The position numbers and the translations under genes are program-made. This document shows, in pieces, positions 1 to 64,000 of a stretch of 64,000 nt of DNA. Position 1 is the stretch's first letter, and the number at the start of each line of letters is the position of its first letter. The stretch lies in NCBI GenBank assembly GCA_947650285.1, contig CANTFL010001443.1:168180-232179 (forward strand). The letters run 5' to 3'. The notes below the pieces were generated by a model. It saw nothing but the letters and a program-made list of their open reading frames with translations, ran no database searches and had not been told where the DNA came from. The DNA is from Hyaloperonospora brassicae. Its lineage: Eukaryota > Oomycota > Peronosporomycetes > Peronosporales > Peronosporaceae.

Positions 1-147
1 TCACGGACATCGAAAGAGTGTTGCATGTTCACTTTACCTTATCAGTGCTAGTGTGCGAATTGTTAAGATTCGAGTAGTAGGTCGTTTTTTCATCACTGCT
101 ATCGTAGAAAATAGCATACGCCTCCCCGAATACTGGTTTCTCCACGA

Positions 148-351
148 ATGCAAACTTCGACCACGCGCCACTCACTGTATTTGAATTTTATATATTTACT
201 TTCACTCCTGGCACTAGCTCTCGTATCGGCAAACCTATACACAGGGAGTAGAGACGGCAAATTTGAAGATGCAAGACTGTCTCGATCGGTCGATGCCAAC
301 TACCATTTTGCAGCATGTTTTATCCATCTGTCCTTTCAAGATCATCGCTAA
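148..351 (+). CDS. possible small secreted peptide (67 aa), weak
   Basis: The ORF starts with a short basic/polar stretch, then a hydrophobic run (LYLNFIYLLSLLALALVSA) that reads like a signal peptide with a cleavage-like VSA-N junction. About 40 polar residues follow. There is no RXLR motif, cysteine pattern or recognisable domain. It is too short to exclude chance and no neighbour supports it. It is listed only because of the signal-peptide-like start. Confidence 0.2.
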   Translation: MQTSTTRHSLYLNFIYLLSLLALALVSANLYTGSRDGKFEDARLSRSVDANYHFAACFIHLSFQDHR

Positions 352-2447
352 TCTGTGCAAATTTTGCCAGCGGTTGCACACGACGACGAAGCCTTCTCGA
401 CCGAGTATATCGGGTTAGCTGTTCACTCATGATACATAGCTACAAATAATACTGTGACATCTCGCACGTGATGAGCAACACCGCAAGAACAGGACTGGCA
501 AGGCGATGATTGATTGTTGTCGACCACAAAGTAGCCTGATTTATTGAGCCGATGCAAAGACGCAGCACTTGAGTGGCAGTCGATGCTGCATTCTTCATAC
601 TAGAGCAGTAGTATAAAGATGTACATTATGCCTACGTGTACTGCCTCATTTCGTAGCGGTGTGGCCTCCTGATCACTAAGACCAGCCGTTGCATGCGATA
701 GGCCAAACGGGTCTTTATCAGCCAGCATTGCCCCACTTGCCATATGGAATTCTCACCCGTGTGGTGCTCGATGCTGACGCATGCCTGCTGTCGCGTAGAG
801 GATAAATATCGTTTTTGTTTGAATGTCAGTTGCGTAAATGTGGTAAGAGCCGACCATTCTCTATCGCTTCTCTCGCTAGGTTTTACTCGTGCTACCTGCT
901 TCACGGTAAAACCAAGCGGACCCGCACGCCGCCTTCTGGCTTAGATGATTACAAGGAACCTTATTAGCTTGTGTAACTAGAAATCGACTACTTACGATAG
1001 ACCGGGGGTGTAAACATCACACAGTCATATGCGTTTGCTGCACAGTCTAGCATTCCGAACAGTAGCCTGCTAAATCAACTTAAGACCATAGCTTACGACG
1101 GCACCATACAAACGCATAACCTTCGATCTTACAGAAAAGCGTATGTGTTCTCAGAGACGTCCGTGGCGTGCCATAATCGGTGGAGGACCGTGGCTATGCA
1201 CGGGACCGTGGCTAACGTTCTGACCTTCTTTTTTTCGGAAGTTGGGTATGCGGATCAGCGCAAACGCGTTCGGTGACAGGTGATCGGTCGCCAGCTGCGT
1301 CAGTAGCCAATTGCATGGACTTTCTCAGTCTCCGAAGCCAATAATTTTATGGTTAAGCACCGGACACACGACGTTTCGAGCGCCTTGCGCGCGGCGGCTT
1401 GTTCAGTATGCGTTACTGCGTAAAGACAACGCAGCTTCCAGCAGGTTGAGGACGTGTATACGCCTGGCGTGTCCCGGTGGTCAGTGCTGCGTGCCGTCCC
1501 GATACAATAAAGAACACATCTATGCACCTGATCGCTTACCTGAGGCTGTCGTTGAAATTCACTGAAAGGTCCAGCGTTCGCTGGATTCGTTCGTGTGCTT
1601 CTAGAGCGTTTCTGAACCAAAAAGCCCATCGTGGCTGTCGCAAGGACGCCTAGAGTCCGCCTGTCCTGTCGCACATCGCTAGAGCTCAGGACAGCAACTG
1701 CAATCTTCAGTATCGAGTCCTGAGGCTTTGACGCAGGCTGCGGTCCGACGCATCAAGCGCACGGCAACGGGCACTCGTTCCCGTCAAAACACATGATGAA
1801 CAACGAACGAGCTTGTGGATTGCCCGTCGATACACCAAGAGCTCGGTGGTCATGGAACTGTGATCGAACTGCAGTTTCTCGCCCACTGACCATGCGATAT
1901 TTTGCTATCGATTGAGTACGGCCAAGCCCCTCATCGCGGTCGGAATGGCACGTCTACGTCGGCAAGCTCAGTAAAAACCCCACTGTTCCGTCTCGCCGAA
2001 GGTGGACGGACAGTCGCGATCGTGTCTTTGTCGGTAGCTGTGCATGAAAGCGGTCAACCACAAGCGCAACGGGAGAGGTTTCGAAGGGCTCTCTCCCTAT
2101 AGCGAGCAGTAGCAGATGGTCGACGCAGGTGTCGGTGCAGACGGTACGTCCCGCCCACCCACCCACCCGCCGTAGAGTGCAAAGGTGACCTGCAGACGGG
2201 CCGGTCCGAGCGAGCTGCACCGACTGGACGTTTCCACTTGTTTTGTCCCGTCTGTCGGTCCGCTGCTCCAGTGTACAGGCGGCAACAACAACAAACGGCG
2301 CAAACAGCGCAGGACAGTCGAAACGGCCGTTGCCATTGGCTAAAAAGCATCTACGGGCCCCCGACTCGCCCTCGCAATTGCTTCCGCCGTCCGCCCGCGT
2401 CATGTCGCGTTCACTTACGAAATAACGCTCCAGAGCTAATCACGACA
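352..2447. other. intergenic, no gene recognised
   Basis: Only short, overlapping, composition-like ORFs are present on both strands, up to 149 codons antisense to the start of the next gene. I see no domain, splice pattern or repeat that would support a gene. A C-rich stretch (CCCACC repeats) lies near 2155-2170 and again at 2475-2505, just ahead of the next gene. Confidence 0.5.
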
Positions 2448-2452
2448 GTCGA

Positions 2453-2469
2453 CTTCCATTTCTATTTCG
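2453..2469 (+). promoter_or_regulatory. oomycete-type initiator upstream of the 2517 gene
   Basis: The sequence CTTCCATTTCTATTTCG resembles the oomycete Inr/FPR core promoter (TCATTY-type followed by pyrimidine/T-rich bases). It lies about 50 bases before the chosen ATG at 2517, which supports that start over the upstream in-frame ATG at 2238. Confidence 0.4.
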
Positions 2470-2516
2470 TCGTCCACCCACCCACAACCCACCCACACCC
2501 ACTACACTGCGTCGTC

Positions 2517-3734
2517 ATGAGCGCCTATTGGCACGAACGCGGCAACGTCGACGCGCACTTCCACCCGTCGGTCTCCGCTGGACCGCTAACCGCCCACGAC
2601 TTGGACGACGTCGACTTCTCGTCCGACTTTGACGTCATCGAGCGCGTCACGGACGCGGACATCCACGCGCCTGAACGGCCTTGCGCGTCCGTCCCGAGTT
2701 CCGTCTCTTCTGCTCCTGTTCCGGCGTCGCCCCAGCTGCCAGGCTCTCGCTCGATCTCGCAGCGGATGTTGCGTCTATTGCAGCGACATCGCGGGAAAAA
2801 GGGCCACGCGGCTGCTGCGTTGCGCTCGCCATTGGCAGCGGGAGCGATTGAGCAGAGCGCCGACGACGCTATGGAGGAATCGCGGTACTCGCTCGTGGAT
2901 CACAAGACGCTGCGATTGAGTACAGATAGAATGGCGGAAGGTGATCCGCTGTCGTCGCGCTCGGGGACGTCGTGCACGGACCGACTGGAAGCGCGGATTT
3001 CCCAGAGCTTTCTGACGCGGCGAGAGAGCCAGTTTGGACTGTTGGACCTGGAAGACGGGCAGGACGCGTCGCTTTTGTACTCGGGTAGGAGGACGTATCC
3101 GGCCGAGTCGATGACGCACATGGACTACGCGAGACGGTCGAATCCGGATTGGAGCGCCCATTCGGCTGCGTCTCAGGAGACGAAAATGATGAAAGTGCTG
3201 GAAAAAGAACGCGCTGCGAGAGTGTTTCATGCTGTTCAGTCGAACCCTACGGTTGCGGCACGCGTCAAGAAAGACACGGGCGTGCGTTTTCACTTTCGAC
3301 GAGGAACGCCAATAGACAAAAAGGATATGCTGGCTGAGCGCATGGGCAACTTGACGCTCAATAGCGAGCAAGTGCGTGATGAGCTGAAAACAGCGCTGGT
3401 GAAAGCGCAGTCGGTAAAGCATGTGACGGACCTCGAGTACACGACATTGGCCGTGCGACTGGCAGACATTGAGTCGTTGGTAGATGGAATGGAGAAATGC
3501 GTCAAGACGCCGCCGTTTTCGGCATTTTCTGCAAACATGCTGAACGAGATGAAACTGCTTACACAGACGACCCAGCAAATTCGTGCAAGTGGCACGACGC
3601 TGATTTTGGCGCACGTGGGCAAGCACCAGAACGCAGAGTTTACGCACGCTCTCCGACGTCTGGTTGCGAGAGCAGCGTCGGTTCAGAAGCGCATCAGTGA
3701 GCTCCTGGACGCAGCTTATGGCGTCAAGTGCTAG
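2517..3734 (+). CDS. hypothetical protein with C-terminal helical region (405 aa)
   Basis: I do not recognise the family. The reading frame is open from 2238, but the ATG at 2517 (MSAYWHERGN) follows an initiator-like sequence and the upstream codons look non-coding, so I start there. The first ~110 residues are Ser/Pro/Ala/Asp-rich and probably disordered. The middle is charged. The last ~150 residues (from about MLAERMGNLTLNSEQVRDEL) are helical and include amphipathic stretches. The frame ends with a stop at 3734. A 40-nt GT...AG segment (3723-3762) in phase 0 would instead join it to a hydrophobic tail exon, which would make a tail-anchored, SNARE-adaptor-like protein. That tail is listed separately. 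The function is unknown. Confidence 0.72.
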   Translation: MSAYWHERGNVDAHFHPSVSAGPLTAHDLDDVDFSSDFDVIERVTDADIHAPERPCASVPSSVSSAPVPASPQLPGSRSISQRMLRLLQRHRGKKGHAAAALRSPLAAGAIEQSADDAMEESRYSLVDHKTLRLSTDRMAEGDPLSSRSGTSCTDRLEARISQSFLTRRESQFGLLDLEDGQDASLLYSGRRTYPAESMTHMDYARRSNPDWSAHSAASQETKMMKVLEKERAARVFHAVQSNPTVAARVKKDTGVRFHFRRGTPIDKKDMLAERMGNLTLNSEQVRDELKTALVKAQSVKHVTDLEYTTLAVRLADIESLVDGMEKCVKTPPFSAFSANMLNEMKLLTQTTQQIRASGTTLILAHVGKHQNAEFTHALRRLVARAASVQKRISELLDAAYGVKC

Positions 3735-3762
3735 CGCGCGATTGTCTACTGTCGATCAACAG

Positions 3763-3918
3763 CGTTTGTGCAATGGTCGTGGGCACTTTGTCGTGCTGCG
3801 TTGGGCCAGTACTCAAGTGCGCGTTTGGCACTTGGCCCGACTCTTATTATTGACCGTGCTTTCTGTCCTGATCTACAGTACCTACTTGTTGGGTATACAG
3901 GATACTACTAGAGAGTAA
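3763..3918 (+). CDS. candidate membrane-anchor tail exon of the 2517 gene
   Basis: In the +1 frame directly after the 2517 ORF there is an open stretch ending in a clear hydrophobic segment (LLLLTVLSVLIYSTYLLG), a few residues and a stop. Removing 3723-3762 (starts GTCAAG, ends CAACAG, 40 nt) joins it in phase to the preceding frame. The intron would be unusually short, since others in this window are 67-78 nt. An alternative is a separate 66-codon ORF from the ATG at 3718. Transcript data would decide. Confidence 0.35.
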   Translation, partial: RLCNGRGHFVVLRWASTQVRVWHLARLLLLTVLSVLIYSTYLLGIQDTTRE

Positions 3919-4316
3919 CCTGCTCGTTGAAGCGCGTGCCGTTTGAAGACACCCGTGGAGGGTCTTTATTCGTAGCGTATTTGCTCCGTCTTATGCGAGA
4001 ATTTACTATATGCTTTTTACTCTCTTGTACAAAAGTTGCATTGCTGTTGAAGCCTTGCGTAATGCTAGCGACAGCGTGAAGAGCACTCAAATGCTGTGTG
4101 AGCTTTTCGAAAAAACGAACAGGTTCTATCGTGCAAGCAAATAAATGCAGGAACGCAAGATTTGTTTATCATAGCAAAGACGCGGCACACACTCACGTAT
4201 ATCAGCTCTTGCTGCCCTTCATTGTACTTCAGCTTGTGTTTGGTCTTGCACATCCTGGCTAGTTTCTCCCCTTCTCGCCGTCGATACAGGTCGAACCAGT
4301 TGCGAGTCGTAGGTCT
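3919..4316. other. intergenic between convergent genes, nothing recognised
   Basis: About 400 bases between the plus-strand gene ending at 3734/3918 and the minus-strand gene ending at 4317. Only short ORFs are present, and it probably holds both 3' ends. Confidence 0.5.
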
Positions 4317-5003
4317 CTAATAAACCTCAGCCAAGACAAAGTGCATCTTCTCGACCGATGCAGATACGACTTTGACGGTGCACGCGCCAGGGCTCATGTG
4401 CACATCGCCCCCGATTTTCAGTGAAACACTGTACGTGATTTCCTCGTCGTTGATCGTTGTGGTCACTTGTGCTTCGCAGTCGTCCAGCGCTAACAACACA
4501 GCTTCAGTCGGCAGGTTGAGTGAAAGTGCGGGACTTGCGTGGTCTTTGACGTGCAATGTGATGCGGTACACACGACATTCCGGCTCGTCGGCAAGTAGCT
4601 CGATACCTGCACCAGCGTGTAGCGGCAACTGGCCATTTGGAATGATGTCAGCCTTCTCTTTGAGAAGTTCAATTTCAATGAGAAACGCAGGCAGCTCTCT
4701 CGTAGTCGCGATGTGAATCAACTTATCTTTCGTATGGTCGCGACAGAACACGGCACCTTTTTCCTGGACTAATGGTCGCGGCTGTTGGCCGTAAGGCTGC
4801 TCGATCACATCAAGCGGTGCCATCACCACGTAGATTCCGTATTTTAGATGCTGGTGCCATTTGCACGTCGTGTAGGGAGGAAACTCTGCACACACGAGAC
4901 GCAGGGTGTTAGTGCGCCAGCGTTGCTTGTGTAGTGGCTCAAAGTCCACGAGAACGTAGTCAATGTCCGGCTCGGTATGGGCCCCATGAATCTCTGCGTC
5001 CAT
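4317..5003 (-). CDS. cupin-like protein (228 aa)
   Basis: A single intact exon of 228 codons. The N-terminal half has a cupin-like strand pattern with FPPYTTCKWHQH followed by YGIYVV, that is, a histidine pair in a beta-rich context of the kind that binds metal in cupins. The second half repeats a similar beta-rich pattern (RVYRITLHV...ITYSVSLKIGGDVHMSPG), so it may be a bicupin. The assignment rests on motif spacing only. No catalytic activity can be read from the sequence. The ATG at 5003 is the first in frame, and upstream the strand turns AT-rich. It is convergent with the 2517 gene. Confidence 0.65.
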   Translation of the reverse strand: MDAEIHGAHTEPDIDYVLVDFEPLHKQRWRTNTLRLVCAEFPPYTTCKWHQHLKYGIYVVMAPLDVIEQPYGQQPRPLVQEKGAVFCRDHTKDKLIHIATTRELPAFLIEIELLKEKADIIPNGQLPLHAGAGIELLADEPECRVYRITLHVKDHASPALSLNLPTEAVLLALDDCEAQVTTTINDEEITYSVSLKIGGDVHMSPGACTVKVVSASVEKMHFVLAEVY

Positions 5004-6912
5004 TGGACAACAATTCCTTTTTCTTGACGCGATTTAATAATGTCTTGGAAGTTTGCAGAGCAACTGTGTGAGCCCTACGAATTGTCTATGTGGGCTCAAC
5101 TCATTAGCGCTTGTTCGAGCCCAGGTGAGACCAGGCCAATTACAATGTCGTGCTGCAAAATAACAATGGGTATGCTAATCTTGGGACGATTTAGTTCGAT
5201 ATAGGGGACTTCTTGCGCCAACGCTATCCTCGCCACAAGTACCTCGAGACAACTGTTTTAGCAAACGTTTTTACTGAAAACATCATTCAGTTAAGAAACA
5301 GACACCTAGCAAGACAACTGCACCCAGCATGACGCAAACCAGAGGAAGGACACCACGTTGGTTGTTGACTGCACTGCCATCTTTGAGTGCAAGCACATTC
5401 ACTGCCGACGATTGCACCTTCTAGCATGGTAGTGACCTCGACATCTCTCAACCATCCGCCGCGACTAGTGAGAGTCTTAGCAGGCAACTGTAAAAGAGCC
5501 CCATGCCATGTGGCTACGGCAGGGAGAAAATGGGGCCCTCATCCTGGATCGACGGCGCAGCGGATTCGTGCGATCTCGCTGAGCGTAACATAAGTACGCA
5601 AATGTAGCCATGCTGCACTACAGACTCTTCTTGTGTAATGGTGACTGCCCGTGTATGAGGCGCATAGTGATGCCGCACTGATGCTGCTAACGTTCACGAA
5701 CACGGATCTGATGTCCAACTTGGTCTCTATGAGTCTACACACTTGTGAGCTTTGCTGCACGTCTGCCACACGCATTGGCCCAGTCGGTTGCTATCAGGGA
5801 ATGACCCTGCTTGTGAGACCTGGTGCGCTCAATGAACGGGTGTTGTTTGTATGCCGTGGCAAAGTCCGTATCAAGACACTTGGTGTGCCTGCATGCTAAG
5901 CAGTAGTTTTATCACCCGTGTTTTGTACACATACGACTCAGCCGCTACTGTGATAGCGCGCATATCGTGACGTCTAGTTGTCGACCGGGACTCTAGATCA
6001 AGAAACCCGTGCTATTCCGCCTATTTCTCGTTTTGTACGTGGTCGTCATTGCGGCGGACAGCTGTCAAACAAAGGATTTGTCGCAGCACGGAGTCACAAG
6101 GAATACCGTCAACAAGTCAGCTTGTGCCGGAAGCAGCACGCAATATCACTACCGAACTTGGCGACACATTCTGAGATACACCAGATGACAGTCAGATGCT
6201 TATGCGAAAGTAGTTGATGTGCAGCAAGGCTCCTTGTTGAGGTCGCCGAGGCACATTGATTACAGTTGCATCTCGCCAATCTTCCCACGACTTCATATCG
6301 AAAAATCCAAGCGCGTCGTGCATTCGAGAAAGCTACGCTGTCCCATTGGAAACAAAGATGAAGTCACTTTCAATAATGAGATTGATTAGTGGTCAGTCGC
6401 ATCGCAACCTTTGGCACACTACGTGAATCGCAAAAATATCCGAAACAGCTTTGTTTTCGTGTGACAAAGATGCTCAATATGACACGTGATACTGGCAGTG
6501 CCTGCAACCGCTCGCCATTCCACTGTCGAGGTCCTGCTAGTATTCAAGCGGAACGTGCTGTAGATGAACTTTTAGCCCTAGCAGGGCTAAAGTGGTTGGA
6601 CCCAGGGACGATCGTTTCTGAACGTTGTCTCGCACACAAGAGCTTGTCCGATCATGGCGCCAACTCGCGTGCATGACGCCTTCTTTATTCCCGAGAATGT
6701 TCCTTTACGCGAAACAGTCGTGTCCTTGTACGCGGACTACTGACGTTCAACCAACTTGGTCACTTTGCCATGCATTCAAATAAACTAAACGGCTTAAATG
6801 GTTGACATCTCGTCTGCCGTCCCATTTACATTCGAAAAGTTGGCCTGGAACGGACAAATTTAGTGCGCAAGCTGTCGTGTGAATCAATGGAGGAAGTACG
6901 CATAGGTACCTT
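5004..6912. other. intergenic with a few exon-like scraps
   Basis: There is no complete gene. On the minus strand 5286-5410 an open stretch ends in a strongly hydrophobic segment (GVLPLVCVMLGAVVLLGVCF) and a stop, like a C-terminal membrane anchor. It follows an in-frame stop whose AG could be a splice acceptor. On the plus strand 5651-5899, 5978-6217 and 6389-6676 hold open frames of 79-95 codons with ordinary composition but no recognisable domain. These may be the remains of decayed genes. The minus frame at 6747-6912 may instead be the alternative 3' end of the RING gene described next. Confidence 0.35.
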
Positions 6913-9004
6913 TTAGAGATAAAACTTGCTCGCTGCGAAGCCTGCAGCGGCGTTTTTGGGCGCACGATCCGAGTTCTTGATCCCCCTAGTGGCTGGACGG
7001 GAGCGCGTAACGGTCCGCCTGTTACGTGCCACATGTAAGAAAACGGTATGAAAGAAGCCTTTCAGCGATACACGCAGCGCACCAATCTGGGGTCTAGCGA
7101 AGTGGTCGAACATGCCAACATTCGGTCTCTGAATAGCGCGTGGCGCTTCCGATATTCCCATATTCCCCATCGGATTTCGCATCGACGAGCTAGGTGCGTC
7201 GCCTGCGTAAGGTCTGGCCGTCGGCCTCATCGAAGGGCGGCTAAACTGGCTGGCTTGCGAGACAAGTGGACCGCCTTCCTGATGCAGCATGCCCATCGTA
7301 GAGCGAGTAGGTGATGGAAATTGCCGAGAACCCGATTGGGATTTGAGCGTCTTGCACTGATGAAACCACGTCAGTGTTTCGTCCATCTCGTAACAATCTA
7401 TACTGAGAACTCACCATTTTCTCCCAATTCCGGCATTTTCGTGACTTCTCCTTGTACGCCTGTAGGTACAATCCTCATGGTATGAGCTTCTTGAGACCGA
7501 GCACACATAACGCATAATCGGACTTACCTCGCGGAGCTCGTCGTTCGAGCCCTTCAGAGCTTGCATCTTCGACTTTGTCTCTCGAAGCTCTGCTTCAAGC
7601 TGGTCAGTGTAGGTCTTCAGCTGAATGTACTTTTCCCCATGTTGAACTTGGAATGCCCTTTGTTCCTCGGCTGCGGTGCATTATTCTCGTTCACTGTTCA
7701 AATTACTGCCCAACTCAATTTCCAATCGTGAACATACCTTGTTGGCGTCTAACTTCTTCCTATTTTTCGGAACGAGAACACGACATAAGCGACCGCAGAT
7801 CACGACAAAAATCGACAAAGGGTCGCCCACCTGTCTACTCAACAACCAGTCAGCCAGCTTGACGATTCGAATCAGCGAATTGCACAACACTCACCTGAAC
7901 GAGTCTTGAGCCAGCTGGAACTACAGCATGAATCACCGTCAGCAAGTCTGAACCAAGATCTCAGCTGCCTGGAATGCCATTGTCTGCCTACCAAGATAAA
8001 ATCTGCAGCGAAAGATGTCAATCATATTTTTGTTTCTCGTATGAACTAGGAGCCCGCGTACCTAATGCTTGCTGAAAATGTTCTGCACGAACGTAACACG
8101 AATAGCGTAAGTCAGTCAAGTATCTGCATTCGATACACTCACACAGTTCGTACCAAAGCATGACGACGGGTCGGCCATCATTTCTTCCCATATGGCCTGC
8201 TCCAAACAGTCAGAGAAATGAAAACTGAACCAACACAATAGCTGCCGAAAGCTCGGTTTTGCAACAACCTCCGTCCTCTGTACATAACGTCACGATAAGT
8301 CTTGTATGGTCACCAGCTCAACCAGAGTCGACGTGGATCTCCCGTACCTTGGGATCTGCAACGCCGTGAATCGTTCTGTAACACTGTCAGTAGCTAAACA
8401 TCCAAACAAAACGAACGTGTCTCTTGCATGTAAAGTGTACGTCTCAGAGATCCCGCCGCGTCTTTATCCACCGCAAACCGAAGTAAAAACGCAGTCAGCA
8501 ATCGTCACGTTCGATCAAGCAAGCAATACTTGAGCTACTAGGGCCTACGCTTGACTCAGGTCTGCACGACACACACACACACGGAACAACAGGACGCGTC
8601 ACTTAGCCCAGCGCACATGAGTGTAGCCATTCAGTAGCTGCTCCGCCTACCGACTTGACACGCAGGACACTCGAGTCGCCCCTGTCCAAAGTGTTTGTAC
8701 GCGCATTTCTCCTGCAACACACAGACAACAACATGAGTACCGCCCGACACGCGCTCCCAAAGAGACGCTGTAGCCCTACACAGAACAAGTGGCCGCAGCT
8801 TGTGCGGTAGCACGTCTCGGCCGACTGCGCATCGGGCAGGATCGGCTCCCAGCACGCGTTGCAGCGCAGCTGCGGCCGGATGCGCGACCCCGAGAGAGAG
8901 GACGCATCGCCTACGCCGTCCAAGTCCCCCACTGTCGACGCTGCCTGCCGCTGTCCGCGGTTGCGCATGCTCGACGTGTCACTCATGCGGCTGTCGTCGT
9001 CCAT
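6913..9004 (-). CDS. HEI10: HEI10/CCNB1IP1-like RING protein (meiotic crossover factor), many exons
   Basis: Exon 1 is 9004-8780 and exon 2 starts at 8711 after a 68-nt intron. Together they give a RING finger whose first half (LRCNACW...TSCGHLFC) is nearly the plant HEI10 signature, continuing EKCAYKHFGQGRLECPACQ, so all C3HC4-type ligands are present. A series of short exons follows, readable from GT/AG borders: one encoding FQLAQDSFR (7895-7920), a 143-nt coiled-coil exon (7528-7670, FQVQHGEKYIQLK...), one encoding AYKEKSRKCRNWEKM (7415-7460), and a last exon from 7356 that is Ser/Pro/Arg-rich. RING, then coiled coil, then a basic disordered tail is the HEI10/CCNB1IP1 layout. In other eukaryotes these proteins are SUMO/ubiquitin-ligase-like factors that accumulate at crossover sites. 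The exact middle exons and the 3' end (6913, or about 6750 through a further intron) are uncertain. Confidence 0.68.
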
Positions 9005-9143
9005 AGCGAACACTTGTGCAATGCGGAAAGCAGCGCGGAAGCGAAGAGTGATGGTCACTTCAACTTGCCTTTGCGGCTTCTCGCCGTGTTTTTGCACATC
9101 CATTTCTATCGATATCCGCGTCATTTCTAAATTCAATTTCTAC
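9005..9143. promoter_or_regulatory. bidirectional promoter, RING gene / coiled-coil gene
   Basis: 139 bases separate the two divergent ATGs. On the plus side TCATTTCTAAATTCAATTT (about 9121-9139) matches the oomycete initiator pattern just before the ATG at 9144, and a similar CCATTTCTAT lies about 20 bases upstream. The arrangement suggests shared control. Confidence 0.45.
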
Positions 9144-11328
9144 ATGGCAAACCTTTTTGCCGCCGAGCCCGACTCTCGCGGGTGGCACGAGGTCGAGCAG
9201 ACGCTGACGGCCCTGGAGTTGCCACCCGTTCCCCCGACATCCGAGCCGCAGCGACTACTGGGCTATGTCTTGCAAATCCTTCCGCGATACACCGAGATGG
9301 AGATGCTGGTGACGCACCTGCGACTGCACGCGTCGACGCTGGAGCAAGACATGGAGCAGGTGAAGAGCCACGTGCGGTTGCTGACACGTGAAGCAACTGG
9401 AGAGCGAGAAAAGAAGCAATTTCTCGAGCGCTACGCTGCACAGGTAGTCAAGGAGCGCAATGGCCTCCTGCACATCGAGAGGGTCCTCGAAACAGAAGAC
9501 CACAGCGGCGGGCTCGCACTTTGTGTGGCACAATTGCTGCAAGAAGAACGCAAGCCACGCTATGGACATGTCGCCGTCGATTGTGTCCTTTCGAGGCGAG
9601 AAGCTACAGGAATCACTGCAAAAGGTGGAAGCGTTGCAGGAAGAAGTGTACAAGCAGGAGTTGCTGCGAAGAGAGCTCGATTTCCTATTGAAAAAGACCC
9701 AACGCGAACATGATAGCAGAGTGGCAGCCGACCGTAAGCATATCCAGCAACTGGAGAAGCAGATTGCGCAACGTTCAAATTTGCACTCGGGTCTGGAGAA
9801 GAAGCTGTATGAAACCGAGTCGGTACTCGCTCGGCTCGACAGAGCAAAGGAAAACGAGCTAAATGCTGTCAACAATCGTGTTGACGAGGCACACGCTCGC
9901 GTAGAAGGTTTGGAAAAAGAAAATAAAAGTTTGCATGTGCTGGTGAAGAGGTTGAGCGATGAAAGGGATCGCGTGACGCAGTTGCTGGAAGAGACGACCG
10001 AGTCGAAGAATGTTTTTGCAAGGCGAATGGACGAGTTGCTGGAAACATGTCGCGCACTGGAGTCGGAGGTCGAAGCTTTGCGATCTGAAATCGACGTGCT
10101 GCAAACGAAAGATATCAATGACATTCGCAGTCAGTATGATGCTCGAATCAATCGACTGCAGAAGGATAGTGCTGCCGGTGAAGAAGCGTTGCACCAAGAG
10201 ATTGATCGGTTAAGGCAGAAGTTGACGAAGCGCGATGGGTCGCTAGTGCTGGCATCTCGAGCACAGCAAGGCGGAGATATGGCGGGGGTAAGCTCTGAGC
10301 GCCATCCCAAAACTCAGAGGAGCAACGTGGAGAGTATTTCTCTTCCTGGAGATGATTTTAAGTTGAGTGATGGTATCTTTGATGGCGACCGAAGGTCTGA
10401 AATGGATGAAGCACAACTCTCGTTTACAAGGAGCGAGCTGCCGAGATCGCACCTATCTCTGAACTTGTCATCTGCTTCTTCTCGCCAGAACGTTTTGCAA
10501 GAGGAAACGATAGCTGTTGAACGTAGTTTCTCAACTCAGCACTACGAAGGGCATTCATCTTGTCAAAGCGACGCCGGGTCTAGCAATCGGGGATTCTCAA
10601 GAGAACTTGAATCAATTTCTAGGGACCTCAGTACGTCGTCGAACAAAAGTGATACACAGTCTCGTAACGATGGGGTGGACACAAGCGCTTTTGATCAGCC
10701 GTTTGACTGGGAGATCTTTATTAACAGTGTTTCAGAGATTTCTGCCTCACAAGGTGAGTCCACAACGATGCCTTTTGTCGATGACAGCATTTCTGAGATT
10801 TCTTCCGCACAAGATGAACATACACGATGTCGCATGTCTTCTGCTCCAAGGCACTCGGATCTCGATATTAGCGCTACACGTTACGATGATAGCACCTCAA
10901 GAATGCATGGCTTCAGTTTGGACGCACCACCTCCGACTCGTACCGGTAGTACCGCTATCAAGCAGTCAACGGTCAATCAGAATGGTGATCGATCTTTCGA
11001 TGGAATGGATGGTGCATCGGTATGTGATCGAGGTAGACATGAGTTTGAGTGCGACGAGGAAGAAAAAAGACCCGATACCGAGCGTCGGCTCGTGGGTGAC
11101 ATGCAGGGGCAGCGCAGTAGTAACATTTCGGATACTAGGATCGATCAGGAACAATCTGGTGACTACCAAGAAAGCGTGACGGAAGAAGTGCAAACGCAAA
11201 GCGACTTGGTTCGAGACTTATATCAGATGCTGAATAGACTCAAGGAGAAGCGGAAAAGAGAGGAGCAAAAGGCTTTACAAGTAGAGCAGGCTTTGTTTGA
11301 GTTTAACCAACTACATCTGAAGTCTTAG
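9144..11328 (+). CDS. large coiled-coil protein, one intron (about 700 aa)
   Basis: It starts MANLFAAEPDS right after an initiator-like sequence. The first frame (9144 to about 9522) is a compact helical domain rich in Leu/Glu. The frame then shifts, and from about 9596 to 11328 the second frame carries on as a long coiled coil (EKLQESLQKVEALQEE, heptads to about residue 370), then a Ser/Asp-rich disordered region with a repeated ISEIS-S/A-AQ motif, and a final basic helix before the stop. A 73-nt intron at 9523-9595 (GTGTGG...CGAG) restores frame and gives 703 aa. An alternative intron at 9444-9609 also restores frame (672 aa). I do not recognise the family. The layout resembles centrosomal, ciliary or synaptonemal scaffold proteins, but that is only composition. 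It is divergent from the RING gene. Confidence 0.75.
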
Positions 11329-11414
11329 GCCTAGTAAGTCTTTCCAATTCCAGCAGAGGGGCCGGCAGAGCCGCATGTCTACTTGGCTCACCAAGACTAA
11401 CATCACCGCTTGTG

Positions 11415-12297
11415 CTAAATGAGCGAAGTCGGTCCAGTCGTGTCCTCGATCTTGTGATCAGCTGGTTGTGGACGGGCTTCGTAAACGCACTCAACCACGC
11501 CGTGACGCCACTAAACACACAAGACACGTGCAGCAGCTTCGTGTCACTTGTCAAGCCTCGACCGATCGAAGGTTACTAGCGCACGCACCTTTTTGCTTTC
11601 TCCTTTCAGCCCAATATAATAGATCTTCGTTTCATTTTCTCCGTAGCTGCCCTCGATATAGAGCGTCACACTGCTGACACCTTGGAATTTGCGCACCCTA
11701 CAGCAACTGTTAGCAATGACACTCCTCTTTCTCCTCGCTGGAAACAACAACGACGTGAACGTACTGAAGCGGGTAGTCAACACTCGCCAAGTCGTCCTCG
11801 ACCAGGTCCAATCGCTGCTGAGCGGGCAGCTCATTCGCATTGGCGAATTCAATGTCTTCTCGATTCGTGAACCTTTAACAACGTCACCACAGTAACATGA
11901 GATATTTCGCCGTGCCGGTCTCCCGTGAGAGCAAAGACGTGCCCTACAGTCTCACTGCCCTAGGATGAGTCCCATCACCCACAAAGCCAGAGATACAGAT
12001 GGACTTGATACTAACAGCCTCTGTGAAGGGAATAAACACAATCATCTCTGGGTCGTCGTCGTTGCTGGCCAAAAAGCGCGAACGGTCTTGACGTTCGTGG
12101 AACGGTTTGAAGGGGTTTGCAACTGCTAGCGGATCCAGTGCATTGAGTACCCGCAACTTGCTGGTGTCGATGTACGGATAGAGAGAATCTCCATTGGCAT
12201 CGTTCGCCTCTTCACTGTGGTCGTGGTCGTGACTGTGGTCGTGGCTGTTGTCGTGGCCGCCGCCAAGTGCTGCGTGTTCGTCGTGGCAGTGCTGCAT
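11415..12297 (-). CDS. PITHD1: PITH domain protein, four exons (220 aa)
   Basis: Exons 12297-11948, 11872-11765, 11697-11589 and 11510-11415, separated by introns of 75, 67 and 78 nt with GT...AG ends (GTAGGG, GTACGT, GTGCGT donors), give one continuous frame. The product starts with a His-rich stretch (HDHSHDHDHSEE) and runs through the whole PITH domain: YPYIDTSKLRVLNAL, FKPFHERQDRSRFLASNDDD, IVFIPFTEAVSIKSI, TLYIEGSYGENETKIYYIGL and the C-terminal YEARPQPADHK block. It matches PITHD1 in order and length (human about 211 aa). The PITH domain is also the C-terminal module of TXNL1 and binds the proteasome. PITHD1 itself is a small soluble protein. The ATG at 12297 fits the His-rich start of the family, and an upstream in-frame ATG at 12330 would add 11 residues. 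Confidence 0.93.
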
Positions 12298-12362
12298 CTC
12301 GAGAAGAGCTTGTGGAACCAATACTGGCACTGATTGGCTGAAAAGAATGCGAGATCCACAAA
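12298..12362. promoter_or_regulatory. very short bidirectional promoter, PITHD1 / RCC1 gene
   Basis: Only 65 bases (32 if PITHD1 starts at 12330) separate the two divergent ATGs. The stretch contains TGATTGGCTG at about 12331-12340, an inverted CCAAT box, midway between them. Confidence 0.45.
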
Positions 12363-13618
12363 ATGGAGTGCGTATGCATCTCCGCGGCGAGGTCCCGTCA
12401 TGGCGTGTTTGACGAATGTATCTCGCCAGTAAGTCAGACGTTTGTCGCGGTCGATGGTGGCGACACGTTCACAATTGGCATTGCAAGTCCTCGTGGAGAC
12501 GTAGTTGGATGGGGCCGCGCGTTCTACGGCGAGTTGCCGACCGGATCCGTTCAGCGATGCAAATTGGTGGCTTGTGGCTCGAATCACGTCGTGGTACTGA
12601 CCCTTTCAGGCCAAGTCATGGCGTGGGGCTGGAACCGGTTTGGTCAAGTCACAATGGCAGTAGCAAATGATTGCGTGCGTGTTCCAGTCGTCGTGAAGTT
12701 CTCGCCTGCATCGATTCCTTCGTCGCCTGTGCGGATCGTACAAGTAGCTGCAGGAGGGACGCACTCGCTAGCCATTGACACTTGTGGACGCGTCTGGACG
12801 TGGGGATCCAATTCGTATGGACAACTGGGCATTGGATCGAAAACGGGACAGCTTTGTGCCCCAACGCGTATAGCGTTGAGTGCCCGTGTCCACCACATGG
12901 CTGCGGGATGGGCGCACAGTGCGTTGGTCTCCATAGCAGGCGAGGTATTCACTTTCGGTTGGGGGCTGTACAACCAGCTCGGCCACGGGTCTATCCAGGA
13001 CGAGTCTGTGCCTGTTGCTGTAGACGCTCTCTATGGACTCGACAGCGAAGTCGTGCAGGTTGCGTGCGGCAACTGGCACACAGCAGGTAAACTATTGATG
13101 TGTAGCTTGGCGCATGTTGCAAAGTCTTTTGCTTGAATGTCGATGACTGTCGCATGTCCCCAGCTTTGACTGCGTCCGGTGACGTATACACGTGGGGATG
13201 GGGAAAAGACGGTCAACTGGTAGGTTCTTGATGCAGCTTGTTGTTGCCACTAATCGATGACGTGTGCATTGACGCGACCTCGTACCAGGGTCCCGAAAGC
13301 TCTGTCGCAACACAAGTGCTCCCGCGCGTCGTGAACGTACTGTCAAGTCCAGGAACAAGCGAATCCATCCAGGACGTGACGTCGATTGCGTGTGGCAGCC
13401 GCTTTACCATTGCGTTGCTTCAAGACGGCTCTGTCCAATGGTGGGGCGTAAGATCAGCGCGAAGCGGACCGCACAGCGTCATAACACGTCAGGAGTCAGC
13501 GCTGCATGGGGAAGGGTACGTACCTCAAGACGGACGGCGTATTTGCAAGGTGGCCGCTGGCAACTCGCATGCTATTCTTCTGCTAGAGACGAGAAGAGAG
13601 CATGCACAGCAAGAGTAG
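12363..13618 (+). CDS. RCC1-repeat (beta-propeller) protein, three exons (369 aa)
   Basis: Exons 12363-13086, 13164-13219 and 13289-13618, with introns of 77 and 69 nt (GTAAAC...CCCAG and GTAGGT...ACCAG), give one frame of 370 codons including the stop. RCC1 repeats are clear: VVACG-like [134 protein letters not shown], and a final VAAGNSHAILLL. This is close to a full seven-bladed propeller. No accessory domain (FYVE, HECT, BTB) is fused, so the partner and role (GTPase exchange, scaffolding) cannot be inferred. It is divergent from PITHD1. Confidence 0.9.
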
Positions 13619-13803
13619 GCATTGTCGACGCGCAACAATGGAATGTTGTTGTATTAAGCAACAAACATTTTACACGGCATCAAGCTTCTTGAATTGGCAA
13701 GGAAAGCTGTTGAGTGGCAACCACCAGCTTCTTCGTCACGACCCAAGAGTGCCAAGGGGTAGTGAAGAGGTACGTCATTGAGCTCTTCCGCTAAGAGACC
13801 GCA

Positions 13804-14175
13804 TTACATGACGGTACAGCCACAGACTCCACAGGCACCCGCGGATTCCTCAGGCTTTTTCGCTTTCTTCTTCTCCTTCTTCTTCTCCTCCTTGGACGCC
13901 TTCCACTCCTCCTTCATCTTCTTTCCCTTGGCCACACTGTCGTTCTTGTAGCCCTCCACCGTGCTCGCCACTTTGGCCGTGAGGTCCTTGGCGTCCTCCA
14001 CCACGTGTCGCGTCTTGTCCTTGATCTTGTCCGCGGCGCCAGCGTTTGCTTTCGGTGCGGCGTTCCATGCCACGTGCTCTTCCTTCTTCGCGTGCTTCGT
14101 GGCACTGACGGGCTTGGACGCGCGCGGAGGCTCTTGGCCAGGCACAGGCGCAGCGTTCCAGGGCGAGTCCGACAT
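13804..14175 (-). CDS. small lysine-rich protein with W-x-x-x-P modules and CaaX box (123 aa)
   Basis: I start at MSDSPWNAAP because the neighbouring paralogue begins with the same pattern, and the 45 extra upstream in-frame codons look non-coding. Two W-N-A-A-P modules (near residues 5 and 35) are followed by a helical stretch (KIKDKTRHVVEDAKDLTAKV) and a run of Lys/Glu. The end is GACGVCGCTVM-stop: Gly/Cys-rich with a terminal C-a-a-X of the farnesyl type (CTVM) and extra cysteines that could be palmitoylated. This suggests a lipidated, membrane-attached protein of unknown function. It is arranged in tandem, same strand, with the 14495 gene. Confidence 0.8.
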   Translation of the reverse strand: MSDSPWNAAPVPGQEPPRASKPVSATKHAKKEEHVAWNAAPKANAGAADKIKDKTRHVVEDAKDLTAKVASTVEGYKNDSVAKGKKMKEEWKASKEEKKKEKKKAKKPEESAGACGVCGCTVM

Positions 14176-14494
14176 CGTGTGCGAGTCGAATACGGGAGTG
14201 CGTTTGAGTGAGTGAATATGTGAGTGGGTGACAATCGACGAGTGAGCTCGAAGATCGAGGGCGAACTGATTTAAATTGAGGTGGAGAACACGGTTTAGGT
14301 CGGTGCTCAAGACGCAACAACAAGTCCGAAAAACTGAATCACGCGCTTCACATTATTGGGGTCAGCTATAGGTTCAAAGACGCCGAAAGTCACGTCGGAC
14401 GCAATCAACAGCTGGCGCTTTGGCTGAGTTCTGCGACACTTTTTGCCTCAAAGAGCAGGTCCGCAATCAGCGTAGGCACCTGAGCAAAGAACAA
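14176..14494. other. intergenic between tandem paralogues
   Basis: About 320 bases: the promoter of the small CaaX gene and the 3' flank of the large one. I see no conserved site. Confidence 0.4.
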
Positions 14495-16303
14495 TTACTG
14501 GATACTGCAACCGCCAATGCCACAGGCACCACAAGCTCCGGGCACATCGGCTGGTCTAGTTATAGCCGCCTCCACGCTCGGGGCCTTCTTGGGGTGTGCC
14601 ACGCTGTTAGCTTCGTAGCTGGCGACGCCATCAAACGCGTTCGCGATAGCCTTCTTGTCAATCGTAGAATCCTTGGAAACAACCTCTGTGGCTATGACAA
14701 CCCCCTTGGCGGCCGCTACAGGCGTCTCCTTCGTCACATTTGTCGTCTTGTCATCAACAATGGCGTGCTTCTGGACTACCCCCGCTTTCTTTGCGGGCTC
14801 CGTCGACTTCTTCACCGTACCAGCTTTAACCTCTTCTCGGACTGGAGTCGCATTCCAGGTCGATGACGAAGACGGTGTATCCTTCTCTGCCGCGACGGCA
14901 ACCTCCTTAGCCGGAGGCGTGATGGGTTCAACCTTTTTGGCTTCGGCAAAAGCTGCAGGTTTCTGCTTGCCCGAGTCCTCCGTGATGGGGACGTCCGTTT
15001 TCAGTACACCCTCTTCAACAGGCGTAGTATTCCATGCACTTGTCGACGGGGCATCTTCTGTAACATGTACCTTCACCATCGACTTGGAAGCCGCCGCCGC
15101 AGGATCGGACGTATCGGGGACAGCAGGTTTAGCCGCCTTCACTACCGAAACAAGCCTGGCTACCGTGGCTGGCGTAACCTCATCTCGAACGGGCGCTGGG
15201 GTGCAGAGAGTGGCTTCGCTCTTTTCAGTCTGCGTTGGTGCCACAGTCCATGCACTTGAAGTCTCCGAAGAGGCTTTGTCGATGCAAGATGACTCCTCCT
15301 CCGCTTTAGCCACAGCAGGATCTGACACGGAGGAATCTCCCACTACCGTATTTGCCACTGATGGATCTGCCACCGCGGCGTCCGCCGCCGCAGGGTCTGC
15401 CACGGCAGGGCATACCACGGCAGCTTTTGTCGCAGACCCTGCCGTCTCTGTAGCACTGACGGACTCTTTCGGCATGTTGCCCACCTCTGTTGCAGCAGGA
15501 GGGGCCTCCTCCTGAACAGACTCGGTCGTCCACGAACCGTCCGACGTCGAAACGGAAGTCCCTTCATCTGCTGCTTCGTTGTGCAAAACAACAAACTCGT
15601 CGACCATCGGAGCAGGTGGATCCATGACAGATGTTACAGCAACTGGCGAGTCACCGAGAGAATCATCCGAAACTTCAGCTTCCTCCGCACTGCTCTCCTC
15701 TTCAGCTGCAGGCTCTACCACAGCAGGCTTCGATTCAGCTTTTGCCTGGACAGGCGCAGTCGTCCATGCACTCGCAGATGCTTCCTCCACCGTCTCTGCA
15801 CCAGTCGTATCATCGTCAATCTGTTTCCGCACTTTTGACTCGTCATGCTTCACATTCGACTCCTTCACTTCTTCACCAGCTTCTCCATCATCAGGAGCAC
15901 ACACCTCCTTTGCCAATGCAGACGACGTCTCCTTGACCTCCTCCGCCGCTACAGGGACAGCAGACGTCCACGCTGACGGTGGCGGCGTCTGTTCAGCCTC
16001 AACGACAGGAGGCACCGCCCAAACCGATGATGATGCAGCGCGCTTCTCAGCCGACTCTACTTTACTTGCTGGCTCAAACGCTGCGGCCAAGACTGGCGTC
16101 GACTCTTCTTTGCTCGGTACATCCTTCACCGCAGCATGGCTGGCTGAATCTGGCTCAGGTTCCGTCTCCGTGGGCAACGAAGACTTGACAGGGGATTTGA
16201 ACGGGTTCCTGGTCTGAAAAGGAGACACGGCCCACGGGGTGGCCGACTCGGGGCTTACTGCGGGCGCCACGTTCCACGGACTGCTGCTGTTCTCGGAGCT
16301 CAT
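14495..16303 (-). CDS. large Ala/Glu-rich W-x-x-x-P repeat protein with CaaX box (602 aa)
   Basis: It starts MSSENSSSPWNVAP, parallel to the small paralogue at 13804. The open frame extends 38 codons further upstream without resemblance. Along the protein there are about nine copies of a short module around a tryptophan ([S/T]-x-W-[N/T/A]-x-x-P-V; for example PWNVAPAV, PWAVSPFQ, SAWTTAPVQ, SAWTVAPTQ, SAWNTTPVEE, STWNATPVRE), spaced by acidic, Ala/Val/Ser-rich low-complexity linkers that include an A-D-P/A-x repeat. The C-terminus is GACGACGIGGCSIQ-stop, the same Gly/Cys tail as the small paralogue, ending in CSIQ, a CaaX with Q (farnesyl type). It is probably a lipid-anchored, otherwise disordered scaffold. 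No catalytic domain was seen. Confidence 0.8.
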   Translation of the reverse strand: MSSENSSSPWNVAPAVSPESATPWAVSPFQTRNPFKSPVKSSLPTETEPEPDSASHAAVKDVPSKEESTPVLAAAFEPASKVESAEKRAASSSVWAVPPVVEAEQTPPPSAWTSAVPVAAEEVKETSSALAKEVCAPDDGEAGEEVKESNVKHDESKVRKQIDDDTTGAETVEEASASAWTTAPVQAKAESKPAVVEPAAEEESSAEEAEVSDDSLGDSPVAVTSVMDPPAPMVDEFVVLHNEAADEGTSVSTSDGSWTTESVQEEAPPAATEVGNMPKESVSATETAGSATKAAVVCPAVADPAAADAAVADPSVANTVVGDSSVSDPAVAKAEEESSCIDKASSETSSAWTVAPTQTEKSEATLCTPAPVRDEVTPATVARLVSVVKAAKPAVPDTSDPAAAASKSMVKVHVTEDAPSTSAWNTTPVEEGVLKTDVPITEDSGKQKPAAFAEAKKVEPITPPAKEVAVAAEKDTPSSSSTWNATPVREEVKAGTVKKSTEPAKKAGVVQKHAIVDDKTTNVTKETPVAAAKGVVIATEVVSKDSTIDKKAIANAFDGVASYEANSVAHPKKAPSVEAAITRPADVPGACGACGIGGCSIQ

Positions 16304-17334
16304 GCTACTAAACGAGTGGTGCTTCTTGACGTGTTTGTGTACTGCAAACATTTCCAGCCACAAGAAGACACACACACGACACACCCGCGCACAGCCGTGA
16401 GTACGTTTAGACGACAACGAGGGTCGACGTGAGCGACGGCGGTACGGTCACTAGGGGAAAAGCGGCGGCGGTCCAAAGCGTCTGTGTCCCGCGTTCGCTC
16501 CGCCGCGCTCGGCGTCTGTTGAACACGACTCGACGACACGTTGTCGCGGGACGCACCTTGCTTGTCGCGGGGCAGGAGGAAGCACTGTGGGTCGCAGAGT
16601 CGTTGCAGCGCGCTCCTCTCTTGGTGTGGGCGAAGCGCTGGAGGTGCACCGGGGATAGTTCCAAATGACTTGAAGGGGCGGGCGCCCTGAGCACGAAGCG
16701 GCAGCCACCTGCTTTTCTTATGTATTTTTTCGGGTTTTTTTCCCGCTAAGTGCGGACGGAGAAATCAGGAGGCTTGTATTGGGAGTAGATAGCGCTTCTG
16801 GCCGACGCTGTGGTTTCGACCGGACCGCGGGCAAGGTAGACGGTCAGTGCCGGGTCGAGATTGCCGAGGTTTGAAGAAGGACCCGCGAGCTACGGGTTTC
16901 GTTTCACCGCCAGGATGCGCTTGCGCGAAGTTAGCACCTTATCAGAGAATACCCTTATACAAGCACACACACAGATGGGTGCACACCTTTTTACAAGAGT
17001 GGCATTTTCATAAGTAATTTTTACGTTGTCGATATGATGGCGAAGAAACGATCAGTTTCGCCACACCCTTCTGGTTTCTCTTGCTTCTTATTACACTCAC
17101 CCATCTCTACGAGAGACAACTTTGTGCCCAATTTTTACAGCGAGTCTTATAAAAAGTCTCTTACAGAGAGGTCTGAAAGAAAGAAAATGCATAAAATTTT
17201 AAAGCGTGGCCCTTCGATTATTAGGAAATGTGACGTTTTTCTACCATATGAAGTCTCATGTCGAGCTGTTTCGCCCTAGCGTACCGGTTCTTGCAAATAA
17301 CCGACGACATCTTATCCAGATCTGACTGTATGAT
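16304..17334. other. intergenic, nothing recognised
   Basis: Upstream region of the large CaaX gene followed by AT-rich sequence. Short ORFs only (up to 95 codons), with no domain or repeat. Confidence 0.45.
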
Positions 17335-17559
17335 TCACGTGTCCTCATCTGAGCGCATGAAGTACGAACGCAAAAGCAGGCAGCACTTTAGTGCTTCTTT
17401 TGCACTGACAGGCGCTTGATCTTCGTCGCTTTCGACTTCCGCGGGCTCCACTTCTGCTTCAATCAGAGCTTCATGTTCTTCGTGAATCTGCTCGTGTACC
17501 TCGATTTTGACATAATCATCCACGCTAACGGCTACACCAGGCTTTTGAAACATATGAGC
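17335..17559 (-). pseudogene. 3' half of a host gene split by the composite retrotransposon
   Basis: The frame ends VSAKEALKCCLLLRSYFMRSDEDT-stop and includes a very acidic stretch (EVHEQIHEEHEALIEAEVEP). It runs up to the 5-bp duplication CAGAT. If 17565-33303 is removed and one CAGAT kept, the minus-strand frame continues without a break into the stretch at 33304 and above (FKQDCCDLAHMFQKPGVAV). So this is the C-terminal end of an exon interrupted by the insertion. Family unknown; helical, acidic. Confidence 0.65.
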
Positions 17560-17564
17560 CAGAT
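17560..17564. repeat. target-site duplication CAGAT, left
   Basis: It directly precedes TGTAACGGGG, the outer end of the left LTR. The same five bases follow the outer end of the right LTR at 33299-33303. Five bases is the usual size for Ty3/Gypsy integration. Confidence 0.75.
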
Positions 17565-17967
17565 TGTAACGGGGTTGAAACGGGACACACCCTTGCGTGA
17601 ACTTAACGCAAAGGCTTGGGTGCCCCGACAGACGTACACGAGGGAAACGAGGAAGCGTAGATAAGGGAAAAGTAAAACTGTTATATTAATATAATTATGT
17701 CTTTCAACTACTGTCTCTCTGTTTGACTTAACTTAATTATGCTAATATAACTGAGTGTATGGTGACGTCTCGTCACCACTCATTGCGCGCGTCCTGCGGC
17801 GATTGGTGGGTTGATATCATCAAGATATCAACCAATGACACAGACTCTTTGGTCGACCCTTCAATATCACCACTTCGGTGATATTGTTAAAAGAATATCC
17901 GACGTAATATTCTTTATTGTCACTTTCCTTAAAGCGACAATTCCATGTAACGGGCTGCCCCGTTACA
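17565..17967 (-). repeat. type-1 LTR (3' LTR of element B)
   Basis: Bounded by TGTAACGGGG and CCCCGTTACA. It contains stem-loops GTTGATATC/GATATCAAC (17810-17832), CAATATCACC/GGTGATATTG, CCCTTGCGT/ACGCAAGGG and GGTGACG/CGTCACC. The same LTR type recurs at 25287 (inverted) and 63366. Compared with them it carries about 11 extra bases near its outer end. Confidence 0.88.
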
Positions 17968-17979
17968 TCACCCCCCTTA
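17968..17979 (-). other. polypurine tract of element B
   Basis: Read on the minus strand, TTAAGGGGGGTGA sits immediately before TGTAACGGGG. This is where plus-strand DNA synthesis is primed in LTR elements. Its position proves that gag-pol on the minus strand is the sense direction of B. Confidence 0.75.
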
Positions 17980-18082
17980 ACTGATAGTCACCGTGTGACT
18001 ATCGAAAATGTGGTGGCCACCCGTTGGTCACCATTGGGACAGGGAGCACTTGTTGGGTCCGTTCCATTTACTTTCCGCTTGA

Positions 18083-18111
18083 CCTCGCATAGTTAACATG
18101 TCTATGCGAGG
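18083..18111 (+). promoter_or_regulatory. stem-loop enclosing the start codon of the antisense ORF
   Basis: Perfect 10-bp arms CCTCGCATAG (18083-18092) and CTATGCGAGG (18102-18111) with a 9-base loop that holds the ATG at 18098. The arms recur in element C (around 32717-32744, where the loop has the same ATG) and in the third copy (63873-63901, loop TAAGCATGT). It could hide the start codon in RNA or simply be one of the many stem-loops of this family. Confidence 0.6.
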
Positions 18112-19654
18112 CGACTCAAGACCTGCACAGCCCGGTGCTGTGCCAGCCTCTGCGGCAGACGATTCGTCGTCTGCTGCTCTTTCTTCGCCTGCAGCAACAG
18201 GTGCTGCAGGTGCACGCGGTATCGCACCGCGTGCGCATGATGACCTCGACGTTGAGGTCATCTACTCTGGCGAGTCAGACGTGTCTGACTCGGGCAATGC
18301 TCCAGAGGCGTCTCGCTCACCGGCGACGCTCAGTATTCGCCAAGGCCACTGCCGAACGAACGGACTCGTGATTTGCATCACAGTCTGTTCGGCAGTGATG
18401 ACGATGATCAGGGTGGTGAGGAATATTATTCCTTACCACCGCCGGCTCGTGCGTCTTCGCAAGAGCGTGATGACGATGGCGTGAGCCGTCGTCAATCTGG
18501 GAGCCGTGGTACCAACAAAGGTACCACTGTGAAGCGTGATGAGCTGAAGCCGTGGCGTTTGCCCGAACGGCTCATTAATAGCTTGTCTCACGAGACAAGC
18601 CAACACCATCGAATACCCTTATTCGATGCGACTGAGCTTCACGTCTTGAGTCCCAGCGCGAAGAACTTTCGCGCTGAAGAAGATTTTTATCTCGATGTCT
18701 TTCTTAGACACCGATGGTAAAACGGCAACCAAAAGCGTGACAAAGCCTCGATTTTGGCTGCGTGGAACGCGTTCGTCCAAAACGTAAAGAATTTTGGACG
18801 AGAAGGGTGGCTCAAGAAACTTGAGGCGACACGCCTCAGGTTCGAAAAGCGAACGCCAACCGGTGCCAGGTACCGGTTGCACTATTTGTCGAGTGAGGCA
18901 GACATTCCTTGCCTCACATGGGGAGACCCTTGTGCGAGTTGTGTTGACAACTCGCAGCGTGCACATAGGGACGTGTATTCCCCAAGTTCGCCCTGGGGAA
19001 GGCAAACATCTCGAAGGAGATGCGTGACGCGATTGCAAACTTGCAATCCGTCTACAAGCGCCAAAAGCGCGTATTTGCCGATGGGCCCGAGGACTCATCG
19101 GATGGGTCTCGTCATACTGGCGGACGAGACCTTCAACATCCACCAACAGCTGAGAGCGGGGCTCCCAGCTGTTCCAAGAGGGTGGATACCCCCGCCACTG
19201 GACGAGGTAGCTCGTCCTTGATCCTGAATCGTCACGGTGATTCAAGATAGGCTCCACTAGGAAGCGTTGATCACCGTGAGCATCCACCAAAGGATGTGGT
19301 GGAGGAGGAAAGACCTCCTCCAGATGATTTGGTTCACCATCTCGACCCTTACGAGATGGATCGCGCAAATCAATGAATTGCGCGATGACTTGAAGCACGA
19401 GCGCGGCCGGCGCTACGCTTTGACAGATACCGTGCGGAAGAACCGCAAGGATCACGAGGCTGATCGGGCGAGGGATCGCGCCGATTATGCCACAGCGCAG
19501 CTTTAGGTCGAGCGGGATGTCCGCTCCCTATTCGGCGAGCTGGCGACAGCTCGCGGGGAGATATCTCGGTTAAGTTCCGAGGTATCATATCTGCGCGACC
19601 AGACGAATCGTCTGGAGGGCGAACGCAAGAACTTGATGGATGTTCTTGATCGAG
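18098..19654 (+). pseudogene. antisense ORF (aORF) of element B, decayed
   Basis: It starts MSMRGDSRPAQPG on the strand opposite to gag-pol. In order: a Ser/Ala/Asp-rich N-terminus; a conserved central domain (KPWRLPERLINSLSHETSQ, LSPSAKNFRAEEDFYLDVF, ILAAWNAFVQNVKNFGREGW); a segment MRDAIANLQSVYKRQKRVFA; then a coiled-coil tail (INELRDDLKHERGRRYAL, SYLRDQTNRLEGERKN). It is broken by frameshifts near 18370, 19000 and 19250 and by stops at 18718 and 19504. Element C carries the homologous protein at 32729-31133, and the coiled-coil part is conserved at the amino-acid level (ELR-x-D, RR-x-AL, AQL, ER, EL-x-TAR) despite clear DNA divergence, so it was a real protein. No family was recognised. 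The end is fused in frame to inverted integrase sequence by the local inversion at 19655. Confidence 0.7.
19104..19272 (-). pseudogene. chromodomain of element B pol, antisense to the aORF
   Basis: On the minus strand the frame reads QRFLVEPILNHRDDSGS, SYLVQWRGYPPSWNSWEP and LVDVEGLVRQYDETH, a canonical chromodomain with its aromatic cage positions (F, W, W). It belongs to the C-terminus of a chromovirus-type integrase, which targets insertion by binding histone marks. It lies fully inside the aORF on the other strand. A Pro-rich linker (FPPPPHPLV) precedes it. Confidence 0.75.
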
Positions 19655-20474
19655 GATATGTCCACTCGTTTTCGAGTTGGAGCGAATTCCTACCCATGGT
19701 GGAATTCGCCATCAATAATTCGGTGCATGCTACCACACAGCACACACCGTTTTACGTGAATGGCCTACGCCATCCACGTGTGCCCGCCCTTCTCGAGTAT
19801 GACTCTTGGATAAGGGGGTGAGGGACTCGCTCGGGCAAAAAACCGTTTTGGCTCTTGCTCATCACGTGTCGACGCTACCGTCGTCACGAATGATGCCGAT
19901 GTCGATCAAGTCGACATCGATGAAGAAGATCACCTCAATAATAGCGATGACGCTATTATTGACTCGGATGATGATGACGATGCTGGTATATTCAGCATCG
20001 TCAACGATTATGCCAGCGAGAAAGAAGACAACATCGCTGAAGAAGAGAGCGATCTCTTAGCAGTGCGCAAGAAGCGCACTGAAAGACAGAACATAGAGTC
20101 AGCAGAGAACTTCCTGCTGACTCGAGAAGCGGTAGTCCGTTTCGTTCAGGACTCCATCGCAAATGCGGTGGACCGTCAGAAACGGAACGCAGACAAGAAT
20201 GGAAGAGCAAATGCTCTTTCATTTAATGTTAATGACCTAGTACTACTGTCTACGGTAAACTTACCTGGACATGCCGTCACTAGTGTCGGCAGTAGTTTAC
20301 TACTGCCGAAGCACATTGGACCATTTCGTGTGTTGCATCGCAAGGGCAATGCATACACACTCAAATTGCCACGTAAGATGCGCATGCATCCTACGTTTTA
20401 CGTGGGGAGGCTCAGGCCGTACTGTCAGTGCGAGCCTTCTTCTTCCGATGAAGATAGCCCCCAGGATCTCTTCG
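19655..20474 (+). pseudogene. integrase C-terminus and GPY/F module of element B, locally inverted
   Basis: The plus strand reads GYVHSFSSWSEFLPMVEFAI, NNSVHATTQHTPFYVNG, then an acidic linker, then FVQDSIANAVDRQKRNADK and KHIGPFRVLHRKGNAYTLKL (GPY/F module). This is the continuation of the integrase whose catalytic part is on the minus strand just to the right, so this piece is in the wrong orientation. At the left edge it is fused to the aORF coiled coil. At the right edge, minus-strand sequence resembles the missing aORF tail (compare AGYLRSRKR in C). Both edges therefore fit one simple inversion of about 0.8 kb. Confidence 0.75.
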
Positions 20475-21061
20475 AGGACACGGTTCGCACGTTTTGTCTG
20501 ACCATCTGTTTCCGGATGGTCAGAAGTAGACATCTTCAATCGTGTTCCCAATGTGCGGGACACGGTTTGCCAAAATGCCGCCGTGAACCGAGGGTCACGG
20601 TCAAATACGAGTTCACGGGGTAACCCATGGAGTCTCGAGACCGTGTCAAGAAAGACACGAGCACAACCTTGAGCCTTGATCGACTCAGGGACAGCAGCAA
20701 GATGGACCATCTTGCTGAACCGGTCAACAAACACAAGAATACCATTATTCTTGTGAGCGTCTTCGGGAAAACCGAAGACGAAGTCCATTGAAACGGACTG
20801 CCAGCATTCTGTCGGAACAGGCAGAGGCTGCAATGGCGCACGGTATGAAGGACTAGGCTTCACCCGTTGACAAACCTCGCAAGCACGTATGTACTTGCGG
20901 AAAAACTGATACTGGCGTGGCCAGTAAAAGTCACGACTTACCGTGAGGTAAGCCTTTTCTCTCCCACGATGACCAACTGTTGGGGCATCGTGACACTCGT
21001 ACATGATGCGTAAACTCAAATCATGATACGGGAACGACGACACGAGGCGTGTCGTCGGCAA
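20475..21061 (-). pseudogene. integrase zinc-binding and catalytic core of element B
   Basis: In order: H2C2 zinc region (YECHDAPTVGHRGREKAYL, CEVCQRV), then the DDE core with SMDFVFGFPED, VFDRDPRFTAAFW and HPETDGQTKRANRVLEE. The core is intact in this frame, but the protein is cut off at RVLEE by the inversion to the left. Confidence 0.85.
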
Positions 21062-21093
21062 CAGCTGTATAATATAACAGTCCGTTGCGTGTA

Positions 21094-22720
21094 CTATACT
21101 GATCCGATGAGGATCGGTACAAAGCTGGTTAATCCCTCATGAATTTGCTGGATGGATTTCACTAGATGATCCATCAATCGCAGAAGATCCTTATCTTCTG
21201 CATATGCCTTTCGTACGTCGTCAAATAAGCTTGACGACGTAACACTGACTGACAGTGTCGCAACAGTGGGCTTATACTCACTGTTGGATTGTGCGCCTGG
21301 CTCGAAATCGGGCCGGCGCGAGAGCGCATCAACGACGACATTGAGTCGTCCTGGTTTATACTCCACGGAAAAGTTATACTTCGCAAAGAAATACATCCAC
21401 CTCGCCATCCTTTGCGAGAGGTGTGGGCTGTTTACGGCCGTGCGTAATGACGCATGGTCCGTATAGACAACAAACGGTCTATCTCTTAAGAGATAGACGC
21501 GAAACTTACCCAGTGCATATTTCATGGCAAGTAGTTCCTTGTCGATGCACTGGGTAATTACGCTCAGCCGCTTGCAGCTGACGCGATTGATAGCAGACGA
21601 CCCGCTCTGCGCCGTCTGTGTCGTATTGCATTAACGCACAGCCGATTGCAAAATCGCTGGCGTCACAGACCACATCAAATGGTCTGTCCTGGTCGGCAAA
21701 TCGCCAAGATGGGAGATTGCATCAAGCTTTTCTTATGCCTCAAAGGAACGCTGGCACTCAGCGTTCCATGACCACTTGACATTTTTCTTGAGCAGACAAG
21801 AAAGATGAATAGTCATCTCGGCGTAGTTGCGCGAGTACTTGTGCAAGTACGCCGCTAGATCAAGGAACTTTCTTAGTCCCTTGACATCGACTGGCACTGG
21901 CCGGTCGGTGATCGCCTTGATCTTTTCGGGATCAGGGCGTACGCCGTGTTTACCCACGATGCAGCCAAGAAGTGGTATTTCGCTAGCCGCGAAGATACAC
22001 TTCTTGAGGTTGGCGTACAACTTATACTTGCGCATAAGTTGAAAACCTTACGGACGTGAGTTCTGTGAACTTCAACGTCCGTCTATCCTTTCATAGCCCG
22101 GCTATGGACGAACACATCGTCGAAATAACTCGGTGCGAAATCCCGCACCGGTCTCAACAGAGTTGTAACACATCTGTTGAATGTTGCAGGGGCATTACTC
22201 AGCCCATGTGGCATCACTAGCCACTCCCACAGCATCCCGCTGGGGGTACTCACTGCTGTGTACGGAACATCCCGTTCACGCATGAGGATCGGATAGAAGT
22301 CATTCATCAGATCCATGGACGAGAAGATGGTGTTCTTATACATACCATCTATGATTACGTCCTTCCTCGGTATCGGCGTCTGAGCCGGTACCGTTGCAGC
22401 ATTCAATTTGTTGAATGCGTGCACTATCCGCCACCCTCCTGTGGCCTTTCGCACACAGAAGGTCGGAGATCTGTGAGGGGATGTTGATTCCCTCACATGG
22501 CCCGCTGCTAAGCGATCGGCAAAGAACTTGTCGATCGCTAGTACTTGTTCACGAGGCAGTGGCCACTGCTTCATGACACAGTACTTCGAGCCCGGTTTGA
22601 GCTCGATCTCGTGTCGAGTGCCTTTGTCCTTAGGCAACTCGCAAGGTACGGATTCAGGGAACACATCCCTGAATTCGATCAAATCCTTGTACAATGGATT
22701 TGCCTGAAGCGACTTCCGGG
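21094..22720 (-). pseudogene. reverse transcriptase and RNase H of element B
   Basis: RT motifs: RHEIELKPGS, KATGGWRIVHAFNKLN, IFSSMDLMNDFYPI, GLSNAPATFNR and YFDDVFVHS (the catalytic x-x-DD). Thumb region: KYKLYANLKKCIFAASEIP. RNase H: FDVVCDASDFAIGCALMQ, VYTDHASLR, DALSRRPDF. Stops follow RAMKG and RSFEA, and exactly the same two stops occur in element C. This whole tract is almost identical in DNA to 28100-29540, while the flanking parts of the two elements are clearly diverged. Confidence 0.88.
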
Positions 22721-23835
22721 ATTAGGATTCATATCTCTTAATCCGAGTCTTCTCATCGATGACAGTTTCGTCCATCGATGAACTGCTGAGAACCCTCTCG
22801 GTCTCAGTAAACACCGTTGCCGATCGAATATCGGCCACATACTCATCCTCTGTGACGAGTACGGCAGATCTGCTTGACTTTGCCACTACGCAGATCACGC
22901 AAGAACCGCTTCGGCTCTAGTGTCGGCAATTGGGTTATCTACGAAGTTAACTTCTGAGGCGCAACCAGATCAAGCGTGTAAGCGCCTACGCTTGATCCAT
23001 CATTAACCAAGACATTCAGTGTCTCGGTTACTTCCTGGGAAGTCACTTCCACAGGATCCGGAAGAGCTTTCTCCACAATGTAGTCATCATCTACATTGTG
23101 TTCTTGTACAGTCGTGCTAACGACCGTACCACAAGTGAGGCCATCGCACTCGCTCGTAGTACACCCACGTGAGTGTGGGCGCTCCAAGATATTCGTCAGG
23201 TGATTATCTAAGGAACAAGTAGCAGGCATCGTTGCCGACCGATACTACAAACTCACCCTTGTCTCGTATTTTCTGAGCCAAGGCTACCCTAAGATGACGT
23301 CGAACCTATCATCTAGGTCAAGCACGATGAAATCATCATCGTACTGTTTGCCTTTTGACGTGTAGTGGATTCCGAATACACGCTTCTTCACAGTGATCGA
23401 TGCGCCTGTCGCTAGGCGCACCGTCATATTCGTTGGAGAGATCTCCCGCTTCACGAAGTTTAAACTTCCTGCTTCTAGCGACTGGCGACGAACAAAATTG
23501 TTCGACGCCCCACAGTTTACTAGTACGCGAAGTGACAAGTCTTTTGTCACTTCTAACTTCCAGGTGATGATCGACACCTCATCACCAGGTGCAGAGACAC
23601 ACATAAATTGTGTGTCGGCAGCAACCTTCTTCAGGAGATTTGCAAATTCTCTTGATGTTGCTAGATCAGTAGGTCGTTTAGCCCCTACTGATCCCGGCCG
23701 TTTTTTATGGTCCACCTCGCTGTTGCGACTTCGCAACAGCAACGGACCCTCGCCCTCCAGTTCTTCTTGCTGGTGGGTGAATACTGCGCTCAGCACCGCG
23801 AGGTCCTGAGCGGGGGACACTGCATTCGTATGCAT
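22721..23835 (-). pseudogene. aspartic protease and pre-RT linker of element B, active site lost
   Basis: The protease reads LSLRVLVNCGASNNFV where element C has ALVDCGASNNFV, so the catalytic Asp is replaced by Asn. The flap and second half follow (VRLATGASITVKKR, DDDFIVLDLDDRFDVILG) and end in a stop at 23284. The linker to RT continues with several stops (ILERPHSRGCTTSECDGLT, VGAYTLDLVAPQKLT). Confidence 0.75.
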
Positions 23836-24742
23836 AATGTCCCAACTTGTGACAGCGATGGCATCTCACCGTTCGCTTGTCGTTCATAGGGCGAGGTTTC
23901 TCGCCATCGACTTGACAGAGGTCCATTGGTTCTGGACCTCCGACTGCTAATCGTCTCTGTGGACGATGCGGGGTCAACGTAGCGTGAGCCTGTATCACGC
24001 TATAATCTTCTTGCTCCTCTGCGAAGATTGCCTCTGAGAGCGTCTTTAGCTCTCCGCGGAACAGGTGGTCCCTAACGGGACCGTATGAAAGCCCTTTAAT
24101 AAAGATTGTGATCAACACAAAGTCACTCCCAGAATTCACTACCATGCAGCTTGCAAGGTAGCGTACATGTTGGTCGTAAGCGTGGACCTTACGCTTACCC
24201 TGCTTGAGTTGTAGGAGCTCCGAAAGAGTCCTGAACTCTGCTCTGAGCGGTTCGAACGTCTCACTGAGCAGGGTCTTGAAGACATCTAACGACCCAAACA
24301 CATTTGGGTCGTGCAACTTGAGGTTCAGGGCTCAAGCTCTGGTTTCTCCTGCCAGGTTAGACTGAGCGAATGAGACTTGCATTCGCTCATCGTCGATGCG
24401 ACGAGCATCGATGGCATCGTCCAGCTCGACAAACCACCTCAACAGGGAGTCTTCCTCGACTCCCCGATACTTGGAGACCTCTAGTTTTAGAGACTCCCGT
24501 CGACGCTCACGCGTCGACTCTGCGGACTGAGACTGTTGTTGTCTCAGTGCTTCGGTACCCTGGTGATCTTGTTGTTGTAACAAGATCACCTGCGCTCGCG
24601 ACTCATCAAGTTCTCGTCGCAAGAAATTGATAATGACGACATGTTGCTGGTCCCTATCCCTTGGGGATAGCATGGCCCATATGGCTTCCTCGCCAACGGT
24701 CGAACTCATTCGTTCGATCGCACTCCATTCGATGTCGCTCAA
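23705..24742 (-). pseudogene. gag of element B
   Basis: It starts MSDIEWSAIERMSS. Coiled-coil/matrix-like N-terminus, then a capsid-type retrotransposon gag region (PNVFGSLDVFKTLLSETFEP, LLQLKQGKRKVHAYDQHV) and a CCHC zinc knuckle CHRCHKLGHYAYEC. One in-frame stop after ETRA (24332) splits it; otherwise a single frame. A frame change lies between the knuckle and the protease. Confidence 0.82.
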
Positions 24743-24834
24743 ATGAAGTAGCTTTCACGGGTTCCGTGAAAGCTGCCTTCGTCTACATCGCTCAACATGT
24801 TCATGTTGGGCGATGGGGTTGTGGTCCTTGGACG

Positions 24835-24852
24835 GACTACGAAGTGCTACCA
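24835..24852 (-). other. primer-binding site of element B
   Basis: On the minus strand, two bases after the LTR end GTTACA, the sequence TGGTAGCACTTCGTAG begins. Element C has TGGTAGCACTTTGTAG at the same place. The TGG start fits a tRNA 3' CCA end. I did not match the tRNA. Confidence 0.6.
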
Positions 24853-24854
24853 GG

Positions 24855-25286
24855 TGTAACAAGGCACTGTTGACTACGTACTGGGTGACCAGTACGGAGT
24901 ATACTTCTACTGACGACAGTGGTCGATAGTGCCCTGCTAGGTGTTGAAGGAACACAGAGGAAGGAAATGAGACTAAGTAGTCAGACTAGTCTCTGGTAAA
25001 AGTAAAACTGTATTAATATAATTAAGTCCTATAACTTCTTGAATCTTCTGTTGTCCTGACTTAATTATACTAATATAACTAAATGTATGATGACGTCTAC
25101 TCACCACCCATTGTGCGCGTCTAGCAGCGATTAGTGGGTTGATACCATCACGATATCAACCAATGAGTAGACCCTTCGGACATCTCAACAATATCACCAT
25201 GTCTGTGATATTGTTAAAAGAATATCCGACGTAATATTTTTTATTGTCAATTTGTTCAATGACAATTTCATGTAACGGGCTACCCC
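24855..25286 (-). repeat. type-2 LTR (5' LTR of element B), six terminal bases missing
   Basis: It starts TGTAAC at 24855 (PBS side) and ends CTACCCC at 25286, where a complete copy (32862-33298) continues to the terminal GTTACA. It is about 75% similar to type 1 in the inner two thirds and unlike it in the outer 130 bases. Stem-loops include GTACTGG/CCAGTAC and AACAATATCAC/GTGATATTGTT. Confidence 0.8.
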
Positions 25287-25696
25287 TGTAACGGGGCAGC
25301 CCGTTACATGGAATTGTCGCTTTGAGGAAAGTGACAATAAGAATATGAAGTTGTATATTCTTTTAACAATATCACCGAAGTGGTGATATTGAAGGGTCGA
25401 CCAAAGAGTCTGTTCATTGGTTGATATCTTGATGATATCAACCCACCAATCGCCGCTAGACGCGCGCAATTAGTGGTGACGAGACGTCACCATACACTCA
25501 GTTATATTAGCATAATTAAGTAAAGTCAAACAGAGAGACAGTAGCTAAAGACTTAATTATATTAATATAACATTTCTACTTTTCTTTAAGACAGTGTTGC
25601 CTCTGTCTTACCTACCGCTTCCTCGGTTGCCTCTTGTACGCTTGTCGGTGCATGATACCCTTGCGTTAAGTTCACGCAAGGGTGTGCCCCGTTACT
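25287..25696 (+). repeat. type-1 LTR (5' LTR of element C)
   Basis: It starts TGTAACGGGG directly at the end of the neighbouring LTR, with no bases and no duplication between. It ends CCCCGTTACT at 25696, where the last base is T instead of the usual A. It is the inverted equivalent of 17565-17967. Confidence 0.85.
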
Positions 25697-25698
25697 CC

Positions 25699-25716
25699 TG
25701 GTAGCACTTTGTAGTC
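25699..25716 (+). other. primer-binding site of element C
   Basis: TGGTAGCACTTTGTAG starts two bases after the LTR, as in element B (one difference in 16). Confidence 0.65.
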
Positions 25717-25802
25717 CTTCCAGCGACCACCTCCACATCATCCACCATGAACATGTTGGATGATGAGGAGACCTTTCACACCACGCGTGATGGGTTAACC
25801 AT

Positions 25803-26900
25803 TTGAGTGACATCGAATGGAGTGCGGTAGAACGCTTGAGTTCTACCGTATGCGAGGTCGCTATTAGCGCCATGTTGGAGACTCTTGACAGAGACCAACA
25901 ACATGCCGCTATGGCCAAGTTCATTCAAAATGAACTTGTCGCCGAAAGGGAGAAAGTAGCCTTGCTTCACCAGCAAGGCTCTCAACAGGCCGAGCAGTTG
26001 AGAGAACTCGGTGCTCAACAGACAGAGCTGTTGAGACAGCAGCAACTCCATGCTGCTGTGGGCGGGACGGCACATGCGCGTCGTCCCGAGGTCATGAAGG
26101 TTGACATCTCCAAGTACAGTGGAGTCCCGGAGGACTCCCTGTTACTATGGTTTGTCGAACTCGACAGAGCCCTAAGGGCTCGTCGCGTCGAAGATGAGAA
26201 AATGAAACTCACATTTGCTCAGACCCACTAGGCAGGGTGTGCCAAAACTTGGTCCCTGTGGCTCGAGAGTAGCGACCCAAATGTGTTTAGGTCGTTAGAT
26301 GACTTCAAGTCCCGGCTCAGACAAACGTTTGAACCGCCACGGGCTAAGTTCAGGGCTCGTTCAGAGCTCCTGAAACTCAAGCAGGGTAAGCGTGATGTGC
26401 ACGCTTACGCACAACATATACGACTCCTTGCGAGTAGTATAACTGCTAACCCAGTACATAAATACACGTTGATTACGGTGTTCATGCAAGGGCTCGCAGA
26501 AGGGCCCGTCAGGAGCCACCTGTTCCGCCTTGATCTGAATACGCTGTAAGATGCGATATCAGCCGCGGAACGGGAAGACTTTAGCATTAGACAGGCTCAT
26601 GCTAGCTCAAACGCTTATCTTCCACCGAGACGACAAGAGATCGGAGGTCCAGAACCAATGCACCTCTGCTATGTTGAGATCAAGAGACCTCGCTCTTCGA
26701 ACAACAAGCGATTGCTAAAGTGCAATCGCTGTCAGAAGTTAGGGTATTTCGCACATGAGTGTAGTGCTCCACGCTTAGTACCAAGCAGTACTGAGCGAAA
26801 TGGACGACCATTCGCAAAGAAGGGCAATGGACGTGGGTCCAGCGCTGTTGCGAAGCCGCAACAGCGAGACGAACCATCAAAAAATGGTCGGGGTCAGTAG
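25803..26900 (+). pseudogene. gag of element C
   Basis: It starts MSDIEWSAVERLSS. It has the same organisation as gag of B but is strongly diverged in the first half (Gln-rich coiled coil, QQAEQLRELGAQQTELL). It continues with PNVFRSLDDFKSRLRQTFEP, LLKLKQGKRDVHAYAQHI and the knuckle CNRCQKLGYFAHEC. It is broken by a stop at 26229-26231 and a further one at 26547-26549. Confidence 0.82.
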
Positions 26901-26950
26901 GGGCGGAGCTCCCTACTGATCCAGCAACCTCAAGAGAATTTGCAAATCTC

Positions 26951-28030
26951 TTGACGAAAGTTGCTCCAGATACACAATCATTGTGTGTCTCTGCACCTGG
27001 TGATGACGTTTCGCTCATCACCTTGAAGTTGGAAGCGACAAATGATTTGTCGCTTCGTGCCCTAGTAGACTGTGGGGCGTCGAACAACTTTGTTCGTCGC
27101 CAGTCACTAGAGGGTCGTAGGCTCAAGTTCGTTGAGCGCGACATTCCCCTCACGAGGATGACGGTGCGCCTTGCAACAGGCGCATCGATAACCGTTGAGA
27201 AACGTGTAGTAGGAATCCACTACACGTTAGAGGGCGAACAGTACGATGATGTCTTCATCGTACTAGATCTGGATGACAAATTTGATGTCATCCTGGGATT
27301 ACCTTGGCTCAGAAAGTACGAGCCAAGGGTGAGCTGGCAGCATCGATCCGTGAAGATGCCTGCCGCTTGTTCATCAGATGGCCATCTGATGAACATCTTG
27401 GAGCGTCCACAAGCGTGTGGATGTTCTGCGAGTGAGTGCGATGGCCTCACTTGCGGTACGGTCGTTAGCACGACTGCACAAGATCACAGTGTAGTTGATC
27501 ACTACACTGTGGAGCATGCTCCCGGCGGCTGTACAGGAGTACAGGCTGCGCCGAAGGTCCACCACTCGAAGAAGTCGAGTGGACCGGGACATGGATGCAT
27601 GCCTAGCGGGCAGCATCTTAGACAGAAGAAACCTGTTGCTCCCAAAGGGCAACATGGAAATCCTAGGTCGACTGGAGAGTCGACCGTAGAGGATCGGTCC
27701 CTGACTGTGGTTGCACAGCCACAGTCAGATGACGTCGAGGGAATTAGTCCCCACGTACTTGAGGAAGGAATTCCTAAAGAGTCACTTGCCGAAGGATTAG
27801 GCCTTCATCAACCTGTGGAAAGAAGTTCTCAGGAAGTAACCGAGACGTTGAAAGTCTTGCTTATTGACGGATCAAGCGTAGGCGCTTATACGCTTGATCT
27901 GATTGTGCCTCCGAAGTTAACTTCGGAGATAACTCAGTTGCCAACGCTAGAACCGAAGCAGTTCTTGCGTTATCTGCGTAGTGGCAAAGTCAAGCAGATC
28001 TGCCTACTCGTCACAGAGGTAAGTATGTAA
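26951..28030 (+). pseudogene. aspartic protease and linker of element C
   Basis: An open frame of 359 codons. The protease motif ALVDCGASNNFV is intact, followed by VRLATGASITVEKR, DDVFIVLDLDDKFDVILGLP and the linker (CSASECDGLTCGTVVSTT ... VGAYTLDLIVPPKLT). It is longer than the homologous part of B and appears the least damaged segment of the composite. The frame stops at 28030 just before RT. Confidence 0.8.
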
Positions 28031-28089
28031 TCGATATTTGGTCGGCGACAGTATTTGCTGAGAACGGACAGGTTCTCAGCAGCTCATCG

Positions 28090-29760
28090 ATGGACGAAAG
28101 TGTCCTCGATGAGAAGACTCGGATTGAGCGATACACCTCCCAATCCTGGGAGTCACTTCAGGCAAATCCATTGTACAAGGATTTGATCGAATTCAGGGAT
28201 GTGTTTCCTGAATCCGTACCTTGCGAGTTGCCTAAGGACAAAGGCACTCGACACGAGATCGAGCTCAAACCGGGCTCGAAGTACTGTGTCATGAAGCAGT
28301 GGCCACTGCCTCGTGAACAAGTACTAGCGATCGACAAGTTCTTTGCCGATCGCTTAGCAGCGGGCCATGTGAGGGAATCAACATCCCCTCACAGATCTCC
28401 GATCTTCTGTGTGCGAAAGGCCACAGGAGGGTGGCGGATAGTGCACGCATTCAACAAATTGAATGCTGCAACGGTACCGGCTCAGACGCCGATACCGAGG
28501 AAGGACGTAATCATAGATGGTATGTATAAGAACACCATCTTCTCGTCCATGGATCTGATGAATGACTTCTATCCGATCCTCATGCGTGAACGGGATGTTC
28601 CGTACACAGCAGTGAGTACCCCCAGCGGGATGCTGTGGGAGTGGCTAGTGATGCCACAGGGGCTGAGTAATGCCCCTGCAACATTCAACAGATGTGTTAC
28701 AACTCTGTTGAGACCGGTGCGGGATTTCGCACCGAGTTATTTCGACGATGTGTTCGTCCATAGCCGGGCTATGAAAGGATAGACGGACGTTGAAGTTCAC
28801 AGAACTCACGTCCGTAAGGTTTTCAACTTATGCGCAAGTATAAGTTGTACGCCAACCTCAAGAAGTGTATCTTCGCGGCTAGCGAAATACCACTTCTTGG
28901 CTGCATCGTGGGTAAACACGGCGTACGCCCTGATCCCGAAAAGATCAAGGCGATCACCGACCGGCCAGTGCCAGTCGATGTCAAGGGACTAAGAAAGTTC
29001 CTTGGTCTAGCGGCGTACTTGCACAAGTACTCGCGCAACTACGCCGAGATGACTATTCATCTTTCTTGTCTGCTCAAGAAAAATGTCAAGTGGTCATGGA
29101 ACGCTGAGTGCCAGCGTTCCTTTGAGGCATAAGAAAAGCTTGATGCAATCTCCCATCTTGGCGATTTGCCGACCAGGACAGACCATTTGATGTGGTCTGT
29201 GACGCCAGCGATTTTGCAATCGGCTGTGCGTTAATGCAATACGACGCAGACGGCGCAGAGCGGGTCGTCTGCTATCAATCGCGTCAGCTGCAAGCGGCTG
29301 AGCGTAATTACCCAGTGCACGACAAGGAACTACTTGCCATGAAATATGCACTGGCTAAGTTTCGCGTCTATCTCTTAAGAGATAGACCGTTTGTTGTCTA
29401 TACGGACCATGCGTCATTACGCACGGCCGTAAACAGCCCACACCTCTCGCAAAGGATGGCGAGGTGGATGTATTTCTTTGCGAAGTATAACTTTTCCGTG
29501 GAGTATAAACCAGGACGACTCAATGTCGTTGCTGATGCGTTATCATGTCGACCCGACTTCGAGCCAACGTCCCGAGTCAACAGTGAGGCCTTGCCCACTG
29601 TTGCGACACTTTTCATCAGTGTGCCGTCGTCGACTTTACTGGACGACGTGCGGAAAGCATACGCAGAAGACACGAATCTCCACCGTTTGATAGGTCATCT
29701 TGCGAACCCATCCCGGAAATCCTTGTCGGATTTGCCGGCTCTATACCGTTCCTCTTTGAA
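28090..29760 (+). pseudogene. reverse transcriptase and RNase H of element C
   Basis: It has the same motifs as B, including YFDDVFVHS and FDVVCDASDFAIGCALMQ. Stops after RAMKG (28780) and RSFEA (29130) are shared exactly with B. After about 29540 the two elements diverge again (DALSCRPDFEPTS here, DALSRRPDFEPGA in B). Confidence 0.88.
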
Positions 29761-29769
29761 TCGGTACAC

Positions 29770-31347
29770 GACTCGCAATGGCCTGCTGTACTATACAGCA
29801 GTTGCCGACGACACGCCTCGTGTCGTCGTTCCCGATCATGATGAATTGCGATTACGCTCCATGTTCGAGTGTCACGATGCGCCGTCTGGCGGGCGCCGTG
29901 GCCGAGAAAAGGCTTACCTCACGGTAAGTCGTGCTTTTACTGGCCACGCCAGTATCAGTTTATCCGCAAGTACATTCGTTCTTGCGAGTTTTGTCAACGG
30001 GTGAAGCCTAGTCCTTCATCCCGTGCACCATTGCAACCTCTGCCCGTCCCGGCAGGGTGTTGGAAGTCCGAGTCGATGGACTTTGTCTTCGGGTTTTCCG
30101 AAGACAATAACAAGAATAATGGTCTTTCGTGTTTGTGGGTCGTTTCAGTAAGATGGTACATCTTGCTGCAGTCCAAGAATCGATAAACGCCCACGGCTGT
30201 GCGCGTGTCTTCATCGACACTGTATTTAGACTCCGCGGTTTACCCCGTGAACTCGTATTTGACCGTGACCCTTGGTTGACGGCGGCGTTTGGCAATCCGT
30301 ATTCCGCACATTGAAAACACGATTGAAGATGTCAACCTCTGAACATCCCGAAACGGATGGTTAGACTGAACGAGCGAACCGTGTCCTCGAAGAAATTAAT
30401 TGTGGATACGTCCACTCCTTTTCACATTGGAGTGAGTTCTTGCCGATGGTTGGGCTCGACATCAACAACTCCGTGCATGCGTCCAGAACGCATACACCGT
30501 TCTACGTGAATGGCTTACGCCACCCACGTGTTCCCGCCCTCATACAGAGTGACTCTGAGTTAAGGGAGGGGCTCGCTCTAGCAAAAACTGTTTTGGCTCT
30601 TGCTCATCACGTATCACCGCTCACGCCGATGATATTGATGCCGATGTCGGCAACGTCGAAATCGAGGAAATAGAGCTTAGCAGTAGCGATGACGCTACTG
30701 CCACATCAGACAATGATAAAGATGCTGGGATATTCAGCATCGTCAACGACAATGCCAGCGAGGGAGAAGACACCCTCGTTGAAGAAGAGAGCAATCTCTT
30801 AGCAGTGCGCGCGAAGCGCACTGAAAGACAAAACATAGAGTCAGCAGAGAACTTCCTGCTGACTCTAGAGGCGGCAGTCCGTTTTGTTCAGGACTCCATC
30901 GCAAATGCAGTGGACCGCCAGAAACGGAACGCAGACAAGAATGGAAGAGCAAATGCTCTTTCATTTAAGGTTAATGACCTTGTACAACTGTCTACGGTAA
31001 ACTTACCTGGACATGTAGTCACTAATGTCGGCAGTAGTTTACTACTGCCAAAATACATTGGACCATTTCGTGTGTTGCATCGCAAGGGCAATGCATACAC
31101 ACTCAAATTGCCTCGCAGGATGCGCACGCATCCTACATTTTTTGTTGGTAGTCTCCGTTCGTGCCATCAGTACGAGACCTCTTGCGAGACCGAAGATAAC
31201 CGGCGCGCTCAAGGATCGCTAACAGATTATTGTGATCACGGACCAAACACTGAAGTTGGTCTTTCATCGACGCGGCTTTGCGACGAGCCGTATCTAGCTC
31301 GTCACGCAAATGACGCCTCTCGCGTTCACTCTCAAGCTGAGCGATAG
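29770..31347 (+). pseudogene. integrase and GPY/F module of element C, frameshifted
   Basis: Zinc region with frameshift near 29930, then CEFCQRVKPSPSSRAPLQPL, SMDFVFGFSED, VFDRDPWLTAAFG, GYVHS-type region (YVHSFSHWSEFLPM), THTPFYVNGLRHPRVPAL, an acidic linker, FVQDSIANAVDRQKRNADK and YIGPFRVLHRKGNAYTLKL. Here the C-terminal part is in the normal direction, which shows what was inverted in B. A stop at 31345 precedes the chromodomain linker in the same frame. Confidence 0.82.
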
Positions 31348-32729
31348 CGAACTCCGATCGTTCCTTCTCCTGATCGGCACGAAGACGTCGCACGTCCGAC
31401 TGCAAGGCTTGTCGACGATTATATTCGTGATCGACGTCCTTCCTCAGCTCGGTCAGGTAACGCTCGTGGTTACCCAAAGTCTCGTGCAGGCCCGGCGGCT
31501 GAGCCGGACCTTGTCTTTCCACCGCCACCGGAACCACTGGTAAATTCCCACGGTGGTCAACGCTTTCTTGTGGAGCTTATCTTAAACCACCGTGGCGATT
31601 CGGAATCAAGGACGAGTTACCTCGTCCGGTGGCGTGGGTACCCACCTTCCTTTTACAGCTGAAAAAATATCGTTCCCAGCTGTTGATGGATGTTGAAGGT
31701 CTCGTTTGCCAGTATGACAAGACTCATCCGATGAGTCCTCGGGCCCATCGGCAAATACGCGCTTTTGGCGCTTGTAGACGGATTGCAAGTTTGCAATCGC
31801 GTCACGCATCTCCTCCGAGATGTTTGCCCTCCCCAGGGCGAACTTGGGGAATACACGTCCCTATGTGCACGTTGCGAGTTGTCGACACAGCTCGCACAAG
31901 GATCACTCCAAGATGAGGTATGGAATGCCGGCCTCACTTGACAAACAATGCAACCGATACCTGGCACCGGTTGGCGTTCGCTTTTCGAACCTGATGCGTA
32001 TTGCCTCAAGTTTCTTGAGCCACCCTTCTCGTCCAAATTTCTTTACGTTTTGGACGAACGCGTTCCACGCAGCTAAAAGCGAGGCTTTGTCACGCTTTTG
32101 GTTGCCGTTGTACCATCGATGTCTAATAAAGACATCGAGATAAAAATCTTCTTCAGCGCGAAAGTTCTTCGCGCTAGGACTCAAGCCGTGAAGCTCAGTC
32201 GCGTCGAATAAGGGTATTCGATGGTGTTGGCTTGTCTCGTGAGACAAGCTATTAATGAGCCGTTCGGGAAATCGCCACGGCTTAAGCTCACCACGCTTCA
32301 ATGTGGTACCTGTTTCGGTACCACGGTTTTCAGAATGACGACGGATGTCGCCATCGTCATCACGCTCTTGCGGGGAAGCACAAGCTGATACTGGTGAGGC
32401 ATGGTATTCCTCATCATAGAGTTCATCATCTCTCCGAATAGACTGTGTTGCGTTTCACGAGTCCGCTCATTTGACAGTGCTCTTGACGAACGATGAGGCA
32501 CCGCCGGTGATCGGGATGCCTCTGGAATGTTCCGCGAGTCAGGAACGTCTGACTCGCCAGAATGGATCTTCTCATTGTCAAGGTCATCATGTGCACGTGG
32601 TGCGGTACCGCGTGCGTCTACAGCACCTTCTGCTGCAGACGGAGAACAAGGAGCAGACGAAGAAGCGTCTGCCGCAGAATCTGGCACAGCAGCAGGCTGT
32701 GTGGTCTTCGAGTCACCTCGCATAGACAT
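31133..32729 (-). pseudogene. antisense ORF (aORF) of element C, decayed
   Basis: It starts MSMRGDSKTTQP at 32729 inside the same stem-loop as in B. N-terminal Ala/Ser/Asp-rich region, then KPWRFPERLINSLSHETSQ, LSPSAKNFRAEEDFYLDVF, LLAAWNAFVQNVKKFGREGW (one open frame 32301-31903), MRDAIANLQSVYKRQKRVFA (31809) and a coiled-coil C-terminus (31537-31133: TELRKDVDHEYNRRQALQS, AQLESERERRHLRDEL, LRSRKRSR). Frameshifts lie between these blocks. It converges with pol: its last ~130 codons lie over the integrase linker. It was not recognised as any known gag, env or silencing suppressor. Confidence 0.7.
31348..31716 (+). pseudogene. Pro-rich linker and chromodomain of element C, antisense to the aORF
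   Basis: It continues in the same frame after the stop at 31345: a Pro/Arg-rich linker (VFPPPPEPLV), then QRFLVELILNHRGDSES, SYLVRWRGYPPSF, a stop, and QLLMDVEGLVCQY. It overlaps the aORF on the other strand over its full length, so two proteins were once encoded on opposite strands here. Confidence 0.7.
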
Positions 32730-32848
32730 GTTAACTATGCGAGGCAGGGTCAGGAATGAATGGGTCTGACCAAACAAGTGCTCCCTGTCCCACTGGTGTC
32801 CAACGGGTGGTTATTAAGTTTTTGATAGTCACACGGTGACTATCAGAT

Positions 32849-32861
32849 AAGGGAGGGGTGC
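32849..32861 (+). other. polypurine tract of element C
   Basis: AAGGGAGGGGTGC immediately precedes TGTAACGGGG at 32862, matching the mirror-image tract of B at 17968. Confidence 0.75.
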
Positions 32862-33298
32862 TGTAACGGGGTAGCCCTCTACATGAAATTGTCATTGAAC
32901 AAATTGACAATAAAGAATATTACGTCGGATATTCTTTTAACAATATCACAGACATGGTGATATTGTTGAGATGTCCGAAGGGTCTACTCATTGGTTGATA
33001 TCGTGATGGTACAACCCACCAATCGCTGCTAGACGCGCACAATGGGTGGTGAGTAGACGTCATCATACATTTAGTTACATTAGTATAATTAAGTCAGGAC
33101 AACAGAAGATTCAAGAAGTTATAGGACTTAATTATATTAATACAGTTTTACTTTTACCAGAGACTAGTCTGACTACTTAGTCTCCTTTCCTTCCTCGGTG
33201 TTCCTTCAGCACCTAGCAGGGCACTATCGACCACTGTCGTCAGTAGAAGTATACTCCGTACTGGTCAACCAGTACGTAGTCAACAGTGCCCCGTTACA
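32862..33298 (+). repeat. type-2 LTR (3' LTR of element C), complete
   Basis: It runs from TGTAACGGGG to CCCCGTTACA and is followed directly by CAGAT. It is the complete inverted counterpart of 24855-25286. It contains GAGACTA/TAGTCTC and GTACTGG/CCAGTAC stem-loops. Confidence 0.85.
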
Positions 33299-33303
33299 CA
33301 GAT
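33299..33303. repeat. target-site duplication CAGAT, right
   Basis: Matches 17560-17564 exactly. Confidence 0.75.
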
Positions 33304-33545
33304 CGCAGCAGTCTTGTTTAAAGGCGAGGCTGGACTGTAGATAGTCGTTTTGTGCACGCAAATCCGCAACCTGTGGCTCTTCGATGATCCCACGCTTGAT
33401 CCGTCGAACCCCGATTGATCTCCCCGCCAATACTGTTCGAGCTCTCAGCTTTAAAGTCACTGGCTTTGAAAGCATTAAGTCTGCGTTCCATGTTTGCTTC
33501 GATCAATTCCATGCGCCATCGCATCTGAAGTTTCTTGTAGCGATA
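33304..33545 (-). pseudogene. 5' half of the host gene split by the composite
   Basis: The minus strand reads MRWRMELIEANMERRLNAFK, then, after a one-base frame change near 33400, GIIEEPQVADLRAQNDYLQS and SLAFKQDCCDL up to the duplication. It joins in frame with 17559-17335. The product is helical with a coiled-coil look. Family unknown. Further upstream the sequence becomes AT-rich with a possible splice acceptor near 33530-33545, then repeat. Confidence 0.55.
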
Positions 33546-33599
33546 TTTATAAGATTGTATGATACCTATAAAAATATATGAAGGTAAGGAAATTAATGT

Positions 33600-34747
33600 A
33601 AATTTGTGGTAAAGTGGTCACGAGATTTGACCGTGGCGCTAACACGCAGAATGGGGTCGGACGACTAATTGACAGAAAACAATATTTATTCGGATTTATC
33701 TACCTAACGGTCAAGAAGGAGTATAGTCGAGGATCGATAATTGACCGACCGCGACCCGCGATCAAGGGCTTGGGTCACCAAATTGCAAGGACCGGATCAC
33801 TCAAGGGGTAAAAATCAACTGGAGTACTGGATCGCTAACTGCAATGGAAGATAAGTAAATATGGAAGCAAGCTGGGAGATTGGATCGCCAAGATCATCAA
33901 ACATGCGAGGTCTAAGAAGTGACGTCGATCCGACGATGGATGCTCGATCAAAGATCCGAAAGATTAATCGCGATCCCTTCTGGGTGTAATGCTTGATTTT
34001 TTAAACACATAATTGGTGTGGATCACATACCGCGATCTACTACCCCGCGATCTACTACCCCGCGATCTACTATATTGCGATCCACTACACCGCGATTAAT
34101 AACACCGCGATCCGCCACACCGCGATCCAAAACAGAGTGTATGCTGTGGACCACATGATTCAAGAGGTGATTTACATAGACAGGCGATACGCAACAGTGA
34201 CATAGCGAGCTGATAGGCATAGTCATAGGGTTTGGATTAGGTTGGTTGATATTTAACAGAATTGAATTTGCAACGAAAGACACGCGTCGACTTCTCCCGG
34301 GCAGGAACTTTGGCCTCCAGTTGAATAGAGAGTCACCCGCGTCTTTACATACTTCGCCTTTGGATTGTTTGGCCAGGCCGACCATCAGATGTCACCCCCC
34401 CAACTACGATAGGACGCAGAGAAAGTAACAGTTCAGATTCAAGATCGTGAGACGGCTCAAGTGGTCAGAAGGCTCGCGGATCGAGAATCACCTTTGGATG
34501 CAGGCGAATCTGGGAAACGCCCAAGTGTACTTGCGATCGAGTGAAGAATTTCCACCCGACCAACGCCTATCCCAAAACGTTCAAGCTAGGCTTGTAGCTC
34601 AAGTCCACAAAGCAGAGCGCAACCCGCCCCACCGAGGGGTACACACGGTGAGCAAGAAGACACAGAGCACGGAATCGGGGTACCCCCTCCGTTAGTCTGT
34701 CTTGCGGGCGCCAGTAGAGAGTCGGGATCACAAGGAATTTGTGATCA
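33600..34747 (-). repeat. long LTR of the second Gypsy lineage (LTR3), minus orientation
   Basis: It is the reverse complement of 43803-44835. It starts (at 34747) TGATCACAAATTCCTTGTGATC, itself a hairpin, and includes CGGGCGCCAGTAGAGAG, a conserved block at 34160-34400 (about 95% like 44166-44400), and a short tandem array CCGCGATCTACTAC... at 34028-34130. No coding capacity is required to explain the open frame seen across it. Confidence 0.75.
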
Positions 34748-34829
34748 TTACTCTACAATAAATTTAGGACGCACATATGTAAGTTATGAGATTAAGGATT
34801 ACCTGCATCGAGCGGCTGGATAGTGGAAG

Positions 34830-35720
34830 TCATGCTATGCGGAAAAATACCACATTGAAGTTCTTAAGTTCTCGTTGAACCTTGTGACTGGAAATATTAT
34901 CGAGAAGTAGCAGGACTTTGCGACCATGAATTCGAAGATCGAATTGATGCAGCCACTTATCAAATATAATCACATTCATCCAGTCGTTTGACTTCGCATC
35001 GTATACGATGCCACGTTTCACGATCTCCACACCCTTAAAGAAACTTGGCTTTTTATGCTTTCCGATGATCATGGGCTGCAGCTTTTCAGAGCCACTTGCG
35101 TTGCAGCACAAAGCAACTGTTAACCGTGACTTTAAGATCTTCTTGCCGTTTCTCGAACCGTGGATAGGGTTTCGTTCGGCGGCAAGTCGTAAAATAATGC
35201 TGATCAAAATCAAACATCACTCGAGGAATACTGTACAATGAGAGATCGGATCTCAGAATTTGCTGCTTGCACATCCTCGATACATAAGCTCCTGCCCTCG
35301 CCTGTCAACACTCGGCTTTTGATGTTGTTTCACTTCTTGAAACTCTGGATCCAGCCTGTGGTAAGCTTGAGATCGTGATCTTCGATATCATGGCTCAATC
35401 CCATTCGGTCTGCTTTCTTTAGGACCAGATCTTCAGATAACCCGTCACTCTCGCGCTCGAGAACTAATTGTAGTAGCTCTTTCTCGAACTCAGAATGCTT
35501 TACACGTCGTTTTTTTTACATTAGGGTAAAAGTCCTCATTGTCGGTTCCTTTCATGGCCATGAGCCGATGCGCCGTTGATTTACTAATGCTGTGCTGGAG
35601 CTGAATGCTTGCATGAGTCTGCACATCGTAAAAGCGGATGTTTGGGCGTTCTTTGCAGTGTAGAAAAAAATCGTTACTTAGGCTCTAGAGTGAGGGATAC
35701 TCGCTTTGGTGATCTCATTG
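34830..35720 (-). pseudogene. pogo/Tigger-type transposase relic 1
   Basis: From right to left on the minus strand: a helix-turn-helix region, a CENP-B-type DNA-binding block with LTTGWIQSFKK-stop-NNIKSRVLTGEG, then the DDE_1 catalytic region (RLTVALCCNASGSEKLQPMI, GKHKKPSFFKG, WMNVIIFDKWLHQFD, KVLLLLDNISSH with the second catalytic Asp). Several stops and frame changes. These are the domains and order of pogo-family Tc1/mariner transposases. Confidence 0.8.
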
Positions 35721-36149
35721 GTTGCACGGGCTTGATGTTCTTGGATAGACGTGTTGTATCGGTGCAGTAGTCGAGTATTTACAAATACTAAAACATCGTT
35801 TCTCCTTATCTATTCCCTTTCGAAGTAATTTAATTTTGTCTTCTGTATCTGTCGTCATGACGTCATCAGAAAATGTGGGCCTCATAAGCTCGCTAATTTG
35901 ACATGCATTGTGTCTTTTACTAGGCCACGTCTGTGGTTCTATGACGTTGCTATATAAATTTAAGGAAAATCTTCGTCTAGAACAACTGTCTCATCATATG
36001 CCAATTATCTCTTTTAGTATCAGAATGAGAGGAAGTGAGTCACATAAAGAGGGTTTTTACCTCAAATGGGCGAATGTTTTTCGTGTCTTGTATCTTACTC
36101 GCTAATAAAGAGATTGGTTTACAAATTGATATATAGTTTGAAATGTTCA

Positions 36150-36215
36150 ACGACACTGTGGCCCTTATATAGAGGGTGTCTCTTATGGAGAGTCTCTTAT
36201 AAAGAGGATTAAGTG
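36150..36215. repeat. possible terminal repeat of the pogo element
   Basis: ACTGTGGCCCTTATATAGAGG followed by a short repetitive stretch (GTCTCTTATGGAGAGTCTCTTATAAAGAGG) lies upstream of the transposase relic. It looks like a pogo-type inverted terminal repeat, but I did not find the matching end. Confidence 0.35.
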
Positions 36216-36543
36216 TATTTGTATAGTTTCTTCTTGCTTCTTATTAGAAGACGCAAACACAAGTAACGTCACGAAATGGAATAATACTTAAAATAGAGAC
36301 CCTAATCGAAAGCTAAACTTCGTCTTGATGATGGCTCGAAAATGAACGATTTTAACAAGGAAAATAAAAGCCAAGAAGAGTTCTATATATTTGAGTTTTT
36401 TAAAAGCTAAGCTGGCGAAAATAGGCGACAGTGCTCCCAGCAAATATTTCTCAAAAATATCACAACTTATTGGTATTACCCAGCTTATTGCCGAATACCA
36501 CCATAAAAATATTTAATATAGATTTGTGATGATTGCTATACAT

Positions 36544-37650
36544 TCATGTTTTGCAAGTCCTCACGCGTGAAGAGTCGACAGTTGACGGTAGTAGTCTTGC
36601 GCCGCTTACAAGCATTAATAAAAACACAGGAAGCACCAGAATCTCGGTCGACACGATCTCTCTGACTTTGATCCAGGAGGGCAACTCGACTTCCTTGAGG
36701 CACCCGCCGTCTTGAAATAGCTTAATCCGACGCTGCTGTTGCGGCAGTGATAAAACTGAGTCCGAACGCTCTGAAGTTAGAGACCACATCGGAAGGCTTG
36801 TTCACGATGGCCTTCGTCCCCGCGGTGCTTACCGAGCGAATGGATGTTTACGCGAGATGGAGCCTTCGGCCCCTTTTTGGTTGTGCTCGTGCAACACGGT
36901 ATCGTTGCTAAACTCGAAAGGCTTGGACACAGCCACGTCTGGCGGTTAAAGGGGGTGGGTTTCGTTTGCTGGTACTAAAAGGAGAATGATGATCAGCCAC
37001 ACCGCCTCGCGCACAATCTCTCCGCTGTAGTGAATGCTGCAGCCGTCATATACCAGGATCATCGGTCGCTGATCAGCTATACGCACGGCGTCCAAAAAGT
37101 GGCGAAGCCATCGTATAAACCTCGCGCTGTCCATGGAACCCCGAGGAGCGGTCGTGACAGCAGCTCTCGGGACGTTTAACTCGTCTAACACCCTTGTGTG
37201 TGACACGCTCATTTGATACTATGTACAGCGATGGACAAAAAAGATCACCGCTGATGCTCACGCAACGATGGTGAGGTGATTTGCAATGTGCGGAGCTATC
37301 AACGCGTTCGCAAGCCCTCGACCACGATCAACTTCGTATGCCTGCTCTGTTGGAATTACTTCAATTTATCCATGTTTAACACTCGATCCGGGCTTGCATT
37401 GCTTTCGATGATGTGCTTCATATACTCGTTGAAAAACTTCCGTAGAGTATCGGTGCATAATCCGTTCCAATCACGCTTAAAAACCTGGCTGTCGAGAAGC
37501 CACAAATCCGGATGAAGCATGAGATAGCAGGATGCCCACCGTAGTGTAAGAAAGCCAATACTCCGCGTCACATTGTACTGGGTATGGTATATTTTGTTTG
37601 ATTTCGCCAGAACTTCCTCACGATTTATCGAACGACCATTCTTCTGCCCT
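36544..37650 (-). pseudogene. pogo/jerky-type transposase relic 2
   Basis: Minus-strand blocks: SQVFKRDWNGLCTDTLRKFF, then NASPDRVLNMDKLK (the first catalytic Asp of DDE_1), a gap with stops, then VTTAPRGSMDSARFIRWLRHF, RPMILVYDGCSIHYSGEIV (second Asp), LVPANETHPLQPLDVAV (third acidic site region), and a C-terminal piece. It is diverged from relic 1, so this is a different element family member. Confidence 0.75.
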
Positions 37651-37855
37651 TCTTGTTCCCCCTAACCCTTTGCCGCGGTCCACGTCTCATTCAGTCTGTC
37701 ATGCACGACATGTCTCGGCAATTAAATGATTAATCTACATGACAGCTAATTATAGCATCATGAGCCTTATATAACGATCTGTGGATGGTAGATATATGTT
37801 TTGGCCTAGATTTAGCGTTGACAAGGACCGGCGCTCAGTAGGTGCGGACGTTTAA

Positions 37856-38317
37856 TGTAACGGGGAACTCCCTTGGCAGATGACTGACAAGACCTTGTGC
37901 TGACTGAACACAAGGTTGCATACTCCCGACGTCACGTACATGTGATAAGGAAGCGCAAGAAAGGAACCAGAACCCGAAAGCTCTGTCAGAGGAAAAAGTA
38001 GAGCTGTATTTAATATAGTTATGGGTCTTGTAATAAACCTTTTTTGTCTTAGTCTAACTAAATCAAACTACAATCTACTATGTGGGTATCTTGCTCACCA
38101 CCCGTTGCGCGCGTCTAGCAGCGGTTGATGATTAATCTGGTTGATGTACCGTGTACATCAGCCATTAATTAAAGCACCCCAAGAATGTTTCCCTCGAGGT
38201 AACATTTCGTCAACATCACCTCGTCTTTAGTGATGCTGTTTGAATATTTTATAAATCGGTAATAGTCAAAAATAATATTTTTGTTTTAAATTTATGTAAT
38301 GGGCTCACCCTATTATA
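37856..38317. repeat. solo LTR, old relative of the B/C family
   Basis: It starts TGTAACGGGG and ends CCTATTATA (decayed CCCGTTACA). It retains the inner landmarks CTCACCACCCGTTGCGCGCG and the hairpin TGATGTAC/GTACATCA (38142-38160), and ends with ATGTAATGGGCTC. Flanking TTTAA (37851-37855) and TTGAA (38318-38322) could be a mutated duplication. No internal region accompanies it. Confidence 0.75.
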
Positions 38318-39599
38318 TTGAAGATGTAAAGAAAGTGTCCGTGATTGTTTATCGATCTCGGACACATTGAGACATTAGATTGGCTGATATACTAAATAAG
38401 ATTCAGTAGTTGCGGGAATGTGAACATGGAGATTAGATGCACCAGAGACAACAACGGGCAGTGGGAAAACGGAAGCAGCATTTAAACTAATAACAATCTC
38501 ACTGCTACATTTGCCTCCAACTACCAACTACTAACCAACAATTCGGGTCATCGATAACAACCCGAAATAAAACGTTACCACAAGTTAAACTGTGAAGTAA
38601 TATTCCAATAGAAAAAAATTAATGCACCAAAACATCAAACGTGATAAATATATGCGTCAACTATGAACACCATACGCTCTTGAATACACGTGCTTCGAAA
38701 TCGAAGGAGTAAATATCGAGTTTAAAGTTGAAATCCGTACATATGTCGACGAAAATTTGAAAGAAGAGAACGTTAAAATACATTGCTTGTGCCTAAATGG
38801 CCGTATTTATTCAGTTATCACCTAAACCCATATAAGTTGATGACACGCTTATACCTTTGCCACACATACTCTACGAAGCAAGCATCACTATTTGTGTGAT
38901 CTCAGGTAGAGCAAACATATTGAGAATGCACCCCTTCTGAGTGCTGCAATACGATGTAACGTGATCAAATGGGGATTGAGCTGCTACGCTGTGTGTAGAA
39001 AGGTGAAATGGACGTTATGGGTTTAGTGAATTTGCCGACGTCTGCTCATAGAGTATAATGACCCTTCCGTATGAGTGATATTGACAATTGTGGCCCCGAT
39101 ATCTACTAATCACAATCTATTTAATTATGGAAAAGTGGCTTAGTAATTCAAATCGGCAAACTGCAAATTTTTTGAATGTCAAAAAAAGTAATTGTTTTTA
39201 CTTAAGTTTTATAACAAAATGTAAAGAATTCAAGAATCGAACAAATTATTCAATTGACGTAAATGTATGGAAAAACAAGGCCGACAGAAGAAGGACGTAT
39301 TGAGCATGCATAATAAAGAACATTCAGTATTTTATACTTATATTTTAACTAAAATCTATATACTCGTTTAAGAACCAATATTGCGGACCTTACGGCATCC
39401 ACTACTGATAGCGATATCGAGTCTATTTGATCATTATCTATACCATAAAGCCCACTCCTGGGTTTCCCCTGGTGCCTTGATAAGTGTGGTGAACTTCTTT
39501 TTAAAAACAGGTGGACCTGAAGGCAAACGATTGACATAATAAGGGACTACACGGCAGGGAGATGGTGCCAAAGAGAAAGTAGATATTCGTGTTATAAAA
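38318..39599. other. AT-rich intergenic, nothing recognised
   Basis: Short ORFs only, with no domain, LTR end or terminal repeat that I can identify. Confidence 0.4.
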
Positions 39600-40419
39600 A
39601 TACGAACGAATAAGAAAAGGTCTTGTATTCGGACGCGTGCCAGACGCGTTTCGCCCCCTCGCCGGGAGACTCCTTATAGGCTTACCAATCACAAAGTGAG
39701 CTATATTAGTGCTGCGATCTGTGCCGCGGCCACACGTTTACCTATGCAAAGACCCTTCTAGAACTACCTTGCCTATAGATAAGAATATCATTTCCTAGCA
39801 GATTTTATCGGCGTAAAATCAGTACCCGGCTACATCCAAAATACCAACTTCCAACACACCGAAGTGAAGTGACCCTTGGAGGAGAAGATTTGCGGATCAA
39901 GTCAACGGGATTATGGCCGAGGCACCAATTAAACGGTAGTGAAAGGTGTCGACCACGGTCCCTTATGGGTAGAACTCAGTCCCTCGAAATCAAGCTACCC
40001 CTGGCTATCAAAAACGATAAGTCATAGTAAAATACAAGGATAGGGTAAAAAAGGTTTTACAAAATGACAATATTTAATACTACCTAATTGCGATCTACGT
40101 ATCACGTCGTCGTCGTGCTTAAAGGAACAGCTTGTTAAGGGTTCCCAAATGTTCCGAGGAAGGGATACACTTTTGGCACCCGTAAAAGATAGTTGCGTGG
40201 ATAGACCAATTGCGCGTAAAACCCCAGGAAGTATTTATTCTATGGGTCCGTCGAGTAGCAACCCCCCCCAAGATCGGCTATCGGTAGCGGACTCCCAACC
40301 TAGCGGTTAGGGACCATGGTCAAGGCCAGGAAATTTACAATCCTGTAGTTACACAAATTACACGAGGGACAAGCGACCTGAAGATTTGGTTTTGAGCCCA
40401 ATCTCGATCGAGTCAATCG

Positions 40420-40610
40420 AATGGTCAGTGACTGGCCACCGAGTGAAGTATATTTAATCGAGGAACAATGACTACCTCCTCCAAGGCTAACACATCTCCG
40501 TCTCCGTCCAAGTATACCGAAGAGTGCACCCCGCCAGCTGACGGGTACGCAAGGTAAGTCAAGGTCAATACGCGGCATCGGGGTACCTCCCCCGTAAGTC
40601 GGCAGTCCTT
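40420..40610 (-). repeat. diverged LTR3 fragment, minus orientation
   Basis: CCACCGAGTGAAGTATATTTA, then CACCCCGCCAGCTGACGGG and GGCATCGGGGTACCTCCCCC parallel the 34520-34700 copy in order and spacing. It may extend left to about 39600 in decayed form. Confidence 0.5.
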
Positions 40611-40615
40611 CTGAT

Positions 40616-43600
40616 TAAGTGTTTTGGGAGCTCATAACGCAGTTTTGAGACCCCACTGCATCAGAATAGTACGGTTGAAGTTCGGATTCCTACCAGGGGT
40701 CTCACCTTGAGTCTCAAGGAGACAAAGATGATCAAGCCAAGAAAGAGCACAAGATCGACAAGTCACTGAAGTTCCGATCGCCATTGATAAACGATACCAA
40801 CAACAAAGAATCAAAGGGCCAACCAGACTTTTGGAAAGGTTCCGGCCAACAAGGCACAGGTTGAAACGTTTAAATACTAACTTAGATACCATCCTTATGT
40901 CCTCAACGACGACACCTTGCTTCATGATATCCATCATGCCTTACGAGACCACTAGCTGAACGTGCAATCCGAGAAGCTTTCCATTTCGAAACACCAACAA
41001 CCATGGATTCAACAACCTAAATCCCGGACCGTTCATCATGAAGGCGCCAGATGTCGGCAGGCGTCGGAACGTCGAAGCCGATCTCCTTTCAGGATGCGAG
41101 GTGACAGAGGTATAGCAACAACGAGAGCTGGACGCCTTCTTGAAGAGCTACCAAGTAATGAAATCCCTCGAGATATTCCCGTTTGGTAAACGTACGGGAA
41201 AAGCGTCATCCTTGCCTCGATTGCGGACGATAGCAAATGCTTTTACGGCGCCGAGCAACCTCCTTCGCGAAGCCAATATGGTCGCGGGAAATTTCGAACC
41301 AGATGACATGCTAAAGCCGGGATTCGACCCATCACGACATCGTTATAGAAGCTTTGAAAACACCAAAAAATACTCGTTGGTAATGCATCAGCACAGATCG
41401 ACGAACCTCTCGCGACCGCTACGACGCTAGAAGTTTAGAAGAGTCAACTGAAACCCCAGGACATAGATATCCCTTCATCGACACATATCGTGACTTGGGA
41501 CGCACGACCTATTGAATACTTACCACACAAGGTCCGGTATCCACGAGCGTAGTCCGCAGCACAGATGTCGTCACAGGGCCATAAACCTTGAGCCACGCCA
41601 GCAGAATGCCTTTAGATATACAGGCGCCGCGTTGCTTTAGGCCCGGGCGCGGGGCGGGCTTACTGAACAGGTCTCTTAAGATATGGCGACGCGTGAACTC
41701 CCAGGGAAAGTGATGGCTTCTGATAGGCTTAATTTCATCCGATGGACAAAAGCCAAGACACCCTCGAACTTTTACCTCACCCCGTGGTAAAGATGCTGGG
41801 GGGAAGCACCTACCGACCCGGTAGAAAAACTGTAGGCATACTTCGACGAGGCGATGGCAAGAATTGTCAAAGATCAACAAGCGCAACCTACTCACTACAA
41901 TCAGGAAGGCACTAGAGGAAGACAGGGGAACGAATGGCGACCGCCCAAAAAAGTCCAATTGAGGGTCCCCGAGTCTCATGACAGGCGACAATTAGGATGT
42001 GGTCATGGAATCGGTGGACCCCAGCAAATATGACCCAGATAAACTAAACGTAGAGGAAACAATGGCAAGGATGGCCAACACCACACTGGGACAAGCGCCC
42101 GATTCGGTCCCCCGCACTAAGCTTTCAGCGAGCTCGGACCAAAAGAGATAAATAGGACTAGACATGGACAAAGACCGAGCACGCAGCTGGGTGAATACTG
42201 TGCAGCCAACTTTCACGAGGAAACAAGCACCGGATGGAGAAAGGTGTCGCTTTGAAAAGGAAAAGCTGAACGGTCCGGTATAGAACCAGTAATGCCAACT
42301 AAGTCGCTTAATACATGAAGTTGGACAGACTTGCTGTAAGAATTTCAGATGCAGTCAAGTGGCTTGGGGTGACAGTCGCTTGACCGTATTACTACGCGAA
42401 GAAATGCTCGGATAGTCCCCGCTGGACTACTTATACCAATTTAATATATTTTCGCTAGGGCGATGTTAAAGATAAGAAGTGGACCGACCAGAGTTTAAAG
42501 AGAGCATATGGAATACTATAATGATACTTTGGACAGCTTAGAATTACCCTAGAAGTTGACGATGCTACGTTTGACAGATGTGGAAGGTTTAGATGAAGGT
42601 CTGAGGGAGCGTCAAAGAACAAGTCACGACGCGGCAATACGATTTTTTGATCGAGCAAGTTTCGCTAGAAGCGTGCCCGCTCCTCAGGATTGACGACGAG
42701 AGACAAATCGCCGCTCCGTGCATGCTGTTCGAGCGTCCTCAGAAAAATCGAGCTTCGAAGGATCCATCTTGGATATATCTGACAACGAGGATGACCGAAG
42801 GCGGGTCTTTCTAGCGGACGCGATGAGAGACTTGAGTGCGAGAACCACGAGATACAGATTTACCATAGAGGTTGACCAACCTTGGAAGCAGTTGACATAC
42901 CCGGGATATCGCAATACGCCGGCTGACTACAACTCGAGATGTGCCTTCTGAGGTTCCTAGAAGCATGGAAACTTAATATTCTGGAAGCGAATGACTTGCG
43001 ACCGCTGCGGGAAGAAGGGTCACCCATCCGTTTGTTGCTTGTTTGTGTGTTGAGGGTGTGAAGAGGCGCTTGAAGCGGGGAAGGCCAGCAGGATGAATTC
43101 TACAATTTGATTTGTCAATGGTACAAACCCACCGATCGCGCCAGAATGTTGCCGGAGAAGGCTGAGAAGATGATAAATTAGGACACTTGCTCGTTTTGAA
43201 TTTCGTACGAGCTGAGCATTCTGCTTTTTGTGTCTTTTTGCACATATGTAGAAACAAAACGAGATGTACAGACATATTTTAATTTAAGAAGACCGATTAT
43301 ACATCAAAGATTGTAAAATAACTTATGGTCCGTTATCTCTCTTGATGATCATAAAATTTACCCGCTAAAGTGCAGTCATGGAGTTGGACCTATTACCTGA
43401 TGAATTTAGGGGGTATGGATATACCAAGCCCATACTAAATTGTTAAGACAGGCTAAGGATTCTCGGAAGATTAACAACGATCTTACAAACCTAATGCTTC
43501 ATACTTGTGTCGCAATTTCAACTTTAGATATCGCATTTCCTCGTGAGGTAGGCTGCCAAATAGACGAGAGTGAGCGACAAGAGTGCATTCGAGTTGGAAA

Positions 43601-43800
43601 ACCTGTACATTCCACGGAAGGATGCACTCGTATCAAGGTCACCCTAACGGTCATTTGGTATACGTTTTAAGGTATGGGTGGGCCCCATGGTGGGTCAGGA
43701 CGCGATCCTAGGAAAAGAAGATATAATTCCGGCTGGTATCTGACAGGACCTAGAAGATGAAACACTCGGTAACCGGACAAAGCTCGAATATCAGTGTAGT
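40616..43800 (+). pseudogene. gag and protease relic of the second Gypsy lineage (element E)
   Basis: Heavily broken. Recognisable pieces are a gag stretch ending with PGYRNTPADYNSRC (about 42900-42950), a zinc knuckle CDRCGKKGHPSVCC (42990-43032), and protease/flap remnants LLPDEFRGYGYTKPIL (43385) and VWVGPHGGSGRD (43668-43705). The same order occurs in oomycete Gypsy polyproteins whose pol resumes at 44880, so I read it as one element interrupted by the LTR at 43803. Confidence 0.55.
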
Positions 43801-43802
43801 GG

Positions 43803-44835
43803 TGATCACAAATTCCTTGTGATCCCGACTCTCTACTGGCGCCCGGAAGACAGACTAAAGGAGGTGGTACCCCGATTCCGTGCTCTGTGTCTTTTTGCTC
43901 ACCGTGTGCACCCGTCGGTGGGGCGGGTTGCGCTCTGCTTTGTGGACTTGAGCTACAAGCCTAGCTTGAACGTTTTGGGATAGGCGTTGGTCGGGTGGAA
44001 ATTCTTCACTCGATCGCAAGTACACTTGGGCGTTTCCCAGATTCGCTTGCATCCAAAGGTGATTCTCGATCCGCGAGCCTTCTGACCACTTGAGCCGTCT
44101 TACGATCTTGAATCTGAGCTGTTACTTTCTCTGCGTCCTATCGTAGTTGGGGGGGGTGACATCTGATGGTCGGCCTGGCCAAACAATCCAAAGGCGAAGT
44201 ATGTAAAGACGCGGGTGACTCTCTATTCAACTGGAGACCAAATTTCCTGCCCGGGAGAAGTCGACGCGTGTCTTTCGTTGCAAATTCAATTCTGTTAAAT
44301 ATCAACCAACCTAATCCAAACCCTATGACTATGCCTATCTGTTCGCTATGTCTCTGTTGCGTATCGCCTGTCTATGTAAATCACCTCTTGAATCACGTGG
44401 TCCACAGAAAATGTTTCGTAGCGGACCTCCCCGCAGTGGAACGCTTCGTGTTGGATCGCTTCGTAGTGCATCGCTTGATAGTGGATCGACCCGTGGTGGA
44501 TCGCGGTGTCCACACTAATATTTAGTCCACACAATTACGCGTCCACACACTCCAGGATGGATCGCGATCTATCTCTCGAGTCTTTCGGTCCTTGTAACTT
44601 GGTGTTCAAGCCCTTGATCGCGGATCGTGATTGCTCAGTCGTCGATCCTTGACCAAAATCCTTCCCGGCCGTTAGGTGGACCGATCCACATAGATTGAAC
44701 ATTTTTTTATGTCACTCAGTAGCTTGATTCCATCGTTCGTGACAACGGGTCCATCTCCGAGCGCGCTCCACCAATTATATTGATCTCGTGCTTAATGTGG
44801 TCGTCACGATCCACACTTTCTAACATTCTTTTTCT
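43803..44835 (+). repeat. LTR3, plus orientation, inserted within element E
   Basis: It starts TGATCACAAATTCCTTG. It contains GGCGCCCGG about 45 bases in, the block conserved with 34160-34400, and TAGTGGATCG-type repeats at 44440-44520, and ends near CTTCTACACA. Coding remnants of one polyprotein lie on both sides, so it is either a solo LTR inside E or the edge of a nested copy. Confidence 0.65.
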
Positions 44836-44879
44836 ACGCTTCTACACAAATAAAACTCTGCATAAATAGGGCCATTCAA

Positions 44880-47800
44880 GTTAAACAAGCATTGGATGTG
44901 AATTTAGACAAATACGCGCGTATACATGCCGGCGAGTGCGTGGAGGTACCTCTAAAAAGTTCGACCTCGAAACTATAGATTGTGTAAGTCACGAAAGGAG
45001 AGCGGTGAGTTACTACTATGACTTGAGAGAAAGGTCGCCGTTAGAGCTGCATACGACTAACGTCGGCCCACAGACGTATGTGTTACAGGACGAAATGTTG
45101 GTTGGTATGTGGCTGACAAATATCAAATACCTACTGCAAAAGGGTTCATTTCGATGGGTTTTTGGAGATATGTGAAGCGGATTAGCTTGGCGTACGAAGC
45201 CGCCACGGTCCAGTTCAAACCTTATGATGATATCATGGAGGAAGACGAAGGATTATTGGCGGATACCCAATGGTATGATACCCCGTCTCGAATTTTGCAC
45301 CGGTTATAACTCCTAGTTCCGATGATGAATGTGTCATAATGTATTGGCCGCCATTAGAGCGAGGAGATCAGTGAGGTCTAGAAAAGGATCCCCAACAGTG
45401 AGAGACCTCTCAAGAACAAGGCGATCCCAAGGCCTTCCTACCTGTCGAAGCTACAGTCGATGAAGTAGAGGCCAACGCAAAAGAATAATCACCAAATGAT
45501 GACCAATTATGCGCCTTCGAGAGTAAAGAGTTTTAGGCAGATGAAATAGATCAAGGATGGGCCGTCATATCAGAACTAGACCCGTCCCTAGCATCTATCG
45601 GATTGAAGGACTTACATGTTCCTGATCTGGATGGGAACGCTCTTGAAGAGGTGGATCGACTACGACAGATTATATGGACGAAGCGACATATGCTAATGGG
45701 GAAAGGAAATTACCTATCGCCGGCTATTCGAGGGTTCATATATGACATCGATGTGGTTAATGCGAAACCGATTGCGCAATGGGTACTTGAATAGGGCCCG
45801 CGTTTTAAGTAATCATTGGCCGACCTCTTGAAAAGGTTGTTGTTCGAAAAGATTAATTATCTGTCCAGATCGCCCTGGGCCAGTCCAAATTGTCATTATC
45901 GTGGATAGGAATGGGTTGGTCATCAGGTTGTGCATAGACTATCGATTGATGAATGATATGAATCAACTTATGGTCTACCCCATGCCTCTTTTTAATGACT
46001 TTTTAGACAGTTTAAAGAGAGCGTTTTGAGATTGCTCTCTGGGTATGGCAACGGGTTTTTGGGTCGTTAATATGACTGAAAGATCGAGACGAATTTTGGC
46101 ATTTGTCACCTAGTTGGGGTTTTTAAATGATTATGAATGTCATTTGGGCTTTAAAATGCGCCACGTATATATCAGCGGCTCTTGTATGATGCGCTGTATG
46201 TGTTCTCACGAATTTTCAAAAGCTGAGGTAGATGGACCAGAAATTTTATTTAAGATGGGAAAACTAGATACGTAGTTAGGTCCCTTGACACTGGGTCGAC
46301 GTTCTGGCTCCCGCTGAATCTTGGATGTTGTTATGCACAATTCTTGAGCGTCGTTCGGACGTGTGTGGCTATTGGAACTTATCGATTAGCGCAGTCAAGA
46401 GTTCTTGGTGGTGCCGAAAGGTCGGCTTCCTCGGACTTCGAGTGTCTAGCTGAGGACTGAAGACTTAATCGAAAGACCATCGATCTCTGGTCTTCCTACT
46501 CTTGCCGATGCCATTGAAGTCTATGCAACAATTTTCTGGAAGCTTGAATTATTACAGCAGATTTTGTAGAGGATTATGACATATATGTTTCAATCTTCTA
46601 CGAATTGAGAGAGGTAAAATTGAATGCACGGCGTACCAATTGAAGAACGAGGATCATACATTCGTCAAGGAAGAAGACGAGAAGTGGGACCTCATTTAAG
46701 TCGACTTGGATATGATCAAGAACAAGATTTCCACGGTACCAATTCTACGCCTATTTGACCAGGCAAGGAAGGTGTGATCATTGTCTATGCGGGTGAAAGG
46801 GCCATCTCGGTGTCGCTGGTTCAAGATTCAAAAAAATGCCGGTGATGTTTACATGTCGGTATCTTTAGGCTAATGCATTAGCTCACTGCACTGCGAAAAA
46901 CGAAATGTTATCTTTGTTGCGAACATTGTAGACTTGTTATACCACGTTAGTCAACCTGCCTCTTTAAGTATTAACCTTACACTCGATATCAAGATAGTTA
47001 GTCAGGTCAGCCGGTCTGCAGGGGCGCTTAGATAAGTGGGCTGCTCTCTTATCATTATTACTTTGGAGATCGTAGAGTATAAAAATAGGCGAGGACCAAG
47101 TGCCGAGAGCGTTTGCGCCCCCCCCCCCGAGAAAATGTAAACTGTAGTTTTTGGTTGATTGCACCTAGAATGTAGGCACGGCAAACATTCGACATACCTA
47201 CCCGCTATGGAACTGGGCAAAAAGCTATATGTAATGATATTTGATGGTTCAGCCTGTATTAATCAAGGAGGTGGAGCCTGTTTCACTATTGTGTGGAGAC
47301 TTTCGGCATAGACCATTGTCGAAGCTGCCTCCAAGTACCCCTACACGTCTATGATAAACGAGGTAGAATACGAAGGCATGCTACAGGGTTTTATTTTTAA
47401 GAAAATACTAGTAAAGGCGAAGACTAAATATCTTTTAGAGACTATAATTTAGTGGTGCGGTAGATGCGTGGAAAAATCAGCGATGGCTAATGTCTTTGTC
47501 TGCTAAGATCCAGGGCTTTAAATGAAGTCAAGTCGTGACCCTCCTACCGCATTATTACATGAGAAGCGGGATTGGAACCAAAGTGCAGACCAATTATCCA
47601 GCACAGCTTTGCACCAACGAAAAAGGGTCACGTCGACGCCAGAATAAGATCAACCAGGCTTATATGCGATCAAACATACGGCCTGAATTGATGGCCCCTA
47701 CAGATTAGAGTCCGTCTGCAAAATCATTCACACTAACTAGGTCGAGGTGAAACATTAGAATCTCTAAGGAGACCATAAAGGAAAAAGTGGTACAAAGACT

Positions 47801-49143
47801 TAGAGTGGACGATATTCAGAATGCGCAAGAAGAAGAGCGATAAATACGTGATATAAAGACAAATCTAATCGGAGACTGGAGTGACTAGTCTTTAGACTCA
47901 TCCAGTGTGTGCATAAAAATGTCGGGAATGGATGAGATAAGCGAAGGGAACTATTGGTGATCTGCCTAGTTAAAGACTCGAAAGAGAAGATCGGGATTTA
48001 GTGGTCAGGTGGGTGATATTGGAAATCTACAGACCATCTTCCTCCAACACTATTATACGAGTTTAGACAAGTATCACCAAGGTATTGGGGATACCTAACA
48101 ACGGAAGCGGAGATTCGGTCGATGGAAGGGTCAGTCTCATAGTGTGCAGATGTATGTTGCGTCCTGTACTCATTCATAGACCAGAAAAGGTGGACCTACC
48201 TTACAAGGGAAGATTCTTGGGAATTGTAAAGCGACCAACACCTTCCGGATTATCACGATGGACCACATTCCGTCTCTTTCGAAGTCACACTAAAAAAGAC
48301 ACAGAGCCGTAAAAGTATATGGACTTACTCACTGGATATGTGACGGACAACTCTATTGAGTTACGGACAGCCCAGACGGTAGCTGAATGTTACGAGGAGT
48401 GTGTGATCCGTCATTTCGGTGCCAATGAGGCGATTCGTCATGACAGGGAACCAGTATTTATGTCGGACTTATTTTGTGCGTCCAACATTATGGTAGGTCA
48501 CCGTCAACAAGATAGTATGGCCTACATTTTTAAAGCTAATGAAACTGCAGGGAGGATGGTGCAGACACAAACCAAGCCAATCAAGTTGAATGTCGCCGAC
48601 GTAGTCTCAACGATAATAGGACGAGTGAGTAGAACGACTGGCGTTTGCGATTAATACATCAAATCCCGAATGAGGGAGGAGGCCACGTTTTGCGTGGTCC
48701 ACGGTTGGGATGCCAAGTACAGCCTTGAAGCCACACTACACGTAGTAAACGTGGGCATCCAAACGTCTGGGCCCCGGAGGTGGAGATACCCCATTCTTAG
48801 CCTGAATCAGCTAACAAAGATACAGGTTAATGAGAATTCACGGGAAGAGAGTCGAGCTCGAATGCAAGTGTACAACGAAGAAGCGGTCCATCACAAGGTG
48901 AATTCAGGAAATCAAGTGTGGCTCCAGCTGGACCGAGTGAAAAAAATATATGCCAGGAAATTGACCCAACATCGGCATGGACCTTTCCGCGTTCTTGAAT
49001 TGGCGGGAGACCACGCGGTACGACTGAAGACCTGGGTTACGGAATACAGGTTGTTCTTGATCTTACATAGAACCAAGCTCAAGAGGGTCAAGACGTTCCC
49101 CGATCTCTCTTACCACATGTTGACCGTGAACGAAGAGGACTGA
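44880..49143 (+). pseudogene. pol of element E: RT, RNase H, integrase
   Basis: In order: HAGECVEVPLKSSTSK (pre-RT), LEEVDRLRQIIWTKRHMLMG (45640), NAKPIAQWVLE, SPWASPIVIIVDRNGLV and IRLCIDYRLMNDMNQLM with YPMP (RT fingers, 45880-45990), ATGFWVVNMTERSRR (46045), RNase H start IFDGSACINQGGGACF (47230), integrase core VIRHFGANEAIRHDREPVFM (48400) and its E region NETAGRMVQT, and the C-terminal module KLTQHRHGPFRVLELAGDHAVRL (48960-49030). Many stops and frameshifts. The last ORF (48670-49143) is open for 157 codons. This is a lineage distinct from B/C. Confidence 0.8.
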
Positions 49144-49185
49144 TTGTCTTTGACGAATGCTTATTACCAGAAGACAGTTAGGCGC

Positions 49186-49196
49186 GTGGAGGAGTG
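49186..49196 (+). other. polypurine tract of element E
   Basis: GTGGAGGAGTG lies directly before TTGATC, the start of LTR3. The same tract precedes the LTR3 copy at 56979. Confidence 0.5.
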
Positions 49197-49197
49197 T

Positions 49198-50350
49198 TGA
49201 TCGCTCGTTTGAGGAGTCGATCTCAACTCTTCAATGGCGCCCGAACGACCGACTAACGGAGGGGATCCTTCTTTTCCGTGCTGTATAATTCGCTCACCTT
49301 GTGTACCCGTCGGTAGGGCGGGTTTCACTCTTCCGGGTGGACTCAAGTTTATGCCGAACTTGACCGTGGTTGAGTTTAGGCTGTCGTGTAGAATCCTTCA
49401 CACGACTGCGGGTATACTTGTAAGGTGCTCGACATGAGTTACCTTGATCTCCACGAGATCGCCTTGTCAAAAGTAGATACTTGATTTGCGAGCCTTCTGA
49501 CCACTTGAGACGTATCGCGATCTTGCACCCTTCTCATTTACTTGTTTTCTGCTTCCAACCGCAGTTGGCATTTTGCCTGAAAGTCCTCGATCCCCGGCCA
49601 AACAATCCAGTGGATATCACTTGATGTAAGTATGTGACTTTCCTTACGTCGGGTGGCCGATAATGCAACCCGAAGGAAAAGTTGACACGTGTACTTAGAT
49701 GCAAATTAAAATCTGTTAAATGATAATCAATCAGACCCAAAACCTAACACCTCGAAAGGTCTATCTATATCACTAAATTAAGAGGATACGCATCTGCCTC
49801 TCCAGAATATCGTCCTTTGTACCAATGTGGCTTACTACAAGTGCGCTCTTTCTGGAAGGTTGGTGCGGTCCACACCCGACTTGTACGCATCTGGCATCAG
49901 GCTCGCGATCTCCGGTCGGATTCGCAATCTCTGGGTGATCTCGTGATCTATGGATGGGATCTTGATCGGTGGATAGGATTCGCAGTCTCTGGGTGATCGC
50001 GCGATCTCTGGGTGATATCGTGATCTACAGGCAATTTCGTGATCTCTGGGTGATATCGTGATCTACAGGCAATTTCGTGATCTCTGGGTGATTTCGCGAT
50101 TCAAACCATGGATCTCAATCTCTGATTGATCCTCTGATATTTAGTTATATTCGGCTTATATTACGTAATCGGCCTAGAGTAAAGCACATATTCCACCCTT
50201 GTCACCAACTATTTCGCGGATATGGTACGTATTTGTACACGATCGTGAGCTGTCCGTCCCATCTCGTATCTTCCAATCCCAAATCTTTAAAACTACTTAA
50301 CTGACGCCGGCGATCTGTGGTCTCCAACGCTCAACTTAGCAACAAAATTT
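49198..50350 (+). repeat. LTR3, 3' LTR of element E
   Basis: It starts TGATCGCTC and contains GGCGCCCGAACGACCGAC, the block around 49560-49740, and a tandem array at 49905-50105. It lies 55 bases after the end of pol in the expected direction. Confidence 0.65.
49905..50105. repeat. tandem repeats inside LTR3
   Basis: Units of about 36-38 bases built from TCGTGATCTCTGGGTGATA and TCGTGATCTACAGGCAATT alternate. At least two full units are identical, with diverged units to the left (GGATTCGCAATCTCTGGGTGA). Other LTR3 copies have different arrays at the same relative place. Confidence 0.75.
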
Positions 50351-50599
50351 CGTTATTGCTTTACCACAACAATGAGTGTTGATGCACGTCTAATTGTCAG
50401 ATAATATGTCGCCCGTGCCGTCGACCTTTGCGAGCGCTTTTTTATTCGGGAGCATACATCGTGAATTTAGTTTATCGATGTTGCTTCCGAGAACATACGT
50501 TTGCGCCGGATGTGAATAAGTTGTAGACAAGCCGGGTGACAAGAATCTTTACGCGAATCGCAGCGCGAAGTGTCCTTATCGCATACAGTTGACAATATT

Positions 50600-53220
50600 C
50601 ACATTCATGATGATTACTTGGTGGTCGGGATAAAAAATGAACTCGATTATATCATGGGTGTGCCACGTTTGGCCCTTAGAAGTCCCAGATTGAGATTTAT
50701 CCAGATCAATAAGGCTTCGCCGGCAAATAAAAGGTGGGTGAAATGAAATTATCATTTTACTGCCTTCAAGTCATTGGTTTTTCGTCTCAAGCATAGGTCG
50801 TGATTCCATGACGCACGCGGTGCACAGGACGAGCGGTGGACCTCTATGAATCGCTTGTGCTGTTCCTTTCGACGCAAGCTACGGATTCTTCTTGTTCACA
50901 TTGAGGTGAACGAAGCGTACAGGCAGTAGCTCTAACTTGAGGACTACACGGTCAAGCTATGTTACTCGTAAGTCGACTGGGCTGGAGACAAAAATAATAC
51001 AAATATTGGAAGGAGGTACTTGAAGCGGGGATTTAATGCGCACTACTAAGATCTGGAATAACATAATGCTTAACTGTATGTCAGGAAGCGTCATCTTCGG
51101 TGTCATAGATATCACCGATGCCGTCTTTCTATTCTGATGAAACCCAGCGGCACACCACAAATACGTCGGAGTACCTCGAATGGTATGCCGTAGGATTTGC
51201 TGGGTGATGCCCCAATTATTAGACATGCATTGGAAATTTTAATCGCGCAGTATTCCAAGTCACTGTACCGATTTGAGACTTTGATAGAAGTTACTAAGCT
51301 GACATTTATGTCCGCAGTCGCGCTTAAGACATCCTCGGGGATAGTAAAAGTCACCTTCAGCACTCGAAACATGTGTTTCACTATATGCGAGGCAACACGA
51401 TTTATGTTAATATCAAGAATTTTGTATCTTGCGCACCAGAGATATCGGTGCTGGGTTGATATGTGAGAAAACCGGGTGTTGGAGATGATTCAGTGATGGT
51501 GTCGTCGTGTTTTTCATGGCCTAGCCCCAAACGTTATACGGATGTGCGTCAGTGGCTTCGATTAGCTATTTAATAGCATGATTACACAAATGATTACGCC
51601 GAATTTATACAGCCTATTTTAAGCCCTTAAAATATATTCACCACGAGGTTGTGGCGTTTAGAGCATCAGCCTGCATTTGATGCAGTATAGAAGAGTCTCG
51701 CGTGATCACCAAAGCTGAACCTACTAGACTACTCCAAGCCACTCAAAGTGGTCAAAGCTGCAAGCGATTTTGCAATTGATTGTGACCTAATGCAGTTCGA
51801 TAATCACGGCTGTAAACGAATCGTAAGCTATTATTCACGACATATAAAGCCAGCTGGCAGAGAATTATCCTGCTTATGGTAATAATTTGTTAGCTCCTTT
51901 CTGTCGGATCATCCCCGAGTGAGCTTATCCGACGACATCGTCACTTTTGACAAGAATGTTCCCAACATCACAAAAAGTGATGTTGCACTGGTAGCTCTAT
52001 CGTACACCAACCGTAATCATAATCAGCGATACAGCTTGAGTGTAAAATTGCTTCTGTATAATATCGAACAGTTCAATGCGCCTCATATGGTGATTTTCGA
52101 CGAATGGACATGCGTGATCGGTTTATTCACAAATACCACGATCCACAGCTGATGGCCACCCTAAGCAGTGAGAAGACGTTTAAGGCTTTGTCTCGAAACT
52201 TGTCCAGAATTACATGTTCAGTGGGTGCGCAACCTGATTTCTACGAGCGAGGTCTGCCAATGAGTAAAGCAATCCTCATCTTCGCAATCACCCTTGCGAC
52301 CGTTGCCAATTGCAGCTAAGGCTCAGCGTTCAGTTTCAAAAACCTTCATATTCGGGCTCGTGCGCGATCGACAAGACTGAACGTATATCCTGTTTTTTTA
52401 GCAAATTTATCAAGAATTCTCATCAGGTACCATTCACGCTACGACCTCCGCAACAGAGACCGCGAAACTTCGTTGAGGCTGTATAAATCCATAATATATT
52501 TCCTGAAAACATTAAATCGGACCGTGTTCCTCCAACACATCCTCATCTGGAAGTCACAGTCCAAGCTTCCCGGAACGGTCTGCAGATGGATACAGCGGCC
52601 CATCAGAAAACCAATGGGCAAATCGATCGCGTCAACCGAGCCCCCTAAATCATTCAAGAAGTTACGTTACTTCTTATACGAATTGGAGTGCATTCCAACC
52701 TCTTAAGAGGATTGCAAATAAATAATACCGCCTTTGCGTGAACAGGTTTGACCCCCTTTTTGTAAATTAGTCTCGACACAATCGAATTTTTTTACTGCTC
52801 TTGCCCAGGGTCTCCCCACGCATATTTTGGCTTCACTATCTCGGGGTGAAGGTGGTTTTCGCTGATCGAGTGCAGTTAATGGTGCTTTAAGCGCGAATGT
52901 AGTCACACGAATGAAGGCTACGTCTGATATTTTGAAGCCACGTGGCTTGGCATCCCCGTTATCTCTTTGGAATGCGCATACACCCATTGGCCGGTGTTTG
53001 GGTACTCCTTTACCTAACTTTTAATGCGCACCGGTTGAGCCGGCTCGACCAATATACGACATGGCGATGTCGTAGTTTTCTTTAAACTACAAGCCATTAA
53101 CCGCTTTGTACGTGATGCACTTAAGTCTGCAGTGCATAGGTAGAAAGAAAATGCAGACAGCACGGTTTTAGAAAGTGCTTACTTAAAATAAGTTAAATTT
53201 GTATAAATAATTTGCAAAGT
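50600..53220 (+). pseudogene. old, scrambled relative of B/C, plus-strand part
   Basis: Protease remnant DDYLVVGIKNELDYIMGVPR (50605-50670), RNase H remnant VKAASDFAIDCDLMQFDNHG (51755) with SYYSRHIKPAGREL, integrase remnants (KTNGQIDRVNR at about 52606) and the C-terminal helix INRFVRDALKSAVHR (53095). Between them, 50740-51720 holds ORFs I cannot assign. Stem-loops typical of the family persist (AACATCAC/GTGATGTT at 51964; GTAGTTT/AAACTAC at 53072). Confidence 0.6.
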
Positions 53221-53229
53221 GTGCCTAAA

Positions 53230-55651
53230 GGATTAAGGTAAGTGACGCTCAATCTGGGCCTTCTCGTCAAGAACACTTTCGTCTGTCGATGATCTGTTGA
53301 GGCCACAATAGGTCTTAGCAAATACTTGACCCGATGGAATATTGGCCTCGTGCTCACCCTCTGTTACGAGCACGAAGATTTGATTGAATTTGACAATACG
53401 CAGAATACGTAAGAAATGCTTCGACTTGAGCGTCTTCAATTGTATTATTTCCGAAATTAACCTCGAAAGCGCTATCTGTCAAACGTATTCTAACCTACGC
53501 TTGATCTGTTGCTTAGCGATTCATTCACTATCTCGTTCATTTCAACAGATTTTTTTAACATTCTATTGGGTACTTGATCCCTGAATTAGCATCGGTCTTA
53601 TTACAACAGCAGACATTTCTAATGATATTCATATTTCATTGCGTGAAGACATATTCCTTTAACATGTTATATCTGTACTTGCAATAAGATATCCAATTTG
53701 TCCGACGTCGACACTCTAGTGGAAGTTAATTTGATTTGTTGCGGATTCTGGGAAACTAGAAGCCTTTCATGTCTTGGTTCATTCAGCCATTTTGCGTGGT
53801 AAACTTTCGGTGCTACATATATTCTAACATAACCACCGGAATCTGGTTTTTCAGGCTTGTGATCCACTACAGTAAGGTATTCTGCAGCCCAACTAAATAC
53901 CGAACCACAAGTGAGGCTATTGCACTCGATCGTTTAGCATCCAGACGCTTGTGGACGCTTAAAGACGTTCCTCAGATGCTAAGACAGTAAAAACACAGCA
54001 GAAATACCCAAGATACGATACTGACAGAGGACCCTTGACCCGTATCTTCCGAGCCATGGTGGACCATGGATGACGTCAATTGCTTCATCCAGATTTTAAA
54101 CGATCAAATCATCAACTTACTGCAATTTTAATAAAGTATGATGAACCCCGCTACAAATTGCTTCACTGTCAACGATTCGAGTGTTGCAAAGCGCTCCATC
54201 CTTTTGCAAAAGCATTTTCACGCTTAACTTAAATGAAAAATACGAACCTCTAGTGATTGGTGTAAAAAAATTCTTCAACGCCCCAAAATTAAATTCGGCT
54301 CATGGTGACATGACTAAATAGAGTTCAAACTTTAGATTGATTAAGGGGACCCTCGGCACCAAGTCCAGTAATACTCTATTATTGTGTACCTGTAACAACT
54401 TTGTTCAAGGAAATTGCAAACTACCTTGGTGTCAATAAATCACTAGGGCATTGGAAATGGAATATTCAAAGGTCCTCCCCGCGTTTGAGAAGTTGAAACA
54501 GCGTCGTACTCTCGCCCGGTTAACTTCTTAGTAGACGGTCGATCACTTAGCTAAACACTGAGAGGTACTGAGCGTAAAGACCTGAACTCGTAGGCGTTGT
54601 GTACCACCTTTGACAGCAATTAAACTTCTGCAGTCGATTTGCGTTCGAAGACCAAGGTCGTTTGCTCTCGACGTAACAACAATACAAAGGTTTTCAATCT
54701 CTGGCCTCAGTTCGTCTAAATATACGATAAGTAGACGAGCAAAATCAGACCTGTAATTGGCTTATGGCTTCCCGTTCTCTAATAATATAGCTAAATCTAT
54801 CATCTCCATCATCAGGCGGAATTGGTGGCTTTTAATGGACCGTTCCCACGATCCTGCATGAGCGTCTTGATCAAATTGTGATCATATATTGTGATGGCTG
54901 CAATAAAATCAGTGGGAGTCGTAAATGGTTAAATTTAGACATGCACACCACGCTTACCCTAATCGATATTAGGAACAATGTTCGAGCCTGAAGCTCAGCT
55001 CCCGGTTGATCATGTGCTTGTCTAAATCGGGTCTAAAATTTGCCTACAAAGATTTAATCGAAAACTGGTCGTGCAGATTGAGGCATATTGCCTAAGTTTC
55101 GTCATATCGTGTTGATTTCGATTAGGCAAAAAAAATTGCGAATAACCATCGCCGATGCGACGATCCCTTGAGACGTCGTCTAAACGAAGGGCTATATATA
55201 CGGAATGTATCTATTGACTTTCTCGTAATCAAAAATTTATGAGTCTCTGAATATAAGGTAGACGTGTGTGCTTCGACCTGAAACGAGCAGACTGATCCTG
55301 CTATTGTTCTAGCAGTTTAACCTGTTAAGCAACCTATTCTATATCAAGTATCTAATTTTGCAAACCTTGCTCGTAGATTGAGGTTTCTCTTTACTTAGTT
55401 GCATTTAGTATATGTTTTATTAAGCTAACGACGACGTAATGCGGTAGGTTTTCGTCGAATGTCGACAGCAAGGCCTGGATATCATTCTCGCCAATGGTCA
55501 AGGGCATGTGTCCGACCTCAGTACGTTCGATATCACTCAGAATAGGAGTAGTTATTTTAGGCGTGAAATCTGTTTACATCGTTGTCCATAATATTCATGT
55601 TGGGAAAGAAGGATTGTGGTCTTTTGAAGGACTACAAAGTGTTATTAGGTT
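53230..55651 (-). pseudogene. old relative of B/C, minus-strand part (gag, protease, pre-RT)
   Basis: Reading right to left on the minus strand: gag start region (about 55540), protease remnant ending DDLIV-stop-NLDEAIDVIHG (about 54060-54110), and the pre-RT linker next to 53230 that parallels 22700-22930 of element B. It joins the plus-strand relic at about 53225, so the copy is rearranged. Confidence 0.6.
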
Positions 55652-56085
55652 TGATGCAAAAAAATAGGCGCTGGTGGTTGTGCAATACTATCTTCACGTA
55701 GCTGACCCTCACTGATAAACGTGGGCCTAATCCCCTACAACCTTGTGTAGACGTGCGCTAAAGATCGTGTTTGTGCGAAGCGAGAACTCCTAGTTGTAGA
55801 ATAAGCGAAAGTGTTATTTAATATGATTTAGTTTTACATCTTGTATTGTCAATTAGTCCCAGCTTAGTTTTATCAGTATATAAATACGTACGAAGACATC
55901 TACTCACCACCTATTGCACGCGTCAAGAAGTGATTGATGGGATTACATAATGGCCCATATTGTCGATAAGTAGACCCTTGGGTAAAAAAACAAAATTATT
56001 GTACACAGTTATATTTTTGAAGAGTATCGTCCAATATGGTCTTCATGGTCAGGTCGATACCGTTTGTCTATTAACGGGGCAGGGA
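55652..56085 (-). repeat. decayed LTR of the old B/C relative
   Basis: Preceded by ACTACAAAGTGTTATTAGG, the decayed PBS complement. Inner landmarks GACATCTACTCACCACC and GCACGCGTC match the type-2 LTR. The far end (TTAACGGGGCAG) is approximate. Confidence 0.55.
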
Positions 56086-56224
56086 AAGATTGTGGTAATG
56101 CAATCACGAGGTATTACCAAAAAGGTGGGACGAGGGATCTAACAGATCGCAGGCGTCGATTAAGTGCGAAAATAATCCTGATTGGAGTAATACTGTCTGA
56201 GATGAGTGGCTCGCACGGCCTTAA

Positions 56225-56350
56225 TCTGATATCCCTCGATCGCAACCCCGATCTGATCTCTCGATCTCGATTCGATCTGAGGGCTCGATTTGATCTGATC
56301 TCCTTATCTAGATCGAAGCTCTCGATCTCGATCGGATCTCTCGATCTCTG
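56225..56350. repeat. GATC/TCGATCT-rich simple repeat
   Basis: About 125 bases dominated by overlapping TCTCGATC and CGATCTGATC words. Similar composition occurs inside LTR3 copies, so it is probably LTR3-derived. Confidence 0.6.
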
Positions 56351-56519
56351 GTGTGGGTTACGTCAAGTTTTCAGAGAGAATCCACCTGGTGTAAACCGCT
56401 CGGCGTACAAGAGAGAGAGATCCTACAGAGAAAGACGCGAGGATTTAAACGTAGTGATACTGATAAGCCTAGCAATGGGGTAGTATTGGGTTTGATTGGT
56501 TAACATTAAACAGATTTCA

Positions 56520-56978
56520 ATTTGTTATAAGCACACGTGTCGACTTCTCTTCCGGGTTGGATCATTGGCCGCCCGACGTCGAAGAAATTCGCATTATGAA
56601 CTCAAGTGATATCCCTGCATTGTTTGGCCAGGGATCAAGGACTCTCAAAAAATCATCCGACTGCGATCGAAGCAGCGAACACGTAAAGAAAAGAGGTGTA
56701 AGATCGCGAGACAGCTCCAATAATCAGAAAGCTCTCGTTCAAGTATCTACATTGGACAAGTCGTTCCCATAGAGATCAAGGTGGATCATTGTGATCACCT
56801 TACAAGTACACCCGCTATCATTTTAAGCTTTACACACGACAGCACCAATCTTAACCATTGTAAAGATTGGCATCGACTCGAATTCATCTGGAAGAGTGCG
56901 ACCCGCCCCACCGTTGGGTGCACAAGATGAGAGAAGTATACAGCACCAAATTAAAGGACCCACTCTGTGGAGGAGTGG
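56520..56978 (-). repeat. LTR3 fragment, minus orientation
   Basis: It contains the reverse complements of LTR3 blocks (GTGTCGACTTCTCTTCCGGG, GACCCGCCCCACCGTTGGG). It meets the plus-oriented copy at 56979 head to head. Confidence 0.5.
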
Positions 56979-58230
56979 TGATCACAAATTCCTTGTGACC
57001 CTGACTCTCCACTGGCGCCCGGACGACCGACAAACGGAGGAGGATAGCCGATTTCGTTCTCTGTGCTTTTATGCTCACCTTGTGTACCCGTCGGTGACGC
57101 GAATAGCGCTCATCTTGGTGGACTTGAGTTGAAGCTAAACTTGGTCAATTTAGGGATAGGTGCTGATCGGGTGGATGATTTTCACCCGGCCAAATGTGGG
57201 GTGGATCGAGTGAAATATTTTCACTCGATCGCGTGTATACTTGGTCGCTCTCCCAGACTCGCCTGTATATAAATGTGATGGTTGATCCGCGAGTATTCTG
57301 ACCACCTGATCCATCTCGCGATCCTGAATCTGAACCGTAAGGTTCACTGCGTTCAATCGCACTTTGGGGGAGGGGGTGATAATTATAGTTCCGCCTGGCC
57401 ACACAATCCAAAACCGAAGTTCGCAGGGACGTAGGTCGCTCTCTGCTCAATGGGAGGTCAATGTTCCTGCCCGGGAAATGTCGACGCGTGTCTTTCATGT
57501 CAAGTTCAATTCTTTTTTTATGTCAGCCAAGCACCCGAAACCTATGACCATGCCTATCTGTTCTCCAGATCTCTGTTGCGTATCGCCTGTATGTGCAATT
57601 AATCTCTTGCATCGTTTGGCCCACAGCAGATACTCCCTAGCGGATCGCGGTGTATTGGATCGCGGTGTTGTGGATTGCAAAGTAGCGACTCGCGGTGTAG
57701 TGGATTGCGGTTTGTGACCCACACCGATTATGTGTCCACGCCAATTATGTGTCCACACTACCCAGCGGTACATATACAGGTTAGATTGTGGTCAATTGGT
57801 TGCGTCTTTGATCGGGCATCCACGGTCGGATCGCCGTCACTTCTGAAACTTCGCATACTTGATGACTTGACGATCCAGTCCCTTCAGCCTGCTTCCATAT
57901 TACCCCATTGTATATTGTCGTCATCAGTCCTGTATACCAGATGTTTCTCACTTCTTGAAGATCCGATCTATGTAGCTTGGTTATACAAGCCCTTGATAGC
58001 GGGCCGTGATGGGTCAATTATCGATCTTTGACCATATTCCTTATTACCGTTAGGTAGACCAATCCGCATAACTTCAACAGTCGTTTTCTGTTATTTAGTC
58101 GATTAATCCCATCACTCGAGCTGATGTGTCTACCCCCGAGCGCGCTCCACCAGCCAAATTAATCTCGCACTGAATGCGGTTTGCAAGTTCCACACCTCCA
58201 TCATTCTTCATTTGCGCTTCTCCACAATTC
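56979..58230 (+). repeat. LTR3, plus orientation
   Basis: It starts TGATCACAAATTCCTTGTGA, preceded by the GTGGAGGAGTG tract. It contains GGCGCCCGGACGACC, a duplicated block ending TTTTCACTCGATC or TTTTCACCCGGCC (57175-57235), and a tandem GGATCGCGGTGTA array at 57640-57715. At 58245 a reverse-complement LTR3 start (CCGGGCGCCAGTGGAGAG) begins another fragment. Confidence 0.65.
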
Positions 58231-58379
58231 CGTTAGTCTATTATCCGGGCGCCAGTGGAGAGTTAAGATCGACTCCTAGAAAGAGCAATTACCACGCCAC
58301 CACATTATTGCAGCGCATTGATTACTTATCGCAGTGTTGGTGGATGGCCTTGCCTAGTCGGTAGTTCAATTGTTTAACA

Positions 58380-59010
58380 AACTACCGATGGGTTATAGCA
58401 AAACCCATATAAAGTAAACGTTCCATCTCAGCATTCATGATCGTGTGCTCGTCGCCCATGCTTTGTAGTTGATGAAGCAAACGTGCAGTATTCTTGGGTT
58501 AATCCGACCTCAATTCGACATGGCTATGTAAATGCTGATACAGTTGTCGACACAACCTAACCGCATACGAGAAGTCGCACTGAGTCTTATCCGATACGAG
58601 TGACATCCACATTTCTGCTGCTGAGGTGATGAAACTTACCTTTGTAGCACCATCGTTCTGAAAGACGCTTAATCATCGCAGGATTGTAACACGAGCGAGC
58701 CGATCTTGCTGGTCGAATTGTGTCTGCTATGTTTGGTCCGAGACATGTCGTGTCTTCCTTCCGACAACGACATCCCAAGCTTCTCCTTCGCCGAAATTAA
58801 GTTCCAATTCCGATTGATATGGCTCAAACGTTCGTTCGTAGCATGGCGGCTTATTTATCCCATTCATTGGTCTTTTTGGTGGCTGGTTGGCAGCTTCAAC
58901 TCCGCTTGCTGCACCTTCAGTGCCATTTCCTATTCCGCTTATCTTAACGCTTCGACATCTCTATCCTTTCATGTGCTATGGTTGGAAGAGCTTGGGACCA
59001 TAACCTGACA
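58380..59010 (-). pseudogene. Ty1/Copia gag relic
   Basis: The minus strand reads KVSFITSAAEMWMSLVSDKT and then CDFSYAVRLCRQLYQHLHSH, with an upstream acidic/hydrophobic piece (LELNFGEGEAWDVVV). This is the Copia gag (UBN2-type) pattern AxxxWxxL...SxxxxxxLxxxLxxL. Stops and frame changes are present. No LTR or pol was found with it. Confidence 0.6.
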
Positions 59011-59099
59011 GCTTCGCGCGTCTACAGCTAACCATGGCAATGAGTGCTAGAAAGAGCGTAATAATTTTAAAAAGTAAGGATAATGTTATAATTATACGT

Positions 59100-60036
59100 C
59101 CACGACTACGGGCAAACAACACTTTTGCGAGGGGCACACCGCATTTTTGCTACGGGCACACCCGCCCTCCTAAAATGTTAAAAAGGACTTCACATTTCAT
59201 GTTTGGGTACGTACATCGTCACATACATTAGCTGTGATTCCATAAATACTGCACGCGGTAGGTGTTTGCTGGTCTTCCCGGCACTGGCATGCGCTTTACA
59301 ATCTCGTGCCATTTCTTCACCGGTTTTAAGTCTTCTTGTCCCGTGGCCAAACATGCGCTTTGCAATCTCGTGCCACTTTTCACCAGTTTTGGGTCTTCCT
59401 GTCCCGTGGCCATTCGTCCTTCCGCTTCGCCTTCCTATTTTGTCCACGCGCCAAGCCGTAACGTCGGCGACTCGTGCAACTCATTATAAAATTTGCACGC
59501 AATACTTGAATGTTAAATTCGAAAATTTTGCTCGACTTGCGTGCCTCCTACCACGCGCAAAGTTTGTTCCACTCTTGCAGAAGTATCTTCCCATTAGCGG
59601 CTTGTGTCATGTAGAAATCTCCGGCAAAGGCCGCAACGACTTTACGCTCTTGACTTGTGAAAAAGAGTTGTGGGCCCGGCTTCAAACAACTCGTGACTGT
59701 GATCACGTACAAACTCGGATGTCGTTGCCACAGCCGGTGGTCCGATCTTGGCATCGTACCATGAGATTTGTATACCGTCTTCGATAAAGTAGAGATTCCT
59801 GCAAGCCATGCCCGTTTGGATACCGCCCTGGCAATAATGGACTGATATAATCGTGCGCATGAGTGCATTTACCGTATAAGATAAGGATATATCGAGCAGT
59901 AGTAACGTTACCACGTGTTTTACTTATTCTGCACCAAAAAATATGAAGTACTTTTTGTCATTTTAGAAGGGCGGGGATGTCCGTAGCAAACATGGTGTGT
60001 GCCCCTAGCAAAAGTGGGGTGTGCCTCTTGTCGTGG
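59100..60036. mobile_element. 0.94-kb element with ~95-bp terminal inverted repeats
   Basis: The left end CCACGACTACGGGCAAAC...CTTTTGCGAGGGGCACACC...GCTACGGGCACACCCGCCC... is matched by the reverse complement of 59943-60036 with some mismatches. Inside, a 63-base sequence is repeated twice (59285-59412). On the minus strand it encodes a repeated KTGEKWHEIAKRM/KTGEEMARDCKAH segment after GHGTGRP. Minus ORFs at 59548-59914 show no recognisable transposase triad. It is probably a non-autonomous or decayed DNA transposon, possibly Mutator-like. No clear target duplication was seen. Confidence 0.65.
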
Positions 60037-60059
60037 CCTAAGTAAGATTTTTTGTTTAT

Positions 60060-60713
60060 CAATTTATATTATTTACGCATAAGCAACAAGCTTGTGGTAC
60101 GAGGAGGAACGTTATGACGGAAAAACTTTTTTTACCGTCATGACTCCTGCCGACCCCATCACTCATCACTCATCACCCATCAATTAGTAGGTTGCATAAT
60201 ACTTTAAGTCACAGGTCCTCCCCGGTCTTTCTTGTCCATTCCAGGCATTAAGACAGGAAGTGAGAGCTTCCTGAGGTATTTCTCATAGGCCTGATCCAGA
60301 ACATATAGCGACACGCTTGTCTCGAACCACAAGTGCATTCAGATAGCGCTTAGCAAACCAAGCCAATGATGGAATACCATTAAAGTGAGACTAAGGACAA
60401 CAGCATATGGAAGGACCTTCTTTGTAGACAATTAATTCGGCTGCATTATTTCACTGGAATTACGTGCATAGCCACCTGAGCCATTAAAAAAGAGCTGGGT
60501 TAGGACGAAGTCGATGTTATTGGGAGCTGCTTCGTTTGTGCCTACGAGATTAGGCATATTATAAGTAGAAAAAGATTGATCATGGCGTGCTGTCTGGCTA
60601 ACAGCCCTACTTATGTCGCTGTCGCTTCATTTTAACGCATTCGAATAACGCATGTAACCCCTATAATAGCTGCTTCGCCGCTTGCTGTAAGGTAATGCAC
60701 ATTTCATTATGGA
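60060..60713. other. intergenic, nothing recognised
   Basis: AT-rich. A short imperfect inverted repeat (TGACGGAAAAACTTTTTTTACCGTCA, 60115-60141) is the only structure noted. Confidence 0.4.
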
Positions 60714-62280
60714 CTAAAATGTATCAGGTAATCGGCAATGAGCAGAAATGAGCTGTTGTTGCATTAAATTTGCGTTCCCAGCACGCTGCTGCTGTTTCAT
60801 CTGAGGCTGTTGTCGACGTAAAGAGAGATGAGTTGCAACAGCTTGTCGTACTACCAGCGCAGTAACCATTGTCATACGGTTCAGCCTATACACGAAATCT
60901 TTCATTTATTCATTGTCATTTAAAACTCACATGTCCAATACGTTTCGACTTCAACACGTTAATGTCGGATTGCGTCACAAGACGATAGACCTGAAGTAGT
61001 AGCACATTACCGAGTAATGGTATACGATCTGCAATGTCCAGGTCGTTGATGTTTGTTTCACCGCTGCGTGTGCTCACTTTCGAAACAAATATCGACATAC
61101 CGTGGTACTATTTGAAATAGTGCTGTGTAGCCAATGCGTCTCAAATCTCATTTAACACATGCAACGGTAGCCCCCACCCCTCAATCACGTTGACTAACGG
61201 CGTCGGCATGTACTTGGCGCAATGCTAAGCACCTCTTGATGTATGTTGTTGTCTTTAATTTAGCTTGTGGATTAGTTATTTGTCCATGAACATTTGCCGC
61301 ATTCCGTCGGGTAACGACATGTTTGGCATGTATCCATCGGCTACATCTAGTCTACGAGCTGAATACGCGAAAAGATAAAGCGGCTTAGTATTAACATGCA
61401 CGTAAAAGAGATTTCTCCCTTGGTAGCATCGTCAGGCGTAATAAGTAGCTCGCACGTGAACGAGCACTCATTAATGCCACGCGGGCAACGAAGTTAGCGT
61501 GTGCACATGACGCACAAGGGATGCTTACCTGATTCCAATATCATCGAGTGTTTCTGGTTGATGTTGCATATTCAGGTGCGTAAACAAATGATGAGCAGGA
61601 GATCAAGTACAAACCATAGATGGAGAAGCTGCATTATAGGCATTGCTTGAAAGTCGCATTCAGATTGTGTCACCGGATCAAAGGTTATAGGGATCCTTTC
61701 ATCATTTGACCCTATGGTCACTCTACGTGGTTTATGTCTCTACCACCCATCGTATGGAACAAGCAGGCGACTTTCACGACCAGCACATTTACGAGAGGTT
61801 TTCATAATGTCATAGCCACAGAACGGAAATATACACTCGCAAGATTAAGCCAATGTTAACATGTCATTATTGACGATTGTCTCGACTGGTAGATACAGTC
61901 TGATTACCCTATTGAGCCATAGACCCGCCTGAGTAAACTGCAACACGTGTTTCGACATTCTAGCGGCGCCGGAAGTCGTTCTTCAGCCATTCCGCAGAAT
62001 GCTACAGCAGTGTTCAATAACTTGTTCATGCTGACATCGATCGTAAATCGACTGCCACTCAGGACGATACGTATACGACCTCTAGCAGAGCAACTCTGGA
62101 CCGTCAATATAACTGTGCACGCATTTCGCATCAATGAAGGCCATCAAGAACACGACTTCTGCCTTGGCCTTCATCTTAATCAGAGAGAAACGCACACGGA
62201 ACCGGGTTTCTAGTGTGGGATACACTTGGCAGATATACAGTGTAAGATATGGGGAAGTGCCTGAAGGTCGAAATTGCGCT
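60714..62280 (-). CDS. exon-like minus-strand ORFs of one unrecognised gene or pseudogene
   Basis: Several coding-looking pieces follow one another on the minus strand with plausible splice borders: RIRIVLSGSRFTIDVSMNKL (62085 down), ITFDPVTQSECDFQAM (about 61690), GINECSFTCELLITPDDATK and GEISFTCM (about 61480-61400), RRLDVADGYMPNMSLPDGMR (about 61350), MPTPLVNVIEGWGLPLHVLN (about 61210), DIADRIPLLGNVLLLQVYRL (61098-60930) and a Gln-rich end (QQPQMKQQQRAGNAN). GTGAGT...TATAG at 60930-60886 could join the last two. I do not recognise the family. Frames between pieces are not all connected, so it may be decayed. Confidence 0.35.
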
Positions 62281-62958
62281 TTGATTGTGCTGATTTAAAG
62301 GCAAATTTCGAAGAGATACATGATTATGCTCCTTTATTTTCATGCTACCCATGTTACATCGACGCCTAATACCTACGATACGTTTTTAGTAGATGAGAAA
62401 ATTGTCGTACCGACGTTCTTACCACGACCTGGTAATTTTATAGTGATCAGTCTACCAGCTGATAGCTGCGCCGCATATACGCTTACCTTGTGTTCCTACG
62501 TAAGTGAGTCGCACTTAATGACCAATATCCGATGAGTTACATAAAGGCAAACACAAGGTACACCATTTAATGAGAATGTCGTAGCCGCGCTTTAAGTCAT
62601 AGTCGTGGTCTGAGGTTTCAGCGGTTATAAATATCGATAGCTGCCGCACCATGATTCAAGACTCAGCAGTTAAAAATAAAATGGATAGAAACTATGTATT
62701 CGAGACATACAAAAAGACAAGTATATACATTTGACTTCCACCAAGGCTTCAGATCCTTAAAAAGTTCCTTGAGTTATTCGTGATGCCTTAACGGGCAGCA
62801 CAACTCACTGCACGCATATCATCAGAAGCACGCACAATCCTTAACTCATTCTGGGATAATCCCTCACGGGAATTTCACACGTTATTCCCAACTAGATTCC
62901 CTTGCCAACAGGTTCTGAGCCCAGAGCCTTTTACCAGAGCAAAAAGAAGAGGTAAGTC
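62281..62958. other. mostly unassigned sequence
   Basis: A 71-codon plus-strand ORF (62320-62535) and a minus-strand open piece (LSAGRLITIKLPGRGKN, about 62470-62400) may belong to the preceding minus-strand gene. Otherwise nothing was seen. Confidence 0.35.
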
Positions 62959-63365
62959 ATGGACTGGCCGGACGGTGACGATGACGCTCTCATACCAGAG
63001 ATCCATCCCGCACGATCCAGCCCTTCATCATCTGTGACTTCCCTCATGAGCATCACATCAACGAGCTCCAAAGACAATTCACTCGCTCTCGCAGCCCCGA
63101 TAGCATTAACTGAAGCGGCATCCCTAAGGATGGCCCAAGCGCGTCTATCACATGAAGTTATGCTTGAATCCGTCCCTCAAATACAACAGCTGCTATTGGA
63201 CGCAACAAATGCTGTCATCGAGGCATGCGCCATGATTGCGACGTACCCACTTGAAGTACGAGCCTCGTTGGCCGATCATTGCGCACCCTCTGAAGAAGAT
63301 GCCGAGTCAACGATCCTCACTGCAACCCCATCACAGGTCGGCTTACTCACACACCTCAATCAGGA
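62959..63365 (+). pseudogene. unrecognised ORF truncated by an LTR insertion
   Basis: MDWPDGDDDALIPEIHP, a Ser-rich stretch, then a helical region (RMAQARLSHEVMLESVPQIQ, QLLLDATNAVIEACAMI) and GLLTHLNQD. The frame runs straight into TGTAACGGGG at 63366 and ends eight codons later inside the LTR (VTGHTLA-stop). The real end is beyond the insertion, outside the window. Family unknown. Confidence 0.5.
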
Positions 63366-63756
63366 TGTAACGGGGCACACCCTTGCGTAAACTTAACGCA
63401 AGGGCTTGGGTGCCCCGACAGACGTACACGAGGCAAACGAGGAAGCATAGACAAGGGAAAAGTAGAACTGTTATATTAATATAATTAAGTCTTTCAACTA
63501 CTGTCTCTCTGTTTGACTTAACTTAATTATGCTAATATAACTGAGTGTATGGTGACGTCTCGTCACCACTCATTGCGCGCGTCTAGCGGCGATTGGTGGG
63601 TTGATATCATCAAGATATCAACCAATGAACAGACTCTTTGGTCGACCCTTCAATATCACCACTTCGGTGATATTGTTAAAAGAACATTCAACATAATATT
63701 CTTTATTGTCACTTTCTTTAAAGCGACAATTCCATGTAACGGGCTGCCCCGTTACA
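63366..63756 (-). repeat. type-1 LTR of a third B/C-family element (G)
   Basis: TGTAACGGGG to CCCCGTTACA, closely matching 17565-17967 without its extra 11 bases. It is followed by TCACCCCCCTTAA, the complement of a polypurine tract, so this is the 3' LTR of a minus-strand element that continues past the window. Confidence 0.85.
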
Positions 63757-63769
63757 TCACCCCCCTTAA
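63757..63769 (-). other. polypurine tract of element G
   Basis: On the minus strand TTAAGGGGGGTGA directly precedes TGTAACGGGG, identical to element B. Confidence 0.7.
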
Positions 63770-63887
63770 CTGATAGTCACAATGTGACTATCAAAAATAT
63801 GGCTGGCCACCCGTTGGTCACCATTGGGACAGGGAGCACTTGTTGGGTCCGTTCCCTTTACTTTCCGCTTGACCTCGCATAGTAAGC

Positions 63888-64000
63888 ATGTCTATGCGAG
63901 GCGACTCAAGACCTACACAGCCCGGTGCTGAGCCAGCCTCTGCGGCAGAAGATTCGTCGTCTGCTGCTCCTGCTCCGTCTGCAGCAGAAGGTGCTGCAGG
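63888..64000 (+). CDS. antisense ORF (aORF) of element G, start only
   Basis: It starts MSMRGDSRPTQPGAEPASAA inside the same 10-bp stem-loop as in B and C and is open to the window edge. Third independent occurrence of the aORF start at the same distance from the LTR. Differences from B are partly in matched stem positions. Confidence 0.65.
   Translation, partial: MSMRGDSRPTQPGAEPASAAEDSSSAAPAPSAAEGAA

Follow-up and report, generated by a model that had tools for sequence, protein, structure and literature searches.

The window, a 64,000-nt stretch of DNA from the oomycete Hyaloperonospora brassicae, carries at 17565-33298 two inverted copies of a hairpin-bearing Gypsy element (family A), both degraded. 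A 5-bp target duplication flanks this composite insertion. The sequence-only reading had placed its outer limits correctly, with one LTR end (TGTAAC) at 17565 and the other (GTTACA) ending at 33298. By reading, the last bases of the minus copy's 5' LTR are lacking. A third copy, oriented like the minus copy, starts near the end of the window. The features are listed with their evidence in brackets.

17560-17564, no strand: left-hand CAGAT of the target duplication (read from sequence)
17565-25286, minus: degraded minus-strand copy of family A (LTR ends, pairwise match to the plus copy, stems, broken frames)
17565-17967, minus: 3' LTR of the minus copy, reading TGTAACGGG...CCCGTTACA (LTR ends, repeats)
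17680-33300, no strand: chain of 215 perfect stems, arm at least 7, loop 0-30, median spacing 55 nt (inverted-repeat count)
18098-19670, plus: antisense ORF remnant of the minus copy, start read against the antisense protein of copy L016, end approximate and scaled to L016
18622-19455, minus: pol-terminal frame of the minus copy, with the chromodomain (Pfam PF00385, E 3.5e-12)
20303-21061, minus: integrase frame of the minus copy, with zinc-binding and core domains (Pfam PF17921, PF00665)
24855-25286, minus: 5' LTR of the minus copy, truncated on its outer side at the junction (repeats, LTR ends)
25287-33298, plus: degraded plus-strand copy of family A (LTR ends, stems)
25287-25696, plus: 5' LTR of the plus copy, its right end set by reading (LTR ends)
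26951-28027, plus: protease frame, plus copy (Pfam PF08284)
28090-28779, plus: reverse transcriptase (RT) frame, plus copy (Pfam PF00078)
29192-30001, plus: RNase H frame, plus copy (Pfam PF17917)
32862-33298, plus: 3' LTR of the plus copy (repeats, LTR ends)
33299-33303, no strand: right-hand CAGAT of the target duplication (read from sequence)
63366-64000, minus: start of the third copy as far as the window reaches, comprising an LTR and the first bases of the interior (stems, repeats, LTR ends)

The element, from an oomycete, belongs to the Ty3/Gypsy chromoviruses. Pfam positions in copies L009, L016 and L019 give the pol order protease-RT-RNase H-integrase, and pol has a C-terminal chromodomain (PF00385) in L016, L019 and the minus copy. 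The LTRs are direct repeats with TG...CA ends and a short target duplication; those of L016 are 99.7% identical over 391 bp. The element shares with Tf2/Tcn1-like chromoviruses the protease, RT, RNase H, integrase, a Tf2-1-like SH3 domain, the chromodomain and the LTRs, but adds a hairpin chain along its whole length and an antisense ORF at its 3' end. This ORF is long, overlaps the end of pol and encodes 534-535 aa in three open family-A copies. Its proteins had no confident match in a Pfam search. An antisense ORF between pol and the 3' LTR is also described for the plant Gypsy element Retand, which is a non-chromovirus and for which the available part of the report mentions no hairpin chain (PMC11963269).

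The H. brassicae assembly yields at least 150 RT matches. The hairpin architecture recurs, with other stem positions, in a second Gypsy family (B, ~71% RT identity); a related open-framed family (C, 56% identity) is without it. The antisense ORF encodes 459 aa in B1, 478 aa in B2 and 433 aa in C. A search of viral_contigs and genome_contigs returned no relatives; other oomycetes were compared by protein only.

Perfect, non-overlapping inverted repeats (arm at least 7, loop 3-20) were counted in 1-kb bins of the window against 10 dinucleotide shuffles each. The dense inverted repeats claimed for 17565-33298 are borne out: all 16 bins from 17001 to 33000 hold 5-17 per kb against 0.5-1.6 after shuffling. 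The remaining bins hold 0-4, except for 8 at 63001-64000, where the third copy starts. With loops of 0-30, the interval 17501-33400 contains 215 stems with arms of at least 7, 151 with at least 8 and 56 with at least 10, at a median spacing of 55 nt. An earlier hand count of about 26 in 17980-19220, with arms from 6, compares with 24 computed at arm 7 or more. All three stems quoted with that count exist, with small corrections: GTGAGGCA/TGCCTCAC starts at 18893, one base earlier than given, and the AACCGGT stem extends by one further pair.

At other places in the genome, copies that have long open frames show 13-20 stems per kb, the least decayed ones ~16-17 with arms mostly of 8-10 and loops mostly of 3-8, and old copies have lost stems. 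Density is equal along L016, at 16.6 per kb in pol and 17.4 per kb in the remainder. In this copy ~18-21% of 21/25-nt windows touch no stem, and by reading the gaps between stems are apparently no more even than random. The pol frame of L009 has 70 stems against 4.94 +/- 1.62 after codon-preserving shuffling, and all seven frames so treated show an excess (z 9.6 to 40.2). Chance, composition or simple repeats as the source of the stems can therefore be discarded with near certainty: dinucleotide and codon shuffles fall far below the observed counts and rule this source out, the flanks of single loci are at background density, and we found no point in its favour. Nor is the density common to every other element, since family C has no stems; neither of the two refutation tests named in the sequence-only reading overturns the claim. 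The idea that the other Gypsy lineage lacks stems is true of the degraded pieces at 34-63 kb and of family C, but family B has them, so the chain is not confined to the family in the window.

The stems are conserved where the element replicates. We compared stem sites with other sites by parsimony on a small set of 18-19 copies in each analysis; a first run included the two window copies, and the runs behind the main counts exclude both because they share converted stretches. On internal (replicating) branches the rate at stem sites is 0.31x that at other sites, and 0.11x at third codon positions. In single copies the stems are only weakly constrained (0.86x, and 0.77x at third positions). Over 1935 stem and 4720 outside columns, changes in stems versus outside number 12 versus 94 on internal branches, the 12 being all the internal stem changes, and 420 versus 1196 in single copies (Fisher p 4.6e-4). 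At third positions the counts are 2 versus 45 and 155 versus 478 (p 5e-4). With four reference copies the stem/outside ratio is 0.26-0.31 on internal branches and 0.82-0.87 in single copies, and at most 1 in 2000 rotations of the stem mask is as low as the internal-branch ratio.

One of two causes offered by the sequence-only reading was that template switching repeatedly mends imperfect palindromes. In such a mutational drive RT or DNA polymerase would use one arm as template for the other, and perfect palindromes would pile up without selection. Inverted repeats in yeast genes are a documented site of template switching (PMC8604942). The stems are perfect, helices almost never pass a mismatch, and some stem gains consist of several changes in one arm. 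A nearest-copy test even gave 24 multi-pair gains against 5.7 expected, but it counts losses in the neighbour as gains and was set aside for that reason. Strictly private gains of two or more changes number 2 against a null mean of 2.0, equal to chance. Internal branches show 1 compensated pair against ~60 expected by our own arithmetic, which assumes that one in two neutral mutations is carried over into the opposite arm; including the window copies raises this to 3, for pol only. The arm-asymmetry test between copies gave no clear signal, the split of changes between arms being not clearly more lopsided than at shifted control positions. Arm length depends on GC, and family C, replicated in the same cells, has no stems. 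We regard this drive as very improbable. Selection rather than mutation best explains the upkeep of the stems, and the constraint on internal branches, the third positions and the trade-off of arm length with GC support the other cause offered, selection for structure throughout. That the hairpin structure is selected in some form is highly probable.

The arms are tuned in stability. They centre on about -13 kcal/mol, AT-rich arms being longer, with a spread of 2.39 kcal/mol in family A against 3.82 for random arms (B1, 2.58 against 3.37). Folding energy exceeds that of shuffles along the whole element. Per 200 nt, the sense, antisense and shuffled values are -85.0, -84.9 and -57.1 in family A, -69.5, -69.1 and -58.4 in B1, and -63.0, -63.8 and -56.1 in B2. 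The two strands are equal in all three (paired-t p 0.95, 0.69 and 0.43). Base pairing keeps almost strictly to Watson-Crick rules.

RNA viruses with genome-scale ordered structure have excess folding energy throughout the genome, and their stem positions are not fixed between relatives. The present element resembles them in both respects; its stems differ in being perfect, strictly Watson-Crick and strand-equal, with an excess of ~49% in family A. Selection on the sense genomic RNA alone, for packaging, stability or reverse transcription, could give such a pattern. On the sense strand, the loops of family A contain an excess of A (223 A versus 154 T, p 4.5e-4), which points to one strand and against a two-strand reading; the excess is not significant in B1 (107 A, 85 T) or B2 (67, 62). 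One-mismatch helices favour G:T over A:C in B1 (6 to 1) and slightly in A (15 to 12 in L016, 19 to 13 in L009, 16 to 12 in L011), as do the outer flanks of L012 (21 to 13). Selected RNA helices normally retain many G:U pairs, however, and elsewhere G:T and A:C behave alike: 4 and 5 among stem breaks on internal branches, 6 and 6 among pairs repaired on the path to L016, 8 and 11 in the window copies with four flanking pairs (45 and 50 with three), and 1 and 1 in B2. The selection part of the structured-RNA proposal is supported; with equal strand energies and G:T hardly better tolerated than A:C, its purely sense-RNA version is not clearly supported and seems rather unlikely. In yeast Ty3, another structured Gypsy RNA with short palindromes at its 5' end, one of them for dimerisation, the available part of the report covers six palindromes searched at that end (PMC11381356), whereas the present stems run throughout.

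Hairpins could instead act in the single-stranded minus-strand cDNA during reverse transcription, in protection, compaction or strand transfer. Strict Watson-Crick pairing is in keeping with DNA hairpins, loops rich in A on the sense strand are rich in T in minus-strand DNA, and loops of 3-7 dominate while loops of 0-1 are rare. Nothing positive separates action in DNA from action in RNA, however, and other Gypsy elements of the same genome do without hairpins; we give this possibility a small chance. The same loop lengths make double-stranded palindrome sites for a DNA-binding protein unlikely. Among 51 loops inspected for a tetraloop signature, GNRA occurs in 6 on the sense and 4 on the antisense strand, and UNCG in none.

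We propose, at roughly even probability, that this element, which has coding sequence on both strands, is selected for hairpins in its sense and antisense transcripts, most plausibly against RNA silencing, the silencing step being the part that we infer. Both strands are probably transcribed, because the long antisense ORF overlaps the end of pol. Purifying selection in the replicating lineage would maintain short hairpins that follow one another almost without a break, in coding as in non-coding sequence. Fast-folding hairpins in both transcripts would impede the annealing of sense and antisense into dsRNA and would mask the sites that small-RNA complexes target. Small RNAs processed from the element would fold back on themselves, and arms of less than ~13 pairs would be too short as Dicer substrates. 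Evasion of RNA silencing may be the likeliest single function of the hairpins, though we put it somewhat below an even chance. The fullest form of the proposal is more tentative still: the whole sequence, including the synonymous sites of every gene, might be selected for strand-symmetric, stability-tuned hairpins that serve as anti-silencing armour in both transcripts, their density kept while single stems are replaced, in two Gypsy families and not in a third. Phytophthora is reported, in the portion of the study available, to have abundant 25/26-nt small RNAs from transposable elements, and (long) inverted repeats there are potent sources of 21-nt small RNAs (PMC3804510), so hairpins could provoke silencing instead. 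Bidirectional coding alone is weakened as a cause by family C, which has a similar antisense ORF and no hairpins; such coding does not by itself require them.

Selection for global nucleic-acid structure is usually subtle and statistical; here it is dense, perfect and visible by eye, and the same genome supplies its own control in a relative that has no hairpins. This offers a direct route to asking what global structure gives a mobile element in silencing, packaging or reverse transcription. Such elements would violate the assumption of neutral synonymous sites in annotation and selection tests, and they could be taken wrongly for template-switch hotspots.

Template switching itself does seem to operate once stems are complete. 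A raw count over 107 loop variants with strong differences gives three loop inversions between stem arms, exact in L037 and L029 and with one further difference in L013; a fourth flagged case is unconvincing. Perfect inverted repeats and spacer inversions recall quasipalindrome correction and short-range template switching as described in the available parts of two reports (PMC8604942, PMC7202029), but the present element bears no sign of a driving homogenisation of arms.

Nearly every synonymous site of a coding element can evidently bear a second constraint. We saw no unusual residues forced by the stems in family A (rare residues at 19 of 190 stem and 51 of 467 outside positions) or in family B (12 of 114 and 71 of 594). 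Stem sites fall at the positions less conserved in homologues (0.71 versus 0.79 in A, 0.69 versus 0.77 in B).

Perfect inverted repeats (stems, arms of at least 7 bases unless stated) follow one another through two degraded Ty3/Gypsy chromovirus copies in the window. These copies, with the LTR termini TGTAACGGG...CCCGTTACA, belong together with a fragment at the contig end to a hairpin family that we call family A.

17565-25286, minus strand: degraded Ty3/Gypsy copy, ends set by LTR termini, head to head with the plus copy
25287-33298, plus strand: degraded Ty3/Gypsy copy, ends set by LTR termini, head to head with the minus copy
63366-64000, at the contig end: third family-A copy, start only, about 95% like the minus copy

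The window copies encode protease, RT, RNase H, integrase and chromodomain (Pfam), and less decayed copies elsewhere have the complete domain order and a Tf2-1-like SH3 domain (Pfam). In the surveyed genome (100.56 Mb, 898 contigs), an RT protein search found matches at 93-100% identity in at least 150 places, and open frames of more than 1300 aa occur at many of these listed matches.

Between 17001 and 33000, 16 of 16 bins hold 5-17 stems per kb (shuffles, 0.5-1.6); the remaining window bins hold 0-4, the third copy excepted. L009, L015 and L016, family-A loci elsewhere in the genome with long open frames, carry 13-20 stems per kb in the first eight bins each, and the two bins past the element drop to 0-6. 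The stem-loop chain described by the sequence-only reading persists against codon-preserving shuffles, with an excess in all seven frames: 70 stems vs 4.9 +/- 1.6 in L009, and 79 vs 6.7, 83 vs 6.8, 57 vs 4.8, 51 vs 6.6, 30 vs 6.2 and 31 vs 4.4 in the other six. Arms are mostly 8-10 bases with a steep drop beyond (in the L016 frame, 24 stems with arms of 8, 16 of 9, 20 of 10, 3 of 11, 3 of 12 and 0 longer), loop length peaks at 4-5, and the entire hairpin is mostly 19-29 nt. Density in L016 is equal in pol (16.6 per kb) and the remainder (17.4 per kb). Among the open-access papers listed by the literature searches, none presents a comparable hairpin-chain element in its title or the opening of its abstract.

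Among loci of about 10 kb, 15 of 20 are stem-rich and 5 stem-poor; of 8 shorter loci, none is stem-rich. The stem-rich loci belong to family A (L009-L016, L021-L023) and to a second hairpin Gypsy family, B (L019, L020, L024, L026), whose RT is about 71-72% identical to that of A. Stem density is 4.6-15.4 per kb in ten further loci selected for their resemblance to A or B, and 4.3-13.1 per kb in three additional loci. The first stem-poor loci have integrases unlike those of A and B, and several are presumably Copia-like by integrase motif. L017, with a Copia-like integrase, reaches 7 stems per kb in its fourth kb, over background. The fair control is family C, a related open-framed Gypsy family, which does not match the hairpin density: its locus L042, where the fetched piece holds an open 1333-aa frame with 56% identity to A across 914 aa, carries 6 stems vs 4.1 +/- 2.0 after codon shuffling, and L043 has 0 vs 1.4. 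An RT tree, with midpoint rooting only, places B and C together and A apart (support 98/99), so the hairpin chain either arose on two occasions or disappeared from C. Every lineage in it has relatives in Phytophthora or Globisporangium, and named relatives are mostly oomycetes (best 120 of 2563).

Hairpin density is conserved while stem places change. No A stem out of 64 (6 more left out for gaps) has an intact counterpart at its position in B, nor has any of 33 B stems (18 left out) in A. B1 (L019) and B2 (L020), whose RT proteins are 91-92% identical, have 6 of 49 stems in common (2 left out); in their RT-integrase part, at 71% nucleotide identity, 1 of 15 stems with arms of at least 8 is common.

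Stability is also tuned. Longer arms are less GC-rich, with partial correlations between arm length and GC of -0.39 in A, -0.61 in B2 and -0.23 in B1 (p 0.08). Compared with random arms of equal lengths (60 draws), hairpin energies spread over 2.39 kcal/mol in A (random 3.82, lowest draw 3.29), 2.58 in B1 (3.37, lowest 2.71) and 2.79 in B2 (3.67, lowest 2.75, and thus inside the random range). Stems could instead arise by one arm copying the other, but such copying gives no reason for the arm-length/GC trade-off or the narrow energy spread.

Changes were mapped on trees of family-A copies, leaving out both window copies; the internal branches counted are those that do not lie on the path to the reference copy. 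Internal branches carry 12 changes in 1935 stem columns vs 94 in 4720 others, and end branches 420 vs 1196 (Fisher p 4.6e-4 against internal). At third codon positions only, stem/other counts are 2/45 internal vs 155/478 end (p 5e-4); without the most diverged copies, the internal counts are 4/57 or 6/46. With four reference copies the internal stem/outside ratio is 0.26-0.31, and at most 1 in 2000 stem-mask rotations is as low; the end-branch ratio is 0.82-0.87, slightly under the null of 0.96-0.97. The replicating lineage thus retains its stems, which are lost from inserted copies.

Had arms copied each other, about half of some 120 neutral stem changes would be compensated pairs; internal branches hold 1. 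Strictly private stem gains are at the null (2 with at least two changes, null 2.0; 1 with at least three, null 0.5). Template-switch correction, offered earlier alongside selected RNA structure, is not supported as the source of stems. An earlier pol-only tree that included the window copies gave 3 compensated pairs, with 11 pairs broken to A:C and 4 to G:T. Stem gains common to related copies do exist, one apparently stepwise (L015, then L011 and L016). Hairpin loops are inverted exactly in L037 and L029 and with one further difference in L013, and thus strands do seem to switch at stems. The L029 and L037 inversions, each in a single copy, lie in the RT-integrase part, their arms nearly or fully intact.

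In A, B1 and B2, sense and antisense strands do not differ in fold energy per 200 nt. Helix-interrupting mismatches (G:T/A:C) number 15/12 in L016, 19/13 in L009, 16/12 in L011, 6/1 in L019 and 1/1 in L020; the window copies, over four flanking pairs, give 6/8 and 2/3. At helix ends the counts are 25/19, 23/21, 21/20, 8/12, 6/8 and 21/13. The lean to G:T is at most slight and below expectation for an effect of sense RNA only. On the sense strand, family-A loops contain more A than T (223 vs 154, chiefly outside pol); loop A and T do not differ significantly in B1 and B2. The A-rich loops fit sense RNA or minus-strand cDNA and are the best hint of one-strandedness.

The elements also carry an antisense ORF, which in three family-A copies (534-535 aa) spans the pol end and the stretch ahead of the 3' LTR and measures 459 aa in B1 and 478 aa in B2.

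L016:6004-7620, antisense: antisense ORF over the pol 3' end, family A
L019:7037-8431, antisense: antisense ORF over the pol 3' end, family B
L020:6701-8215, antisense: antisense ORF over the pol 3' end, family B
L042 plus L044, antisense: antisense ORF over the pol 3' end, family C, 433 aa

Retand elements of plants have an antisense ORF at the same location (PMC11963269). The B1 and B2 antisense proteins match at 43% over 181 aa; A and B show no significant match (E 0.024), nor does the C protein match B2 in the part compared. Relatives comprise 8 matches, one from H. arabidopsidis, and no Pfam family scores above its cut-off. As read from sequence, the B proteins probably contain a coiled coil, and one stretch of them is rich in serine-arginine repeats.

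Evasion of RNA silencing is a possible function of the hairpins: both strands are equally structured, both are coding, the arms would be too short for Dicer, and transposable elements of the host group give rise to 25/26-nt small RNAs (PMC3804510). Among L016 25-mers, 27% self-fold under -6 kcal/mol vs 8% when shuffled; the family C values are 15% vs 9%. Against silencing evasion stand family C itself and the result, also from PMC3804510, that inverted repeats potently give rise to 21-nt small RNA.

No host DNA lies between the head-to-head copies (17560-33303), and a single CAGAT duplication occurs at their outer ends. LTR kinship is crossed: the left LTR resembles the 5' LTR of the plus copy (96%), and the 5' LTR of the minus copy resembles the right LTR (97-98%). 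The crossed kinship and one shared duplication suggest inversion or joint insertion of the two copies. A 0.8-kb stretch near the integrase end (19646-20441 and 30396-31183, 83% identical) has the opposite relative orientation, and the rest of the copies does not. Stem density is at background within 34042-58195, both in repeats 71-97% alike (at 34.0-34.8, 43.8-44.8 and 57.0-58.2 kb) and in the degraded Gypsy remnants around 48-53 kb. A host ORF at 9460-11325 has relatives across Peronosporales, and its protein matches a Hyaloperonospora brassicae protein at 99% over 43% of its length.
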